A stretch of 64,000 nucleotides of DNA, taken from Methylocystis sp. Sn-Cys (GTDB lineage: Bacteria; Pseudomonadota; Alphaproteobacteria; Rhizobiales; Beijerinckiaceae). The stretch lies in NCBI RefSeq assembly GCF_016745395.1, contig NZ_JAERVJ010000003.1, positions 1-64,000 on the forward strand, written 5' to 3'. Both the position numbers and the translations under genes were made by a program. Every line of letters starts with the position of its first letter. Positions within the stretch are counted from its first letter, which is position 1. Positions 1 to 64,000 of the stretch are shown here, one piece after another. Below the pieces are notes generated by a model. It made no database searches. It saw only the letters and a program-made list of their open reading frames with translations, and was not told where the DNA came from.

Positions 1-3000
1 GTTTCACCGACAATGTCGGCGCGCACCAGGGCGATTACCCCAGCGCGACGAGCACCGACGACGCGTCGCCGGTTCTGAACGGAACGCTGTCGGCGCCGCT
101 GGCGGCGGGCGAGGAGCTGCGGGTCTACGAAGGCGCGACGCTGGTCGGGACGGCGAGCGTCTTGGGGACGGGCTGGACCCTGGCGCTCTCCGCGCTCTCG
201 GAGGGGACGCACAGCTACACGGCGGTCGTGGCGGACACGGCCGGCAATGAGGGGACGGCCTCGTCGCCCTTCGCTGTGGCGGTGGATACGACGGCGCCGA
301 CTGTCGCCGCCAACATCGCCAGTTTCACCGACAATGTCGGCGCGCACCAGGGCGATTACCCCAGCGCGACGAGCACGGACGACGCGTCTCCGGTTCTGAA
401 CGGAACGCTGTCGGCGCCGCTGGCGTCGGGCGAGGAAGTGCGGGTCTACGAAGGCGCGACGCTGGTCGGGACGGCGAGCGTCTCGGGGACGGGCTGGACG
501 CTGGCGCTCTCCGGTCTCGCGGAGGGGACGCACAGCTACACGGCGGTGGTGGCGGACGCGGCCGGCAATGAGGGGACCGCGTCGGCGGCCTTCGCTGTGG
601 CGGTGGATACGACGGCGCCGACTGTCGCCGCCAACATCGCCAGTTTCACCGACAATGTCGGCGCGCACCAGGGCGATTACCCCAGCGCGACGAGCACCGA
701 CGACGCGTCGCCGGTTCTGAACGGAACGCTGTCGGCGCCGCTGGCGGCGGGCGAGGAGCTGCGGGTCTACGAAGGCGCGACGCTGGTCGGGACGGCGAGC
801 GTCTCGGGGACGGGCTGGACGCTGGCGCTCTCCGGTCTCGCGGAGGGGACGCACAGCTACACGGCGGTGGTGGCGGACGCGGCCGGCAATGAGGGGACCG
901 CGTCGGCGGCCTTCGCTGTGGCGGTGGATACGACGGCGCCGACTGTCGCCGCCAACATCGCCAGTTTCACCGACAATGTCGGCGCGCACCAGGGCGATTA
1001 CCCCAGCGCGACGAGCACGGACGACGCGTCTCCGGTTCTGAACGGAACGCTGTCGGCGCCGCTGGCGTCGGGCGAGGAAGTGCGGGTCTACGAAGGCGCG
1101 ACGCTGGTCGGGACGGCGAGCGTCTCGGGGACGAGTTGGACTCTGGCGCTTTCCGGCCTCTCGGAGGGAACGCACAGCTACACGGCGGTGGTGGCGGACG
1201 CCGCCGGCAATGAAGGGACGGCCTCGTCTCCCTTCGCTGTGGCGGTGGATACGACGGCGCCGACTGTCGCCGCCAACATCGCCAGCTTCACGGACAACAT
1301 CGGGACGCAGCAGGGGAACTACCTCAGCGGGACGGCGACGGACGACGCGTCTCCGGTTCTGAATGGAACGCTGTCGGCGCCGCTTGCGGCGGGCGAGGAA
1401 GTGCGGGTCTACGAAGGCGCGACGCTGGTCGGGACGGCGAGCGTCTCGGGGACGAGCTGGACGCTGGCGCTCTCCGGGCTCTCGGAGGGGACGCACAGCT
1501 ACACGGCGGTGGTGGCGGACGCCGCCGGCAATGAAGGGACGGCGTCGTCGCCCTTCGCTGTGGCGGTGGATACGACGGCGCCGACTGTCGCCACCAACAT
1601 CGCCAGCTTCACCGACAATGTCGGGACGCAGCAGGGGAACTACGCCAGCGGAACGCCGACGGACGATTCATCGCCGGTGTTGAACGGAACGCTGTCGGCG
1701 CCGTTGGTCGCGGGCGAGGAGCTGCGGGTCTACGAAGGCGCGACGCTGGTCGGGACGGCGAGCGTCTCGGGGACAGGCTGGACGCTAGCGCTCTCTGGCC
1801 TCTCGGAGGGGACGCACAGCTACACGGCGGTGGTGGCGGACGCCGCCGGCAATGAGGGGACCGCGTCGTCGCCCTTCGTGGTGACAGTCGACATGACGGC
1901 GCCGGTAACGACGGCGACGATTGCGACCTTCACCGACAATGTCGGGTTGCACCAGGGCGATTACCCCAGCGCGACGAGCACGGACGACGCGTCTCCGGTT
2001 CTGAACGGAACGCTGTCGGCGCCGCTTGCGGCGGGCGAGGAAGTGCGGGTCTACGAAGGCGCGACGCTGGTCGGGACGGCGAGCGTCTCGGGGACGAGCT
2101 GGACGCTGGCGCTCTCCGGCCTCTCGGAAGGAACGCACAGCTACACGGCGGTGGTGGCGGACGCAACCGGCATTGACGGTCCGATCTCGTCTCCCTTCGT
2201 GGTGACAGTCGACACGACGGCGCCGACGGCCACCACCGTCATCGCAAGCTTCACCGACAATGTCGGGACGAACCAGGGGAACTACCTCAGCGGGACGGCG
2301 ACGGACGATTCATCGCCGGTTCTGAACGGAACGCTGTCGGCGCCCCTGGCGGCGGGCGAGGAAGTGCGCGTCTACGAAGGCGCGACGCTCATTGGGACGG
2401 CGAGCGTCTCGGGGACGAGTTGGACGCTGGGACTCTCCGGACTCTCGGAGGGGACGCACAGCTACACGGCGGTGGTGGCGGACGCGGCCGGCAATGAGGG
2501 GGCGGCCTCGTCGCCCTTCGCTGTGGCGGTGGATACGACGGCGCCGGCGACCACCACTGTCATCGCCAGCTTCAGCGACAACGTCGGGACGCAGCAGGGG
2601 AACTACGCCAGCGGAACGCCGACGGACGATTCATCGCCGGTGTTGAACGGAACGCTGTCGGCGCCGTTGGTCGCGGGCGAGGAGCTGCGGGTCTACGAAG
2701 GCGCGACGCTGGTCGGGACGGCGAGCGTCTCGGGGACAGGCTGGACGCTAGCGCTCTCTGGCCTCTCGGAGGGGACGCACAGCTACACGGCGGTGGTGGC
2801 GGACGCCGCCGGCAATGAGGGGACCGCGTCGTCGCCCTTCGTGGTGACAGTCGACATGACGGCGCCGGTAACGACGGCGACGATTGCGACCTTCACCGAC
2901 AATGTCGGGTTGCACCAAGGCGGTTACCCCAGCGCGACGAGCACGGACGATTCGTCTCCGGTTCTGAACGGAACGCTCTCGGCGCCGCTGGCGGCGGGCG

Positions 3001-3210
3001 AGGAGCTGCGGGTCTACGAAGGCGCGACGCTCATTGGGACGGCGAGCGTCTCGGGGACGAGTTGGACGCTGGGACTCTCCGGCCTTCCGGAGGGAACGCA
3101 CAGCTACACGGCCGTGGTGGCGGACGCCGCGGGCAATGAGGGGACGGCCTCGTCGCCCTTCGCTGTGGCGGTGGATACGACGGCGCCCTCCGGCACGCTC
3201 CTGATCGACC
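1..3210 (+). repeat. Ten tandem 321-bp repeats encoding Ig-like domains
   Basis: The phrase beginning gtttcaccgacaatgtcgg (or a close variant) recurs at 1, 322, 643, 964, 1285, 1606, 1927, 2248, 2569 and 2890, an exact 321-bp period. Units are nearly identical at DNA level. Higher-order structure is visible: units 1 and 3 share one set of variants, units 2 and 4 another (642-bp spacing), and units 6-7 recur almost unchanged as 9-10 (963-bp spacing). This points to recent expansion by unequal recombination. The array continues beyond the left edge, so the true copy number is higher. Confidence 0.97.
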
Positions 3211-5786
3211 TTGCCAGTGCGAGCGACACGGGTCCGAGCACCACCGACAACATCACCGCCCTCTCGACGCCGACAGTCACAGTATATGTCAGCGGCGTCA
3301 ACGCGGCCGACGGCGCCTCGATCGAAGCAGGCAATACGACCCTCAACTTGTGGGATGACGCGAATAACAACAATGTTATCGACGCTGGCGAGCGGGTGCT
3401 GGTCAGCAACGACAACTTCAGCGCGGAGTTCGCCGGCTCGTCGGCGGTCATTAGCTTCACGCTGCCGTCTCTTCCGGACGCCGTCTATAATTTGAAAGTG
3501 GAAATGACCGACCCGGCGGGGAATGCAAAGGCGGGGTATTTCGATAGCTCGAGCACGTCCGGAAGCTTGCTCACAATTTCGACCGGGACGTTTACGACCG
3601 CGAATGCGGGTTATTCCGTGCAATCTCACGACGGTCTCGGCTTTGCGGCGAGCCCGGCCGGGGATTTCAACGGCGACGGATACATGGACTATGCGGTTTC
3701 GGGCCCGCACGCCCACTTTGGCGATACGGTCGGAGGAGCGTCCGAACTCTACCTGATTTATGGCTCCGCCAATGGTTTGCCGTCGACCAGCGACGCCGAT
3801 AGCCTATCGGCGTCGAAGGCGCTGCATATCACTGGGCAGGGCGTTTCGGGGGACCAAGACATTCAGGGCTTGCAAGTTCAGGGGATCGGCGACCTGAACG
3901 GCGACGGATTTAGCGACCTTCTCGTGACATCTGTGCTGAACGACGGCGCCTTTGTCATCTGGGGACGCGCTGCGGCCACAGGGACGATCAGCCTGGGCTC
4001 GATGGATACAACCGCGACGAGCGACGGTTTCGCAATCCACGGCGTCGCGGGCTCCCCTTTGTTTGGGGCCGCGGCCGGCGGCACGGATTTGAACAATGAT
4101 GGCTATGCGGATCTGCTTTTGAGCGATCCCAGCGGTTACTCGGCCGAGTCGTCGCCCGTCGGCACGTTGACCGCCGGCGCGTTGCACGTGCTCTATGGCC
4201 ATTCGGGCGCCGGGGCGGCGGTCTGGACGAATCTATATGGAAACGGAAACGGTCTATACGACTCCGTGAGCAACACCCAGTTGGGAGCGGGCGCCCAGAC
4301 CACGATTGGCACCAACGACACGGGCGCCGCGCACTTCGGCGGCAAGGTCCAGAATGTGGGTGATGTGAATGGCGACGGGATTCTCGATTTCGTCGTCACC
4401 GATCCGCGGCTGGGCGACATAACCACGCCGAATTCGGGCGCTGCTTATCTCGTTTTTGGGCAGCAGGGCGGTCTCGCCTCCGACGTGAATATTACTTCTC
4501 TGCTTTCTGCCGGACAGGCCATTCGTCTCGATGGCTCTCAGGCCGGAGAAGACCTCGGCGGCGTTCAATTGGACTACGGCAATAACGGCTCGGCTGATGC
4601 GTGGCGCTCGGGCGAAGGAAATACGATCGCCGCATTGGGCGACATCAATGGCGACGGGTTTGGGGATTTTGCGATCGGCTCTCCCGAATGGGGCGATGGG
4701 CTAGAGGATGGCTTCGCGCCAGGGCGTGTGTACGTGCTATATGGCGGCCAATCTGGATGGGCCTCCGGGTCGATTGCGACCGCGGCGAGCGGCGCCACAG
4801 GTTTCACGCTGACCAGCAGCCTGTCGACCAACGCAACAAACGGCTGGCTGGGCTACGATATTCGCGGCGCCGGCGACGTCAATGGCGATGGCGTCGATGA
4901 TTTCCTGATCGGCGCGCCAGGGATCGACGCGGGCGGGACCGACAGCGGCAGCGTATATTTGGTCTATGGCGCCGCGGGCGGGGGCTTTGTAAGCGGCAAT
5001 CTCGAATCGATGGTCTCCGGCGGGACCGCCGTAAGGCTCGACGATTTGGGCGCTGGTTCTCTCCTTGGCGTCAGCACGGCTATGGGCGATTGGAACGGCG
5101 ACGGCATTAGCGACTTTGCCATCGGCGCCTGGGGGATCAATACGGGCGCCGGCGGATTCTACAGCTTCCTGGGATCGACCAGCGCGCTCACCCAATCCTT
5201 CACAGTCGGGAACGATACGCTGGTTGCCGGAGGCACGACGATCGGGGCCGCGTCGATTGTTGACGGCGTCGATCGGATCAGCGGCGGTCTGGGCAATGAT
5301 ACGATACTCGGCATCGGCACGGACACGACCGGCACGACCGCGACCAGCGTCTTGCACGACGTGGCCTATGGCGGGCAGGGAAGCGATGCGATCCATCTTG
5401 CCGGCCTCAATTTCACGCGCGTCGATGGCGGAGAGGGGATCGATACTCTGGCGCTGGATGGGTCTGGTCTGGTTCTGAACCTTGGCGCCTATGGCGACAG
5501 GGTCCAGGGCTTCGAGAAGTTCGACCTGGGAAGCGGCGGCAATGAGCTCGATATCCGTCTGTCCGACGTGTTGAACGAACCCGAAGCGGCGTCGACGCTC
5601 GGCCATATCGAGATTGCGGGCAGCGCAACGTCGACTGTGAATCTCATCGATGGCGGCGGCGCGTGGTCGGTTACGAACACGCAGACCGTGGGTTCCGTGA
5701 CCTTCGATGTTTATCACAACAGCGCGCTCGATGCGGCCCATACATTTGGCGATGTCTGGATTCAGCAGGGAATAGTGGTTGTCTGA
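1..5786 (+). CDS. Giant repeat-containing type I-secreted surface protein (5' end outside window)
   Basis: The reading frame is open from base 3, so the gene starts before the window and at least 1928 residues are seen. Order of domains: ten tandem 107-residue Ig-like repeats (bases 1-3210), a divergent Ig/calcium-binding linker (to about 3600), seven FG-GAP motifs of the type GDxNGDGxxDxxxG near 3660, 3888, 4082, 4360, 4637, 4871 and 5089 (integrin-type beta propeller), then RTX-like stretches such as GGLGNDTI, GGQGSD and GGEGID near 5280, 5370 and 5425. The C-terminus lacks cysteines and ends in an aliphatic run, as expected for a C-terminal type I secretion signal. Known family behaviour: such proteins are exported by ABC/HlyD/TolC machines and serve as adhesins or biofilm matrix proteins. 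The secretion genes follow directly. The adhesion role is inferred; ligand unknown. Confidence 0.9.
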   Translation, partial: FTDNVGAHQGDYPSATSTDDASPVLNGTLSAPLAAGEELRVYEGATLVGTASVLGTGWTLALSALSEGTHSYTAVVADTAGNEGTASSPFAVAVDTTAPTVAANIASFTDNVGAHQGDYPSATSTDDASPVLNGTLSAPLASGEEVRVYEGATLVGTASVSGTGWTLALSGLAEGTHSYTAVVADAAGNEGTASAAFAVAVDTTAPTVAANIASFTDNVGAHQGDYPSATSTDDASPVLNGTLSAPLAAGEELRVYEGATLVGTASVSGTGWTLALSGLAEGTHSYTAVVADAAGNEGTASAAFAVAVDTTAPTVAANIASFTDNVGAHQGDYPSATSTDDASPVLNGTLSAPLASGEEVRVYEGATLVGTASVSGTSWTLALSGLSEGTHSYTAVVADAAGNEGTASSPFAVAVDTTAPTVAANIASFTDNIGTQQGNYLSGTATDDASPVLNGTLSAPLAAGEEVRVYEGATLVGTASVSGTSWTLALSGLSEGTHSYTAVVADAAGNEGTASSPFAVAVDTTAPTVATNIASFTDNVGTQQGNYASGTPTDDSSPVLNGTLSAPLVAGEELRVYEGATLVGTASVSGTGWTLALSGLSEGTHSYTAVVADAAGNEGTASSPFVVTVDMTAPVTTATIATFTDNVGLHQGDYPSATSTDDASPVLNGTLSAPLAAGEEVRVYEGATLVGTASVSGTSWTLALSGLSEGTHSYTAVVADATGIDGPISSPFVVTVDTTAPTATTVIASFTDNVGTNQGNYLSGTATDDSSPVLNGTLSAPLAAGEEVRVYEGATLIGTASVSGTSWTLGLSGLSEGTHSYTAVVADAAGNEGAASSPFAVAVDTTAPATTTVIASFSDNVGTQQGNYASGTPTDDSSPVLNGTLSAPLVAGEELRVYEGATLVGTASVSGTGWTLALSGLSEGTHSYTAVVADAAGNEGTASSPFVVTVDMTAPVTTATIATFTDNVGLHQGGYPSATSTDDSSPVLNGTLSAPLAAGEELRVYEGATLIGTASVSGTSWTLGLSGLPEGTHSYTAVVADAAGNEGTASSPFAVAVDTTAPSGTLLIDLASASDTGPSTTDNITALSTPTVTVYVSGVNAADGASIEAGNTTLNLWDDANNNNVIDAGERVLVSNDNFSAEFAGSSAVISFTLPSLPDAVYNLKVEMTDPAGNAKAGYFDSSSTSGSLLTISTGTFTTANAGYSVQSHDGLGFAASPAGDFNGDGYMDYAVSGPHAHFGDTVGGASELYLIYGSANGLPSTSDADSLSASKALHITGQGVSGDQDIQGLQVQGIGDLNGDGFSDLLVTSVLNDGAFVIWGRAAATGTISLGSMDTTATSDGFAIHGVAGSPLFGAAAGGTDLNNDGYADLLLSDPSGYSAESSPVGTLTAGALHVLYGHSGAGAAVWTNLYGNGNGLYDSVSNTQLGAGAQTTIGTNDTGAAHFGGKVQNVGDVNGDGILDFVVTDPRLGDITTPNSGAAYLVFGQQGGLASDVNITSLLSAGQAIRLDGSQAGEDLGGVQLDYGNNGSADAWRSGEGNTIAALGDINGDGFGDFAIGSPEWGDGLEDGFAPGRVYVLYGGQSGWASGSIATAASGATGFTLTSSLSTNATNGWLGYDIRGAGDVNGDGVDDFLIGAPGIDAGGTDSGSVYLVYGAAGGGFVSGNLESMVSGGTAVRLDDLGAGSLLGVSTAMGDWNGDGISDFAIGAWGINTGAGGFYSFLGSTSALTQSFTVGNDTLVAGGTTIGAASIVDGVDRISGGLGNDTILGIGTDTTGTTATSVLHDVAYGGQGSDAIHLAGLNFTRVDGGEGIDTLALDGSGLVLNLGAYGDRVQGFEKFDLGSGGNELDIRLSDVLNEPEAASTLGHIEIAGSATSTVNLIDGGGAWSVTNTQTVGSVTFDVYHNSALDAAHTFGDVWIQQGIVVV

Positions 5787-5796
5787 GACGCGATCG

Positions 5797-5855
5797 GCTT
5801 GATTGGTTCGGCGTCATCACCGATCGGACCTCCGGCTCGTCGGAAATGACAAGCG
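5797..5855. repeat. Partial copy of dispersed CATTCCCG-type repeat
   Basis: The stretch cttgattggttcggcgtcat followed by a cgatcgg/ccggctcg motif is the inverted counterpart of the end of the copy at 34179-34329 (atgacaccgaaccaatcaag). It begins 10 bases after the adhesin stop codon. It is a fragment, less conserved than the other copies. Confidence 0.55.
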
Positions 5856-6015
5856 CCAAGGCGAGCTATCTGATGCAGAGGCGGGGGCTCGCATCCCTGA
5901 TCAGGAGCGGGAACCGGCTTTCGTCGATGCTCCGCGCGCATGCGGGCGCAGAGTGGAGAGCTTTATTTGTCGAGAGATTTTTACTCCGGGAGAATTCTGC
6001 TTGAGAAAGCGTGTC

Positions 6016-6040
6016 AGGCGCCTCACGAGGCGCCTCTTCC
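6016..6040 (+). terminator. Probable rho-independent terminator after the surface-protein gene
   Basis: A perfect 8-bp stem AGGCGCCT / AGGCGCCT closes a CACG loop (6016-6035) and is followed by the pyrimidine-rich cttcctcgtt. It lies between the giant gene and the secretion genes. It may uncouple or attenuate transcription between them. The T-run is interrupted, so efficiency is uncertain. Confidence 0.5.
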
Positions 6041-6049
6041 TCGTTCCGC

Positions 6050-6175
6050 TTGAACAGCTTGCATTGGAGTTTGTCATTCCCGGCGCGCCGGAAATCCGAC
6101 CGGGAATGCAGAGCAAAAATAGTTATGGTTTTACGCGGGGTTTCCGGTCGCTCGCTCTGCGAGCGTCGGGAATGT
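6050..6175 (+). repeat. Dispersed CATTCCCG-type palindromic repeat, copy overlapping a gene start
   Basis: The segment from ttgaacagcttgcattgg through gcgagcgtcgggaatg matches the copy at 34179-34303 base for base over long stretches, with the same order of sub-motifs (ttgaacagct, cattcccgg, gaccgggaat, gctcgct..gcgagcgtcgggaatg). The last bases supply the proposed ATG of the downstream outer membrane protein gene at 6172. The whole gap 5787-6171 therefore holds repeat fragments and a terminator, with no gene seen. Confidence 0.8.
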
Positions 6176-7584
6176 GGCCCCACCTGTTTGCTTGTCTTCT
6201 TGCCGTCGTCGCGCTTCACGGCTGCTCCAGCGTCGGAAATGACGGGCCGCCTGAGATGGCCGCGGAAGTCGTGACTCGCGCCGTGGCGAGCGAGAAGGTT
6301 ATTCCCAAAAAGGAGGCTTCAGCCCCGCCCGCCGTCCCAGAACGTCCCGCCAGCCTCGACACGATGCGCGGAGCCGTTTCAGCCGCGCTCGATTACAGCT
6401 CGAGCGTTCGGCATGCCGGCTCGCAGCTCGCCTTGTCGGGCGTCAATATCGATATTGCGCGGGCCGGCTATCAGCCGACGCTGCAGGGCTCCGCTGGCGG
6501 CATAAAACATTCAGCCTACCGCAATCTCGGCGCGGCCGGCCTGCCGGATTTCCAATTCACCGTGAGTCAGCCGCTCTACGATTGGGGAAAGACCGACGCC
6601 GACGTCGACCGCGCCCATGCGGAAAGCGAAGCGGCGGGATTGGAGCTTGCGGCGGAGCACGAGAAGGCCGCGCTCGAAGCGGCGCAGGCATATATATCGG
6701 TCAAGCGAAACGAGGCGATCGTTCGCGCCGCTCAGGATAATCTCGCCGCACATGAGCGCTTCACCAAGCTTGCGAAGGAACGCGCGAAGGGCGGCGTCGG
6801 AGACCACAGCGAAGTCGAGCTCGCTGGCGTTCACCAGTCCGAGGCGATGTCGGAACTCGAAAATGTCAACGGGCTGTTGCGCAACGCCCGCAGCATCTTC
6901 CTGTCGAAAGTCGGATATGAGCCGAAGCAGCTCTCGGATATTCCAGACCTCAATCTCGCGCTTGGCGATATAACGGATGTCAGAGCCGAAGCCTCTCTGG
7001 CCCCGGCCGCTTCCGCTTCGCTGGCGAAGGGCAGGGCGGCGGAACATGCCGTGGCGTCTGCGAAAGCGGAGCTCTTCCCGAAGCTCACCGCGGAAGGCTT
7101 CGTGCGGCAATATCCCAATAACTCGTACTCCAACTCGCAGTACCCCTATACGCGCACGACCGACGCGGGCGTAGGTCTACGGCTCGTTGCGCCGACCTTC
7201 GTCGGGCTGAGCAATTTCAAGCGTGTCGAAGCTGCTCACCTGCAGGCCGACAGCGCGCAATGGGCGGCCGAGACGACCATCCGCAAGGCGGTGGAGGATG
7301 TCCGCGCATTCCAGGACAAGGCGCCGACCCTGCGCAGCCAAGTGAGTATTCTCGAGGCGCAACTGCGCAAAGCCAAGGCCCTGCGCAAAATCTATGAAGA
7401 TCAGTTCCTGCTCGGGGAACGCACGCTCACCGACCTCGCATCGGTGCAGGGGGACGTCTATCGCATCGAACGCAACGGCGCTGAAGCGCGATATGCGATT
7501 TCCGATCTGCAATATTCGGCGGCAAGCGCGCTCGGCAGGCTCCTGCAGTTGCTCGACATCGCCGCCGGGGAGCAGAAGAAATGA
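6172..7584 (+). CDS. TolC-like outer membrane lipoprotein of type I secretion system
   Basis: A 470-residue outer membrane efflux protein (OEP family). The chosen ATG gives a lipoprotein signal peptide with lipobox ALHGC (Cys18), which a longer upstream reading does not; no good Shine-Dalgarno is visible because the start sits in a dispersed repeat. A start at 6106 is the alternative. The body has the expected two OEP halves with long coiled-coil stretches rich in Ala, Glu and Lys (about residues 60-260 and 280-465). It forms the outer membrane channel of the type I system with the overlapping ABC transporter gene (ATGA overlap at 7581-7584) and the HlyD protein. Function in export of the preceding giant repeat protein is inferred from context. 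Confidence 0.88.
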   Translation: MWPHLFACLLAVVALHGCSSVGNDGPPEMAAEVVTRAVASEKVIPKKEASAPPAVPERPASLDTMRGAVSAALDYSSSVRHAGSQLALSGVNIDIARAGYQPTLQGSAGGIKHSAYRNLGAAGLPDFQFTVSQPLYDWGKTDADVDRAHAESEAAGLELAAEHEKAALEAAQAYISVKRNEAIVRAAQDNLAAHERFTKLAKERAKGGVGDHSEVELAGVHQSEAMSELENVNGLLRNARSIFLSKVGYEPKQLSDIPDLNLALGDITDVRAEASLAPAASASLAKGRAAEHAVASAKAELFPKLTAEGFVRQYPNNSYSNSQYPYTRTTDAGVGLRLVAPTFVGLSNFKRVEAAHLQADSAQWAAETTIRKAVEDVRAFQDKAPTLRSQVSILEAQLRKAKALRKIYEDQFLLGERTLTDLASVQGDVYRIERNGAEARYAISDLQYSAASALGRLLQLLDIAAGEQKK

Positions 7585-9779
7585 CCGAGCTGGGGAAGGT
7601 TCAGTCGATCAAGGCCGGCGCCCGCACGCGCGAGTCCGACGAGCGGGATTCCTTGCTGGATGGGCTGCTGTTGCTCTGCCAACTTTACAATCGGCCTGCG
7701 AGCGCCTCGGAACTAACGGCGGGCCTGCCGCTCGACGGCGGGCGCCTTACGCCCGATCTGCTCCGGCGCGCCGGCGCCCGCGCAGACCTCGACGTCCAGG
7801 TCCGCCGCAAGGACATCAGCGCGATCGTTTCGGGGTTTCTGCCCGTGCTGCTCCTGATGAAGGACGGCTCCGTAGCGGCGCTTCTCAGCGTCAAAGAGGG
7901 CAAAGCGAAGATCGTTCTGCCCGAACTGGCCACGCGCGAAATGTCGGCGCCGGTCGAGAGCCTGATGGCGCGCCACAGCGGCCTCGTCGTCCTCGCCGCG
8001 CCTCGGGCGCGGCGCGACTCCCGCGCCGACGGGTTTGGAGATGCGCCGGACAAGCACTGGTTCTGGGACGAAATCAAGCGCTACTGGCCGAATTTCCTGG
8101 AAGTGGCTTTTGCAGCGGGCGTCGCCAATCTCCTCGCCATCGCAACATCTCTGTTCGCCAAGCAGGTCTATGACCGGGTCGTTCCAAATCTGTCTTTCGC
8201 GACCTTATGGGTGCTCGCCCTGGGCGTCGGTCTTGCGATCGTCCTCGAGACGGTCATGCGGATATTGCGCGCGCATCTGATGGACGTCGCCGGTCGCCGG
8301 CTGGATCTCACGTTATCGGCGCGCCTTTTCGAAAGGGCGCTCGGCTTGCGGCTGGAAGCCCGGCCACGATCGGTCGGCTCTTTCGCCAGCCAGCTCAAAG
8401 AAATGGATGCGGTGCGCGAATTCTTTACCTCGGCGACGATCGGCGCCCTGAGCGACATTCCCTTCCTCATCTTGTTCATCGTGATCGTCGCTTATATCGG
8501 CGGACCTGTCGCGATCGTTCTTGCCTGCGCCGTGCCGCTGATTGTCATTCCCGGCGTGATCGCGCAATGGCCGATTTCCGAACTGTCGCAGCAGCACTTA
8601 CGCGAAGGCGCGATCCGCCATGGCTTGCTGATGGAGGCGCTCTCGGGCATCGAAACGGTCAAGGCGACACAAGCAGAGGGCCGCTTCCAGCGATTATGGG
8701 AGGAATATACGGCGTTGCTCGCGCAAAACGGCGTGCGTATGCGCACCATCTCCAGCTTGCTGATGTTCTCCGCGACCGCCGTTCAGCAGATCGCCTATGT
8801 GCTGGTGATGGTCGTCGGCGTTTATCGCATCGCCGACGGCGAGATGACGGTCGGGGCGTTGCTCGCCTGCTCGATTCTCTCGTCGCGGACGATCGCGCCA
8901 CTCACGCAACTTGCCGGCATCTTCGCCCGCTGGCAGCACATGCGCGCCGCGCTCAACAGCCTCGACGCGGTAATGGAGGCGCCCGTCGACCGTCCGGCGG
9001 ATAGGAAGTTCGTTCACCGGCCGCGGCTTATGGGTAGCTATCGTTTCGAAAATGTCGCTTTCGCCTATGACAAGGACAGCAACCCGGCGCTGCAGATTCC
9101 AACGCTTTCATTCGAGGCCGCCACGTCGACAGCTCTTCTCGGCGCCAATGGATCGGGAAAATCGACGCTGCTGAAGATTTTGGCGGGGCTGTATCACGTC
9201 CAGCAGGGGCAATTGCTGCTCGACGGCGCGGAGATCAGGCAGATCGACCCGGCGGATGTGCGGAAATCAGTGGCCTATCTGCCGCAGGATGTGCGGCTGT
9301 TTCACGGCACCTTGCGGGATAATCTTCGTCTCGGGCTCGAGACGAAGCAGGACGAGGAATTGCTGGAAGCTCTGGCTTTCGTCGGCGCGGAGGGCCTCGT
9401 CCAGGAACATCCTCTCGGCCTCGACCGGATGATCACCGAAGGCGGCGGCGGCGTCTCCGGGGGACAGCGGCAGTCGATCGGTCTGGCCCGCATATGGCTG
9501 CGCGATCCACGAATTGTCCTGCTCGACGAACCGACGGCCGCGATCGACCACGCGCTGGAGCTCGTGCTCATCAACCGCATCAGGGAATGGGCCGCCGGCC
9601 GCACGCTCGTCGTCGCCACCCATCGCCAACCGGTGCTCGCCCTTACGCAGCGCGCCATCGTGCTCAACGCTGGCCGCCCGGCCGCCCACGGACCTGTGGA
9701 GGGCGTGCTTGCGGCGCTTGCCTCCAATCGCACGGCTGGCCCGGCCCGTCATCCACAGCCCTCGAAGGAGGCCGAGTGA
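7581..9779 (+). CDS. Type I secretion ABC transporter (LapB/HlyB-like permease-ATPase)
   Basis: 732 residues, the usual length. Residues about 18-140 form a C39-like domain: it resembles peptidase C39 in position but lacks the catalytic signature, as in transporters for RTX-type substrates that are not leader-cleaved. The membrane part with about five to six helices covers roughly 165-440. The ATPase domain carries Walker A GANGSGKST (about 521-529), signature SGGQ (about 625), Walker B RIVLLDEP (about 642-650) and the H-loop THRQ (about 680). ATG overlaps the preceding stop as ATGA, and the next gene overlaps likewise, so the three are one translation-coupled unit. Substrate: most likely the giant repeat protein upstream. 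Confidence 0.93.
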   Translation: MTELGKVQSIKAGARTRESDERDSLLDGLLLLCQLYNRPASASELTAGLPLDGGRLTPDLLRRAGARADLDVQVRRKDISAIVSGFLPVLLLMKDGSVAALLSVKEGKAKIVLPELATREMSAPVESLMARHSGLVVLAAPRARRDSRADGFGDAPDKHWFWDEIKRYWPNFLEVAFAAGVANLLAIATSLFAKQVYDRVVPNLSFATLWVLALGVGLAIVLETVMRILRAHLMDVAGRRLDLTLSARLFERALGLRLEARPRSVGSFASQLKEMDAVREFFTSATIGALSDIPFLILFIVIVAYIGGPVAIVLACAVPLIVIPGVIAQWPISELSQQHLREGAIRHGLLMEALSGIETVKATQAEGRFQRLWEEYTALLAQNGVRMRTISSLLMFSATAVQQIAYVLVMVVGVYRIADGEMTVGALLACSILSSRTIAPLTQLAGIFARWQHMRAALNSLDAVMEAPVDRPADRKFVHRPRLMGSYRFENVAFAYDKDSNPALQIPTLSFEAATSTALLGANGSGKSTLLKILAGLYHVQQGQLLLDGAEIRQIDPADVRKSVAYLPQDVRLFHGTLRDNLRLGLETKQDEELLEALAFVGAEGLVQEHPLGLDRMITEGGGGVSGGQRQSIGLARIWLRDPRIVLLDEPTAAIDHALELVLINRIREWAAGRTLVVATHRQPVLALTQRAIVLNAGRPAAHGPVEGVLAALASNRTAGPARHPQPSKEAE

Positions 9780-10987
9780 TGGATATAAAACGCATCGGCG
9801 CCAATGCGGCTGCGCTGATCGCCGCCGCGATGGAGGACGAGGCTTCCGATCGCTACAGAATGTCGCGGCCGCTTCTCTGGATCACCGCGCTTGGTCTCGT
9901 GGTTTTTTTGGTCTGGGCCGCCAATGCGTCGCTCGACGAGGTCACCAATGGCGCCGGGAAGGTCGAGCCATTGAGCCGCAGCCAGGTGATCCAGAGTCTA
10001 CAAGGGGGAATTCTGGAATCCCTTGCCGTTCAGGAGGGCGAGGAGGTCGCGGTCGGCCAGAAGCTCGCCGTCATCGAAGATACGCAGTTCCGCGCCGCCT
10101 ATCAGGATCTCGACGGCCAGACGATCGCTTTGAAGGCCGCGTTGAGCCGGCTTTACGCGGAGTTGAGCGGCGCCGATCACATCGACTTCAACCGGGACGT
10201 AAAGGCCAACGACGAGATCATCCGAGGCGAAATCAGCCTCTTCAATGCGCGGCGGCAACATCTTTCGGAAGCGGTTTCTTCTCTCGACGAACGTATCGGA
10301 CTGACATCCCGACAGCTCGAGCTGCTCAAGCCGATGGTGGAGCGGGGCGCGTCGAGCAGGCTGAAACAGATCGAATTGGAGCGGACTCTGGCCGATCTGA
10401 AGGGGCAACTGGCGGAAGCCCGCAATTCCTACTTTCAGGAAATCAACGACCAGATCACCAAAAAGAGCGCGGAGCTTGCGAGCCTGACTCAGCAGCGCGA
10501 ACAGAAACGCGACGCGCTCACGCATGCTGTGCTAAAATCTCCGGTGCGGGGAATCGTCAAGAATTTGAAAGTGACGACGCGCGGCGGCGTCGTCTCTCCC
10601 GGCGAGACCATCATGGAAATCGTGCCGCTCGACGATCAGCTCTATGTCGAAGCCGAAATCAGGCCCCAGGACGTCGCCTTCCTGCATACGGGTCAGCGCG
10701 CCAATGTCAAAATCACGGCTTATGATTACACGATCTACGGGATGCTCACCGGAGAGCTTGTGTTTATCAGCGCCGACACCCTCAAGGACGAGACGCGGAA
10801 GGACGCCGACCCCTATTATAGAGTCCGCGTGCTCACCGACACGGCTGCGTTGCAGGGTCCGGACGGCCCCCTCCCGATCAAGCCCGGAATGGTCGCCGAC
10901 GTCAATATTCAGACCGGCAAGAAAACAGTGCTCGACTATTTGCTCAAACCGATATTGAAAGGGCAAGAGGCGCTACACGAACGCTGA
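9779..10987 (+). CDS. HlyD-family type I secretion adaptor protein
   Basis: 402 residues. The ATG at 9779 follows a strong AAGGAGG and overlaps the ABC stop codon. A single N-terminal membrane helix lies at about residues 30-50, then a biotinyl/lipoyl-like half motif (VIQSLQGGILESL), a long alpha-helical coiled coil (about 110-245), and the C-terminal HlyD beta-barrel with the family-typical segment SPVRGIVKNLKV and IVPLDDQLYVEAEI. It bridges the inner membrane ABC transporter to the TolC-like protein. Last gene of the secretion operon. Confidence 0.93.
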   Translation: MDIKRIGANAAALIAAAMEDEASDRYRMSRPLLWITALGLVVFLVWAANASLDEVTNGAGKVEPLSRSQVIQSLQGGILESLAVQEGEEVAVGQKLAVIEDTQFRAAYQDLDGQTIALKAALSRLYAELSGADHIDFNRDVKANDEIIRGEISLFNARRQHLSEAVSSLDERIGLTSRQLELLKPMVERGASSRLKQIELERTLADLKGQLAEARNSYFQEINDQITKKSAELASLTQQREQKRDALTHAVLKSPVRGIVKNLKVTTRGGVVSPGETIMEIVPLDDQLYVEAEIRPQDVAFLHTGQRANVKITAYDYTIYGMLTGELVFISADTLKDETRKDADPYYRVRVLTDTAALQGPDGPLPIKPGMVADVNIQTGKKTVLDYLLKPILKGQEALHER

Positions 10988-11000
10988 TGCGTAGCGCCTC
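10967..11000. terminator. 10-bp inverted repeat at convergent gene ends
   Basis: GAGGCGCTAC (10967-10976) and GTAGCGCCTC (10991-11000) are perfect complements around a 14-base loop containing the HlyD stop codon. It lies between two convergent genes (HlyD and the copper storage protein), a typical place for a bidirectional terminator. No T-run follows on the plus strand, so it may instead be a transcript-stabilising hairpin. Confidence 0.45.
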
Positions 11001-11018
11001 TCACTCTGCGCGCTCGCT

Positions 11019-11429
11019 TCAGTGCGCGGCGCCGAGGGACTGAACCGCTTGCTGGCACGCCTGTTCGCAGCTCTGACAGGCCTCCGCGCAGATACGGCAA
11101 TGCTCATGCGACTGCGCGTGCTTCTGGCATTCGTCTGCGCAGAGGCGGCAGGCCAGCATGCAGCTCTCCAGCGTCGAACGGATGATCTCCTCATTGCTTC
11201 CCGTGCGGCGCGTTGCGATCGCCCCGGCTGCAAAGCAAATGTCCGCGCAATCGAGGTTGAGGCGGATGCACTGCCTGAGGCGCGTGACCTCTTGCTCCCC
11301 GATACAAGCGTCGGCGCAGGAAATGCAGCTCTGTCCGCAGTCGTAGCATTCCTCGATCGCGCGGATCAGGGCTTGGTTGGTCTGCCCCTTTACGTCTGGA
11401 TGCGTCCCGATGATCTCCTGAGTGTGCAT
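11019..11429 (-). CDS. csp3: Cytosolic copper storage protein, Csp3-like (DUF326)
   Basis: 136 residues, 17 of them cysteine, mostly in CxxC/CxxxC spacing along predicted helices (for example CYDCGQSCISCADAC and CRICAEACQSCEQAC). This is the four-helix-bundle copper storage family first characterised in Methylosinus trichosporium, in which cysteines pointing into the bundle bind many Cu(I). No signal peptide or twin-arginine motif is present, so it fits the cytosolic Csp3 branch and not the exported Csp1/Csp2. A longer reading starting at 11462 exists, but the ATG at 11429 has GGAG eight bases upstream. The gene is monocistronic and convergent with the secretion operon, and divergent from the copper locus that follows. 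Confidence 0.93.
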   Translation of the reverse strand: MHTQEIIGTHPDVKGQTNQALIRAIEECYDCGQSCISCADACIGEQEVTRLRQCIRLNLDCADICFAAGAIATRRTGSNEEIIRSTLESCMLACRLCADECQKHAQSHEHCRICAEACQSCEQACQQAVQSLGAAH

Positions 11430-11917
11430 GAGGCTTCTCCGCAGGTTGAGACGCGGGAACAACCCTGCCCATGCGAAATTGTTTCCGGCGGCGCCCTAGC
11501 GGGCTTTCCGGTGGTATGGAATCGTGCGAGCGATATAAGAGCGCACAGATACAAAGAACTGGAGCGCATTCTTTTCGCAAAAGCCGATCAACTTTGGCGG
11601 GATGGGGTGTAGTCGCGGTCAAGACGGAGATGGCGCCTATTGGAAAAGATTAAACTATAAGTTGCTAAAATGTCTTTACGCTCGGGATGGACGAGTTCTC
11701 GGCCTGGATGGGGCGGTTCCCGTGGCGATCTGCTCGACCGACCGCGTTACGATCTTTCGTTCTCCCACCCGCCAAGGTCTCGTCCGCGTTCCAGATTTCA
11801 CGCCGACGGTCGCTGAAAGGCGTGATTTTCAGAGCCTTATCCAAATGCAAAGGGTGGATAGGACAAGCGCGACCATGGAGCTTGACACTCTACAGACTTC
11901 GGCCATTTTAGGGGGCG
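11430..11917. other. Intergenic region: dispersed repeat plus divergent promoter space
   Basis: Between the divergent csp3-like gene and the DUF2946-like gene. It holds one dispersed GAGCGCATT-type repeat (about 11515-11600) and an AT-rich stretch near 11640-11680. Reading frames here show no family resemblance. A TTGACA at 11882 with ATTTTA 17 bases on resembles a sigma-70 promoter, but its -10 box abuts the ribosome binding site AGGGGG of the next gene, so I do not call it. Confidence 0.5.
11515..11600 (+). repeat. Dispersed GAGCGCATT-type repeat, copy 1
   Basis: The run atggaatcgtgcgagcgat...ggagcgcattcttttcgcaaaa...ttggcggg is the inverse of the copy at 15276-15372 (agagcgcattccgcaaagtg...gcgctccagctttt...catgatcccatgcgag). 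The same motif set is a familiar dispersed element of alphaproteobacterial genomes. It probably forms a long imperfect stem-loop. Confidence 0.7.
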
Positions 11918-12316
11918 ATGGCTTGGCGGCGGATAAAATACAGCAGCTTTCGGCGCGCGTTTATCGCTTGCGCCACGCTATCTATTTTTATGCTTCAGCT
12001 CGCGTCATTAGCGGGAGCGATAAAGCTTTCCGGGGTCATCGGTCTATACGCATCCTCGGAAGCCGCCGCCTTGTGCAGCCTGGAGGGCGATAACGCCGCT
12101 CCGGCGCATGGCGACAGCCATCATTCCAAATGCCGCGACCATTGTTTGGCGAGCGGCCGCGCGGCGTCTGCTCTGGCGTTCGCGGTCACTTGCTTCGCTA
12201 TCCTGGACTTGTTCCCCGAGCGCCAAATCGCCGCTTATGGCCTCTTGGACGAACCCTGGCCCATCCCGGGCCGGTTGAATAGCTGGTCGTCTCGCGCGCC
12301 ACCCTTCTTCTCCTGA
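11918..12316 (+). CDS. Small membrane/exported protein with Cys-His cluster (DUF2946-like)
   Basis: 132 residues, ATG preceded by AGGGGG. Residues about 12-35 form a hydrophobic N-terminal helix; a second hydrophobic segment lies near 85-100. Between them is a metal-ligand cluster HGDSHHSKCRDHC (about 64-76), and Cys53 lies just before it. The layout (helix, CHxxH-type cluster, helix) resembles DUF2946 proteins, which often sit next to copper genes. It precedes the ECF sigma factor gene by 76 bases and likely shares its operon. A copper-binding role is inferred from ligands and neighbours only. Confidence 0.65.
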   Translation: MAWRRIKYSSFRRAFIACATLSIFMLQLASLAGAIKLSGVIGLYASSEAAALCSLEGDNAAPAHGDSHHSKCRDHCLASGRAASALAFAVTCFAILDLFPERQIAAYGLLDEPWPIPGRLNSWSSRAPPFFS

Positions 12317-12392
12317 TCGACCGAACGCAGCCAGAGTCTGCGCAAGATAATTTCGGTTCTCGCGGCCGACAGCGCCGTCAGGGAGAAGCAAC

Positions 12393-12944
12393 GTGTTTTC
12401 AACCGTTTCATCGAGCGGCGAGCAGTCGCATGCTCCCGTTGGGGAAGCTTATTCGCTTCGCGAGGTCTTTCTTTCGAGCCGAGGAGACCTTCTCCGCTAC
12501 CTCACGCGAAAGGTCGGCTCGACCGACGCGCCGGACCTTCTTCAAGAGACCTTTGTCCGAGTCGTCCGGCTGGAAAAGCCGGAGAGAATCAACGATCCGC
12601 CGGCCTTCCTAAAAACGATCGCGACTAATCTGGCGCGCGATTTTGTGCGCCGCCGGAGAACCGAAGCGGGCTACATCCAATTTGGCGACTATCTGGTCGA
12701 AGCGCCGTCCGCAGATGCTCCCGCCGACGAACGTCTGGATTATGAACGTAAATCCCGCCTGCTCGACGTGGCTGTCAGCTCTCTGCCGCCGCGGTGCCGG
12801 GAGGTTTTCAAGCTTCATATCTACGAAGACGTTCCCCTCCACGAGATTGCGCGGAAATTAGAGATCTCCGACAGGATGGTGCGTAAGCATCTCAGCCTGG
12901 CTTTCCGGACCTGCCGCGCCGCGCTCAAATCTTCTTTAGAGTGA
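12393..12944 (+). CDS. ECF sigma factor, FecI/MbnI-like
   Basis: 183 residues from a GTG with GGAG 8 bases upstream. Sigma region 2 is clear at about 25-95 (LLRYLTRKVGSTDAPDLLQE, then FLKTIATNLARDFVRRRR), and region 4 with a helix-turn-helix at about 125-178 (LPPRCREVFKLHIYEDVP, HEIARKLEISDRMVRKHLS). This is the FecI-type iron/metal-starvation subgroup. A FecR-like partner lies at 15703 and a TonB receptor with a signalling domain at 22853, completing the usual surface-signalling trio. The arrangement resembles mbnI of methanobactin operons. Likely controls the MbnP/MbnH genes and the receptor; its promoter motif was not identified. Confidence 0.9.
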   Translation: MFSTVSSSGEQSHAPVGEAYSLREVFLSSRGDLLRYLTRKVGSTDAPDLLQETFVRVVRLEKPERINDPPAFLKTIATNLARDFVRRRRTEAGYIQFGDYLVEAPSADAPADERLDYERKSRLLDVAVSSLPPRCREVFKLHIYEDVPLHEIARKLEISDRMVRKHLSLAFRTCRAALKSSLE

Positions 12945-13145
12945 CACGAGCCCACTGCAGAAAAAAATTCCCGCGGCGAGGTTCCTTATTCTCGATCTGA
13001 TGCGTCTAAGGAGCTTGGGACAACCTATAGCTCTGATGATCTGACGGGGAGTGCGACCATTGGCTCGATGAGGGCGCGTCAAGACGTATAGAAGATTAAC
13101 CGCGCGCCGTATGTGTTTTCCGGTCTGCGAATGAGGATCGAAGCG

Positions 13146-14098
13146 ATGTTGGGATCGATTGGAAGGACTGCATTTTGGCTGCTATTGACGCTCGCGGCGC
13201 TCGCCGGCGTCGGAGAGGCCGCAGCGAAAGATTTGCCTGTCGCCATCAACTTCGGACTGATGGCGGATGGAAAGGATGTCGGTTGCGGGGCGCCGCTCGC
13301 CAATCTCGGCGTCGCCCATCTGCAGGCCAAGCTCCATGAGGCGCGTTTTTACATCTATGGCGTGAAGCTCATCGACGCCAAGGGCATACGTACGCCCGTG
13401 GCGCTCGCGCAAAATGAATGGCAGTACGGCGACGTCGCTTTGGTCGACTTCAAAGACGCGCGCGGCGGCAACGCTCCCTGCACGGAGAGCAATCCGGCCA
13501 AGAATGCGAGGATTTCCGGGACCGCGCCGCGCCGCGCCTATGTCGGTCTGGAATTTTCCGTCGGCGCGCCTGTGGAGACGATTATCGACGGAAAGCCCGT
13601 CTCCATCAACCATTCCAACGTCGAGACGGCGCCGCCGCCGCTCGATGTCGCCGGCATGGCGTGGAATTGGCAGGCCGGGCGTCGATTCCTGGTGTTCGAG
13701 GTCGATCCGCCGTCTCCGATCGTCAAAGCGGACGGTTCCAAGACCAAGACCTGGACGGTGCATCTGGGCTCGACGGGCTGCAAGGGTAATCCCGCCACGG
13801 GCGAAATCGTTTCCTGTGCGCATGAAAATCGTTTCACTGTGACCTTCGACCGTTTCGACCCGAAGACGCAGCGCGTCGAATTCGACCTCACCCGGCTCTT
13901 CGAGAACAGCGACCTTCTTGTCGATAAGGGCGGCGCGGTCGGTTGCATGAGCGGGCTCGATGATCCGGAATGCCCCGCGATTTTCGCCGCGCTTGGCCTC
14001 AATCTCACGGGCGCCGACGGGACGGCAGGCAAGCAAACGAAGCCAGGCGCCTCCCCGGTCTTCAAGGCCGGCCTCGCGAAATTGGCGGGAGGCAAGCA

Positions 14099-14102
<4 letters not shown>
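13146..14102 (+). CDS. mbnP: MbnP-family periplasmic copper-binding protein
   Basis: 318 residues with a clear signal peptide ending near AAAKDL. The ATG at 13146 has AGGA eight bases upstream; GTG 13113 and ATG 13131 are weaker options. Family landmarks: VGCGAP near the N-terminus, EARFYIYGVKL, an NEWQYGDVALVDF block, INHSN, PLDVAGMAWNW (about 163-175), and the cysteine block HLGSTGCKGN with later CAHEN and CMSG. In the characterised system MbnH oxidises a tryptophan of MbnP to kynurenine, which allows copper binding in the periplasm. Conserved tryptophans are present, but I cannot assign the modified one. It overlaps mbnH by ATGA, so the two are made together. Confidence 0.9.
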
Positions 14103-15253
<1,151 letters not shown>

Positions 15254-15702
15254 CGAGAAGGCGGCGCCTCGTCATAGAGCGCATTCCGCAAAGTGGTGCG
15301 CTTTTGCGAAATGAATGCGCTCCAGCTTTTTGAAGCTGCGCGCTTTCTCGTCGCTCGCATGATCCCATGCGAGCGGAAAGCGCGCGAGAGGCGCCGCCAT
15401 CTTCGAACCCGCACCTTCAGTTGTGCTGAAACCGATGCTGGCGCATCTGCGCTCGCCGTGTCTCGCGGCTCCTCTTTGCCGGGCGCATGTTCTTTGTTGA
15501 CGCCCTCCTTGGGCGCTGATCTTTTGCCGGCCTCGTCGACAGGCGCCAATGCAGCGCCTTCCTGGAGAGAATATTTACGCCAACCCATGCGTTACGCGAT
15601 TCCGATCGGATTTCCGGGTCAGCTTGCATTTCGCGCGCAAGGAGTATTCTCTCGACTGAGCGCCATGCGAGCAGACGAAGAGCAGCAATTTCGGTTCGAT
15701 CA
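15254..15702. other. Intergenic gap between mbnH and the FecR-like gene
   Basis: 449 bases with one dispersed GAGCGCATT-type repeat (15276-15372) and no convincing gene. I looked for a methanobactin-type precursor (short leader with a Cys-rich core such as CGSxC or CASTC) on both strands here and found none. The last 60 bases before the FecR-like start are comparatively AT-rich but no promoter is called. Confidence 0.5.
15276..15372 (-). repeat. Dispersed GAGCGCATT-type repeat, copy 2 (inverted)
   Basis: Begins agagcgcattccgcaaagtg and ends near catgatcccatgcgagc; read on the minus strand it parallels the copy at 11515-11600. The two copies bracket the csp3-distal copper genes in opposite orientation. 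Confidence 0.7.
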
Positions 15703-16647
15703 ATGATGCCTGGCACTGAAACACCGCCCTCCGACTCCGACGATGCTGGAGACGAAGCCATCGACTGGTTCGTGAGGTTGAGGGCGGGACTGTCGTCCAA
15801 CGAGGAAAAGGCGGCTTTCGAGCAGTGGCGCGCCAAAGACGCGGAAAATGCGGCGGCCTTCGAGGAGGTCCTGCGGATGTTTGGCCATCTCGCCGGGATG
15901 AGCCCGTCGCGTCGGGCCCAAACGCCGCGCCATGGCGGTCGACGCCGTGCCGCGGCCGCGGTCGCCGGACTGGGGGCGGCTCTCGCGCTACTGCTGTCCT
16001 TGGGCGACGTCGCTACGCGACTCCGCGCAGATCACTATGCCGGCGTCGGCGAAAGGAAGGTCGTCGCCTTGGAAGACGGCTCAAAGGCGGAGCTCGATGC
16101 GAGTTCCTCTATCGCGGTCCGCTACGGCGCTGCGGAGCGGCGCGTGATCCTGCTGTCCGGCGAAGCCTGGTTCGATGTCGCGCGCGACCCCGCGCGTCCC
16201 TTTATCGTCGAGGCTGGCGAAGGATCGGCGACAGCGCTCGGCACCGCCTTCGACGTCGCCTTGAACGGTTCCGGCGCGCGCGTCACAGTGAATGAACATC
16301 GCGTGCTGGTCGTGAGCGGGGGAGCCTCGGTCGTGGTGGAGGAGGGCCAACAGAGCGCTTATGAGAGAGACGCAGCGGCGCGCGCGCCCGAAACCGTGGA
16401 CGTCGAGGCGGCGACCGCCTGGCGACGCGGGAAGCTGATCGTGACCAAGCTGCCGCTCGGCGACGTTCTGGCGACGGTTGGGCGTTACCATCGCGGCTTT
16501 ATTTATTGCGTCGAGCCTTCAGCTTGCAGTCGCCGCGTTTCTGGTGTTTTCGACGTCGCGGACGCGGCGCAGATCATTAGCGAAATCGAGATGTCGCTCG
16601 GTCTGCGCGCCATTCGTCTGACGCCGTTCGCGACCTTCTTGTATTGA
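15703..16647 (+). CDS. FecR-like anti-sigma factor / surface-signalling regulator (MbnR-like)
   Basis: 314 residues. N-terminal cytoplasmic DUF4880-like segment (residues about 18-65, with AIDWFVRLRAGLSSNEEKAAF), one membrane helix at about 84-103, then the periplasmic FecR domain with the hallmark stretches ALEDGSKAELDASSSIAVRY, LLSGEAWFDVARDPARPF and VEAGEGSATALGTAFDV. The C-terminal half has the STN-like fold expected to meet the receptor signalling domain. Known mechanism: the protein holds a FecI-type sigma factor until the ligand-loaded receptor signals. Unlike the usual fecIR pair, sigma and anti-sigma genes are separated here by mbnP and mbnH. Two adjacent ATGs (15703, 15706) lack a strong ribosome binding site. 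Confidence 0.88.
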   Translation: MMPGTETPPSDSDDAGDEAIDWFVRLRAGLSSNEEKAAFEQWRAKDAENAAAFEEVLRMFGHLAGMSPSRRAQTPRHGGRRRAAAAVAGLGAALALLLSLGDVATRLRADHYAGVGERKVVALEDGSKAELDASSSIAVRYGAAERRVILLSGEAWFDVARDPARPFIVEAGEGSATALGTAFDVALNGSGARVTVNEHRVLVVSGGASVVVEEGQQSAYERDAAARAPETVDVEAATAWRRGKLIVTKLPLGDVLATVGRYHRGFIYCVEPSACSRRVSGVFDVADAAQIISEIEMSLGLRAIRLTPFATFLY

Positions 16648-16799
16648 CGTTCGAGCGCCTGTGATTTCCGGTCTCTCTGCGTCGAAGGAGAAATAATGAG
16701 AAAAGAGACGCCGCAACGGCTCCGATATTGTGATGACCTCATGCGCTCGTCCTTTCCATTTCACGGCGCCCAGCAACCGCCCCTGTGGCGCGAAGCGAG

Positions 16800-19700
16800 A
16801 TGAACGTCTCCGCGCCTTTCATTCGACGCCCCGTCGCCACCACGTTAATTGCCGCCGCCCTCTTCCTGCTCGGCGCGCTCGCCTATTTTTTTCTGCCGGT
16901 CGCCAGCATTCCGTCCGTCGAGCGGCCGATCATCAGCGTCTCCGCCAATCGTCCGGGGACCGATCCGGCCACCATGGCGGCCTCGGTGGCTGCGCCGTTG
17001 GAACGGCGGCTCGCGGGCATATCCGGCGTTACCGAGCTCACTTCCGCCAATTCATACGGTTCGACGTCGATCACCCTCCAATTCGGGCTCGACCGAAACA
17101 TCGATGCGGCGGCGCGCGACGTGCAGGCTGCGATCAACGCGGCGATGACCGATCTTCCGTCCGACCTGCCGTCCCCGCCTTCCTTCCGCAAGGCCAGCTT
17201 GGCCGGGCCGCCGGTCTTCGCCCTCGCGATGACGTCGGATACGCTGCCGACCAGCGCGATCTATGACATAGCGGACACGGTCATCGCCCAGCGAATCGCG
17301 CAGATTCCAGGCGTCGCCGACGTAAGGATCGCTGGCGCCGAGCAGCCGGCAATCCGCATCCAGGCGGACCCGACGCGGCTTGCAAGCATGGGCCTCAGCA
17401 TCGACAGGGTGAGCGAGGCGATCCGGAAGGCCAATGTCCTCGGTCCGCTCGGCGCGCTCGACGGCGACGCGCGTTCCCTGACCTTCGGCGCAAACGGCCT
17501 CCTGTCGACGCCCGAGGAATTTCGTCAGATTGTGGTCGCTTCCTCGGCCGGCGCCGTGACGAAGCTCGGCGACGTCGCCTCTGTCGAGCTGGGCCCGCGC
17601 AACCGGCTGTCGGCCGGATGGTACAACGGCAAGCCTGCGCTTTTCGTCGTCGTCTCCAAGCAGCCGAGCGCCAATGTGATCGAGACGGTGGATCAGATAA
17701 AGGCGTTGCTGCCGAGATTGCAGAACTGGATTCCGAGCGGCGTCGACATCTCGGTGCTCACAGACCGCACGCAGACGATCCGCGCCAGCGTTTCGGAGAT
17801 CCAGCGCGCCTTGCTGATCTCGGTTATCCTCGTCATGCTGGTGGTGTTTCTCTTCCTTCGCCGCGCGGCGCCCACCTTTGCGGCGGGGATCACCGTCCCG
17901 CTCTCTCTTGCGAGCGCCTGCGTGGCGATCTGGGCGGCAGGATTCACGCTGGACAATTTTTCGCTTATGGCGCTGACGATCGCTGTCGGCTTCGTCGTCG
18001 ACGACGCCATCGTGATGATCGAGAACATCGAAAGGAATATCGAGCGCGGGATGGGGCGGCTCGCGGCGGCGCTCGAGGGCGCGCGGCAGATCGGCTTCAC
18101 GGTCGTCTCCATCAGCCTGTCTCTCGTCGCCGTGTTTGTCCCTCTGCTCTTCATGAGAGACACCGTCGGCATGATGCTGCGGGAATTCGCATTCACGCTG
18201 AGCTTCGCAATCGTTGCGTCGATGCTCGTGTCCTTGACGGTCACGCCGATGATCTGCGCACATCTTCGTTCGGCTCGTCCCGCGAGTCCGTCGGTCATGG
18301 ACCGGATCGTGGGCGGCGCGCTCGGCGCGATCCTGCGGCTCTATGCACGAACATTGCGGCCCGTCGTGGATCATCCGCGCGCGATGCTCCTCGTGATCCT
18401 GGCGACGATAGGCGTGACTGTGTGGCTCTATCTCACCATACCTCAGGGCGTCATGCCGCAGGATGACATCGGCCTTATCAACGGGACGTCTGAGGCCTCG
18501 CCCGAGATATCTTTCACGGGCATGGTCGAGCTGCAGCGGAAAGCCGCCGATGTGATCGGCGCCGATCCGGACGTCGTGGGGGTCGGTTCGGTCCTGGGCG
18601 GCGGCTTGGGCATGCTTGGCAATCAGGGGCGGTTTTTTATCGCGCTGAAGCCGGCGGGCCAGCGCAAAGCGACGAGCGCCGAGATTGTCGCGCGGCTGCG
18701 GCCGAAGCTTGCCGAGATCGACGGCTTGAAACTCTTCATGATCCCGGCGCAGGATTTTCGCGCGGGCGGCCGGCAGAGCAAGGCGCAATTTCAATTCACG
18801 CTTTGGGATGCTTCCGTCGAGGAGCTGGGACGATGGACCCCTAAAGTCCTTCAGCGTCTGAAAGCGTTGCCTCAGCTCGCTGATGTGTCGAGCGACGTGC
18901 AGAGAGGCGGCCTCCGAGCAAATGTGATGATCGATCGCAACGCTGCGTCCCGAATGGGCGTCGCAATCTCGTCGATCAACGCCGCGCTGAACAGCGCATT
19001 TGGCCAAAGGCAGGCGTCGATCATCTACACGGAGCGCAACCAATATCGCGTGATTGTCGAAGCGCCCGAATCGCGCCAGCGCAGCCTGCCCGATCTCGAA
19101 AGCGTCTATGTGACGGGGACCGGCGGACAGATCATGCCGCTCGCCGCGGTCGCGCGTATCGAGAGCGGGGCCATGCCGCTTGCCGTCAATCATCAGGGCG
19201 TCTCGCCGGCCATCACGCTGACATTCAACACGGCTCCCGGCTATTCGCTCGGCGCCGCCGCGGCGGCGGTGCGCGAGGCGGTCGAGGATCTGCGCATTCC
19301 AGATGGGCTACATGCCGAATTCGCCGGCGACGCGGCGGATTTCATCAAGACGGTGAAGGGGACGCCGCTCTTCGTGCTCGGCGCGCTCATTGCCGTCTAT
19401 ATTATCCTCGGCATGCTCTACGAGAGTTTTATCCATCCGTTGACGATCCTCTCGACGCTGCCGTCAGCCGGGCTGGGCGCGCTGGTCGCGCTCGAAGCGT
19501 TTCAGACGCCATTCACCACCATGGCCTTGATCGGCGTTCTGCTGCTGATTGGCATCGTCAAGAAAAACGGCATCATGCTCGTCGACTTCGCGCTTCAGGC
19601 AGAGCATGAGAAGGGCCTCTCGCCGCACGACGCCATACTGGCGGCGGCGGCCGAGCGGTTCCGCCCGATCCTGATGACGACGCTGACAGCAATGCTGGGC

Positions 19701-19931
19701 GCGCTCCCCCTCGCTTTGGCGACGGGCGTCGGCGCCGAATTGCGCCGCCCGGTCGGCGTCACCATTGTCGGCGGTCTGCTTCTCAGCCAGATCATGACGC
19801 TCTATACGACGCCGGTGATCTATCTCGTCATGAGCAAGCTGCAAAGAAGGGCGCCGCGCCGCAACGCCGAAGCGCCGATCGGCTCAGAGGAAGCGGTTGG
19901 TTGTAGCGGGGGGCTACAGCCGCGCAGTTGA
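16800..19931 (+). CDS. RND superfamily (HAE1, MdtB/MdtC-like) transporter lacking its own adaptor
   Basis: 1043 residues, full RND length, with the standard 1+5 / 1+5 helix plan and two large periplasmic loops. N-terminus MNVSAPFIRRPVATTLIAAA is typical of MdtB/MdtC. The proton-relay motif is present as VGFVVDDAIVMIENI (about residue 395), and the C-terminal half contains LLIGIVKKNGIMLVDFA. A GTG 15 bases upstream is a possible start. No membrane fusion protein or outer membrane factor gene is adjacent, which is unusual. Its position between the FecR-like and TonB-receptor genes suggests export of a metallophore, metal complex or apo-ligand, but the substrate is not shown by sequence. Confidence 0.9.
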   Translation: MNVSAPFIRRPVATTLIAAALFLLGALAYFFLPVASIPSVERPIISVSANRPGTDPATMAASVAAPLERRLAGISGVTELTSANSYGSTSITLQFGLDRNIDAAARDVQAAINAAMTDLPSDLPSPPSFRKASLAGPPVFALAMTSDTLPTSAIYDIADTVIAQRIAQIPGVADVRIAGAEQPAIRIQADPTRLASMGLSIDRVSEAIRKANVLGPLGALDGDARSLTFGANGLLSTPEEFRQIVVASSAGAVTKLGDVASVELGPRNRLSAGWYNGKPALFVVVSKQPSANVIETVDQIKALLPRLQNWIPSGVDISVLTDRTQTIRASVSEIQRALLISVILVMLVVFLFLRRAAPTFAAGITVPLSLASACVAIWAAGFTLDNFSLMALTIAVGFVVDDAIVMIENIERNIERGMGRLAAALEGARQIGFTVVSISLSLVAVFVPLLFMRDTVGMMLREFAFTLSFAIVASMLVSLTVTPMICAHLRSARPASPSVMDRIVGGALGAILRLYARTLRPVVDHPRAMLLVILATIGVTVWLYLTIPQGVMPQDDIGLINGTSEASPEISFTGMVELQRKAADVIGADPDVVGVGSVLGGGLGMLGNQGRFFIALKPAGQRKATSAEIVARLRPKLAEIDGLKLFMIPAQDFRAGGRQSKAQFQFTLWDASVEELGRWTPKVLQRLKALPQLADVSSDVQRGGLRANVMIDRNAASRMGVAISSINAALNSAFGQRQASIIYTERNQYRVIVEAPESRQRSLPDLESVYVTGTGGQIMPLAAVARIESGAMPLAVNHQGVSPAITLTFNTAPGYSLGAAAAAVREAVEDLRIPDGLHAEFAGDAADFIKTVKGTPLFVLGALIAVYIILGMLYESFIHPLTILSTLPSAGLGALVALEAFQTPFTTMALIGVLLLIGIVKKNGIMLVDFALQAEHEKGLSPHDAILAAAAERFRPILMTTLTAMLGALPLALATGVGAELRRPVGVTIVGGLLLSQIMTLYTTPVIYLVMSKLQRRAPRRNAEAPIGSEEAVGCSGGLQPRS

Positions 19932-19998
19932 AAATTCGATGAAGTCGCGAAAGCGCCTCGGGGAGATGGGGAAACGCCGCGGTCAGTGCTCTGAAATG

Positions 19999-20226
19999 TC
20001 GATTGGTTCGCTGTCATTCCCGACGCTCGCAAACCGAGCGATCGGGAATTACCGCCGTCATTGCGAGGAGGCGGAGCCGACGAAGCAATCCAGGGCGGCG
20101 CCGCTGCCTGGATTGCTTCGCTTCGCTCGCAATGACGGGCTCTGAGTAAAACCAGCGCTTTTTGGGCTCTGTATTCCCGACGCTCGCTCAAGCGAGCGTC
20201 GGGAATGACAGGGAACCGGTCAAGCG
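19999..20226. repeat. Composite dispersed repeat (CATTCCCG-type flanking CGTCATTGCGAG-type)
   Basis: Between the RND gene and the receptor gene. The outer parts (cattcccgacgctcgcaaaccgagcgatcgggaat and the near-inverse cgacgctcgctcaagcgagcgtcgggaatg) form palindromes. The inner part 20056-20137 starts cgtcattgcgaggaggcgga and ends attgcttcgcttcgctcgcaatgacg, a long hairpin seen again at 30668-30750. The gap holds no gene. Confidence 0.85.
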
Positions 20227-20267
20227 AATCTCGTATCAAACCACACCGCCGGAAATCCGCTCGATGG

Positions 20268-22853
20268 TCAGAATTCCAGACGCAAGGAACCAAGTATGGT
20301 TCTCGGGGGGCCGGCCATGATCTGGAACCGGGACGCGGCGCTCGCATAATATGTCGTGTCCAGGAGATTCTTTGCGTTGAGCTGCGCGGTGAGATGCGCG
20401 GGACCGACGTCGAAGCGATAAGAGATCATTCCATTCAGGATTGCATAAGCCGGAATGGTGAAGGAGTTGGCGTTGTCGCCAAAGGCGCTTCCCACGACTT
20501 GCGCGCCGCCGCCGATGCTGAGGCCTTGGAATGAGCCGTCAGCGTCATATTTGACCCAAAGATTGCCCATGTTCTTGGGAACGGTTGGAAGCCGGTTCCC
20601 GGCAATGAATAACTGAGTGTTGATCTCGGTGAGCGGATTGTAGAGCGAGCCTTTGGTGACGCGTGCGTCGTCATGTGTATAATTGGCGATCACGCTCCAA
20701 TTTTCGTTTATTTGGCCCTTTAGATCGACCTCGAATCCTTTGCTTTCGGCTTCGCCCGCCACCAGCGTGTTGCCGGGATTGGTCGGATCAGGCCCCGGGA
20801 CATTCGTCTTGACGAGATCGAAATAGGCCAGTGTCAGCAAGAGACGCTTATCCAAAAACTCCGCCTTGACGCCGCCTTCCCATTCATAGGATCGGACCGG
20901 AGGCAAGGGCGACGGGATCGCGCTGCCGGCGTTGAGCCCATTGTCGGCGTTCAGCGACTTCGTGTAATTGGCGTATAAGGAAAGCCAAGGCATCGGCTGT
21001 ATGGTTAGACCCACGCGTGGGCTAAACGCCTTGCTCAAATTCGGGCTCACGATCCAAGCGGTGCGCAGATCATTATTCTTGACCTGCCAGTTGGTCTCGG
21101 CCCAATCATATCGGCCGCCGAGAAGCAGATGGACTTTATCGTCCCAGAACGAAATCGTGTCCTGGGCGTAGACGCCCTTCCAGGATTCTGAATTTGTCGT
21201 GAAAAGATTGGGCGTTACGCCGGTATATCTGCTTCCGTAAATCGGCGCGTAGATGTTGAACGCGGGCAGATATTTCGACGCGGGAACGACAAGATAGAAG
21301 GGCGCGAGCGGCTGATAGTTGCTGTAATAATCGAACCCGACAAGCGTGGAATGGCTCAAGGGCCCGGTGACGAACTTGCCCTTCAGATCCAGATTTGTGG
21401 CCATGCCTTGGTTGGTGATGGACTGGTAATAGGAGCCGCGCGTCAGGGCGCCTGTCGCTTGGTTGAGGCCGATGAAAGACACCGACGACAAATCTTGCCC
21501 CTGACTCCGATAATAGAGCCTGTTCGTCAGGCTCCAATTTTTATCGATGTCGAACGTCCAGTCATAGCCATAGTATCTAAGGTCGAACCGCTGCGGAAGC
21601 TTGCCGGTGTATGATGGGTCTTGAAGATAGCGCGTGATTGGAATCGATGCGGGCCTGTTGCCGACCGCGACGGTGTTTGACTCGGGCACGAACACGTCAT
21701 GCATGAATTGCAAGTCGATATTGGCCCTGAACTGATCATTCGGGCGGATGGAGAGTGTCGGCGCCAGGAAGTAATATTCTTTGTTTGCAAAATCCTGGTA
21801 GGAGTCGGAGCGCACATAGCTGCCGTTGAAGCGATAGGCGAGCGTCTTCTCCTTGTTCAAAGGCGCGGTGGCGTCCACCGTTGTCCGGGTAAAGCCATAT
21901 GACCCGGCTTGCTGCTGCACGGAATAATATGGTGTGTCCAAGGGGCGTTTCGGCACGAGATCAACCAAGCCGCCGGGCTCGGATCGCCCATAGAGCATCG
22001 CTGCCGGACCTTTCAAAACGTCCACCGACTGAAGATTGGCGGTATCGACGTTCATAAGCTGGTACTGGCGCAGACCGTTGAAATAAACGCTTGTGTTCGT
22101 GGAAAAACCGCGAATCATCAGTCCTGTGTAGAATGAGCTGTTGGGCACGGCGAGCACGCCGCTCGAATTGCCCACAACCGCATCTTTGAGATCGATTGCC
22201 TGCTGATCGTCCATCGTCTGGCGCGTGATGACCTGCACCGAGAAGGGAGTCTTCAGCAGCGGCGCGTCGGTTTTCAGCGTTGTGCCGGCCGTGTCCGACA
22301 TGTAGCCGGTGAATCGTCCGCCGAGACCATCTTTTCCGGAGCCTTGGTCACGCGAGGCGGTTGCGGCGGACCGGCCGACTCCGCTCCCATGAGGCGCCTG
22401 TTCATTTGACTGAGGGGATGCGCCGACTTCGATCGGCGGCAAGGCTTGCGCATTGCGCGGGCTTGCGTCGCTCATCGTCCTGTTCGATTGGGCCAGCACG
22501 ATCGAAATCGCTTCCCCGTTCTCGCTGAGCCGGTAATTGAGCCCTGTTCCCGACAGCAGCGAGTCGAGCGCGCCAGAGAGCGTATAATCTCCGTTTAGCC
22601 CCGGCGTTGTGAGATTTTCCGTTAGACGCGAATGATAGAGAACGTGAAGGCCATTCGCATCCGCCAACCGGTTGAGAGCAACATCCATCGAGCTTTGAGG
22701 AATCTGGTAGGTTTTGACCGCCTGTGCGATTTCCCTGTTGGTCATCGAGGCATGCGCGACTGCGGGGCTGCCGGCGTCGATCGCTTTCACGGCCATGACG
22801 ATCGTAATCGCCGTTGTTTTCTTCCACTCGCTTTTGGCCGTTGTCTCGTTCAT
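20268..22853 (-). CDS. TonB-dependent receptor with signalling (STN) domain, MbnT/FpvA-like
   Basis: 861 residues from the ATG at 22853, which gives a plausible signal peptide ending near AVAHA; a longer reading to 22979 is rejected as it puts 42 polar residues ahead of it. Residues about 50-110 form the STN domain (QIPQSSMDVALNRLADANGL, TLSGALDSLLSGTGLNYRL), the part that talks to FecR. Then plug (TRQTMDDQQAIDLKDAV, LKGPAAMLYGRSEPGG) and a 22-strand barrel ending in LEF, the standard terminal Phe. Closest recognisable class is ferrisiderophore/methanobactin receptors. With the FecI- and FecR-like proteins it completes a surface-signalling system. Ligand (methanobactin, another chalkophore, or a siderophore) cannot be told from sequence. 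Confidence 0.9.
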   Translation of the reverse strand: MNETTAKSEWKKTTAITIVMAVKAIDAGSPAVAHASMTNREIAQAVKTYQIPQSSMDVALNRLADANGLHVLYHSRLTENLTTPGLNGDYTLSGALDSLLSGTGLNYRLSENGEAISIVLAQSNRTMSDASPRNAQALPPIEVGASPQSNEQAPHGSGVGRSAATASRDQGSGKDGLGGRFTGYMSDTAGTTLKTDAPLLKTPFSVQVITRQTMDDQQAIDLKDAVVGNSSGVLAVPNSSFYTGLMIRGFSTNTSVYFNGLRQYQLMNVDTANLQSVDVLKGPAAMLYGRSEPGGLVDLVPKRPLDTPYYSVQQQAGSYGFTRTTVDATAPLNKEKTLAYRFNGSYVRSDSYQDFANKEYYFLAPTLSIRPNDQFRANIDLQFMHDVFVPESNTVAVGNRPASIPITRYLQDPSYTGKLPQRFDLRYYGYDWTFDIDKNWSLTNRLYYRSQGQDLSSVSFIGLNQATGALTRGSYYQSITNQGMATNLDLKGKFVTGPLSHSTLVGFDYYSNYQPLAPFYLVVPASKYLPAFNIYAPIYGSRYTGVTPNLFTTNSESWKGVYAQDTISFWDDKVHLLLGGRYDWAETNWQVKNNDLRTAWIVSPNLSKAFSPRVGLTIQPMPWLSLYANYTKSLNADNGLNAGSAIPSPLPPVRSYEWEGGVKAEFLDKRLLLTLAYFDLVKTNVPGPDPTNPGNTLVAGEAESKGFEVDLKGQINENWSVIANYTHDDARVTKGSLYNPLTEINTQLFIAGNRLPTVPKNMGNLWVKYDADGSFQGLSIGGGAQVVGSAFGDNANSFTIPAYAILNGMISYRFDVGPAHLTAQLNAKNLLDTTYYASAASRFQIMAGPPRTILGSLRLEF

Positions 22854-23104
22854 TTTCCACCACACAGAAAAATCGGCGAGGACGAATCTCCTCCCTTCTT
22901 TTCTGGGACGCGTGGCGTGTCGTTTCTGGAACGTCGTTCGACATCTATTTTTGGCGTTATCGAAGCGCGACGCACGCATATCGCAGCGAAAGCTAGCGCA
23001 TGAGCGTCTCGGAGCGCCCGAGCAAGGAATGTTGGTCCATTCGGAACCTCGCGGACGATGTCCGGGTTCTGGCGAAGGCCCCCTTGGATCATAGTAGGTG
23101 CGAC

Positions 23105-23560
23105 ATGGAACGCCGCTCTATTAAAGACACGCCGGCATGCGCTCCCGTTTCGAGACCGGATTGCCCCGATTGGGCGCTCCGGCGACTGAGACTGGAACGT
23201 CTGGCGAGCTTGATGGAAGCTGAGAGTGAGCCGGTGCGGCTCTTCTCGACGATGGAGTGCTATCCGAAAAAAAGGCGCCTCGCTCTGCGGCAGGAAGGAT
23301 CGCCCCTGGCCATCGCCTTCAAGGATTCGATCTTCCGGCTAGAAGGCCTGTCGGGGGACACTGTCGGCGACGGCGTCTCCTTCTTCAAGCTGTCCTTGTC
23401 GGAGGCGCATGAACTCCTTTGCGACTGCCATTATGGCGGCGTCTTGCATTTCGGGCAGCCAATCAGCGAACAGGTCGCCCGCCGGGCGCGGTCGCTCGCG
23501 GCGAAGCACAGCTTCGCGGAGCTGCGCGATCGCGTGACGTCCTGGCTTGGGCGGCAGTAG
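23105..23560 (+). CDS. Hypothetical protein, 151 residues, function unknown
   Basis: Not recognised. Soluble, no signal peptide or membrane segment. The first 30 residues carry two cysteines and a run of Arg and Leu (WALRRLRLERLASLME); the centre has RRLALRQEGSPLAIAFKD and a Cys-x-Cys pair (LLCDCHYGG) near residue 110; the end is Ala/Arg-rich and ends SWLGRQ. An in-frame ATG at 23000 would add 35 residues of unlike composition, so the later ATG is preferred. It is followed by a strong hairpin (23574-23601) and then by small metal-ligand-rich proteins. Codon usage matches neighbours, supporting a real gene. Confidence 0.55.
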   Translation: MERRSIKDTPACAPVSRPDCPDWALRRLRLERLASLMEAESEPVRLFSTMECYPKKRRLALRQEGSPLAIAFKDSIFRLEGLSGDTVGDGVSFFKLSLSEAHELLCDCHYGGVLHFGQPISEQVARRARSLAAKHSFAELRDRVTSWLGRQ

Positions 23561-23573
23561 GCGCGCGTCCCGC

Positions 23574-23601
23574 CGGCCGTTCGGAAAGCAACGAACGGCC
23601 G
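23574..23601 (+). terminator. Strong hairpin after hypothetical gene, probable terminator or attenuator
   Basis: CGGCCGTTCG (23574-23583) and CGAACGGCCG (23592-23601) are perfect complements around GAAAGCAA. A short T-containing stretch (cctttat) follows ten bases later. It sits 31 bases before the next ATG, so it may also regulate the small-protein/cus genes downstream. Confidence 0.55.
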
Positions 23602-23631
23602 ACCGGGCGCCTTTATCGAAGAGGCGGACAC

Positions 23632-23850
23632 ATGCCGAAGCGGTTGATGATGATGGCGGCGCTTCTGCTCGCGACGACCCTGCCCGCGGCGTCGCAAAGC
23701 CTGGAGCACCGGGAACATAGCGCCATGCAGCACCTCGGCGGCCACTACCGCCATATGCACCGCGACTGGAGCGGCGAGAAAGGGCGCCATGTGCACAGCG
23801 TCTGCTGGGATTGGGACGAGGGCGAGGGCTGGGTCTGGATTTGCCGATGA
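23632..23850 (+). CDS. Small exported His-rich protein upstream of Cus-type genes
   Basis: 72 residues. Signal peptide with cleavage near PAASQS, then a mature part of about 52 residues holding eight histidines (EHREHS, MQHLGGHYRHMHRDW, RHVHS), two cysteines and four tryptophans in the tail (VCWDWDEGEGWVWICR). The ligand-rich, Trp-bearing tail suggests a periplasmic metal-binding peptide; no characterised family recognised. It precedes another small exported protein and a CusCBA-type operon, so a copper or silver role is the best inference. Ribosome binding site GAGGCGG is acceptable. Confidence 0.7.
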   Translation: MPKRLMMMAALLLATTLPAASQSLEHREHSAMQHLGGHYRHMHRDWSGEKGRHVHSVCWDWDEGEGWVWICR

Positions 23851-23947
23851 GCGCCTTCGGGTGGCGGGTCCGATCCGCGGTTTAGTTCGCCGTCCCCCGA
23901 TGGTTGCCGGCCGGACCTTCTGTGTTATTGTGTGGCCGGGAAACGCA

Positions 23948-24271
23948 ATGAAGCTCAACTGGCTGCGCCTTATCGTCTCTGCGATGCTCGTCATCGCCGC
24001 TCTGTGGGCGGCGGCGCCGGGTTACGCTACGCCTGCGCCCCATGCCTGTGCGGCGATGACCGCAGCGGACGACTGCCCCGACCATTCGGCCAACCATGCG
24101 ACGGCGCCGCGGCACTGCGATTCTCTCATGTGCGGCGCTATTCAGTTGACGCCGCCTAGCGCCCTTGTGCCGACGATCACGGCCGCGCTCTCACCGGCGC
24201 GTCGTATATTCGACGACGCGGCCTATCGAGGGCTCACGGCGCCGCCGGACCTTCGTCCCCCGATTCTCTGA
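23948..24271 (+). CDS. Small exported Cys/His-rich protein, function unknown
   Basis: 107 residues. N-terminal signal helix (MKLNWLRLIVSAMLVIAALW), then a cysteine/histidine patch PHACAAMTAADDCPDHS, ATAPRHCDSLMCG, and a proline-rich C-terminus. The patch resembles those of small periplasmic proteins linked to copper efflux operons, but I recognise no exact family. ATG at 23948 gives the signal peptide; the frame stays open upstream to 23789 without a sensible start. It lies 97 bases after the His-rich mini gene and 180 before the next member, so it is probably in the same transcription unit. Confidence 0.65.
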   Translation: MKLNWLRLIVSAMLVIAALWAAAPGYATPAPHACAAMTAADDCPDHSANHATAPRHCDSLMCGAIQLTPPSALVPTITAALSPARRIFDDAAYRGLTAPPDLRPPIL

Positions 24272-24453
24272 GCGCCCACCTAGGCCCGCTCTCTGCGCAT
24301 GCGCCATCATGGGCGCCTCGGTGGCTGGCGCCACCGGCCAATGCGCGCGGGCGGCCCGGATTCTCCGTCTTACGATCTCATATCAGGCCCCCAGCGGGGC
24401 GGTAGCCCACTTGCGCGCAGCGACGCTTGCGCGTGAGGCGTGAGAGAACTCAG

Positions 24454-24846
24454 ATGCGACAGAACTTCTTGCGGCTTGTCGGCGCGACGGCTGTCTTCGC
24501 GCTCGGCCTCGGATATGCCCGCGCGGCGGTCGACGATTACGCATTTCAACTGGTTCAAACTCGAATCAAAACGGGGCAAAGCTTCGCCGATGTGCGCCTG
24601 GTCCATAAACCGGACGGCAAACTTGTTGGCGACGCCATTATTTTCGCCACGCGACTCGACATGGCGCCGGACGACATGGAATCGATGACGAGCGCCATCG
24701 AACTGACGCAAAGCCCTGAGCCTGGCCTTTACCGCTTCAAGGTCGATCTGACGGATGAGGGACGCTGGCGCATGTCCATCGCGGCGAAGATTCAGGGAGA
24801 GACCGGAACGCTCCAGGGCCGGCTGATCTTGCAGGCGACTCCATGA
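24454..24846 (+). CDS. Exported FixH/YtkA-like small protein of the Cus-type operon
   Basis: 130 residues with a signal peptide ending around ARAAVDD. The mature part reads as a single beta-sandwich (QLVQTRIKTGQSFADVRLVH ... GLYRFKVDLTDEGRWRMSIA), the pattern of FixH/YtkA-like domains found in heavy-metal efflux operons. Its ATG follows TGAGAGAACTCAG and its stop overlaps the next ATG (ATGA at 24843), so it is coupled to the outer membrane factor gene. Probable periplasmic accessory of the efflux system; the precise role is unknown. Confidence 0.7.
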   Translation: MRQNFLRLVGATAVFALGLGYARAAVDDYAFQLVQTRIKTGQSFADVRLVHKPDGKLVGDAIIFATRLDMAPDDMESMTSAIELTQSPEPGLYRFKVDLTDEGRWRMSIAAKIQGETGTLQGRLILQATP

Positions 24847-26075
24847 GGCGACTCGTTTTTTTGTCGATCTGCGTCGCGACAGGCGTTTTCGCTTCGCCTG
24901 TTTCGGGGGCGGAAAGGAGTCCGCCCGGCGCGACGGCGGAGAGCGTGGTGGCCTTGGCCAGGCGGCTCAGTCCAGAGCTCGCGGCCGCGGTTCTCGACGC
25001 CGACGCGGCCTTGCAGCGCGTGGGCGCCGCCGGGGTTCAACCCGACCCGACGGTCACCCTGCAGGCATGGGACGTGAACAGCAAGGGCGTCGGCCAGCGC
25101 TGGATCGGCGTCGAGCAGACCTTCAGGCTCTGGGGTAAGACGGACCTCGAAAAAGGCGTCGCCCAGGCGGACGCCGATGCGTCGCGGCATCAGAGCCAGG
25201 CGATGGAGGTCGATCTCGTCGCTCGTGTGAAGACGGCCTATGCTCAATACAGCGCCGCCCAGCGCGCGCTGGAATTATCGAGGTCGCTCCAGCAGCGCGT
25301 CGATCAGCTCCTGGAGCTGCTGCGGCTGCGTTATGGCGCGAGCTCGGTCGATCAGCAGGAGGTCATCAGGTCCGAGCTGGAGGCGGCCACCGCGGCCGCC
25401 GACGTCGCCCGCAGAGAAGGGGACGTCAAATCATCGGCCGCGCGCTTGAATGCGCTCATCGGCCGCGACGCGCGTGCGCCGCTGGCGCCGTCCAAGGGCT
25501 TTCCGCCGCTGAGAACAAAGCTGACGCTCTCCGGCGTCCAGGATCTTGCCCGGTCGTCGAATCCCCAGCTCGCGGCGACGCATGCGCAGGTGCGCTCCGC
25601 CACGACCAAGAAGGAATTGACCGACCTCAACTACTATCCGGACATCACCGCCGGCGCGAATTTCGTGCAGCGCCAGAGCGGCGAAAACAGCGGCATGTTC
25701 CTGCTGGGCTTCAAAGTGCCGCTGCAATATGAAGCGAAGGACGCCGAGCAGCGCGCGGCCAGCGCCAGTCTCGGGGCCGCGCAGGCGCGCAACGACGCGC
25801 TTCGTATCCGCCTCGACGGAGACGTCGCCGAGGCGTGGTATCGCTTGGAGGCCATCCGCAAGGCGATCAAAATCTTCGAGCAGCGCCAGCTTCCCCCGGC
25901 GCGGCTGTCTGTCGAGACGGCGCGCAGCGGTTTCGACGCCGGAACGACCAATCTCGCGACGCTTCTCGAATCCGAGCGGCGCCTGCGCGCCGTCGAACTG
26001 GAGCTTCTCGCTTTGAAGGTCGAGGAGCAGAGCAAATACGCCGACCTCGAACGTCTGGCAGGAGGCGCGCTATGA
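24843..26075 (+). CDS. cusC: Outer membrane factor of heavy-metal efflux system (CusC/CzcC-like)
   Basis: 410 residues with signal peptide (VFASPVSGAE). Two OEP repeats with extended coiled coils; family stretches include GATAESVVALARRLSPELAA at the mature N-terminus, and GVEQTFRLWGKTDLEKG. It provides the outer membrane channel for the CusB/CusA-like proteins encoded next. The stop overlaps the start of cusB (ATGA at 26072). No lipobox was seen, unlike E. coli CusC, so CzcC-type naming would be equally fair. Confidence 0.88.
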   Translation: MRRLVFLSICVATGVFASPVSGAERSPPGATAESVVALARRLSPELAAAVLDADAALQRVGAAGVQPDPTVTLQAWDVNSKGVGQRWIGVEQTFRLWGKTDLEKGVAQADADASRHQSQAMEVDLVARVKTAYAQYSAAQRALELSRSLQQRVDQLLELLRLRYGASSVDQQEVIRSELEAATAAADVARREGDVKSSAARLNALIGRDARAPLAPSKGFPPLRTKLTLSGVQDLARSSNPQLAATHAQVRSATTKKELTDLNYYPDITAGANFVQRQSGENSGMFLLGFKVPLQYEAKDAEQRAASASLGAAQARNDALRIRLDGDVAEAWYRLEAIRKAIKIFEQRQLPPARLSVETARSGFDAGTTNLATLLESERRLRAVELELLALKVEEQSKYADLERLAGGAL

Positions 26076-27448
26076 GCCGCGCAAAACTCATTTTTTCGGC
26101 CGTCCTCGCCGCTGTCGCGCTCGGCGCCGCCGGCCTGTGGCTGTGGCGCGCAGAGACGCCGCGCAACGCCGGCGAGATGCATGCGCAAGGGACCGGCCCA
26201 ATCATCTACTACCGTGATCCGGATGGCCCCTTCTATTCGATAAAGCCGAAGAAGAACGCCGCCGGCAAGGACTATGTCGCTGTCCGCGCCAGCGAGGATG
26301 TCTCCTTCGAGGACAAGCCGCCGGAAGTTGCGCAAACGCAATCGTCCGGCCGGCGCATTCGCTACTATCGCAACCCCATGGGCCTTCCGGACACGTCGCC
26401 CGTTCCCAAGAAAGACCCGATGGGGATGGATTATGTCCCGGTTTATGAGGACGAAGCGCAGGACGTTTCGACCGTCACCATCAGCCCTGGAAAGCTGCAA
26501 AAGACGGGCGTGCGTTCGGAGCCTGTCGAGCGACGGGCTGTGACCGTTCCTGTTCGCGCCGCGGGCCGTGTGGATTTCGATCCGCGGCGCACCGCGGTTG
26601 TCGCGCTGCGCTTCGAGGGCTTCATCGAATCCGTCGAGAAGGTCGCCGAGGGCGATTATGTGCATAAGGGCCAGCCGCTCATGCGCGTCTATGGGCCCGA
26701 CCTCTCCAGCGCAGCCGCGGAATATGTCGCCGTGCTCAACGCGCATTCGGCGGCGCGCATGGAAGGGGCGCGGCGCCGCCTCGTCAATCTCGGACTCGAC
26801 AACGCGACGATAGCCGCCATCGCCCGCAGCCGCCGCGTTCCGCGCGTCATCGACTGGCCCGCGCCGCAGGACGGCCATGTCATCGAGCGCACGGCGCTGA
26901 GCGGGATGCGCGCGGCGCCGGGCGAGACGCTGTTTCGCATCGTCGACCACAGCATCGTTTGGATTTTGGCGGACATACCCGAGCGCGACGTGGAGGCCGT
27001 GGCGCCGGGGCAAACGGCGATCATCCGCGCGCGCTCCTACCCCGATCATCCATTCAAAGGACGCGTCGCGCTCATCTATCCGCATCTGAATATGGAGACG
27101 CGCACGGCCCGCGTGCGCATCGAGCTGCCAAATCCGGAAGGGCGCCTGCTCGGCGATATGTTCGCCGACGTCGAGATCGAAGCGGGCGGCAAGGAGAAGG
27201 TTCTGGCCGCGCCCGAGAGCGCGATCATCGACGCCGGCAAGCGACAGGTCGTCATCCTCGATAAGGGTGAGGGGCATTTCGAGCCGCGCGAAATCAAGAT
27301 CGGGAAGCGCGGCGACGGCTATGCGGAAATTGCCAGCGGCCTTGCTGAGGGCGACCGCATCGTGACGTCGGCGAATTTCCTGATCGACGCCGAGAGCAAT
27401 CTCAAAGCTGCACTGCAGGCGCTCGATCACAGTGAGGCGGGGAAATGA
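26072..27448 (+). CDS. cusB: Heavy-metal efflux adaptor CusB-like, with two N-terminal metal-binding-type domains
   Basis: 458 residues; ATG preceded by GGAGG and overlapping the cusC stop. After an N-terminal membrane anchor (about 7-26) come two tandem heavy-metal-binding-type motifs: IIYYRDPDGPFYSIKPKK (about 45-75) and IRYYRNPMG...DPMGMDYVPVY (about 95-128). The second has the full HMBD pattern with methionines; the first has lost them (DPDG, NAAGKDYV). The rest is a standard adaptor: HlyD-like barrel-sandwich with VEKVAEGDYVHKGQPLMRVY, hairpin, and beta-barrel. It links CusA to CusC in the periplasm and may hand over Cu(I)/Ag(I). Confidence 0.9.
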   Translation: MSRAKLIFSAVLAAVALGAAGLWLWRAETPRNAGEMHAQGTGPIIYYRDPDGPFYSIKPKKNAAGKDYVAVRASEDVSFEDKPPEVAQTQSSGRRIRYYRNPMGLPDTSPVPKKDPMGMDYVPVYEDEAQDVSTVTISPGKLQKTGVRSEPVERRAVTVPVRAAGRVDFDPRRTAVVALRFEGFIESVEKVAEGDYVHKGQPLMRVYGPDLSSAAAEYVAVLNAHSAARMEGARRRLVNLGLDNATIAAIARSRRVPRVIDWPAPQDGHVIERTALSGMRAAPGETLFRIVDHSIVWILADIPERDVEAVAPGQTAIIRARSYPDHPFKGRVALIYPHLNMETRTARVRIELPNPEGRLLGDMFADVEIEAGGKEKVLAAPESAIIDAGKRQVVILDKGEGHFEPREIKIGKRGDGYAEIASGLAEGDRIVTSANFLIDAESNLKAALQALDHSEAGK

Positions 27449-30400
27449 TTGGCCGCCTCATTGCTTGGTCGGCCCGCAATCTTGTGCTCATCTTTGTGGG
27501 AACGGCCTTCGCCGTCGCCGCGGGACTCTATGCGCTGCGCACGCTGCCGCTCGACGCCATCCCGGATCTCTCCGACGTGCAGGCGATCGTCTATACGGAA
27601 TATCCTGGGCAGGCGCCGCAGGTGGTCGAGGATCAGGTCACCTATCCTCTCACGAGCGCCATGCTCACTGTGCCGCGCTCCAAAGTCGTGCGCGGCTTCT
27701 CCTTCTTCGGCGTCTCTTTCGTCTATGTCATCTTCGAGGACGGGGTCGACGTCTATTGGGCGCGCTCGCGCGTGCTCGAATATTTGAGCGCGGCGACAAA
27801 GCGCTTGCCCGCGGGCGCCGCGCCGGTGCTCGGTCCGGACGCCACGGGCGTCGGCTGGGTCTATCAATATGCGCTCGTCGCCAAGGAAATGACGCTCGCC
27901 GAACTGCGCTCGCTGCAGGATTGGACGCTGCGCTACGGGCTCGCCAAGGCCGAAGGAGTCGCCGAGGTCGCAAGCGTCGGCGGCTTTGTTCGTCAATATA
28001 ACGTCGTCGTCGATCCCAATCGCCTGCGCGCGCTCAACATCCCGCTCTCGCGCATTCGCGAAGTCATCCGCGCCAATAATGCTGATGTTGGGGGCCGCAC
28101 GGTCGAACTTTCGGAGTTCGAATTCATCGTGCGCGGCCGCGGCTATCTGAAGGGCGTCACTGACCTCGAAAACATCGTGCTGCGCGTCGGTGGAGGCACG
28201 CCGCTGCTCCTCAAGGATGTGGCGCGCATAGAGCTCGGCCCCGATGAGCGCCGCGGCATCACGGAGCTCAACGGCGAGGGCGAGGTCGCGAGCGGCATTG
28301 CGCTGCAACGCTACGGCGCCAACGCCCTCACGGTCATCGACAACGTCAAGGCGGCTCTGGCGCAGCTTGCGCCGAGCCTGCCCAAGGGTGTCGAGATCGT
28401 CCCGGTCTATGACCGCTCAGAGCTCATCCATGCGGCGATCGAAACGCTGCGCGGCGCGCTCGTCGAGGAAAGCGTCATCGTCGCGCTCGTCTGCGTCGTC
28501 TTCCTTTTGCATTTCCGCAGCGCGCTGGTGGCCATCATCATGCTGCCGGTCGGCGTGCTGATGGCCTTCGCGGCAATGAAGGCCCTGGGGCTCGGCTCCA
28601 ACATCATGAGCCTCGGGGGCATCGCCATCGCCATCGGCGCCATGGTCGACGCGGCGATCGTCATGATCGAGAACGCGCACAAACGTCTGGAGCGCGCCCC
28701 GCCCGATACGCCGCGCATCGATATATTGATCGACGCCGCGACCGAAGTCGGCCCGGCGCTGTTCTTCAGCCTGCTGATCATCACCGTGTCCTTCCTGCCG
28801 ATCTTCACTTTGGAGTCGCAGGAAGGGCGTCTCTTCAGTCCGCTCGCTTATACGAAGACCTTCGCCATGGCGTCGTCGGCGCTTCTGTCGGTCACGCTGG
28901 TTCCGGCGCTGATGGTGATTTTCGTGCGCGGCAAGATCGTATCCGAGGAGAGAAACCCGATCAATCGGGCGCTCATCTATATCTATCGGCCGATCATCCG
29001 CCTCGTGATGCGTTCGAAAATTCCAACCGTCGTTCTGGCGCTCGCGGCCGTCGCCGTCACGATCATTCCCGCACGCCAGCTCGGCTCCGAATTCATGCCG
29101 GCGCTCAACGAAGGCGCGCTGCTCTACATGCCGACGACGCTGCCGGGGCTTTCGGTGACCAAGGCCGCGCAATTGCTGCAGACGCAGGACCGGATCATCA
29201 AATCCTTTCCGGAAGTGAAATCCACCTTCGGCAAGGCGGGCCGCGCAGCGACGGCGACAGACCCGGCGCCGCTCGAAATGTTCGAGACGGTCATCGATCT
29301 CAAGCCGAAAGCGGAGTGGCGGCCCGGCGTGACCGTCGAAAGTCTCGTCGCCGACATGGACGCGGCGCTGCAATTTCCTGGCGTCTCCAACGCCTGGACC
29401 ATGCCGATCCGCAATCGCATCGACATGCTCGCCACCGGCATTCGCACGCCCGTCGGCGTCAAGATCATGGGGCGCGATCTCGCGCAGCTCGAAGGACTCG
29501 CGCGCCAGGTCGAGAAGGTCGTGAAAGGCGTTCGTGGCGCCGCGTCCGCTTATGCCGAGCGCGTCATGGGCGGTTACTATCTCGACATCATCCCTGATCG
29601 CGCAGCGCTCGCGCGTTACGGACTGATGATGGACGACGTGCAGGCGACCATTGCCACGGCCCTCGGCGGCGAAACAGTGACCACCACAGTGGAGGGGCGC
29701 GAGCGCTACGGCGTGAACGTCCGCTATCCGCGCGACTTCCGATCGAGTCCAAGGGCGATTGCGAGCGACGTGCTGATCCCGCTCGCTGGGGGCGGAACGA
29801 TCCCGCTGGGCGAGGTCGCGAAGGTGGAGCTGGTTCGCGGCCCGACGTCGATCCGCACGGAGAACGGGCAGCTCGCCGTCTATATCTTCGTCGATGTTCG
29901 GGACCGCGACATTGGCGGCTTCGTGACCGAGGCGCAAAAGGCCGTCTCCGAGGCGGTTCAATTCCCCGCCGGCTCCTATGCTGTCTGGAGCGGCCAATAT
30001 GAATATCTCGAACGCGCGGAAGCGCGCATGCGCGTCGTCGTGCCGGTGACGCTCGCGATCATTTTCCTGCTGCTCTATCTGAATTTCCGCAAGATCACCG
30101 AGACGCTCATCGTCATGCTGTCCTTGCCCTTCGCGCTTGTCGGCGGCGTTTGGCTGATGTGGTTCATGAACTTCAACATGTCAGTCGCCGTGGGCGTGGG
30201 TTTCATCGCGCTTGCAGGCGTCGCGGCCGAGACCGGCGTCGTCATGCTCATCTATCTCGACGCCGCGCGGCAGGAGATCGCGGCCCAACGCGCCGCGGAA
30301 GGGAAAGCCTTCACGAAGATGGATCTTCACAAGGCCATCATGCTCGGCGCCGTGGAGCGCGTGCGCCCAAAGATGATGACGGTCGTGGCCATCATGGCCG

Positions 30401-30609
30401 GGCTCGTGCCGATCCTTTGGAGCACCGGCGCGGGGTCGGAGGTCATGCAGCGCATCGCGGTCCCGATGATCGGCGGGATGGTGTCGTCGACCTTGCTGAC
30501 GCTTTTGGTCATTCCGGCGATCTACGCTTTGATCAAGGGCGTGGGCTTGCCGGCGGACGATCAACCGAGCTTGCGCGTGGTTACAAAGTCGATGGCGGGG
30601 CCGGTGTAG
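27445..30609 (+). CDS. cusA: Heavy-metal efflux RND pump CusA-like
   Basis: 1054 residues, typical CusA/CzcA length. Proton-relay helix GAMVDAAIVMIENAHK (about 398-413) has the single Asp-Ala pattern of heavy-metal RNDs, unlike the double Asp of drug RNDs in this window. The methionine-rich porter segment is visible (SEFMPALNEGALLYMPTTLP near 550-570), and further methionines occur at the expected cleft positions (ETV and NAWTMPIRNRIDMLATGI near 650). Monovalent metal (Cu/Ag) is thus likelier than divalent Zn/Co, though unproven. Start overlaps the cusB stop. The operon ends here and is followed by a dispersed repeat. Confidence 0.92.
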   Translation: MIGRLIAWSARNLVLIFVGTAFAVAAGLYALRTLPLDAIPDLSDVQAIVYTEYPGQAPQVVEDQVTYPLTSAMLTVPRSKVVRGFSFFGVSFVYVIFEDGVDVYWARSRVLEYLSAATKRLPAGAAPVLGPDATGVGWVYQYALVAKEMTLAELRSLQDWTLRYGLAKAEGVAEVASVGGFVRQYNVVVDPNRLRALNIPLSRIREVIRANNADVGGRTVELSEFEFIVRGRGYLKGVTDLENIVLRVGGGTPLLLKDVARIELGPDERRGITELNGEGEVASGIALQRYGANALTVIDNVKAALAQLAPSLPKGVEIVPVYDRSELIHAAIETLRGALVEESVIVALVCVVFLLHFRSALVAIIMLPVGVLMAFAAMKALGLGSNIMSLGGIAIAIGAMVDAAIVMIENAHKRLERAPPDTPRIDILIDAATEVGPALFFSLLIITVSFLPIFTLESQEGRLFSPLAYTKTFAMASSALLSVTLVPALMVIFVRGKIVSEERNPINRALIYIYRPIIRLVMRSKIPTVVLALAAVAVTIIPARQLGSEFMPALNEGALLYMPTTLPGLSVTKAAQLLQTQDRIIKSFPEVKSTFGKAGRAATATDPAPLEMFETVIDLKPKAEWRPGVTVESLVADMDAALQFPGVSNAWTMPIRNRIDMLATGIRTPVGVKIMGRDLAQLEGLARQVEKVVKGVRGAASAYAERVMGGYYLDIIPDRAALARYGLMMDDVQATIATALGGETVTTTVEGRERYGVNVRYPRDFRSSPRAIASDVLIPLAGGGTIPLGEVAKVELVRGPTSIRTENGQLAVYIFVDVRDRDIGGFVTEAQKAVSEAVQFPAGSYAVWSGQYEYLERAEARMRVVVPVTLAIIFLLLYLNFRKITETLIVMLSLPFALVGGVWLMWFMNFNMSVAVGVGFIALAGVAAETGVVMLIYLDAARQEIAAQRAAEGKAFTKMDLHKAIMLGAVERVRPKMMTVVAIMAGLVPILWSTGAGSEVMQRIAVPMIGGMVSSTLLTLLVIPAIYALIKGVGLPADDQPSLRVVTKSMAGPV

Positions 30610-30626
30610 GCCTTTGTGGTTCGGTG

Positions 30627-30765
30627 TTGATCCCGACGCTCGCAAAACGAGCGATCGGAAATACTGCCGTCGTTGCGAGGAGGCGGAGCCGACGAAGCAA
30701 ACCAGCGCCGCATCGCTGCCCTGGATTGCTTCGCTTCGCTCGCAATGACGGGCTCTGGGTCAGGC
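30627..30765. repeat. Composite dispersed repeat, second full copy
   Basis: tgatcccgacgctcgcaaaacg opens a copy of the element seen at 19999-20226, including the hairpin unit 30668-30750 (ttgcgaggaggcggagccga ... attgcttcgcttcgctcgc). It separates cusA from the convergent VanZ-like gene, whose last codons overlap its right end. Confidence 0.85.
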
Positions 30766-31116
30766 GCGGGGCCAGAGACGCGCCAAGGCGGCGCCACATG
30801 CGAGCCCAACGGTCAGTCCCGTTGAGCTGGCTAAGGCGTCGAGAAGGTCGGGCGACCGCCCGGGGATGAAACTCTGAATCCCCTCCAAGACGACGCTCGC
30901 GATAACGAGCGCGCCCCAAATCAGCGCCCGCGTTCTACGGCGTCGATACGCAATGCTGAAAAGGAGCCCCGTTCCTGCATAGGCGATAAAATGTTCGAGC
31001 TTTCCCGGCAGAGCAGTGTGCGGGCGAGCGTCGCCGGGCGCCAGTGAAAGCGCCAGGATCGCCAAGACGCATGCCCAAGCGAGCATGCGGATCATTCGAT
31101 GAGCTGCGCTCGCCAC
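30760..31116 (-). CDS. VanZ-like small integral membrane protein
   Basis: 118 residues, about four predicted helices (WACVLAILALSLAP, LEHFIAYAGTGLLFSIAY, ALIWGALVIASVVLEGIQ, GLTVGLACGAALARLW). The motif KLEHFIAYAGTG...EGIQSFIPGRSPDLLDALASSTG is the VanZ-like pattern. GTG at 31116 has GGAG eight bases upstream; GTG 31122 is too close to it. Biochemical role of such stand-alone VanZ-like proteins is unknown. Its gene is monocistronic and divergent from the decarboxylase gene. Confidence 0.8.
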   Translation of the reverse strand: MASAAHRMIRMLAWACVLAILALSLAPGDARPHTALPGKLEHFIAYAGTGLLFSIAYRRRRTRALIWGALVIASVVLEGIQSFIPGRSPDLLDALASSTGLTVGLACGAALARLWPRA

Positions 31117-31326
31117 GTTCACTTCTCCATCGTCGTCACCTTTCGCCCGCCCGAGCGAAAGGAAAGGACGTGCTCAATATGTATCTCAAACCCGGCGTCT
31201 GGAAAGCAGTCCCTTAGCAAACGCCGACTTACCGAATGCCCGTGCAAATAGTAAGCGTCGGTTGACAGATCCACGCTAAGCTTGTCACCTCCGGCAATGT
31301 TTGGGCAGAAGCGGCAGAGGGACATC

Positions 31327-32316
31327 ATGGACGGGAAGATCGGGCTCGAGGAGCATTTCGGCACGGCGGATTTTCTTCACGATTCCGAAGGCGTCGTGCC
31401 TGCCGACCGTTGGGACGTGCTGAAAAGCAGGATTCTCGACATCCACGACCGCCGTCTGCGGCTGATGGACGAATACGGCATGGAGATGATGATCCTGTCG
31501 CTGACCTCGCCCGGAATACAAGAGATTCCAGACGCCCCCACGGCCATCGAAACCGCCCGACGCTTGAACGATTATCTTGCGGAACAGGTCGCCAAACGAC
31601 CGGATCGGTTTCAAGGCTTTGCGGCGCTGCCGATGCAGGACCCGGACGCGGCCTGTGTTGAGTTGGAGCGCTGCATCGGCGCCCTCGGCTTTCGCGGCGC
31701 CCTTGTGAACGGCTTCACCGAGCTTGGCGCCGACCGTGAGGCTCTGTATTACGACATGCCGAGGTACCGTCCGTTCTGGGCGCTCATGGAGCAACTCGGC
31801 GCGCCATTCTACCTTCATCCGCGTAATCCGCTGCCGCGCAACGCCGGCGTTTACGAGGGGCAGGAATGGCTCATGGGGCCCACCTGGGCCTTCGGCAGCG
31901 AAACGGCGGTGCATGCCTTGCGCTTGATGGGATCGGGCCTCTTCGACGAGCATCCTGGCCTGGCCATCATCATGGGGCATCTCGGTGAAGGGCTCCCTTA
32001 CAGCATCTGGCGCGTCGATCATCACAACGCATGGGCCAAGGCGCCGCCCAAGCACAAAGCGAAGCGCGGCCTTCGCGACTATTTCCAGGAAAACTTCTAC
32101 CTGACGACGTCGGGCAACTTTCACACGCCGACGCTGATGTGCGCGATTGCCGAACTGGGCGCCGACCACGTCCTGTTCTCGACGGATTGGCCTTTCGAAA
32201 ACATCGACCAAGCCGCCCTTTGGTTCGATGCGGTCGATATGAGCGAAGGCGACCGCCGTAAAATCGGCCGAACGAACGCGCAGAAGCTGTTCAAATTAGG
32301 CGGCGACGGCGCCTAG
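31327..32316 (+). CDS. Gamma-resorcylate (2,6-dihydroxybenzoate) decarboxylase-like amidohydrolase
   Basis: 329 residues, matching the family length. It starts MDGKIGLEEHF, giving metal ligands Glu8 and His10; His164 (LHPRNP), catalytic His218 (GHLGEG) and Asp287 (STDWPFEN) fall at exactly the positions known for gamma-resorcylate decarboxylase, a Mn-dependent non-oxidative decarboxylase of the ACMSD/amidohydrolase group. The reaction is reversible conversion of 2,6-dihydroxybenzoate to resorcinol and CO2. ATG has AGAGGG upstream. No resorcinol hydroxylase or ring-cleavage genes are near; a sulfatase gene follows after 46 bases. Substrate could be a related hydroxybenzoate. Confidence 0.88.
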   Translation: MDGKIGLEEHFGTADFLHDSEGVVPADRWDVLKSRILDIHDRRLRLMDEYGMEMMILSLTSPGIQEIPDAPTAIETARRLNDYLAEQVAKRPDRFQGFAALPMQDPDAACVELERCIGALGFRGALVNGFTELGADREALYYDMPRYRPFWALMEQLGAPFYLHPRNPLPRNAGVYEGQEWLMGPTWAFGSETAVHALRLMGSGLFDEHPGLAIIMGHLGEGLPYSIWRVDHHNAWAKAPPKHKAKRGLRDYFQENFYLTTSGNFHTPTLMCAIAELGADHVLFSTDWPFENIDQAALWFDAVDMSEGDRRKIGRTNAQKLFKLGGDGA

Positions 32317-32327
32317 CCGCGCCGTCG
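32304..32327 (+). terminator. Hairpin spanning the decarboxylase stop codon
   Basis: CGACGGCG (32304-32311) and CGCCGTCG (32320-32327) pair around an 8-base loop with the TAG stop. No T-run follows, so it may act as a processing or attenuation element between the decarboxylase and sulfatase genes, not as a full terminator. Confidence 0.35.
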
Positions 32328-32362
32328 ATTGGCCCAACACGTTTAGTCACGAGAGAAGCGCG

Positions 32363-34156
32363 ATGAAGAACGGTGACGATCTGACAAATCCTTCTCGTCG
32401 CGCCATACTGACGTCCAGCGCCACCCTTGTTGGCGCGAGCGTCGTTCCTCAGACGCAGGCCAACGCTCACAGCGAGCTTCCACAAAACAACACCGCCACC
32501 GCGCCCGAATTGCCGCCGCAAGGTTACAACATCCTTTTCATCCTGGTGGATCAGGAGCGGTTTTTTCCTAAGTGGCCATTCCCGGTCCCGGCCCGCGAGT
32601 GGCTCAAGAAGAACGGCGTCACATTCAACAACCACCAGATTGGCGCCTCGGTATGCTCGCCGGCCCGCTCGGTCATTTACACCGGCCAGCATATTCAACA
32701 CACGGGCGTCTTCGATCTGATGAACTATCTGTGGCAGCCGGACATGTCGACGAAGGTGAGAACCGTCGGCGACCGCCTGCAGCAGCTCGGCTACTATCCG
32801 GTTTACCAGGGCAAATGGCACCTCTCGTATAACCTCGATCAGGCCAAGCGCCCGTTTGAGGCGCCGGTGCAGGAGTACCGGAAAATCCTCGAGAGCTATG
32901 GCTTCAAGGATTTTTTCGGCTACGGCGACATCATCGATAAGGAACTCGGCGGCTACCGGTACGACGCGGATACGGCGTCGATCGCGATCACCTGGATGCG
33001 AACCGAGGGCGAGAAACTGCGGGCCGAGGGCAAGCCTTGGTTCATGGCCGTAAACTTCGTCAATCCACACGATGTGATGTATATCGATGCCGACCTTCCC
33101 GGGCGCCCTGTCCAAGGCAAGAAGCACGCACTTGGCATTGCGCCGCCGCCCGATGACGAGATTTACTCGGCCAGTTGGGACGGCGTTCCTTTACCCAGCA
33201 CGCGCAGCCAGCCTCTCGACGCGCCAGGCCGTCCCGAGGCCCACAAGATCTACGGCGATATTCAATATCTCTTCTCTGGCGAGTGGCCCGATGAAGACCG
33301 CCGCTGGCGTCTCCTGCAGAACTATTACTTCAACTGCATTCGCGACTGCGACCGCCGGGTCATGCGTGTCCTGGAGGCGTTGAAGGCGCACAGGCTCGAC
33401 AAGAATACGATTGTTATCTTCACCTCGGACCATGGCGAGTATGGCGGCTGCCATCAGATGCGGGGCAAGGGCAATTCCGCCTACCGCCAGCAAAACCACG
33501 TGCCGCTCATGATCTATCATCCGGCATATCCGGGCGGCGTGGAGTGCAACGCGGTCACATCGCAAATCGACCTCGCGCCGACCATCCTTGGCCTGACGGG
33601 GCTCGATAAGGAAAAAATCAAGCAGGCTTCGGAGGGGTTGAAGGGCAGGGACATTTCGGCGCTTCTGAAGAGCCCAGCGACAGCGAAGGAAGACACGCTG
33701 CGGTCCGGCGCGCTGTTCTGCTTCGACATGCTGCTGTTTCAGGACGCCTTCTGGATCGCCAATCTGTACGACTTCATGGAGTCGGCGAAGGTTCCCGATA
33801 AGAAAAAGATCAAGGCTCTGAAACAGAAAGAGCCGAACTTTCACCACCGGGTGTCGATGCGCAGCGTGTTCGACGGGCGCTATCGTTTCTCGCGCTACTT
33901 TTCGCCCTTGCAGTTCAACACGCCCACGACAATGGAAGAGCTACTGGCCAGGAACGACCTCGAGCTCTTCGACCACAAGAGCGATCCCGAGGAAGTCGAG
34001 AATCTCGCCATGAAACCCAAGGAGCGAGGCGAACTGATCATGGCCCTCAACGCCAAGCTCAACACGCTGGTTGCGAACGAAGTGGGCGTGGATGACGGCA
34101 GTTTCCTGCCGATCCGAAACGGCAAGTGGCGTTTCTCTCCCAAGAGCGAGCGCTGA
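32363..34156 (+). CDS. Exported sulfatase-family hydrolase
   Basis: 597 residues. N-terminus has a twin-arginine-like start (NPSRRAILTSSATLVGAS) before a weak hydrophobic stretch, suggesting Tat export. The sulfatase fingerprint CSPAR with Cys98 (VCSPARSVIYTGQH) is the formylglycine site; metal-site residues occur in ILVDQER (about 60) and TSDHGEYGG (about 355). C-terminal block DLELFDHKSDPEEVENLA is the usual sulfatase end. Cleaves a sulfate (or phosphonate) ester; substrate unknown. No formylglycine-generating enzyme is seen nearby. It follows the decarboxylase gene closely in the same direction, so the two may act on a sulfated aromatic, which is speculative. Confidence 0.87.
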   Translation: MKNGDDLTNPSRRAILTSSATLVGASVVPQTQANAHSELPQNNTATAPELPPQGYNILFILVDQERFFPKWPFPVPAREWLKKNGVTFNNHQIGASVCSPARSVIYTGQHIQHTGVFDLMNYLWQPDMSTKVRTVGDRLQQLGYYPVYQGKWHLSYNLDQAKRPFEAPVQEYRKILESYGFKDFFGYGDIIDKELGGYRYDADTASIAITWMRTEGEKLRAEGKPWFMAVNFVNPHDVMYIDADLPGRPVQGKKHALGIAPPPDDEIYSASWDGVPLPSTRSQPLDAPGRPEAHKIYGDIQYLFSGEWPDEDRRWRLLQNYYFNCIRDCDRRVMRVLEALKAHRLDKNTIVIFTSDHGEYGGCHQMRGKGNSAYRQQNHVPLMIYHPAYPGGVECNAVTSQIDLAPTILGLTGLDKEKIKQASEGLKGRDISALLKSPATAKEDTLRSGALFCFDMLLFQDAFWIANLYDFMESAKVPDKKKIKALKQKEPNFHHRVSMRSVFDGRYRFSRYFSPLQFNTPTTMEELLARNDLELFDHKSDPEEVENLAMKPKERGELIMALNAKLNTLVANEVGVDDGSFLPIRNGKWRFSPKSER

Positions 34157-34178
34157 TCTCCGAAGGTCGCCGCCTCGT

Positions 34179-34329
34179 TTGAACAGCTCGCATTGGGGCT
34201 TGTCATTCCCGGCGGGCTGAAAGCCCGACCGGGAATCCAGATCCACGAGAGCGGTTTTGCTCTGGATTCCCGATCGCTCGCTTCGCGAGCGTCGGGAATG
34301 ACACCGAACCAATCAAGCGGATCTCGCCT
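34179..34329 (+). repeat. Dispersed CATTCCCG-type palindromic repeat, best-preserved copy
   Basis: Runs from ttgaacagctcgcattgggg to accgaaccaatcaagcggat with two internal palindromes (cattcccgg...ccgggaat and attcccgatcgctcgcttcgcgagcgtcgggaat). It fills the gap between the sulfatase gene and the end of the convergent RND gene. Parts recur at 5797-5855, 6050-6175, 19999-20226 and 30627-30765. Confidence 0.85.
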
Positions 34330-34346
34330 AAGCCGCCCGCAGGGGA

Positions 34347-37300
34347 TCAGGCAATTTCCGCCTCCATTTCTTCCAGAGTCTTGGGCTCCGTCTTCTTCGG
34401 GGTGTGAGAGTTTCCGCGCCAGCGCTCGTCCAGCGTCTGCAGCACCACGAAGAACGCCGGCACGAGGAGAACCGCGAGGACGGTCGACGAAATCATTCCG
34501 GTGAAGACGCTGGTGCCGAGCGACCTGCGGGAATTGGCGCCGGCGCCCGTCGCCAAAACGAGCGGGAGAACGCCGAGAATAAAGGCGATCGACGTCATCA
34601 GGATGGGACGAAAGCGCGAGCGCGCCGCGTCGATCGCCGATTCCAGTATCGGCTTGCCGTCATTGAGGCGCGCTTCGCGCGCGACCTCGACGATCAAGAT
34701 GCCGTTCTTGGCCGAAAGGGCGATCAGCAGCATCAGTCCGATCTGCACATAAAGATTATTGTCGATGCCGAGGCTGGTCAGGGTCAAGGCCGGCCCGACC
34801 AGAGCCAGGGGAACGGCCGCGATCACCGCCAGCGGCAGCAGCCAGCTTTCATATTGACCCGCGAGCACGAGATAGACGAGAAGCACGGACATGGCGAAAC
34901 CCAGATAAAGCAGGTTTCCCGTGATCTCCTCCTGATAGGAGACGGCGCTCCACGCGTAGCCCATGTCGCTCGGCAAGGTTTTGGCGGCCACGGACTCCAT
35001 GTGCTCCATCGCCTGGCCCGAGCTGACGCCCGGCGCAGACCCTCCCGTGATCGTGGCGGAGGGGTAGAGATTGAAGAGCGTAATCAGGGGAGGCGCCGAG
35101 GTTTGCGTCAGTTGCGCGAGCGTTCCGATCGCCACCATGTTCCCGTCCGTCCCGCGAACATACATGTTCAACAGGTCTTCCGGTTGAAGGCGAAATTGCG
35201 AGTCAGCCTGCACATAGACTTGCAGGACCTGCCCGAACTTGGTGAATTGGCTGACATAGGAGGAGCCGACATAAGACGTCAGCGCCGAGAAGACGTCTCC
35301 GACGGAAACTTTGACCGTCTCTGCCTGAACGCGGTCGACGTTCAGCCCGACATGCGGCGAATTGGCCCGGAAAGTGGTGGAAGGCTGCTGCAGCGCGGCG
35401 TCGGCCTGCGCATTTTTCACCATGTTTTGCGCCGCCACGCCCAGTTTCGCATAGTCGAAGCTGCCGCCCATCAAATTCACTTGCATCTGGAAGCCAGAGG
35501 CGTTTCCGACGCCCTGGATGGCGGGCGGCGCCACCACGACCGCCAGGCCGTCCGAGATGCTCGCCAACTTCTTCTGTACAATTTTCGTAAGCGACGCTAT
35601 GTCCTGGTCCTTGGCCTTTCCGCGCGCGTCCCAGTCATCGAGGGCCAAATAGGCGACTCCGGCGTTGGAGAGCACGGCGTTGTTGTCGAGCACCGAAACG
35701 CCGGCGATGGTGATCACATTCTTCACGCCGGGCGTCGACATCCCGCTGCGCGCCGCTTCGCTCAAAGTGTTGGCCGTGCGTTCGAGCGACGCGCCTTCCG
35801 GCAGTTGCGCCACCACGATTAGATAGCCCTGGTCCTCGTTGGGGATGAAGGCTTTCGGCAAACGCGCGATCCCCCACACAGCCAAAGCCGAAATCGCGAG
35901 ACCGATCAGCACAACCATTTTCGAACGCGCCACCAGCACGCCGACGAAGCGGATGTAGATGCCTTCGAGGTAATTATAGGCAATGTTGAAGGCGCGATAA
36001 AAGGCGTTGGTGTTTTCAGCCTGTTGTGGGCGCAGCCACTGGGCGCATTGCGTCGGCTTCAAGGTCGCCGCATTGATCGCGCTGATGAGCGCTGTCGTCG
36101 CGATGACGACAGCGAATTGCGCGAGCATCTTGCCCGAGAGCCCGGGCAAAAAAGCGGGCGGGACGAAAACGGCCATCAGGACGAGGGTGATGCCGATGAT
36201 CGGCCCGAACAACTCTTTCATGGCGCGGATCGCGGCGTCATGGCCGGACATGCCCTGCTCGATATATTTCGACGCGCCCTCGACGATGACGATGGCGTCG
36301 TCGACGACAATGCCAATCGCCAGCACGACGCCGAACAGGGTCGACATGTTGATGCTGTAACCCAGCGCCGCCATGCCGGCGAAGGCGCCAATGATTGTCA
36401 CCGGCACGGTCGTCGCGGGGACGAGCGTCGCGCGGAAGTTTTGCAAAAACACCAGAATGACGACAAGGACGAGGATGCCGGCCTCGTACAGCGTCGTGTA
36501 AACCTCATTGATGGAGGTTTTGACGAAATCCGTGGTGTCGAGGGGAAGGGTATATTGCAGATCCTGCGGGAAACGCCGCGCCAGCTCCACCATCTTGGCG
36601 CGCACCTCCTGCGAAACCTGAATCGCGTTGGCGTCCGGCGTCTGGAAAATGGCGATGCAGCCCGCGGGACGATCGTTCATCTTGCATTGTTGCGAGTAGT
36701 TCTGCGAGCCAAGCTCGACTCGGCCGATATCCTTGACCCTGACGAGACGTCCGCCCTGAACCGTCCCTTCGGACTTCACGATGATGTTCTCGAACTCCCC
36801 GGGATCGTTGAAGCGTGAGCGAATATCGACCGTGTATTGGAAATCCTGATTTTTCGCGGCGGGCGGCATGCCTGTCTGTCCGGCCGCCACGAGCTGGCTT
36901 TGTTGATTGATGGCGGTGCTGACATCCTGGGGCGTCAGTCCGAAGGAATAGAGCTTGCGCGGATCCATCCAGACCCGCATGGCGTATTTCGCCGCGCCGA
37001 AGACGGTGACATTGGCGACGCCATGCAGGCGCGCCAGCTCGTTCACGAGATTGATTGTCGCGTAATTGCTGAGGAAGGAGGCGTCGAAGGTTCCCTTTGG
37101 CGAATTCAGCGCAATGATCTGTAGGATCGCGGTGGATTTTTTCTGAACGGTCACGCCCTGCGACTGTACGGCGGCAGGAAGCGAAGACAGCGCATTGGAT
37201 ACCCGATTCTGGACGAGCACCTGCGCCATGTCGGGGTCCGTCCCGATCTTGAAGGTCACGATGAGCTGGTAGCTGCCGTCGGCCGCGCTCGTCGAGGACA

Positions 37301-37535
37301 TGTAAAGCATATTGTCGACGCCATTGACCTGCAACTCGATGGGCAGGGCGACGTTGTCGATCACCGTCTGTGGGCTGGCGCCCGGATAGTTGGTCGAGAC
37401 CACCACGGTCGGCGGAACGATATTGGGATATTGGGCGACCGGCAGGCTCCGCATCGCAACGAGGCCGATTACCACGATCACGACCGCAATGACGTTTGCG
37501 AGGATGGGATGTTCGATAAAGAATTTCGAGATCAT
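34347..37535 (-). CDS. RND multidrug efflux pump (HAE1, AcrB/MexF-like)
   Basis: 1062 residues. N-terminus MISKFFIEHPILANVIAVVI is typical of HAE1 pumps. Proton-relay Asp pair is in VLAIGIVVDDAIVIVEGASK (about residue 400-420); the second half has LLIALSAKNGILIVEVAREA. Long porter loops as in AcrB. The ATG overlaps the stop of the adaptor gene (37532-37535), and the last gene upstream is the outer membrane factor, so all three parts are co-transcribed. Substrates likely amphiphilic drugs or solvents by family; no regulator gene (TetR/LysR) lies next to the operon. Confidence 0.92.
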   Translation of the reverse strand: MISKFFIEHPILANVIAVVIVVIGLVAMRSLPVAQYPNIVPPTVVVSTNYPGASPQTVIDNVALPIELQVNGVDNMLYMSSTSAADGSYQLIVTFKIGTDPDMAQVLVQNRVSNALSSLPAAVQSQGVTVQKKSTAILQIIALNSPKGTFDASFLSNYATINLVNELARLHGVANVTVFGAAKYAMRVWMDPRKLYSFGLTPQDVSTAINQQSQLVAAGQTGMPPAAKNQDFQYTVDIRSRFNDPGEFENIIVKSEGTVQGGRLVRVKDIGRVELGSQNYSQQCKMNDRPAGCIAIFQTPDANAIQVSQEVRAKMVELARRFPQDLQYTLPLDTTDFVKTSINEVYTTLYEAGILVLVVILVFLQNFRATLVPATTVPVTIIGAFAGMAALGYSINMSTLFGVVLAIGIVVDDAIVIVEGASKYIEQGMSGHDAAIRAMKELFGPIIGITLVLMAVFVPPAFLPGLSGKMLAQFAVVIATTALISAINAATLKPTQCAQWLRPQQAENTNAFYRAFNIAYNYLEGIYIRFVGVLVARSKMVVLIGLAISALAVWGIARLPKAFIPNEDQGYLIVVAQLPEGASLERTANTLSEAARSGMSTPGVKNVITIAGVSVLDNNAVLSNAGVAYLALDDWDARGKAKDQDIASLTKIVQKKLASISDGLAVVVAPPAIQGVGNASGFQMQVNLMGGSFDYAKLGVAAQNMVKNAQADAALQQPSTTFRANSPHVGLNVDRVQAETVKVSVGDVFSALTSYVGSSYVSQFTKFGQVLQVYVQADSQFRLQPEDLLNMYVRGTDGNMVAIGTLAQLTQTSAPPLITLFNLYPSATITGGSAPGVSSGQAMEHMESVAAKTLPSDMGYAWSAVSYQEEITGNLLYLGFAMSVLLVYLVLAGQYESWLLPLAVIAAVPLALVGPALTLTSLGIDNNLYVQIGLMLLIALSAKNGILIVEVAREARLNDGKPILESAIDAARSRFRPILMTSIAFILGVLPLVLATGAGANSRRSLGTSVFTGMISSTVLAVLLVPAFFVVLQTLDERWRGNSHTPKKTEPKTLEEMEAEIA

Positions 37536-38839
37536 TGCTGATCGGCGCTCCCCTCGATTGCCGTCAGCCTGGGCGTGACCTTGACTCCGGCCGAAACGCG
37601 CCAGAAATCCCCGACGACGATGCGATCGTCGCTCTGAATGCCGGAGAGGATGACGCGAAGGTTGCCGTCGAGATCGCCAAGCTGAACATAGCGTTGCTCG
37701 ACCACATCATCCTTGTTCAGCACGTAGAGAAAGCGGCCGACTTGATCCGATTGCACGGCGCGATCCGGCACGAGCAACGCTCCCGGCAATACGCGGGCTT
37801 TCGGCAAACGAATCTGCACGAAAAAGCCGGGCAGAAGCCTGTGGTTGGGATTATCCAGCACGCCGCGCACGTAGAGCGTCCCGGTCTTGGGATCGATGCC
37901 GGGCGCGACATATTGAATTGTCCCGCGGAAGGGATAATCGCCCTGGTTCTCCATGCCGACCTCGACGGGAACCTGCATAAGTTCGGCGTGGCTCGGCATG
38001 CGTTGATTCAGGTTCTTTCGAACCGTCAGAAATTCCGTTTCGCTGAGGTTGGCCACGACATAGATCGGGTCGAGCTGGAGGATGTCGGCGAGGACGGTGC
38101 GCTGGCCGGAGCCCCCGACCGTATTGCCCGGGTCGACATAACGCTTGCTCATCTGGCCGTCGAAGGGGGCGCGAACCTCGGTGTAACTGAGATTGAGCTT
38201 TGCGATGTCGACTTGCGCTCTGGCCGAGGCGAGATCGGCCTCGGTTTTTTTGGTCTGGAAATTCCACTGATCGACGACGACCTGCGCCGCCGCGCCCTTC
38301 TTTTGCAGCGCTTCGTAACGGGCGGTCTCGATCTTCGCATAGACGAGCGCCGCTTCCAGCGCGCGGACCTGGGCTTCCGCCTGTTGAAGCTGATCCTTGT
38401 ATTGCTGCTGCTGGATCGTGAACAGAATGTCGCCCTTCTTGACGATCTGGCCGTCGAGAAAGTGAATCTTCTCGAGATAGCCTTCGACGCGGGCGATGAG
38501 GTTGACCGTGTTGATCGGCGTCGCATTGCCGGTGAGCTGAATATATTCGGTCACCTTTTGAACTTTGGGGCGCACGACCGGGACCGACGGACCCGCCGAT
38601 TGAGCGGCGACCACGGCCGTCGGCTTGCTCGCAGAGCTTTGCGCGGTTTTTTCCTGCGCCGGGGGTTGGGAACTATCGCTTGCGCCGAAAAGCTTGCTCC
38701 ATGCCGACTCCGCGAGGCACGGCTGCGTCGATCCGCCAAGGAGCGCGCCGACGACGGCCAGCGCGGCGCCAGGACGCGACGTCCCGTTGCGAGCTCTTGA
38801 GCAGCCCGCGCCTCGCGCCAAATGAATAATGACCATCAT
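37532..38839 (-). CDS. Membrane fusion protein of RND efflux system (MexE/AcrA-like)
   Basis: 435 residues. N-terminal hydrophobic segment (GAALAVVGALLGGSTQPCLA) followed by a long low-complexity linker rich in Ser, Ala and Gln (about 45-90), then the barrel-sandwich (ARVEGYLEKIHFLDGQIVKK), the alpha-hairpin with a coiled coil, and the beta-barrel (YTEVRAPFDGQMSKRYVDPG). Two adjacent ATGs at 38839/38836 are possible starts. The linker is longer than in AcrA. Connects the RND pump to the outer membrane factor encoded 31 bases upstream. Confidence 0.9.
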   Translation of the reverse strand: MMVIIHLARGAGCSRARNGTSRPGAALAVVGALLGGSTQPCLAESAWSKLFGASDSSQPPAQEKTAQSSASKPTAVVAAQSAGPSVPVVRPKVQKVTEYIQLTGNATPINTVNLIARVEGYLEKIHFLDGQIVKKGDILFTIQQQQYKDQLQQAEAQVRALEAALVYAKIETARYEALQKKGAAAQVVVDQWNFQTKKTEADLASARAQVDIAKLNLSYTEVRAPFDGQMSKRYVDPGNTVGGSGQRTVLADILQLDPIYVVANLSETEFLTVRKNLNQRMPSHAELMQVPVEVGMENQGDYPFRGTIQYVAPGIDPKTGTLYVRGVLDNPNHRLLPGFFVQIRLPKARVLPGALLVPDRAVQSDQVGRFLYVLNKDDVVEQRYVQLGDLDGNLRVILSGIQSDDRIVVGDFWRVSAGVKVTPRLTAIEGSADQQ

Positions 38840-38870
38840 CGCGAATCGCCCTTTGCTTTTGCCTTCGTCC

Positions 38871-40487
38871 TCACCATTCCGGCAGGCGGATTGTGGGGCC
38901 TCGGTCCTCGGGCCCAGGCAGACCGGGGTCCGGCGGCGGCGTTTCTCCCTCGGGCGATAGCAACTCGCCCCAATTGGTCCGGCTGCGCATCTCGCGAGCG
39001 GTGGCCTCGTTCACGAAGCCTTTGCCCTCGCGGATCTGCCAGCCGCCGCCGAGACCGCGGAAGACGGCGACGAGCCCGGTCGCCACATTGCCGCTTGCCG
39101 CCGCGAGATTGTTTTGGGCCGTCAAAAGATTTTCTTCAGAGGTCAGGACCGTCGTGAAGTCTTGCGTTCCCTGCTGATATTGCAGCAGCGCGATATCGAC
39201 TGCGCCGCGCGCCTCCAAGACGCTGCGCGCCAGATAGCGCGCCTGCGTCTTGGAAAGCGTGAATTTGGAAATGCCGTCTTCGACTTGCTGCTGCGCCACG
39301 AGCACAGCGTTCTGATAGTCGACCAGATATTGCTGCAGGGTCGCGTCCTGGAGACGCACATTATTGGCGATCTGGCCGTAATTGAGCACGTTCCATTTGA
39401 ACGACGGCCCGACGGTGAACATTCGGCCGATGGGGTGGAACGCCTGAGCCAGATTATGTCCGCTGGCCGTGGACGCGAGCCCGCCGAAGCCGCCTGTGAT
39501 GCTGATCGCCGGATAGAGCTCCGCCTGCGCCACGCCGATCTGCGCGCTTTGCGCCGCGGCCTTCAATTCGGCGGCGCGAATATCCGGTCTGCGGCGCAGC
39601 AGATCCGCCGGAACGCCGACCACCACTTTGTCCGGGGCGGATGGGATTTTCCCGCTGGAAGAGGCGAGCATGGCGCCGATCTCGCCGGGCGCCATGCCGA
39701 GGAGCACGGCCAATGCGTTTTGCCCCGTGCGCAACTGGAGCGTCAGTTGCGGGACGGTCGCCTCGGTCGTCGCAAGCACATTTTCCGCCTGGTGGACGTC
39801 GAGCATCGTGGCGGCGCCGCCCTTGTAGCGGTCGCGCGCAATGCGGACCGCTTCGCGCTGCCGCGTGATATTTTCGCGGGCGATGGCGATCTGGCGTTCG
39901 AGCGTGCGAATGCCGATATAGGTCTGCGCGACGTCGGCGAGCAGCGTGACGAGCACGTCGTCATAGCTCGCAATCGAGGCGAGATAAGTGGCGTCGACTG
40001 ATTCGACGCCGCGCCGGAATTTCCCCCAGAAATCGAGTTCCCAGACGGCGGCCGCCGACCAATTGTCGGCCCAGAAATTTCCGAGCGTGGAGGAGTTTCC
40101 GCCTTGCGACGGCGTGGTCGCATTGCTCGAGCGATTGTACGACGTCGAGATGGAAAGCGCTTGTTTCTGCGGAAATAATTCTCCGATCGCGACGCCCAGC
40201 TCTGCGCGCGCCTGAAGCACTTTCGTACCGGCGCTCAGCAGAGTCAGGTTCTGCGCGTAGGCGGCGTCGATGAGCCGGTCGAGGACCGGATCGTGGAAGA
40301 CCCGCCACCAGTCCCGATATTCGGCAGGACCGCTTTTGAGCGAGTGGTTGCGCCATTCGATCCAGGCGTCGGCGATCGGCGCCTGCGGCGTTGCGAAGTC
40401 AGGGCCGACAGCGCATCCGGCCGACAGGGTCGAAAGGACGATCGCGACACACGCCGCGCCCCTCTTCTTCGCACCAGCAGCTCCCAT
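38871..40487 (-). CDS. Outer membrane factor lipoprotein of RND efflux system (OprM/NodT-like)
   Basis: 538 residues. The ATG at 40487 gives a lipoprotein signal with lipobox LSAGC (Cys about 24) followed by AVGPDFATP, the standard NodT/OprM start; TTG at 40490 is an unlikely alternative. Two OEP domains with coiled coils; typical stretches include WWRVFHDPVLDRLIDAAYAQN, ELFPQKQALSIS and RRRPDIRAAELKAAAQSAQIG. The C-terminal 50 residues are Pro/Glu-rich (EGETPPPDPGLPGPEDRGP), an odd extension beyond the usual end. First gene of the operon, transcribed divergently from the siderophore receptor. Confidence 0.92.
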   Translation of the reverse strand: MGAAGAKKRGAACVAIVLSTLSAGCAVGPDFATPQAPIADAWIEWRNHSLKSGPAEYRDWWRVFHDPVLDRLIDAAYAQNLTLLSAGTKVLQARAELGVAIGELFPQKQALSISTSYNRSSNATTPSQGGNSSTLGNFWADNWSAAAVWELDFWGKFRRGVESVDATYLASIASYDDVLVTLLADVAQTYIGIRTLERQIAIARENITRQREAVRIARDRYKGGAATMLDVHQAENVLATTEATVPQLTLQLRTGQNALAVLLGMAPGEIGAMLASSSGKIPSAPDKVVVGVPADLLRRRPDIRAAELKAAAQSAQIGVAQAELYPAISITGGFGGLASTASGHNLAQAFHPIGRMFTVGPSFKWNVLNYGQIANNVRLQDATLQQYLVDYQNAVLVAQQQVEDGISKFTLSKTQARYLARSVLEARGAVDIALLQYQQGTQDFTTVLTSEENLLTAQNNLAAASGNVATGLVAVFRGLGGGWQIREGKGFVNEATAREMRSRTNWGELLSPEGETPPPDPGLPGPEDRGPTIRLPEW

Positions 40488-41052
40488 CAAGGCCCCAATT
40501 TTTCTCGTAAAATGCTTTGGCCAGTTGACGCGCGACGCGCGGCCTCCCGGTGCGTTCCTTGACCAAGGATCGACGTCCTTCAGTGGAGGTCTGAAGCGAG
40601 AGGCGAATCAGCCGGCGCGACTACCGAGCTCAAGTTAATATACAGTGCAACGCTCATGGCGCCAGATTTCCCGATATCTTCCCACAGTTCCTTCTGAATG
40701 GCCACGCGCGACAATCTCGCCAGTGAGCGCTGATCGGCCCTTCTAGCCTTCGAGAAATTTGCGCGCCGCTTCGACGCTTGGCCGCGCTCGCCCGCTTTTG
40801 CGCGGCTCGTCGAGAGTTCAAGCCTCCCCGAGAAGATAGTATATTTTGCTAACTGGAACGATTCCTAACTGGGAATCGACCTTGTTTGAAATAAAACAAT
40901 CCGTACAGCGGCCTGTCGGAAAGCGTCTTATTGTAAGAGTTCCATTCTAGGCCCGCGAATAATTGACCAATGGCAAGCTACAGCACTAGCTTTAGTCAAC
41001 AGACATTGCGCTTCGACGTGGCGCAGACGCACACAGACAGTATGGATTCAGA
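40488..41052. other. Divergent regulatory region between drug-efflux operon and iron-uptake operon
   Basis: 565 bases without a gene. AT content rises sharply around 40620-40640 and 40830-40990 relative to the flanks. It contains the paired repeat at 40850-40881 described separately. No recognisable Fur box, and no Irr/RirA-type element that I could call with confidence. Confidence 0.5.
40850..40881. promoter_or_regulatory. Adjacent 16-bp direct repeats with embedded 7-bp palindrome, candidate operator
   Basis: TAACTGGAACGATTCC (40850-40865) is followed immediately by TAACTGGGAATCGACC (40866-40881). Inside, CGATTCC and GGAATCG are perfect complements across six bases. It sits 172-203 bases before the siderophore receptor ATG in an AT-rich stretch after atagtatattttgc. 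The arrangement suggests binding of a dimeric regulator; which one is unknown. Confidence 0.4.
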
Positions 41053-43581
41053 ATGAAGAAGGTCAAATCTCCCGTTTCGCTCCGAGCATTGCACGCGTCT
41101 CTCCCCGGCCTCTCGGAACGCGCCTCGGCGAAAGCGCTCGGCGCTGCGATTGTCGCCACCGGCGTCAGCGTCTCGGCTTTGGCGCAGGAGTCGTCGACGA
41201 CCCTGCCGCCTGTCAAAATCGACGCGCCTCGAGAGAAGCCGCGCCCAGTCGTCACTCCCGTGAAGCCGAAACCCACGCCGGTCGCCGCCGCGAAGCCGCA
41301 ACCAGCCCAACACCCGGCCCAGTCTCATGCATCGGCGGGAGAGCGCAGCGCCGGTACGACGTCTGCGAGCGCGGCTTCGGCAGGCGGGCGGGGCGGCGCG
41401 CCGAGCGTTCCGCTCTTCGTTGGCGCAGCCGACGCCGACCCCTATGCGGATCCGGTCGCGCCGTATCGTGCTGTTCGACTTTCGTCGAATAAATTCACGC
41501 AGCCGATACTCGATACGCCGCGCACCATAACGGTCCTCACAAAGGAAGTGCTCCAGGACAAGAACGCCACGACTCTGCGCGAGATCGGCCGCAGCACGGC
41601 GGGCGTGACGCTTGGAACCGGCGAAGGCGGCAACGCCTTCGGCGACCGTTTCTTCATACGCGGCTTCGATGCGCGGAACGACATCTTTATCGACGGCGTT
41701 CGTGATCCGGGTGTCAGCATCCGCGAAAATTTCTACACCGAGCAGGTCGAAATCCTGCGCGGCCCTGGCTCGTCATTCGCCGGTCGCGGCACTGCCGGCG
41801 GCGCGGTCAATATCGTGACCAAACAGGCGACCGACCGTGATTTCACGGATCTGAACTTCATGGGCGGCTTTTCGGATCATACGAAGCGCGTCACGCTGGA
41901 CGTCAACAAAGCGATCAGCCCGATCCTGGCGGTGCGTCTCAACGCCATGTATCAGGGCGCCAATGTGGCCGGGCGCAGCTATGTCGTCGACGACCGCAAC
42001 GGCGTCGCGGGTTCTGTCGTTTTCAAGCCGATCGAGGGGCTGACGCTGACGGCGGAATATAACCACGTCTATCTACGTGGGCTGCCGGACTTTGGCGTGC
42101 CCTACAATCGAATCGCCAATCGCCCGGTCACCGAAAACCTCGTCCCGCGTTATACGTGGTACGGACTCCTTGGCCGGGATTTCCAAGCCTCGCAGCAGGA
42201 CTTCGGCACCTTCACCGCTCAATATAAAGTGTCGGAAAACGTGACGCTCAGCAGCCGTTTTCGCCAGGGGCGATCGGTTCTGGATTATATCGGCACGCTC
42301 GCGCAAAACGCCAATATCTTTTCGGGGACCGTGTCGCTCAGCCCGCAAAGCCGAAATCAGGTTACGAGCGTACTGGATAATCAAACAGAGGCGAATATCA
42401 AGTTCAGCACAGGCCCCGTCAGTCACGCGGTCGTGACGGGCGTCGAGTTTTCCCGCGAAGGACTCACGCGAAACACTTATTCCGGTTTGCAATCCGAGCT
42501 CAACGCCGCAGGACCCGCGAACGGCAGCGTTGTCGGCAACCTGTATCTGCCGCCGACATATCTGCCTTTCTTGAGCGACCCCTATCTGACAGCCAATCCC
42601 ACGCGCATAGCGGTCGACTCCAAGTCGGGATATGTCATCGAGACGGCGAATTATCAGGATCTCGTTCTCGCCAACGGCGGCGTCCGCTACGACGATTACA
42701 CGATCACGAGCCGCAACGAAACCTACACGACCTTCGCGGCCAATCACTCCGGCATGGTCAATTACAATGTCGGCCTGACCGTGAAGCCGATGCCGAACGT
42801 CAGCCTTTATGCGGCTTACGCAACATCGAGCAATCCCGTGGGGGCCGAGCTCGACGGAAGCGCTGCAAATTACGGCGGTCTTTCGACTGCGGCCCAGATT
42901 TTCGCGCCTCAATACAACCGTGCGAAGGAGTTGGGCGTCAAATGGGAGCTGTTCGGGCATCTGCTCGCGACTGCGGCCTTGTTCCGGACCGACGTGACCG
43001 GCGCACGCGAAGTGAACGCCGGCGTGACCACCGGCAATGCGGCCTATTATGTTCAGGGCGTCGATCTCGAACTGGCCGGCAACATCACGGAAAAGTGGAG
43101 CGCGATGGGCGGGCTCGTCCTGATGGAGTCCAAGGTGACGAGCTCCTATGCTCCGACCAATGTCGGCTTGCAGCTCGCCAATGTCGCCCACCAGTCATTC
43201 AGCATGCTCTCCAAATACAAATTCGGAGACGTGCTTGGGCTTAATCCCGACGTCCTGGAGTTCGGCGGACAAGCAATCTACCGTTCGAAAATCTACGGCG
43301 GCAACAATCTCGTCGCCAATGGCGGAACCAGCTTCAACGCTTTTGGCTGGCCGACGCCGACCGCGAGCAATCCCTACGTGAATGTGCCAACGCAACTTCC
43401 GTCCTACTGGCGGTTCGATGTCTTCACCGAAGCGAAGATCGGCCCCTACACGACGCTCAAATTCTCGGTGACAAACCTCTTCAACCGCACCTACTACGAC
43501 TCCTTCTACCAAACTGCCGCGCCTTTCGCGCAGATGGCGCCCGGTCGCGCCGCCTATCTCGAAGCCAGCGTGAAGTTCTAG
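41053..43581 (+). CDS. TonB-dependent siderophore receptor (catecholate type, Fiu/PiuA-like)
   Basis: 842 residues. Signal peptide ends near SALAQESS, then an unusual Pro/Lys/Ala-rich linker of about 90 residues (APREKPRPVVTPVKPKPTP ...) before the plug. The plug has the TonB-receptor signatures LDTPRTITVLTKEVLQDKNA, FFIRGFDARNDIFIDGVRDP and LRGPGSSFAGRGTAGG. The barrel ends ASVKF with terminal Phe. No STN signalling domain, unlike the receptor at 20268-22853. Followed by PiuC-type dioxygenases and ExbB-ExbD-TonB in one direction, an arrangement known for iron-siderophore uptake. Probably iron-repressed. Confidence 0.9.
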   Translation: MKKVKSPVSLRALHASLPGLSERASAKALGAAIVATGVSVSALAQESSTTLPPVKIDAPREKPRPVVTPVKPKPTPVAAAKPQPAQHPAQSHASAGERSAGTTSASAASAGGRGGAPSVPLFVGAADADPYADPVAPYRAVRLSSNKFTQPILDTPRTITVLTKEVLQDKNATTLREIGRSTAGVTLGTGEGGNAFGDRFFIRGFDARNDIFIDGVRDPGVSIRENFYTEQVEILRGPGSSFAGRGTAGGAVNIVTKQATDRDFTDLNFMGGFSDHTKRVTLDVNKAISPILAVRLNAMYQGANVAGRSYVVDDRNGVAGSVVFKPIEGLTLTAEYNHVYLRGLPDFGVPYNRIANRPVTENLVPRYTWYGLLGRDFQASQQDFGTFTAQYKVSENVTLSSRFRQGRSVLDYIGTLAQNANIFSGTVSLSPQSRNQVTSVLDNQTEANIKFSTGPVSHAVVTGVEFSREGLTRNTYSGLQSELNAAGPANGSVVGNLYLPPTYLPFLSDPYLTANPTRIAVDSKSGYVIETANYQDLVLANGGVRYDDYTITSRNETYTTFAANHSGMVNYNVGLTVKPMPNVSLYAAYATSSNPVGAELDGSAANYGGLSTAAQIFAPQYNRAKELGVKWELFGHLLATAALFRTDVTGAREVNAGVTTGNAAYYVQGVDLELAGNITEKWSAMGGLVLMESKVTSSYAPTNVGLQLANVAHQSFSMLSKYKFGDVLGLNPDVLEFGGQAIYRSKIYGGNNLVANGGTSFNAFGWPTPTASNPYVNVPTQLPSYWRFDVFTEAKIGPYTTLKFSVTNLFNRTYYDSFYQTAAPFAQMAPGRAAYLEASVKF

Positions 43582-43591
43582 GAGGCTTGCG

Positions 43592-44272
43592 ATGCTCGCA
43601 TATGTTCCAATGGCGCTCGGAAAGGCGGAAGTCCTGCGCTTTCGTGACGCGCTCGCCGGCGCGCCGTGGGAGGACGGCGCGCCATCGGGAGGAGCAAGCA
43701 AAACGGCGAAGCGAAACAGCCAGGTCCCGCCCGACTCCGAATTGGCGCGCAAGCTCGGGGCGGCGGTGGGGTCAGCCCTGCTCGCCAGTCCGGCATTCGT
43801 TGCGGCGGCGATCCCACTGAGAATCTTCCCACCTCTTTTCGAGCGTCACGAAGTGGGGGATCGCTACGATCCACATGTCGATAATGCGGTGCGCGGAGAC
43901 GCCATGACCGGCGCGCGCATCCGCGTCGATCTCGCAGCGACTCTCCTCCTGTCGGAGCCCGAGGAATATGACGGCGGCCATCTCGTCGTTGAAGACATGT
44001 TTGGCTCTCGTGATTTCAAGCCCCGCGCCGGCGATGCAGTGCTGTTTTCCGCTGGCAGCCTGAACATGTTGACGCCCATCACAAGAGGCGAGCGCATCTC
44101 ATCCTTTGTCTGGCTGCAGAGCATGATACAGTCGGACGAGGCGCGCGATCTGATCTGCGATCTCGATACGGCGATACAGGACCTTTCGCCGCGTATCGAT
44201 GGGGACGACCCCGACATGCGCAAGCTCACGACTGTCTATCACAACCTCATCCGAATCTGGGGAGAAGCGTAG
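43592..44272 (+). CDS. PiuC/PKHD-type Fe(II)/2-oxoglutarate dioxygenase paralog with lost iron ligand
   Basis: 226 residues, the PiuC/YbiX length; AGGAGG precedes the ATG 10 bases after the receptor stop. The first iron-binding pair HVD is present (His95, Asp97 in YDPHVDNAVRG), and the 2-oxoglutarate Arg region TRGERI is kept. The distal His of the family (SLH) is replaced by Asn158 (AGSLNMLTPITRGERI). The N-terminal VKNNQ-like substrate segment is also altered (AKRNSQVPPDS). It may be catalytically impaired, or use a water or Asn ligand. Immediately upstream of a paralog with an intact triad, it likely arose by tandem duplication. Confidence 0.85.
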   Translation: MLAYVPMALGKAEVLRFRDALAGAPWEDGAPSGGASKTAKRNSQVPPDSELARKLGAAVGSALLASPAFVAAAIPLRIFPPLFERHEVGDRYDPHVDNAVRGDAMTGARIRVDLAATLLLSEPEEYDGGHLVVEDMFGSRDFKPRAGDAVLFSAGSLNMLTPITRGERISSFVWLQSMIQSDEARDLICDLDTAIQDLSPRIDGDDPDMRKLTTVYHNLIRIWGEA

Positions 44273-44278
44273 GCGCCC

Positions 44279-44962
44279 ATGCTGATCTGCATTCCCGAGG
44301 TATTGACCAAACAACAGGTGGCTTTCTTTCGAGAGACCATGTCGGCTGCCGATTGGGAGGATGGTCGCGCCACGGCCGGCGCACAATCATCGCTCGTGAA
44401 GAGCAATTTGCAGCTTCCGCAGGACAGCGGCGCCGCCCGGGAATTGGGCGAGCATGTCTTGCAGGCCCTCGCCAATTCGCCGGCTTTCGTGTCAGCGGCG
44501 CTGCCGCTGAAAATCTTTCCGCCGCTCTTCAATCGCTATTGCACGGGACACAATTTCGGCCTCCACGTCGACAACGCTATTCGCGGCGTTCCCGGCGCAG
44601 CGGTCCGCATTCGCACCGATCTGTCTTGCACCCTCTTCCTCTCTGAGGCCGAGGATTACGACGGCGGGGAGCTTGTGATCGAGGACCGCGTGGGGCAGCA
44701 GGAGGTCAAGCTCGCTGCAGGCGATCTGGTCCTTTACCCGTCGACGAGCCTTCATTTCGTCCGTGAGGTCACGCGCGGCGAGCGCGTCGCTTCCTTTTTC
44801 TGGCTGCAAAGCATGATCCGGGACAATGTGGCGCGCGCTTTGCTCTTCGATCTAGACCAAGCGATCCAGTCCTTGAGCAATCGGCTTGGCGCTGGCGACC
44901 CGGCTTGCGTGCGGCTGACAGGCATCTATCACAATCTCATTCGGATATGGGCGGAAGCATGA
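44279..44962 (+). CDS. PiuC/YbiX-type Fe(II)/2-oxoglutarate dioxygenase, intact triad
   Basis: 227 residues starting [20 protein letters not shown]. The full 2-His-1-carboxylate triad is present: His96 and Asp98 (LHVDNAIRG) and His159 ([18 protein letters not shown]), with the Arg for 2-oxoglutarate eight residues later. It keeps the family segments [19 protein letters not shown] and [10 protein letters not shown]. PiuC proteins are iron-regulated and encoded beside TonB siderophore receptors; their substrate is not established. Six bases separate it from its degenerate paralog; its stop overlaps the exbB start. Confidence 0.9.
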
Positions 44963-45759
44963 AAAGCATAATGCGATCGGCGTTCCTCGGAATGCTTGCT
45001 CTCGGGAGCTTCGTCTCATCCTGCGCGGCTCAAAGCCCCTCGGCTGCGCGCGCAGTCGATGCAGCCAAGACTCACGACCTCTCCGTCTGGGCGATGTTTT
45101 ACAACGCGGACATCGTCGTCAAAGTGGTCATGATCGGCTTGCTGCTCGCCTCGATGGGAACGTGGACCGTTCTGATCGCCAAGACGATCGAGCTGAAGCG
45201 CGCGCGCCAGCGCGCCATCGATGCGATCGCCAGGCTCTCCGAGGCGCGCGGACTTTCGGAGGCGCGACTTGCCTTGGGCAATGCAGGTCGTTTGACCGCC
45301 GCTCTTCTGTCCGAAGCAACGCGGGAACTGAAGCTGTCCTCGGACATTCTCTCCGGACCTGGAGTCAAGGAGCGTATCGCCTCCTGTTTTGCGGAAGTCG
45401 AACGCGCCGAGGCGCAGTCGATCAAGCGCGGGACGGGATTGCTGGCTTCCGTCGGCTCCACGGGGCCCTTTGTCGGCTTGTTCGGCACAGTCTGGGGCAT
45501 CATGAACAGCTTCATCGGCATTTCGAAAGCGCAGACGACCAATCTCGCCGTCGTCGCGCCCGGCATCGCCGAAGCGCTTCTCGCGACCGCCGTCGGCCTC
45601 TTTGCGGCCATTCCCGCGGTGCTGATCTACAACCATCTGGCGCGCCAGACCGGCGCCTATCTCGAACTCGTGACGAATGTCTCAGGCGAGCTGCTGCGCA
45701 TCGTTTCCCGCGACCTCGATCGCGGACATCATGCAAACAAGATCCAGGCCGCGGAGTAA
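44959..45759 (+). CDS. exbB: ExbB, proton-channel subunit of the TonB energising complex
   Basis: 266 residues. The ATG at 44959 overlaps the dioxygenase stop and has GGCGGAAG before it; an earlier ATG at 44947 is possible. N-terminal signal-like helix ([18 protein letters not shown]), then three membrane segments at about 38-62, 170-195 and 205-230. Hallmarks: [25 protein letters not shown] and [20 protein letters not shown]. Forms the inner membrane motor with ExbD and TonB encoded next, powering the receptor of this operon and possibly the MbnT-like one. Confidence 0.93.
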
Positions 45760-45765
45760 ACGACC

Positions 45766-46197
45766 ATGGCCGCGCATCTCGGCAAGGGCGACCTTCAGGA
45801 AACGCATGAGATCAACGTCACGCCTTTCATCGACGTCATGCTCGTTTTGCTGATCATCTTCATGGTTGCGGCGCCGCTCGCGACCGTTGATCTTCCCGTC
45901 GATCTTCCTGCCTCCAACGCCGCGCCGCACGAGAAACCGGACAAGCCCGTCTATGTGACGATCCAATCCGATCTTGCGCTCGCGATCGGCGACACGCCGG
46001 TCAAGCGCAACGATCTTATCACGACGCTGGAACGTCAGCTCGGAGACAAGAACAAACGCATCTATTTGCGCGCCGACAGCGCGGTGCCATATGGAGAGAT
46101 GATGGCGGTGCTGGAGCGGTTGCGCGCCGGCGGCTTTCTGAAGGTTGCGCTTGTCGCGCTCGATGCGGGCGGCAAAGACGCGAGCGCCGTGAAATGA
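45766..46197 (+). CDS. exbD: ExbD, TonB-complex accessory protein
   Basis: 143 residues. Single N-terminal membrane helix containing the essential proton-path Asp (INVTPFIDVMLVLLIIFMV, Asp23), followed by a periplasmic ExbD/TolR domain (KPVYVTIQSDLALAIGDTPV). Lies six bases after exbB, and its stop overlaps the tonB start, so stoichiometric coupled synthesis is likely. Confidence 0.95.
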   Translation: MAAHLGKGDLQETHEINVTPFIDVMLVLLIIFMVAAPLATVDLPVDLPASNAAPHEKPDKPVYVTIQSDLALAIGDTPVKRNDLITTLERQLGDKNKRIYLRADSAVPYGEMMAVLERLRAGGFLKVALVALDAGGKDASAVK

Positions 46198-46985
46198 GCG
46201 GCGCGACGGCTCTGAGAAACGAAGCGCCCAACAACAGGCTCTGGAGCCTCGCGGCGCTTTGCGCGATACTCCTGCATGTCGGCGGCGCGGCGACGGCGCT
46301 CCTCTCCCTGCGCGGCGACATCGAAGACGACGCCAGCGGCGCGCCCGCGATCGAGCTTTCACTCGAACCCGTCGCGGCGCGCGAGACCGAGCCGACCGAT
46401 CTGCCGCCCGGCCCCGTCACCGACGAATCCGCTGCCGCGGCGCCCTCCGTCTCCTCCGCCGAAACGAAGGAAAGCACCGAAGAGCAAATTGCGCGCGCCG
46501 AGGCGGAAGACGCGGAATTGTCGCGCGACGCCAAACCGGAACGGCCGGTCGAAAACCAAAAGTCGCAGCAGGCCCAGCAGGTCGTTTCGAGCGAGTCCGC
46601 TGCGTCCGAAGCGACCGCGCCGCCGAAATCGGAAGCTGCGAAAGTCGCAGATCGCCCCGCCGCGCCGGTGCAAGGCGCGGATGCGGCGGTGAACGCCGTC
46701 AAGCTGACGTGGCAAAAGGCGCTCATGGCGCATCTTAACCGCGCGAAACGCTATCCGGCGGGTGGCGGCAGGCGTGCGGCGGAAGCGAGCGTCCATTTCA
46801 CGCTCGATCGGCTCGGTCACGTGCTGGCCTATAGCGTCAATCGCTCTTCCGGCCTCCCGCTCTTCGACGAGGCAGCGCTCGCCATGATGAAGCGCGCCGA
46901 TCCGGTGCCGCCGCCCCCCGCGGTCATCGCCGACCAAGGATTGTCTTTCGACGTGCCGGTGCAGTTCCGAGCGGACCGGCGATAA
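46194..46985 (+). CDS. tonB: TonB energy-transducing protein
   Basis: 263 residues. N-terminal anchor helix (LWSLAALCAILLHVGGAATALL), a long linker unusually rich in Glu, Ser and Ala rather than the classical Pro-Lys repeats (about 45-165), and a C-terminal TonB domain (KRYPAGGGRRAAEASVHFTL ... SGLPLFDEAALAMMKRADPV). Transmits the ExbBD proton motive force to TonB-dependent receptors. Last gene of the iron operon, tail to tail with the ATPase gene. Confidence 0.93.
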   Translation: MSGATALRNEAPNNRLWSLAALCAILLHVGGAATALLSLRGDIEDDASGAPAIELSLEPVAARETEPTDLPPGPVTDESAAAAPSVSSAETKESTEEQIARAEAEDAELSRDAKPERPVENQKSQQAQQVVSSESAASEATAPPKSEAAKVADRPAAPVQGADAAVNAVKLTWQKALMAHLNRAKRYPAGGGRRAAEASVHFTLDRLGHVLAYSVNRSSGLPLFDEAALAMMKRADPVPPPPAVIADQGLSFDVPVQFRADRR

Positions 46986-47020
46986 GCCGGGCCGCGCCGC
47001 CTGCGGAGCATGCCCTCGGT

Positions 47021-48553
47021 TCAGTCCGCGGGCGCCGCCTCAGCGGTCTCCGCGCTCGTCGCGGCGTTGGGATCGCCTGGATCGGTTTCCCATGCGACCC
47101 CGGGAATAGCCACGATGCGCCTGCCCAGGCTGTCGAGGCGGCAGACGATCGCCTCACGCTCTTCCATATAGGCCAAAAGGCGGCGCGCCCGCCGGGGGGA
47201 GTTGGTGCCATAGGCGCGGGCGACCTCTGCGTCGGAGGGGCAGGGGCGGCGGTCGAACGCCGCCCGCGCAAGGGAGAGGAACACGCCCTGCGAGTCCTCC
47301 GGCAGCGCGTCCGCCATGGCCAGCACTTCGGCCCAAGGAGAGCCCTCCGCTTCCGCCTCGGCGAGGTCGACGCCCGCATGGGCCGCCGCGAGTCGCCGGC
47401 GGAACGACGCCAGGCTGAGCGGCTCGCCGCCAATACGGCGAATCCGGCAGCGCGCCAAAAAGTCCTGGTAAAGCGCGGCGGCGGCGCGGAACTCGCCGGC
47501 GCCCTCGCTCACGATATCGCAGACCGCCGCGTCGATCGCCGCTTGGCGCTCCTCAGGCGACAGGCCGGGCGGCGGCTCGGCGACAGGCGGCGGCGACGGC
47601 GGCGCGCTGCGGGCGAGCTGGGCCAGCACGTCCACTGTTGGCGTCACCGCTGCAGGCCGGCGCGGAACCGAGAGACGGGCCTCCTCGGCGCCGGGCGTGA
47701 ACAGCAGATCATGGGCGTCCTCCGCGGCCAGAGGCTCCGGCAGCGGCGCCAGCTTGGGATTGGTCGAGCGCGCCGAGGTCTCCACCGGGCCTATTCGCAC
47801 GGGTAGCGGGCGGCGCGCCAAGGCCGGGCCGAGGGCGACGAAATTGCCGCTCTCCAGGTCGCGGAACATCTCGGCCTGGCGGCGCTCCATGCCGAGGAGA
47901 TCGGCGGCGCGGGCCATGTCGATGTCGAGGAAGGTGCGGCCCATGAGGAAATTGGAAGCCTCCGCCGCGACATTCTTCGCCAGCTTGGCGAGGCGCTGGG
48001 TTGCGATGACCCCCGCGAGGCCGCGCTTGCGTCCGCGGCACATGAGATTGGTCATGGCGGCGAGCGACGCCTTGCGGGCCTCGTCGGACACCTCGCCCGC
48101 GGCGGTGGGGGCGAACAATTGCGCCTCGTCTACAACCACCAGAACGGGATGCCACATCTCACGTTCGGCCTCGAACAGGCCGCCGAGGAAGGCGGCGGCG
48201 GCGCGCATCTGCTGCTCGGTCTCGAGCCCTTCGAGATTGAGCACCACCGAGACCCGGTGCTTACGCACCCGCGCGGCGATGCGCTGGAGGTCCGCTTCGC
48301 TGCGCTGGGCGTCGACCACCACATGGCCGTAGCGGTCGGCCAGGGTGACGAAATCGCCCTCCGGGTCGATGACCGCCTGCTGCACCCATGGCGCGCTCTG
48401 CTCCAGCAGGCGGCGCAGCAGATGCGACTTGCCGGACCCGGAATTGCCTTGCACCAGCAGGCGCGTGGTCAGCAGCTCCTCGAGATCCAGCAGGGCCGTC
48501 GCCCCGCCCGCGCGGGCGCCGAGGTCGATGGAAATCTTGGGGGACGGCGTCAT
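47021..48553 (-). CDS. HerA/DUF87-like P-loop ATPase
   Basis: 510 residues. Walker A GNSGSGKS at residues 36-43, Walker B VLVVVDEAQ at about 139-147, and sensor-like region GVIATQRLAKLAKNVA, all in the HerA-FtsK arrangement with the typical DPEGDF after the first strand. The C-terminal third (about 300-510) is a Pro/Ala-rich linker and an uncharacterised helical domain ending in a winged-helix-like stretch (FLSLARAAFDRRPCPSDAEVARAYG, then RRLLAYMEEREAIVCRLDS LG). Members couple ATP hydrolysis to DNA translocation; bacterial partners such as NurA or SIR2 nucleases are absent here. Monocistronic, role unknown. Confidence 0.85.
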   Translation of the reverse strand: MTPSPKISIDLGARAGGATALLDLEELLTTRLLVQGNSGSGKSHLLRRLLEQSAPWVQQAVIDPEGDFVTLADRYGHVVVDAQRSEADLQRIAARVRKHRVSVVLNLEGLETEQQMRAAAAFLGGLFEAEREMWHPVLVVVDEAQLFAPTAAGEVSDEARKASLAAMTNLMCRGRKRGLAGVIATQRLAKLAKNVAAEASNFLMGRTFLDIDMARAADLLGMERRQAEMFRDLESGNFVALGPALARRPLPVRIGPVETSARSTNPKLAPLPEPLAAEDAHDLLFTPGAEEARLSVPRRPAAVTPTVDVLAQLARSAPPSPPPVAEPPPGLSPEERQAAIDAAVCDIVSEGAGEFRAAAALYQDFLARCRIRRIGGEPLSLASFRRRLAAAHAGVDLAEAEAEGSPWAEVLAMADALPEDSQGVFLSLARAAFDRRPCPSDAEVARAYGTNSPRRARRLLAYMEEREAIVCRLDSLGRRIVAIPGVAWETDPGDPNAATSAETAEAAPAD

Positions 48554-48888
48554 CGCAGCGCCCGCCCGGCAGTGAGGGAACCAAAAATCATTGCGCGACT
48601 CATATCGATTCGCGCGGCGCGTTCAACTGCGGGGAACGATCAGGCCTCTCCCGCCTGGGGGGCTCGCAGGGTGCGAGTGCTCGCCATACCGCAGCGTGGA
48701 GCTTATCTTTTGATTTTCTTGGTGAGCGCGGGGAGCTTATCGATACCAGGTCCGAGGTCGTGAAAGTGCATGACATCGAGGTGGCCCACGACAAGTAGGA
48801 CGATCTTCCTCTATTAGGCGAAGAAGAATGCGGTGGGCGACCTTAGACTTGAAGAGCAAGCGTCCACGAAATCGCTTAGAATACTGTC
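48554..48888. other. Gap after ATPase gene, possible gene tail remnant
   Basis: No confident gene. The frame ending at 48798 reads FDFLGERGELIDTRSEVVKV then HDIEVAHDK and stop, protein-like in composition, with nothing convincing before it. It may be the tail of a deleted gene at the edge of the accessory patch. Base composition becomes less GC-rich from about 48680 onward. Confidence 0.3.
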
Positions 48889-49062
48889 ATGGATTCGGCT
48901 AACGATAACGATCCATATTTCCTTGGCGGCGATGATTTTCGTCGCGGTATTCCGCGCCATTCGAACCCCTAAGACGAATGGCAATACGGTACTCCGGCTT
49001 GGGAGGCGTGGTTCGACGGATGGGATGAGGCCGCCAGCGGCACATCATACAGCATTGATTAA
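48889..49062 (+). pseudogene. Rmf/CrpP-like mini gene interrupted by an in-frame stop
   Basis: From the ATG at 48889 one frame reads 27 codons (MDSANDNDPYFLGGDDF, RRGIPRHSNP), then TAA at 48970-48972, then continues DEWQYGTPAWEAWFDGWDEA and ASGTSYSID to a stop at 49060. The whole resembles short ribosome-modulation-factor/CrpP-like proteins (F..G..A......CPY......W..GW..A), where Tyr would be expected at the TAA. A TAC/TAT-to-TAA change would explain it. Such mini genes are common on mobile elements. Similarity is by eye only. Confidence 0.45.
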
Positions 49063-49123
49063 CCGAGAACTTGTACCTTCCACCCGATCCTATCGTCGAG
49101 GGATCTGGGCGGAGTGCGCGCGC

Positions 49124-49957
49124 ATGTTGCAAGTGCTTGATAGGACTCGCGATCGCGTTTCGAAGAACGCACCGCAATCGTGGACTGTCGGTAAGCAGAA
49201 GGTCGTTCTCGGTGACTGCGAGACCCTCCTCGCCGGAATCCCCGCCGGGAGCGTCGACGTTGTTGTCACCTCGCCACCCTATAACATAGGCGTCACCTAT
49301 CGATCCTACGACGACCGCAAGCCAAGGCAGGCGTATCTCCAGTGGCTTGGACGGATCGCCGTTGAGATTTCGCGCGTCCTGAAACACGACGGCTCGCTGT
49401 TTCTCAATGTCGGGAGTACAAATTCGGACCCGTGGGTGGCGATGGACGTCGCCAACGTCTTTCGTGAACATTTCACGATGCAGAACAACTTCACTTGGGT
49501 GAAGTCCATTTCGATCGGAAACGATTCCGTTGGGCATTTCAAGCCGATCTCCGGAAAGCGCTTTTTGAATCACAACCACGAGTCCGTCTTCCACTTCACG
49601 AAGTCAGGATGTGTGGAGCTCGACCGCTTGGCGATCGGGGTTCCGTTCAAAGACAAGACGAACATCGCTCGATGGGGCCACGAGCGAGATAAGCGATGCG
49701 GCGGAAACGTCTGGTTCATCCCCTACAGAACGGTCCGGTCGAAGTCGCAGAAGTTCGGTCACCCCGCTGGCTTCCCAGTCGAGTTGCCGGAGCGTTGCAT
49801 TCGTCTGCATGGGCGGCAGAACCCGGTGGTCCTTGACCCGTTTCTCGGCGCTGGATCTACTCTCGCAGCCGCGCAGAAGCTTGGTTGCGACGGGATCGGT
49901 ATCGAGATCGATCCCGTCTACGCGCAAACCTCGGTGGACAGGCTACGGTCGGCCTAG
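49124..49957 (+). CDS. Site-specific DNA methyltransferase, beta class
   Basis: 277 residues. Starts near MLQVLDRTRDRVSK. Motif IV TSPPYN (Thr49) comes first and motif I FLGAGST (about 239-245) near the end, which is the beta-class order; the target recognition region lies between (about 110-225). The SPPY form occurs in N4-cytosine and some N6-adenine enzymes, so the base modified is uncertain. The open frame extends back to 48833 but those 97 residues are unlike the rest and run over the Rmf-like mini gene. No restriction nuclease gene is adjacent, so it is an orphan methylase or the cognate is the unknown convergent small gene. Confidence 0.88.
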   Translation: MLQVLDRTRDRVSKNAPQSWTVGKQKVVLGDCETLLAGIPAGSVDVVVTSPPYNIGVTYRSYDDRKPRQAYLQWLGRIAVEISRVLKHDGSLFLNVGSTNSDPWVAMDVANVFREHFTMQNNFTWVKSISIGNDSVGHFKPISGKRFLNHNHESVFHFTKSGCVELDRLAIGVPFKDKTNIARWGHERDKRCGGNVWFIPYRTVRSKSQKFGHPAGFPVELPERCIRLHGRQNPVVLDPFLGAGSTLAAAQKLGCDGIGIEIDPVYAQTSVDRLRSA

Positions 49958-50203
49958 TTTCGGCCCTAGCGTCCGTCCGAAGGCTCGGATCAGTCGATCT
50001 TCCCAACCGCCATTGTTGTAATCGAAGGCATAGCGGGGGATGCGTTCCAAGTCCGACGCGGACAGGTCGAGTTCGCCTGTCTTCGTGTCGACGCTACTCT
50101 GCAATCTTACCATCAGCGCCTGAAAGCCGCCGTCGGAGGCGCTCGCAGCGGGCTGTTTCATCAATTCCTGAATCTCACCCGTGTTCAAAACAACCTTCGT
50201 CAT
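49943..50203 (-). CDS. Small conserved-looking protein convergent with the methyltransferase, unknown function
   Basis: 86 residues, ATG with AAGGA upstream. Sequence is well-formed: MTKVVLNTGEIQELMKQ at the start, VDTKTGELDLSASDLERIP in the middle, and an aromatic-rich end RYAFDYNNGGWEDRLIRAFG. No signal peptide, cysteine or known motif. Its last five codons overlap the last codons of the methyltransferase on the other strand (15 bases). The mix of acidic N-terminus and basic C-terminus suggests a small globular, perhaps DNA-associated protein. Could be a partner or regulator of the methylase; not recognised. Confidence 0.65.
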   Translation of the reverse strand: MTKVVLNTGEIQELMKQPAASASDGGFQALMVRLQSSVDTKTGELDLSASDLERIPRYAFDYNNGGWEDRLIRAFGRTLGPKLGRP

Positions 50204-50414
50204 TCGGTCGTCCTTCTAGGCCACGGCTTCGAGGTAATCGAAACCCCTGCATCACGTAGTGGGTCAAGGTTCCCCTTCAAGGACATCGCGAAGGTTTGGC
50301 TGTTGACAGGATTTCAGGGGGGCATGCGGCTGGCGGAATGATCTTCCGCCTGATCATCCACTTCCCTTGGACGCCAATTGGCCCCAACGAGGCAATACAA
50401 CTGGTTGTTTTTGT

Positions 50415-50461
50415 TGGTGAGCGCGCCGGGGCTCGAACCCGGGACCCCCTGATTAAAAGTC
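50415..50461 (-). other. tRNA-Lys(TTT) 3' fragment, probable integrase attachment site
   Basis: On the minus strand: anticodon loop CTTTTAA, then T-arm CCGGG-TTCGAGC-CCCGG, 3' acceptor strand CGCGCTC, discriminator A and CCA. The 5' half is missing: upstream of the loop only two bases of the anticodon stem can pair and no D-arm is present. This is the usual footprint of site-specific integration at a tRNA 3' end. The integrase gene starts about 150 bases away. The intact tRNA gene was not seen in the window. Confidence 0.85.
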
Positions 50462-50609
50462 TCATTTTCCGCCTATCCGGCACTATCCGATTCCCAGCCA
50501 TAGTGCGATAGTGTATTGATTTATATTGACATTATCTTCGACGTCGTTTCCGATTGCCGCCAGCGACTATCTTTCAAGTGGTCACCATTTGGTCACCGAA
50601 GGAGGCGAG

Positions 50610-51776
50610 ATGAGCGAGCGAATTGCGAAGCTGACAAAGCGCGTCGTCGACGCGGCGGCGCCAAACGCCGAGCGCTATGTCATCTGGGATAGCGCCCTCA
50701 AAGGGTTCGGCCTGAGGGTCGAGCCCTCGGGCACGAAGACATTTCTGGTCCGATATCGGGCTGCCGGGCGAAAGCGATTTGTGGCGGTCGGCCGGTTTGG
50801 CCCCTTGACCCCGGAACAAGCGCGGGGGCTGGCGCAGGCGACGCTCTCCGAGGTGCGTACGGGGCACGATCCGGCGGAAGAGCGACGCCGGGAGCGCGCG
50901 GCGATAACAGTCGCGGAGCTGGCGCGGCGGTTTCTGGCGGAGCATGTCGGGCCGAAACGGAAGGGTACGACAGCCATTCACTATCGAAGCCTGATTGAGC
51001 GTTATCTCGTTCCAAAGCATGGCGCCCGCAAAGCGCATGATCTGTCTCGGCCCGATCTTGCGCGCCTCCATCTGTCCATGCAGGAGCAGCCCTATCAGGC
51101 CAACCGGCTGCTTGCGGTGGTCGCCAGCATGTATTCGTTTGGCGAGCGGATGGGACTGACGCCCGAAGCGTATAATCCGGCGAGCCGTATCGAGCGATTT
51201 CCGGAAAGCCGACGTGAACGGTTTTTGAGTAAGGAGGAGTTGGGGCGGCTCGGGGAAGCATTCCGACGCTTCGAAGGCGACGGGCGGTTCCGAGAAGGGG
51301 TCGCCGCGTTGAGGTTGCTACTGTTCACCGGGGCTCGGCTGCGAGAGATCCTCCACCTGCGCTGGGAGCATGTCGATCTCGACCGCGGGCTTTTGTTCTT
51401 GCCCGACTCGAAGACCGGCAAAAAGACAATCACGCTCAATGCGCCGGCGATGATGGTGCTGAGCTCGCTGGAACGCCTTGGCGACTGCGTCATTCCCGGC
51501 GCCAATCCCAATGTCCCGCGAGCCGACCTCAAGAAGCCTTGGCTAGCCGTCACGGAGGCGGCCGGCCTTGAGGGATTACGCATTCACGATCTGCGCCACT
51601 CCTTTGCCAGCGTCGGAGCCGGGGCGGGGCTTGGGCTCCCGATTGTCGGCAAGCTTCTAGGCCATATGCAAACTGCTACAACGCAGCGCTACGCGCATCT
51701 CGACGCCGACCCGGTCCGTCTCGCTGCAGATAAGATTGGCGCGAGCCTCGCCGCCGCGCTTGACGGCAGTGCATGA
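50610..51776 (+). CDS. Tyrosine recombinase / phage-type integrase
   Basis: 388 residues; the ATG at 50610 follows GGAGG. N-terminal DUF4102-like arm-binding domain (KRVVDAAAPNAERYVIWDS, LKGFGLRVEPSGTKTFLVRY), SAM-like core-binding domain (about 105-195) and catalytic domain with Arg243 (TGARLREIL), His326 and Arg329 (HDLRHSF), and nucleophile Tyr361 (QRYAHLD). All catalytic residues are intact. It lies beside the tRNA-Lys fragment, so it is the integrase that used it. Which side the island lies on cannot be decided from this end alone. Confidence 0.93.
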   Translation: MSERIAKLTKRVVDAAAPNAERYVIWDSALKGFGLRVEPSGTKTFLVRYRAAGRKRFVAVGRFGPLTPEQARGLAQATLSEVRTGHDPAEERRRERAAITVAELARRFLAEHVGPKRKGTTAIHYRSLIERYLVPKHGARKAHDLSRPDLARLHLSMQEQPYQANRLLAVVASMYSFGERMGLTPEAYNPASRIERFPESRRERFLSKEELGRLGEAFRRFEGDGRFREGVAALRLLLFTGARLREILHLRWEHVDLDRGLLFLPDSKTGKKTITLNAPAMMVLSSLERLGDCVIPGANPNVPRADLKKPWLAVTEAAGLEGLRIHDLRHSFASVGAGAGLGLPIVGKLLGHMQTATTQRYAHLDADPVRLAADKIGASLAAALDGSA

Positions 51777-51916
51777 GAACGGCGAGGGGATGGTCAATCA
51801 TGCACCTCGGGCCCGCCTGCAAACGCGATAACTTCCTCCGAGTTACCGGTTGAATGCTCGCCGAGGAGGCCGGCGATCCGGGGCCGTGACGACAACAAGC
51901 GATCCTTGGCCGTGCA

Positions 51917-52140
51917 TGCTGGGACGCGGATGCGTCGGGCGGCATCGTGCGCGATTACGCGCTCGAAACCCTGGCCGATGACGACACGGTTCTCGTCGTC
52001 GACGAGACAGGGTTCCTGAAGCTGGGCAAAGCCCCCTGCGGCTCGTGCGGCAATACACGGGCTCGGCGGGCAAGACCATGAGCCGTCAGATTGGCGTCGT
52101 CGCCTGCTTTATCGCGTCGCGCGGCCATGCTTCATTGACC
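51917..52140 (+). pseudogene. IS701-family transposase remnant with frameshift
   Basis: One frame reads WDADASGGIVRDYALETLAD then DDTVLVVDETGFLKLGK; about 52033 the frame shifts by one and continues LRLVRQYTGSAGKTMSRQIG then VVACFIASRGHASL. VVDETGFLK and QIGV are the recognisable IS701-type transposase blocks around the first catalytic Asp. Both ends are missing. The rest of the gap 51777-52424 has no gene seen. Confidence 0.8.
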
Positions 52141-52424
52141 ACGAATTCTCTGGCGGCGCGCCTTGCTTCTCTCCCGCTCCGGACAGCCATCCGAAAATCT
52201 TAATGGCTTCCTTATGTCTTTTGCGGCCATCCTCCATCGTGTCTGATCGGTCCTTCGGCGACAAACTCGAACTGACAGATAATGCAGGCCATGGAGTTCT
52301 GTCATGCCAGAGCCAATCTTCGCGTTAGGCCTTTTCGCCTTGTATTCACCGTCGGAAACAATCTCGTCCAGGAGATCAAATGGCGACGGGATAGAAAGAC
52401 ACGGCGCAGTTGAGGAGGCGACGA

Positions 52425-52508
52425 ATGCTCGACTTTGTCTACGTCGCCTTGGACGTCGTTCTTTTTGTTGTCGCCGCCGCCTATGCGCGCGCGTGCGGTC
52501 GTCTTTGA
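52425..52508 (+). CDS. 27-residue membrane mini protein preceding kdpF
   Basis: MLDFVYVALDVVLFVVAAAY followed by ARACGRL and stop; GAGGAGG lies 8 bases upstream of the ATG. One membrane helix with a short basic Cys-containing tail. It is only 12 bases before kdpF and in the same direction, so it belongs to the kdp operon. It resembles the type of small hydrophobic peptide found ahead of kdpF in some proteobacteria, but its function is unknown. It may stabilise the complex as KdpF does. Confidence 0.65.
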   Translation: MLDFVYVALDVVLFVVAAAYARACGRL

Positions 52509-52520
52509 AGGAGCGGCGGC

Positions 52521-52607
52521 ATGTCGGAACCAGCCATCGGCCTGATCGTCGCCGTTCTTCTCGGCGTCTATCTCGCCTACACACTTTTGCGTCCCGAAAA
52601 ATTCTGA
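52521..52607 (+). CDS. kdpF: KdpF, small stabilising subunit of the K+ ATPase
   Basis: 28 residues: one membrane helix (AIGLIVAVLLGVYLAYTLL) followed by the diagnostic tail RPEKF. ATG preceded by AAGGAGCGGCGGC. Matches the length and tail of KdpF proteins, which pack against KdpA. Too short for most gene callers. Confidence 0.88.
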   Translation: MSEPAIGLIVAVLLGVYLAYTLLRPEKF

Positions 52608-52640
52608 TGAGGGAGGCCCGGCTCCGTCCGGGTGTTCGCC

Positions 52641-54350
52641 ATGACCGCAATCGGACTGGCGCAGATCGCCATCGTCCTTCTCGCCGTGATTGCCGCAGCC
52701 ATGTCGCTCGGCGCCTATATGGCCCGAGTCATGGGCGGAGAGCGCACAGCGCTTACGCCAGCGCTCGCGCCCATCGAGCGCGGGTTCTACAAATTATCCG
52801 GCGTCGATCCGGCGCGTGAGCAGAATTGGCTCGCCTATGCGATGGCCATGCTCGCATTCAGCATAGTCGGCTTGCTGTCGCTCTATGCGCTGCAGCGGCT
52901 GCAGGGCGTTTTGCCGCTCAATCCGCAAGGCTTCGCAGGCGTGCAGGCCGACCTCGCCTTCAATACCTCGGTAAGTTTCGTCACCAATACGAATTGGCAG
53001 AATTACGCCGGCGAGACGACCATGAGCCATCTGACACAGATGCTCGGCCTCACTGTGCATAATTTCATCTCCGCCGCGACAGGACTTGCGATGGCCTTTG
53101 CGCTGGTTCGCGGCTTCGCGCGCAGCGAGTCTTCGACAGTCGGGAATTTCTGGGTCGATCTGACGCGCGCGACGCTTTACGTGCTGCTGCCCATGTCGAT
53201 CGTCCTGGCGTTCGCGCTTGTCGCGCTCGGCGTTCCGCAGACGCTTGCGGGCTCCACTCAGGCGACGACGCTCGAAGGCATTGGTCAGGTGATCGCGCTC
53301 GGACCTGTCGCCAGCCAAGAGGCAATCAAGGAGCTTGGCACGAATGGCGGCGGCTTCTTCAACGCCAATTCCGCGCATCCCTTCGAAAACCCCAACGCGC
53401 TTTCCAATATGCTGGAGATATGGGCGCTTCTCGTCGTTCCTTTCGCCTCGGTCTTTGCCTTTGGGCGCGCGGTTCTCGATGCGCGACAAGGGCGCGCGGT
53501 CGCGACGGCGATGGGGATCGTGCTGCTCTTTGGCGCGCTTTTAGTGTATTGGGCGGAAGCGGCGGGCAATCCGCTTCTGACGGACATCGGCGTCGATCCT
53601 TCGCCCGGCAATATGGAAGGCAAGGAAGTCCGCCACGGCGTCGCCACCAGCGCCCTTTTCGCCGCCGCGACAACGGGAACAAGCTGCGGCGCCGTCAACG
53701 CGATGCACGACTCTTTCACCCCTCTCGGCGGTCTGCTGCCCATGTTCAACATGCTGATGGGCAGCATTGCGCCGGGCGGAGTTGGCGCCGGGCTTTACGG
53801 TTTCCTCATGCTGGCGGTCATCGCTGTCTTCGTGGCGGGTCTGATGGTCGGGCGCACGCCGGAATATCTCGGCAAGAAGATCGAAACGCGGGAAATGAAG
53901 CTCGCCATGCTGGCGGTGCTGATCTACCCGCTGACCGTCCTGGGCTTCACGGCCGCGTCCGTCATGTTGCAGACAGGCCTCGCTAGCATGAACGATGCGG
54001 GGCCCCATGGATTGTCCGAGGTTCTCTACGCCTTCGCCTCGGCCAACGACAACAATGGCTCCGCCTTCGCGGGTCTTTCGGGCAACACGCTTTGGTATAA
54101 CACCACGCTGGGCGTCGCGATGTTCGTCGGCCGCTTCTTCTTCGTCATTCCGCTGCTCGCGATGGCGGGCTCCTTCGCGGCGAAGAAGAGGGCTGCGGCC
54201 TCGGTCGGCACGTTTCCGACGCACGGCCCGCTGTTCATCGGCCTGCTGCTCGGCGTGATCGTCATCCTCTACCTTCTGCAATATTTCCCGGCGCTGGCTC
54301 TCGGGCCGATTGTCGAGCACTTGCTCATGACCGCCGGAAAAACCTTCTGA
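52641..54350 (+). CDS. kdpA: KdpA, K+-binding channel subunit
   Basis: 569 residues. Ten helices and the four degenerate selectivity-filter loops are visible: [39 protein letters not shown] and [11 protein letters not shown]. Binds and conducts K+ in the high-affinity KdpFABC pump. Start uncertain: ATG 52641 gives a standard N-terminus; GTG 52632 is also in frame, and GGAGG at 52612 lies rather far from both. Second structural gene of the operon. Confidence 0.95.
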
Positions 54351-54363
54351 AAGGAGCGCGCTG

Positions 54364-56472
54364 ATGTCTTCGAAAGTCGCCGCTCCCGGCTTGTTCGACG
54401 CCGGAATCATCCAACGCGCCAGCATCGACGCCTTTAAGAAGCTCGATCCGCGCCGGCTGGCGCGCAATCCGGTGATCTTCGTCACGGAAATAGTTTCAGT
54501 GCTGGTCATGGCCTTTTTTGTGCGAGACCTCGTCGCCCAAAATGGCCAGGCGTTCTTCTCGGGCCAGATCGCGGCCTGGCTTTGGTTCACGGTGCTGTTC
54601 GCCAATTTTGCCGAGGCCGTGGCGGAAGGGCGCGGCAAGGCGCAGGCCGACGCGCTGCGCAGGACCCGTAGCGATGCACACGCCAAGCGACTCATAGACC
54701 CCTACGGCGAAGCCGGCATGAAAGAAGTCTTTCAAGGCGTCTCCGCGCTCGAGCTGCGCGTCGGCGATGTTGTGCTCGTCGAGCCTGGCAATCTCATTCC
54801 CGGCGACGGCGAGGTGATCGAAGGCGTCGCCTCCGTCAACGAGTCCGCCATCACCGGCGAATCCGCTCCCGTCATCCGCGAGGCGGGCGGCGACCGTTCG
54901 GCCGTCACAGGCGGTACGACCGTCTTGTCCGACTGGATCAAGGTCAAGATCACCGCGGCGCCCGGCTCGACTTTCATCGACCGGATGATCGCGCTCGTCG
55001 AGGGCGCGCAGCGGCAGAAGACACCGAACGAGCTGGCCCTCTCCATTCTGCTTTCTGGCCTGACGATCGTCTTTCTCATCGTATGCGTGACACTGTGGCC
55101 GCTTGCGGCCTATTCGGGCGCGTATCTCTCCATCACTGTGCTCATTGCGCTGCTCGTTTGCCTGATTCCGACGACGATCGGCGGGCTGCTTTCAGCGATC
55201 GGCATCGCTGGCATGGATCGCCTCATCCGCTTCAACGTCATTGCGACCTCGGGACGCGCGGTGGAAGCGGCGGGCGACGTCGATACGCTCCTGCTCGACA
55301 AGACAGGCACGATCACCTTCGGTAACCGCATGGCCGACGAATTCGTGCCTGTCGGCGGCGTTTCAGAGCATCACCTCGCCGAAGCGGTGCTGCTGGCGTC
55401 TCTCGCCGACGAGACGCCAGAGGGCCGTTCGATTGTCGCGCTGGCGACGAGCCGCTACGGTCTCGCGGGTCCGACGCTCTGCGCCGAGGCGACGATCGTT
55501 CCCTTTTCGGCGCATACGCGCATTTCGGGCGTCGATCTTCCCGGCCGCTCGCTGCGCAAGGGCGCCGTCGATGCGGTGGTCTCGCAGGCGACGACTTCCG
55601 TTTCCGAGTGGAACGGCGGCGGAACGACAATGCTCTCTGCCGGCGTGGTCGATCGCGCGCGCGTCGAATTCGATCAGGCGGTCGAGCGCATTTCCCGCGC
55701 CGGCGGAACGCCGCTCGCCGTGTCGGAAAACGGCCGGCTGCTCGGCGTGGTGCATCTGAAGGACATCATCAAGCCCGACATAAAAGCGCGCTTTGCCGCG
55801 CTGCGCGCCATGGGGATCAAGACGGTCATGGTGACCGGCGACAATCCGATCACTGCGGCGGCGATCGCGGGCGAGGCGGGCGTCGACGACTTCATCGCGC
55901 AGGCGAAGCCCGAGGACAAGCTCGCCTATATCCGAAGGGAGCAGCAGGGCGGGCGCCTCATCGCCATGTGCGGCGACGGCACCAATGACGCCCCGGCGCT
56001 GGCGCAGGCGGATGTCGGCGTCGCCATGCAGACCGGCACGCAAGCCGCGCGCGAGGCCGGCAATATGGTGGACCTCGACAGCGATCCGACGAAGCTCATT
56101 GAGATCGTGCAGATCGGCAAGCAGCTTCTGATGACGCGCGGCTCGTTGACGACCTTCTCGATCGCCAACGATGTCGCGAAATATTTTGCGATCATCCCGG
56201 CGCTTTTCGTCGCCGCCTATCCCCAGCTCGAGACGCTCAACGTCATGAAGCTGGCGTCGCCTCAGTCAGCGATCCTTTCGGCGGTCATTTTCAATGCGCT
56301 CATCATCATCGCGCTCATCCCGCTCGCTTTGAGGGGCGTCGAATATCGCCCCGTTGGCGCCGCCGCGCTGCTGCGTCGCAATCTGCTGATTTACGGCCTC
56401 GGCGGGATCATCGTCCCCTTCGTGGGGATCAAGGCGATCGACCTCGTCGTCTCTCTTCTTCATCTCGCTTGA
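54364..56472 (+). CDS. kdpB: KdpB, P-type ATPase subunit
   Basis: 702 residues, ATG with AAAGGAG upstream. Phosphorylation site DKTGT with Asp312, TGES in the actuator domain ([11 protein letters not shown]), and the hinge [19 protein letters not shown] are all present. Drives K+ uptake at low external potassium by ATP hydrolysis. Lies 13 bases after kdpA. Nothing unusual seen. Confidence 0.97.
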
Positions 56473-56482
56473 CGAGGCAAGA

Positions 56483-57082
56483 ATGCTTTCCCAACTTCGT
56501 CCCGCAATTGTCATGATGGCGCTGTTTACCGCCCTTACGGGCGTCGTCTATCCGCTCGCCATCACTGGCGTCTCTCAGCTCGTCTTCGCCGAGCGGGCCA
56601 ATGGCAGCATGATCGAGCGCAACGGCGTGATCGTGGGGTCATCCCTCATCGGCCAGAATTTTACGTCCGAGCGCTATTTCCACGGGCGCCCCTCGGCGAC
56701 CGTCGGCTATGACCCTGCCGACGCCAGCAAGACCGTGGACGTCCCCTACAACGCCGCGAACTCCGCCGGTTCCAATCTCGGCCCGACGTCGAAGAAGCTC
56801 GTCGACCGCGTCAATGCGGCGATCGAGGCCGAATTTGCGGCAGGGCGCATCGATGTCGTTGCGGCCGACGCCGTGACGACCTCGGGGTCGGGCCTCGATC
56901 CCCATATCTCGCCGCAATTCGCGTTGGCTCAGATAGCCGCCGTCGCCAAGGCGCGCGGGCTCGGCGAAGATCGGTTGCGGCGCCTCGTGGAGGAGCATAC
57001 GGAAGGGCGGCTCATGGGCGTGATCGGCGAACCGCGCGTTAACGTCCTCCTGCTCAACATTGCCCTCGACGCGCTAAAATAA
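56483..57082 (+). CDS. kdpC: KdpC, accessory subunit of the K+ ATPase
   Basis: 199 residues. One N-terminal helix (PAIVMMALFTALTGVVYPLA), then the periplasmic domain with YFHGRPSA, GSGLDPHISPQFALAQI and VNVLLLNIALD, all typical of KdpC. Ten bases after kdpB. Completes the KdpFABC complex. Confidence 0.96.
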   Translation: MLSQLRPAIVMMALFTALTGVVYPLAITGVSQLVFAERANGSMIERNGVIVGSSLIGQNFTSERYFHGRPSATVGYDPADASKTVDVPYNAANSAGSNLGPTSKKLVDRVNAAIEAEFAAGRIDVVAADAVTTSGSGLDPHISPQFALAQIAAVAKARGLGEDRLRRLVEEHTEGRLMGVIGEPRVNVLLLNIALDALK

Positions 57083-57110
57083 ACCGAGATCAGGCGGAGC
57101 GGAGACGCCT

Positions 57111-59789
57111 TTGTCGCGGGACGAGTTCGATCGCCGCCCTGACCCCGACGCTCTCCTCGCCTTGAGCGAGAAGGAGGGGCAGGGCAAGCTGCGCGTTTTC
57201 CTTGGCGCGGCGCCGGGCGTTGGCAAGACCTACGCCATGCTCCTGCGCGCTCGTGCGGCAAAGGCCGACGGTGTGGATATTGTGGTCGGCCTTGTCGAAA
57301 CGCATGGCCGCGCCGAGACGCAAGCGCTGCTGGAGGGGCTCGACGTCCTGCCGCGTCGGCGCAGCGAATATAAAGGGCGCGCGATCGATGAATTCGACAT
57401 CGACGCCGCCCTCGCGCGCAAGCCCCAGCTCATCGTCGTCGACGAGCTCGCCCATACCAACGCCCCCAATAGCCGGCATCCGAAGCGATGGCAGGATGTC
57501 GAGGAATTGCTTCAGGCGGGGATCGACGTCTGGACAGCGATGAATGTCCAACATCTAGAGAGTCTCGCCGATGTTGTGACTCGCATTACCGGCGTAGCCG
57601 TCCGCGAGACTGTGCCCGACCGTCTGTTGCAGGACGCAAACGACGTAATCCTCGTCGATCTCACGCCGGAGGAGCTGCTCCAGCGCCTGAAAGAGGGGAA
57701 GGTCTATGTTCCGGAGACGGCCAGGCGGGCCACGCAGAACTTCTTTACGCCACGCAATCTGACGGCCCTCCGCGAACTTGCCCTCAGGCGCACCGCCGAG
57801 CGCGTCGATGATCAGATGGTTGATCTTTTGCGCCAGGGCGCCATCGAGGGCCCCTGGGCGACCTCGGAGCGCCTTCTGGTTTGCGTCGGCCACGACAGGA
57901 CGACGCTTGCGATCGTGCGCGCCGGCGCGCGCCTCGCCACCGGCCTCAACGCCCCGTGGGTCGCGCTTTATGTTCAATCCGCTGGCGGGGAGGAACAGTC
58001 CCCCGAGACCGTCAGACATATCGACGCCGCGCTACGCCTGGCCGAGCGGCTCGGCGCGCAGGTCGAGCGCATCGCCGGAGACGACCTCGCCGCGGAAGTG
58101 CTCAAATATGCGCGCCGGGAGAATATTACCCAGATTGTTCTCGGGCGCTCGCGCGCCGGGCGTCTGGCGCGTCTCCTCGGCCGATCTTTCACGGACGAAA
58201 TCGTCAGGCGCTCCCAAGATATCGCCGTCCATGTCGTCGTCGACGATATCGGGACTGCCGAGCCGCGTCCCCGCCGATGGCGGCAGCCGAGTCTTACCCC
58301 AAGCTGGGTTTCGGTTCTGGGAGCCATTGGCGCGGTCTCGCTCACCGTCGCTTTTGCCTATGGTCTCGATCGCTGGCTGCATCCGCCCAACCTGTCTGTC
58401 GTCTTCCTTCTGCCTGTCGTCCTGTGCGCCGCCCGATTGGGGCTGACGTCGGCGATCGCGGCCGCCCTCCTGTCCTTTCTCGCCTGCGATTTCTTTTTCA
58501 TCGAGCCGCGTTACGTTTTCACCATTTCGGAGCCTCAGGAATTTCTGGCGCTCGTCGTGTCCCTGGTCGTCGCTGTGATCACCGGCGCCTTGGCGAGCAA
58601 AATGCGCGAGCAGACGCAGAACATGCGGCGGCGGGCGCAAGCGGCGCAGGGGCTTTTCGAATATTCCCGCAAGCTCTCCGCCGCCAAGGACCTCGACGAA
58701 GTGCTCTGGGCCGCCACCGTGCAAATCCAGAAGGCCCTGAACGCGCCAAGCGTCGTTATGCTCATGCCCAACGAGGGCGAACTGCGTCTTGCCGCCGCTT
58801 GGCCCCCGCTGGACCAGCTCGACGCCGGCGAGGCCGCCGCGGCGCGGTGGGCGCTCGAAAAAGGCGAGGCCGCCGGGTGGCGGACCGGGACGCTCCCGAA
58901 TGTCCGCCTCCAGTTCCGTCCGCTGGCGGCGGCGCGGGGCGTCCTGGCCGTTTGCGGCGTCGAGCCTCGTTATCCCAGCGAGCCCTTTTCCGCCGAGGAG
59001 GAAAGTGCCTTGACCTCGCTGATCGAACAATCTGGCGTCGCCGTCGACCGGTCGATGCTCGTCGGCGAATCGATCCGGGCGGCGGCGTTGGAGGAAAACG
59101 AAAAGTTGCGCACAACGCTGCTGGCCTCGCTGTCTCACGACTTGCGCACGCCTCTCACCTCCATCACCGGGGCAGTGACCAGCCTGCGAGAGCTCGGCGA
59201 AAAACTGCCGAAGGCCGATCGTGACGATCTCTTGTTGTCGATCGAAGAAGAAGCCGGGCGGCTCACCCGGTTCGTCGCCAATCTTCTCGACATGTCCCGA
59301 ATCGAGTCGGGCGCTCTCTCGCCGCGTCGCGATCTTGTCGATGTGGCGGAAGTCATCCGGCGACTTGTCGAAAGATGCAAAAAGGCTTTTCCTGGCCAGA
59401 AACTGGGGATCAGCGTCGCCTCCAATCTCCCGCCTATTCGTGGGGATGCCAATCTGCTCGAGCAGGTTCTCTTCAACCTTGTCGACAACGCACAAAAATA
59501 TGGCGGAGAGACCGGCGCCGTCATCCATGCGCGGCGCGAAGAGAAAGATGTAGTCGTCACGGTGACCGACGAGGGGTCGGGCGTGAAGCCCGCCGATCTC
59601 GAGCGCATTTTCGAGAAGTTTTATCGAAGCGGTCGCATCGATGGGCGCAAGGCGGGCACGGGCCTCGGCCTGTCGATCTGTCGCGGTTTGGTGAGCGCAA
59701 TGGGCGGGACCATCATCGCGCAAAGTCCCGCGATCCGACGAAAAGGAACGAGGATCGTCATGCGTTTCCCTGCCGTGTCCGAGCAGTAG
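57111..59789 (+). CDS. kdpD: KdpD, sensor histidine kinase for potassium/turgor
   Basis: 892 residues from a TTG start 28 bases after kdpC; GGAGCGGAGA precedes it. Domains: KdpD N-terminal with Walker A GAAPGVGKT (about 34-42), universal-stress-like domain (about 250-375), four membrane helices (about 400-500), GAF-like region (about 520-650) and histidine kinase core with phospho-acceptor His676 (SLSHDLRTPLTS) and N, G1, G2 boxes (NLVDNAQKYGG, DEGSGV, GTGLGLSI). Phosphorylates KdpE when K+ is scarce. Sensor and regulator genes are in one operon with the pump. Confidence 0.96.
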   Translation: MSRDEFDRRPDPDALLALSEKEGQGKLRVFLGAAPGVGKTYAMLLRARAAKADGVDIVVGLVETHGRAETQALLEGLDVLPRRRSEYKGRAIDEFDIDAALARKPQLIVVDELAHTNAPNSRHPKRWQDVEELLQAGIDVWTAMNVQHLESLADVVTRITGVAVRETVPDRLLQDANDVILVDLTPEELLQRLKEGKVYVPETARRATQNFFTPRNLTALRELALRRTAERVDDQMVDLLRQGAIEGPWATSERLLVCVGHDRTTLAIVRAGARLATGLNAPWVALYVQSAGGEEQSPETVRHIDAALRLAERLGAQVERIAGDDLAAEVLKYARRENITQIVLGRSRAGRLARLLGRSFTDEIVRRSQDIAVHVVVDDIGTAEPRPRRWRQPSLTPSWVSVLGAIGAVSLTVAFAYGLDRWLHPPNLSVVFLLPVVLCAARLGLTSAIAAALLSFLACDFFFIEPRYVFTISEPQEFLALVVSLVVAVITGALASKMREQTQNMRRRAQAAQGLFEYSRKLSAAKDLDEVLWAATVQIQKALNAPSVVMLMPNEGELRLAAAWPPLDQLDAGEAAAARWALEKGEAAGWRTGTLPNVRLQFRPLAAARGVLAVCGVEPRYPSEPFSAEEESALTSLIEQSGVAVDRSMLVGESIRAAALEENEKLRTTLLASLSHDLRTPLTSITGAVTSLRELGEKLPKADRDDLLLSIEEEAGRLTRFVANLLDMSRIESGALSPRRDLVDVAEVIRRLVERCKKAFPGQKLGISVASNLPPIRGDANLLEQVLFNLVDNAQKYGGETGAVIHARREEKDVVVTVTDEGSGVKPADLERIFEKFYRSGRIDGRKAGTGLGLSICRGLVSAMGGTIIAQSPAIRRKGTRIVMRFPAVSEQ

Positions 59790-59801
59790 GAGAGCAATTG
59801 C

Positions 59802-60491
59802 ATGAACAAGCTGCGCGTCCTCATTGTGGATGACGAGCCACAGATCAGGCGCGTTCTCAGACCTTCCTTGATCGCGAGCGGCTACGAGGTGCAGGAAGCC
59901 GCAAGCGGCCATGACGCGCTTATGCGAATTTCCGAGCGCCTGCCGGACCTCGTGATCCTCGACCTCGGCCTTCCGGATATCGACGGCAAGGAGGCGCTCC
60001 GCAAGCTGCGGCTCGTGACGACGAAAACGCCTGTCATCATTCTTTCGGCCCGCGAGCGGGAATCCGAAAAGATTGCAGCGCTCGATCTCGGCGCCAACGA
60101 CTATGTCGAAAAGCCGTTCGCCATGGGCGAGCTCCTCGCGCGCATGCGCGCGGCGCTGCGCCTCGCGCATGCCGCAGACGCGGAGCCCGTAACCATTACG
60201 GCTGGTGCCTTATGCGTGGATATTCCCAAGCGGCTCGTGACCAGGAACGGACAAAACTTGCGCCTCACGCCAAAGGAGTTCGACCTTTTGGCGATCCTCG
60301 CGCGTAACGCCGGGCGGCCTCTCTCGCATCGGGAAATACTTCGCGCCGTGTGGGGGGCGTCGCATCAGGACGATGTGCAATATCTCCGCGTCTTCATCGG
60401 CCAGTTGAGGGCCAAAATAGAGGACGATCCCGCGACGCCCCGGATTGTTCTTACCGAGACGGGGATCGGCTATCGTTTCATAGCTGATTAG
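59802..60491 (+). CDS. kdpE: KdpE, response regulator of the kdp operon
   Basis: 229 residues. Receiver domain with phospho-acceptor Asp54 (LVILDLGLPD), Lys near 103 (EKPFA), and an OmpR-type winged helix (LRLTPKEFDLLAILARNAGR ... IETGIGYRF-like end VLTETGIGYRFIAD). ATG with GGAGAG upstream, 12 bases after kdpD. Activates kdp transcription; its binding site would be expected ahead of 52425 but I could not identify it. Confidence 0.96.
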   Translation: MNKLRVLIVDDEPQIRRVLRPSLIASGYEVQEAASGHDALMRISERLPDLVILDLGLPDIDGKEALRKLRLVTTKTPVIILSARERESEKIAALDLGANDYVEKPFAMGELLARMRAALRLAHAADAEPVTITAGALCVDIPKRLVTRNGQNLRLTPKEFDLLAILARNAGRPLSHREILRAVWGASHQDDVQYLRVFIGQLRAKIEDDPATPRIVLTETGIGYRFIAD

Positions 60492-60611
60492 ATGGCGTAA
60501 AGGGCCGCAGCGACTCGGAGGCTTCGCTGTGAGGAGGTCTTTTCATCCTTCAGAATTGCGGTGTGAAACGGAGCCCGACCTTTCGTCGGTTCCAAGCATC
60601 ATCGGAGGATG

Positions 60612-61237
60612 ACCATGGACCCCAGCTGATGTAGTCGCGGCTAATCACGAGATCGCCGACGTCGGCTCAGCCCCGCACCAGGACATGGATGTGGAGATGC
60701 TCGGTGTTCCAATGGTCGATCGCCGCCCAGTCGATTATGGTCCCGAGATCGGGGGCCAATCTCGCCCATGAGATCACGGGCGAAGGCGCGCAAGTCGGAG
60801 AGCTCCTGGGCGTCATCGGGCGAGACGATGAACCGGAAATGATGACGGTCGCCCTGGCAGCGACCCGCGAAGTCGCGTGTGTCCGCCTCGTCGCCAGCGG
60901 CGTCGAACATTCGTCCGGGCGCACCGTCGCGGGTGACGCCGTCGCGTTGCAGATAGGAAGATGCGTCGTGAGCGGCGCCGACTTCGGGCCGTGGCGCACA
61001 ACCCGCGCCTTGAGCACAACGCCGCGCGAATGGGAGGTCAGGCCGCGCAGCGCCGGAGACGCTCGTCGCCCGGCCGCGGCCGAAGGCGACGCGCCCCTTT
61101 CCGCGCGCGCCCGAATGATGGAGACCGCCCGCCTTCTGTGTCGCGGCCAGCACGCGCGACACGAAGCTCTTCGCTCTTCCCGGCTTCGTCGAGCGGATGC
61201 GGCGGGGCCGAACGCGAATGTCGTCGTCACTCGACAT
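60612..61237 (-). pseudogene. VirD2-type relaxase (DUF3363-like) fragment, frameshifted
   Basis: The minus strand reads MSSDDDIRVRPRRIRSTKPG in one frame, then switches frame to KARVVRHGPKSAPLTTH, back to SYLQRDGVTRDGAPGRMFDA and HHFRFIVSPDDAQELSDLRA, again to APDLGTIIDWAAIDHWNTEH LHIHVLVRG, then an in-frame TGA, then ADVGDLVISRDYIS. Together these are the start of a relaxase with its HxH metal motif (HLHIHVLV). At least three frameshifts, one stop and loss of the C-terminal part show decay. In intact elements this protein nicks oriT for transfer. Confidence 0.85.
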
Positions 61238-61769
61238 GGCGAAGCGCAGACGAGGTGGAAATTGGCGCGTCGTTACAGGGACCTGCTGCGAGTGAAAGGC
61301 TGTGCGTCGAAAACGCAGCCTGTGTGAATGCATTGAAGCACAACGACAAACCGACCGCCGGACAAAGCCGCAGGCTGTCCCTTTTATCTTGCGATAAGTC
61401 GGTCGCTGGCGCTCCCTCGGGAGCGCTCGCGCACAAAGGCGCGAGGACATGCGCAATTCTACGAAAATGGGGGAGCGGTGTCATTGGGACGCTCCAGACG
61501 ACTGGCGAATAGCGAAAAGGTCGGAGGCGCGCGAAGGAGCAGCAGGCGACGCAGCGTTGAGGCGACCTGTTGCGCGCAAATCTGTTGCAAATAGTCTGAC
61601 ATCTGGCCGCGCCGGAATTTGAGAACGTCGTGTTCGTCCGTTGGCGCTGAGAGCGGTATCCGCGCTGTGTATCGACTGTTTATCGTCGCCCGACGCGGTG
61701 ATCGCCACGAAGATAGAGGCGCGGTTGCAGGAGGAAACCAAAAAAAGGTGCCGCGGAGCGACCGCCGAG
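61238..61769. other. Decayed stretch between relaxase remnant and lytic transglycosylase gene
   Basis: 532 bases where related elements often carry one or two small genes. I could not recognise any product on either strand. Open frames on the minus strand lack family resemblance. Probably further degraded backbone. Confidence 0.4.
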
Positions 61770-62321
61770 TTAAAGTGCGGACGCAATCCTTCGGTCATAA
61801 TCCGTCGTTTCGGCCGGCAAAGCGCGACCGCGAAGATAGTCCTCATAGCGCCCTGGACCGGTGTTATAGGCCGCCAGAAAGCCGTGCTCGCCATATTGGT
61901 CGAGCAATTCGCGAAGGTAGGCGGCCCCAGCCAGAATATTGTCATAAGCGTCGAACGGGTCGGCGCCGAGGCCGTAGCGCGTGCGCAACTTGGCGTAGGT
62001 CGCCGGCATGAGTTGCATGAGGCCAATCGCGCCTTTGCTGGAGACGGATTTGGCGTCGCCGTCGCTCTCGGCGCGCATGACGGCGCGCAGCCAATGGACA
62101 GGGAGACGGAAGCGATTGGACGCCTCCGTCAGTGCGCTTTTGATGGCGAGACGGCGCGATTTTTCGTTCGCTATAGCGTCGCCGCCTGTGGACTCCGCAA
62201 AAGCAGGAAGCGCCGAAAAGACGCAGAGCAGGGCGCGCGCACTCGCTTGAAATCTTGCCGAACCCCGGCGGATGGAAGCGCCGCAGCAAGTTACGTCTCT
62301 GCAGAGGGATGGATCGACCAT
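61770..62321 (-). CDS. Conjugation-associated lytic transglycosylase (SLT family)
   Basis: 183 residues from the ATG at 62321 (GTG at 62324 is alternative). A hydrophobic signal-like stretch (ARALLCVFSALPAFAES) is followed by the SLT domain: catalytic Glu in LRAVMRAESDGDAKSVSSKG, then AIGLMQLMPATYAKL, GADPFDAYDNILAGAAYL and AAYNTGPGRYEDYL. Cuts peptidoglycan to let a secretion or transfer apparatus through, like VirB1. Its start overlaps the traF remnant stop. It is the only open frame left in this backbone; the C-terminus (RRIASAL) is slightly short, so it may also be truncated. Confidence 0.8.
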   Translation of the reverse strand: MVDPSLCRDVTCCGASIRRGSARFQASARALLCVFSALPAFAESTGGDAIANEKSRRLAIKSALTEASNRFRLPVHWLRAVMRAESDGDAKSVSSKGAIGLMQLMPATYAKLRTRYGLGADPFDAYDNILAGAAYLRELLDQYGEHGFLAAYNTGPGRYEDYLRGRALPAETTDYDRRIASAL

Positions 62322-62819
62322 CACTCCGCCTCCGTCCAGATCGGTCGCGCTCGGCTGATGACAGCGTCAATCGGAAGCGCCCCGAATACCGCCCGTTGAG
62401 CGAGGCTGGATGATCCCAATTGAGCCGGAAGTTTTCACCGGGCTTGAGCGTAAAGCATCCGCTCCAACGCGGCAGATCGCGGCCCGCGTGATCGCGCGCA
62501 TTCGCCTCTGCGACGACGCTGCCGTCAACAGATATTGTGAGGTCAGCTCGGGAGACGTTCTGTCCGCGGAGCGCCGCCACTCGCTTGATGAGCAGCGCGC
62601 CTTTGGGCAGCTATCCGCGCGCGGTGAGCCGCTGGCGAGGGGGTCGGGCGGCCGCGCGACGATGAGATCAGTGATGGCGAGCGCGCCGAGTGGACGGACA
62701 GCTTAGAGTCCCATGGGCGCATTGGCGGACGCGTTCCAGACGAGAAGCGGCTCACAGCCGCTGGCGAAGATCGACGCGATTGCGTAGACGACGACGAAAG
62801 CAAGAGCGAGTGTCCTCAT
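62321..62819 (-). pseudogene. TraF-type conjugative signal peptidase, broken
   Basis: Minus strand: MRTLALAFVVVYAIASIFAS then GCEPLLVWNASANAPMGL and TAA where Tyr is expected; the same frame continues AVRPLGALAITDLIVARPPD; a frameshift follows at about PRADSCPK, giving KGALLIKRVAALRGQNVSRA and later CFTLKPGENFRLNWDHPASL; a second shift restores ALPIDAVISRARPIWTEAE and stop. NAPMGLY and KRVAAL carry the S26-type Ser and Lys regions of TraF. One nonsense and two frameshifts make it inactive. In intact elements it processes the pilin. Confidence 0.88.
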
Positions 62820-62844
62820 GGGCGTCGCTCCAAGGCGCCGGGCT

Positions 62845-63087
62845 TTACGCCCGGAACGGTGGTGCAGGGCTCGCCGTCGTCTCAGGCGCGCAGGATGTCG
62901 ACCCGCGAGACGAGCGTTCCATGTGCATTCGACGCCCAGCGGATGAAGGCGAAGATGGCGCCCGGCGTGAATGTCGCGACGCGTCGCCGGCGATGAGCGT
63001 TTGCTCGCTGATCGGCTTGCCAAAGCGCAGCCAGCGTTCAATCTTGCCTCTGACGAAATAGAGTTCGACTTCGGTCGGCGCGCTCAT
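62845..63087 (-). pseudogene. DUF2840 protein, frameshifted and truncated
   Basis: Starts MSAPTEVELYFVRGKIERWL RFGKPISEQTLIAGD, then the family continuation is only found in another frame (ATFTPGAIFAFIRWASNAHG TLVSRVDILRA and stop). DUF2840 genes typically lie between partition and traF genes in alphaproteobacterial integrated elements, which is exactly the order here. Function of the family is unknown. Confidence 0.8.
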
Positions 63088-63380
63088 GACCGGCCTCCGT
63101 TCGACTCATGGTCGAAGGGAGACGCGGGCCGAATTCTGTCTGCGAAGGGTCGTTGTCTCGAAGGGATGACGGCGTCGCCGTCGACCGGATGGTCGGCTCT
63201 GCGCGCGCGGCGTGGGCGCCGAGCTGCGGGTGCGCCTTCTTCTCTTACCGGCTGGCCTTTTGCTCGTGGGGCGACAGTCGAGCGGGAGGCGCCCGCCGTT
63301 AGAAGGAATCCGAAGGATTCCGAAGTTAGTAAGTTAAGAGCGCCGTGAATGACGCCGCGACAATGGCTTGGGCGCCATTT
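63088..63380. other. Gap where a partition gene would be expected
   Basis: No gene recognised on either strand. In related elements a ParA-like gene commonly stands here between the replication initiator and DUF2840; no P-loop motif was found, so it appears deleted. A perfect short palindrome gaatccgaaggattc lies near 63304-63318. Confidence 0.4.
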
Positions 63381-63447
63381 TGGTCCCCGATAGCACGAGG
63401 ATTTGGTCCCCGATAGCACGATAGCTTCGGTCCCTGATAGCACGAGG
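63381..63447. repeat. Three iteron-like direct repeats beside replication initiator remnant
   Basis: tggtccccgatagcacga at 63381 and 63404 and the variant cggtccctgatagcacga at 63428 have 23-24 bp spacing, about two helical turns. They are followed by ctattcacagcttttccaca, whose ttttccaca is one base from a DnaA box. Position next to a replication initiator gene suggests origin iterons. Confidence 0.6.
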
Positions 63448-63451
63448 CTAT

Positions 63452-64000
63452 TCACAGCTTTTCCACAGCGGCGAGACGACGATCGAGGCGCTGAACGGCG
63501 CGCTCGAGCGGATCGGTGGTGAGCGACGCGAAGACCAGAAGTTCGCGGTCGAACAGCCCTCGGCGAATGTCGAGCCGGTAATTGGGAATGGGCTGGCGCC
63601 GAACGATGTCGCGCAGATCGAAGGCGAAATGTTTGAGCGGCGAAAGCGCGCCGGTTTGGCGTGGAGATGCGTGAAATCGAAGCTCCAGCTGCCCTGGTGA
63701 TTGCCGGCGTCCTTGCGAACGAGGCGATAAAGCCAGATAAGCCCCGTCGATTGTGACCACCAAGGCTTCGTTGATGACGTGCACATAGAACCAGTCGGGG
63801 ATGATGAGTTCGACGCCGATAGGGCGTCCGCTCGGATCGGCGGTCTCCTTCCATTCGTTGGTCGAGGAGAAGCGCCGTCGCCGGCGCTCGGTGCATTGAC
63901 GGATGGAAGTCACGGCGTTCGTCAATTGCAGGAGGTCGAAGGCGGCGCGCAGCCGTTGATAGTTGCGCACGCCCGTGGCGCGGCCGGTGAATGTGAGGAT
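63452..64000 (-). pseudogene. RepA-like plasmid replication initiator, frameshifted, start outside window
   Basis: Minus strand from the window edge reads LTFTGRATGVRNYQRLRAAF, then STNEWKETADPSGRPIGVEL and FYVHVINEALVVTIDGAYLA; the family continuation IWLYRLVRKDAGNHQGSWSF DFTHLHAKP lies in another frame, and the first frame resumes LSPLKHFAFDLRDIVRRQPI. This is the replication initiator type (RPA family) of alphaproteobacterial plasmids and integrated elements. Two compensating frameshifts replace about 30 residues in the middle. It is likely inactive, though the shifts restore the frame. The 5' part lies beyond 64000. Confidence 0.8.

Follow-up and report, generated by a model that had tools for sequence, protein, structure and literature searches.

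A methanobactin uptake-and-sensing locus without biosynthesis genes, predicted to serve a foreign group I methanobactin, in a Methylocystis with its own group II operon

The 64,000-nucleotide stretch of DNA analyzed here (the window) comes from a soil-dwelling, methane-oxidizing Methylocystis that belongs to the same GTDB species as M. iwaonis, and encompasses a compact set of copper-related genes. At one end, a flanking, divergently oriented gene on the minus strand (11019..11462) encodes a Csp3-type cytosolic copper storage protein, a good relative of CSP3 (PDB 5arm, E 3.7e-45) although it scores only 46 bits on the Csp1 model TIGR04401 (cut-off 100). The adjacent row of plus-strand genes is headed by a small DUF2946-like protein (11918..12316) and continues with a FecI-type ECF sigma factor (MbnI-like; 12393..12944; Sigma70_r2 and r4_2), MbnP (13113..14102; TIGR04052, 281.7 bits against a cut-off of 140; PDB 7l6g, E 1.9e-145), the di-heme enzyme MbnH (14099..15253; TIGR04039, 486.3 bits against a cut-off of 362.85; PDB 6e1c, E 2.6e-205), a FecR-type anti-sigma factor (MbnR-like; 15703..16647; PF04773 and PF16220), and an AcrB-family RND permease (16785..19931). 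MbnH contains two CXXCH motifs, and the ATG of mbnH overlaps the stop codon of mbnP. The minus-strand gene at 20268..22853, with a start at either 22853 or 22979, encodes a TonB-dependent receptor with STN, plug, and barrel domains (Pfam), predicted to be an MbnT of the FCSSCSGGGQCGCGPA methanobactin type. Thus, the profile models identify an STN-bearing receptor, a FecI-type sigma, a FecR-type anti-sigma, and, above curated cut-offs, MbnP and MbnH, that is, the features of an uptake-and-sensing locus.

These assignments agree with a first-pass annotation of the same DNA, as do the Csp-type storage protein and the RND pump. The latter is MdtC/HAE1-like (1156 bits, below the MdtC cut-off of 1774) and scores 341.7 bits on the CusA/CzcA model, where 701 are required, so that by model it is not a copper-type pump; it is kept together with receptors of the window type. 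The separation of sigma from anti-sigma by mbnPH, pointed out in the same annotation, is real and common to genome G022, where the split also encloses mbnABCMF. The DUF2946 label, in contrast, is unsupported for the window copy, which matches no Pfam family even when E is relaxed to 5; at equivalent positions elsewhere, four small proteins reach 19.3–22.5 bits on this model, just under the cut-off of 23.7. M. parvus, G006, and, with two copies, G022 have this gene in the corresponding place.

The locus had been described as lacking methanobactin biosynthesis genes, which is correct for the 64 kb of the window, where 12 tblastn queries for mbnA, B, C, M, and F gave nothing below E 0.46 (all 12 recovered their own targets in control loci), but not for the genome. 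Contig 17 carries a group II methanobactin operon that consists of mbnP, mbnH, sigma-mbnA, B, C, M, F, and a sulfotransferase gene, with the precursor core RCASTCAMTNG, and this rules out a genome devoid of biosynthesis. By gene content, the cell is itself a methanobactin producer. The anticipated possibility of an mbnABC cluster elsewhere with regulators and a receptor of its own is borne out in part: the contig 17 operon has its own sigma, MbnP, and MbnH, but no receptor was found within C17:46001-76000 and no FecR was recognized there. The receptor at C8:407480-409885 belongs to the family found alongside group II producers (56–58% identity to receptors adjoining group II operons), and other receptors of this cell encoded on contig 8 are members of the MbnT-SB2/MbnT2 sequence family; after these were found, the idea that the window receptor serves the contig 17 operon was dropped. 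The group II-type receptor family (at least 55%) is represented in 19 of the 21 mbnB-bearing Methylocystis genomes, and G022, which has an FCSSC-type precursor only, is without it.

The window receptor has orthologues in M. parvus OBBP (86% identity) and G022 (89–90%), both located inside mbn operons, with identities of 92–94% in the plug, 94% in the barrel, 68–86% in STN, and 40–58% in the linker. The M. parvus operon, of group I and with mbnA, B, and C annotated, resides on plasmid pMpar-2 (NZ_CP092970.1), and its precursor shares with that of G022 an identical 16-residue core, FCSSCSGGGQCGCGPA. Among 39 Methylocystis genomes, 21 contain a total of 22 mbnB loci; the precursor could be read at 21 of these loci, and this core occurs in two, exactly the two operons that carry the window-type receptor. 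In Methylosinus, no FCSSC core was present among the precursors read at seven of the eight mbnB loci (that of G114 C4 was unread). Given that the orthologues lie in mbn operons and that the receptor type matches the precursor core, an association drawn from two operons, we assign the window receptor to the FCSSCSGGGQCGCGPA type. It falls outside the MbnT-SB2/MbnT2 sequence family, if this is delimited by a full-receptor identity of more than 40% to a receptor from a group II operon. In Methylosinus, the examined surroundings of many close paralogues contain no mbn genes, so that not every family member need bind methanobactin. Gene content, open frames, selection, receptor orthology, the match of receptor to core, and the separate group II system all enter into our interpretation, namely, that this is probably an intact uptake-and-sensing system for a foreign FCSSCSGGGQCGCGPA-type (group I) methanobactin, kept without the biosynthesis cassette in a group II producer; from these observations we infer the ligand, how the locus is regulated, and what MbnPH and the RND permease do. 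The import of a chalkophore that other cells produce, proposed in the first-pass annotation, is accordingly the best reading, on the strength of the receptor-precursor pairing and not on the original ground of missing biosynthesis, since the host is itself a group II producer.

In the receptor tree, the window receptor forms a clade with those of G006, M. parvus, and G022 (support 100/100), two of the four being mbn-linked; all 10 mbn-linked receptors, including that of L111, about 13 kb from its mbnB, join this clade within a 39-row clade (100/100) and a 31-row group (94/97). The M. parvus and G022 receptors are sisters (94/83), the seven outgroup rows fall outside, and three SB2-type receptors were omitted as too distant. 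Firm clustering with siderophore receptors, raised earlier as an alternative outcome, is not what the tree indicates, with the caveats that the outgroup consists of uncharacterized relatives of siderophore-receptor type, with no characterized FhuA or FoxA row, and that FoxA (236 bits) and FhuA, the solved structures closest to the window receptor, are siderophore receptors, with no MbnT among the matches. A ferric siderophore uptake system lying beside copper genes by chance, which these structures and a score above the cut-off on TIGR01783 ("TonB-siderophor"; 325.7 bits) might suggest, appears very improbable given the tree, the orthologues inside mbn operons, and the 844 bits (51% identity) to OB3b MbnT1, compared with 236 bits to FoxA; the TIGR01783 name is not discriminating because the M. 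parvus mbn-operon receptor scores 337 bits on the same model.

It is also unlikely that the window receptor imports the cell's own group II methanobactin, the locus then being no more than the native system's uptake half, unlinked from the rest. Such an arrangement would be in keeping with the receptor-free surroundings of the contig 17 operon and with the presence of MbnPH in both loci, but a group II-family receptor already exists at C8:407480, 17 of the 21 mbnB-bearing Methylocystis genomes are without a window-type receptor at 85% or more, and with the L115 receptor, which is linked to group II, the window receptor shares only about 23% identity over 189 residues. We further considered general copper or xenometallophore scavenging, whereby other copper complexes would be imported and MbnPH would handle the copper, with no methanobactin involved. 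Methylosinus has many MbnPH pairs and I-R-T-P-H loci that lack mbnABC, MbnPH is described as conserved far beyond producers (PMC3621798), and Bordetella CrtA is described as importing copper in low-affinity chelates (PMC12914433); scavenging of this kind nonetheless seems improbable for a receptor with a plug and barrel near-identical to those of mbn-operon receptors that go with one common core.

Apart from mbnABCMF, the window carries the same genes as the G022 operon. The DUF2946-like, sigma, and FecR genes are present in the G022 and M. parvus operons as well, with MbnP and MbnH at 73–92% identity (values for G022 from its intact second copy), the RND permease at 89% (G022) and 81% (M. parvus), and FecR at 77% and 44%, respectively; the M. 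parvus sigma is likewise 44% identical. These operons differ from the window in carrying mbnA, B, C, M, and F, and gene order and strands differ among all three. By blastn boundaries, a 342-bp stretch at 15274..15615 lies at the position of 6.8 kb in G022 comprising mbnABCMF and a transposase gene; it contains a dispersed repeat of about 120 bp, with further copies at 11487-11604 and in L014 and L015. Apart from the cell's own mbnB (64%), a search for remnants with the G022 cassette DNA yielded no more than 40 short matches, all at E of at least 0.03, and comparison of upstream sequences by eye revealed no common promoter motif. The retained window genes have open frames and show purifying selection, with dN/dS relative to G022 of 0.09–0.26 for six genes (sigma, 0.11) and 0.37 for the DUF2946-like gene; relative to G006, FecR shows 0.49, on few changes. 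Between M. parvus and G022, dS is 0.49 for the receptor and 0.64 for the RND permease, and 1.4–2.6 for MbnB, C, M, F, and H, so that the receptor and permease are much younger and the histories of receptor and cassette are partly separate. The second P-H copy of G022 is 92.5% identical to the first and about 85% to the window, which implies duplication within G022. The 342-bp scar, the junction repeat, and the transposase gene beside the G022 cassette are compatible with deletion, but the order of the receptor tree and the unequal dS weaken a simple deletion, and the window lineage may never have had the cassette. The cassette may thus have been lost or never present, and both histories fit.

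The closest published parallel is MbnT2 of OB3b, which, with MbnI2 and MbnR2, is reported to serve a foreign methanobactin outside the own mbn operon of that producer (PMC9601215). The combination of STN receptor, sigma, and anti-sigma is the same, but MbnT2, known here by its published description, is 57% identical to the SB2 receptor, and its host, a group I producer, uses it for a group II ligand, whereas the window receptor belongs to a group II producer and sides with MbnT1. OB3b MbnT1 likewise bears STN, adjoins I and R, and belongs to the same tree group, but is linked to its own mbnA, with the core LCGSCYPCSCM. In OB3b, LW3, and LW4, isolated MbnPH pairs are described close to MbnT-like receptors that have I and R (PMC3621798), and these loci also comprise I, R, T, P, and H without mbnABC (in OB3b, for example, locus L250); the window differs in having the RND permease, in the separation of sigma from anti-sigma by PH, and in an orthologue for which the precursor core is known.

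If the locus indeed serves a foreign group I peptide, relatives such as M. parvus OBBP would release FCSSCSGGGQCGCGPA-type methanobactin, which in its copper-loaded form would bind the outer-membrane receptor, the STN domain of which would signal via FecR to free the ECF sigma; the sigma would then induce the receptor, MbnPH, and RND genes. TonB would drive import of the copper-methanobactin complex, MbnP modified by MbnH would take up or handle periplasmic copper, and the emptied peptide may leave the cell through the RND permease. A more tentative scenario, which we consider possible but doubtful, is that this is a cheater locus: M. iwaonis would derive from an FCSSC-type producer that lost mbnABCMF and kept the receptor, regulators, MbnPH, and RND permease under selection, and would now combine a cheaper or different group II peptide with import of the group I peptide of its neighbors, the permease, retained although the MATE exporter MbnM left with the cassette, recycling the emptied foreign peptide.

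The principle, as embodied in MbnT2, the isolated I-R-T-P-H loci, and methanobactin theft in other methane eaters, is already published; what is added here is the receptor-ligand pairing and the predicted ligand, and this type of locus may be among the alternative receptors of PMC9601215 Table S1. An uncharacterized receptor is thereby paired, by prediction, with a specific ligand, the group I methanobactin of M. parvus OBBP, which carries an N-terminal Phe and is reported as purified (PMC8788703), and the RND permease accompanying the receptor becomes a candidate for determining the fate of the emptied peptide. The direction is opposite to that in OB3b, a group II producer being equipped for a group I peptide. 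If this is true, copper carriers would be shared or stolen both ways among methanotrophs of the same genus, with a bearing on copper competition, the pMMO/sMMO switch, and methylmercury breakdown in paddies.

The window lies on contig 14 of a 4.02-Mb genome in 20 contigs, and it carries a row of plus-strand genes for a DUF2946-like protein, an ECF sigma factor, MbnP, MbnH, FecR and an RND permease, together with a minus-strand gene for a TonB receptor with an STN domain. The uptake gene set recognized in the first-pass annotation (MbnP, MbnH, FecR, sigma factor, STN receptor) is indeed there, as curated models confirm for all of these domains and solved relatives also confirm for MbnP (7l6g) and MbnH (6e1c). 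A Csp3-type gene lies to the left of the locus. Directly past the receptor, at window 24427-30609, are YtkA-like, TolC-like, CusB-like and CusA/CzcA genes, the last scoring 1182 bits against TIGR00914 (cut-off 701), such that the locus adjoins a predicted CusCBA-type, copper-type efflux set. A further TonB receptor relative (28%; window 40993-43179, plus strand) contains one in-frame TAG inside the match and is possibly broken.

The same annotation described the locus as being without methanobactin biosynthesis genes; this holds for the 64-kb window, where 12 queries did not detect any of mbnABCMF, but not for the genome. A genome search for DUF692 proteins returned five, one of them divergent and adjoined by the precursor MKIRIAKRVELNVIGRASARCASTCAMTNG, whose reading frame is shared with a sigma factor. 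The contig 17 row comprises mbnP, mbnH, sigma-mbnA (NF040705, 388.5 bits, cut-off 350), mbnB (450 bits, cut-off 325), mbnC (292, cut-off 185), mbnM (450.5, cut-off 285), mbnF (896, cut-off 800), a sulfotransferase and an adenylylsulfate kinase. Its core, RCASTCAMT, is identical to that predicted for Methylocystis strain M, of the group II type (PMC3621798), and the genome is, judging by these genes, that of a methanobactin producer. The joint frame (13455-14378 of L014, the contig 17 stretch with the operon; NF040705, 'methanobactin precursor domain-containing sigma factor') may be translated as a fusion; such an arrangement has been reported for Methylocystis SC2 and SV97 (PMC3621798). No receptor was found in contig 17 at 46001-76000, and neither receptor nor FecR was seen in the 20-kb stretch around the mbn operon of G006, a genome of the same species. 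Contig 8 encodes two receptors, at 407480 (58%) and 341164 (45%), of the type that other group II operons carry next to mbnPH.

Receptors matching the window's at 86% or more occur in 4 of 39 genomes of the genus: the window genome, G006 (99%; with the M. iwaonis replicon NZ_AP027143.1, 320,171 bp), G022 (89%) and Methylocystis parvus OBBP (86%; with plasmid pMpar-2). In M. parvus the orthologue belongs to an mbn operon that runs DUF2946-like, sigma, FecR, receptor, MbnP, MbnH, MbnA, B, C, M, F, two small genes and RND; G022 has the order receptor, RND, FecR, mbnA, B, C, M, F, MbnH, MbnP, sigma and DUF2946-like, its MbnH and MbnP appearing interrupted. Both precursors have the 16-residue core FCSSCSGGGQCGCGPA. 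The genus has 22 mbnB loci in 21 of the 39 genomes, with precursors readable at 21; this core is present in two of them, and the window-type receptor at the same two loci only. The group I methanobactin of M. parvus OBBP has been described as containing two oxazolones and beginning with Phe (PMC8788703), which fits the core FCSSCSGGGQCGCGPA; the first residue of the second M. parvus core (...DCGTACWA) is not Phe. On pMpar-2 (L124 17613-18773; NZ_CP092970.1 96997-98157), an MbnH-like gene, 79% to the window MbnH, bears the public name 'methanobactin export MATE transporter MbnM', and the product of the gene called mbnM is given as 'hypothetical protein'; the two names look swapped.

In a tree of 52 receptors, the four orthologues form a clade (100/100). 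A 39-row clade (100/100) and a 31-row group (94/97) each unite it with all ten mbnB-linked rows; the other rows of the 31-row group showed no mbnB in the stretches examined. The seven outgroup rows, siderophore-receptor-type relatives from other bacteria, none characterised, lie outside (100/100). MbnT1 of Methylosinus trichosporium OB3b, which adjoins the published mbnA, shares 51% identity with the window receptor. Between the window and M. parvus receptors, the barrel is at 94%, the plug at 92%, STN at 68% and the linker at 40% (for G022, 94, 94, 86 and 58%); the predicted ligand-handling part is kept and the signalling part drifts, as would be expected if the ligand were the same.

The cassette may have been lost or may never have been present. 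Window 15200-15273 matches the end of G022 mbnH and 15616-16655 matches G022 fecR plus 87 bp upstream, with 342 bp between them in the window versus 6,787 bp in G022 (mbnABCMF and a transposase gene). The same junction is found in G006 (98.8% over 561 bp), and it is consistent with the M. iwaonis line having undergone a deletion; no cassette remnant was found elsewhere in the window genome. The M. parvus and G022 receptor orthologues are sisters (94/83), and dS between the two genomes is 0.49 for the receptor and 0.64 for RND versus 1.50 for MbnB, 1.68 for MbnC and MbnM, 2.63 for MbnF and 1.41 for MbnH, which would allow receptor and RND to have spread separately from the cassette. These two operons (L103, L104) have identical 16-residue cores but biosynthesis genes saturated for silent change (dS 1.5-2.6); core and receptor are more closely coupled to each other than the enzymes are. 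Within the 342 bp is a repeat, roughly 120 bp long and dispersed, with copies 79-85% alike beside the Csp gene (window 11487-11604), at the mbnH-fecR junction (15274-15398) and on contig 17 (L014 6574-6699 and L015 5441-5559).

The window frames are all open. Compared with G022 (for MbnH, MbnP, sigma and DUF2946-like, with the intact copy in stretch L113), dN/dS is 0.095 for the receptor, 0.089 for MbnH, 0.109 for sigma, 0.132 for MbnP, 0.142 for RND, 0.264 for FecR and 0.372 for the DUF2946-like protein; against G006, values are 0.04-0.23 except for FecR (0.49, few changes). By these measures, the locus is not decaying.

Production loss with receptor retention does seem to occur in Methylocystis. 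The group II operon of G032 lacks 4.9 kb (mbnP, mbnA, mbnB and most of mbnC) and keeps receptor, mbnM, mbnF and mbnS, a gap that reflects either real loss or assembly error. The break, at about 8804 in its stretch L119 (contig 36) versus 7953-12881 of the group II operon L115, cuts mbnH, and the stretch contains no N. The complete-looking genome G004 (L109, contig 1), with receptor (46-50%), MbnP and MbnH in a row and no MbnB match, is a candidate non-producing user.

By analogy with MbnI2-R2-T2 of OB3b, which serves uptake of heterologous methanobactin (PMC9601215), the receptor would bind a copper-methanobactin of foreign origin and signal by way of STN, FecR and sigma to switch on the locus, with MbnPH presumably receiving copper in the periplasm. 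RND permease orthologues are present in both operons with the window-type receptor, and G001 has a weaker RND relative (44%) and an adaptor-like gene adjoining mbnF. Retention of RND without mbnM suggests that the permease acts after import rather than exporting new peptide.

Loci of this kind are already known: a 2013 paper (PMC3621798) describes MbnPH pairs standing alone close to MbnT-like receptors accompanied by I and R, alternative receptors have been surveyed together with heterologous uptake by OB3b (PMC9601215), and Kang-Yun et al. 2022 (cited in PMC12997803) bears the title 'Methanobactin theft'. Full-text searches on methanobactin and on M. iwaonis, with most subscription journals outside coverage, yielded nothing on the locus in M. 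iwaonis, and one M. iwaonis paper (PMC12727199) makes no mention of methanobactin or copper. What appears new is the specific predicted ligand and, in contrast to OB3b MbnI2-R2-T2, the opposite combination of producer group and ligand group, given that ligand.
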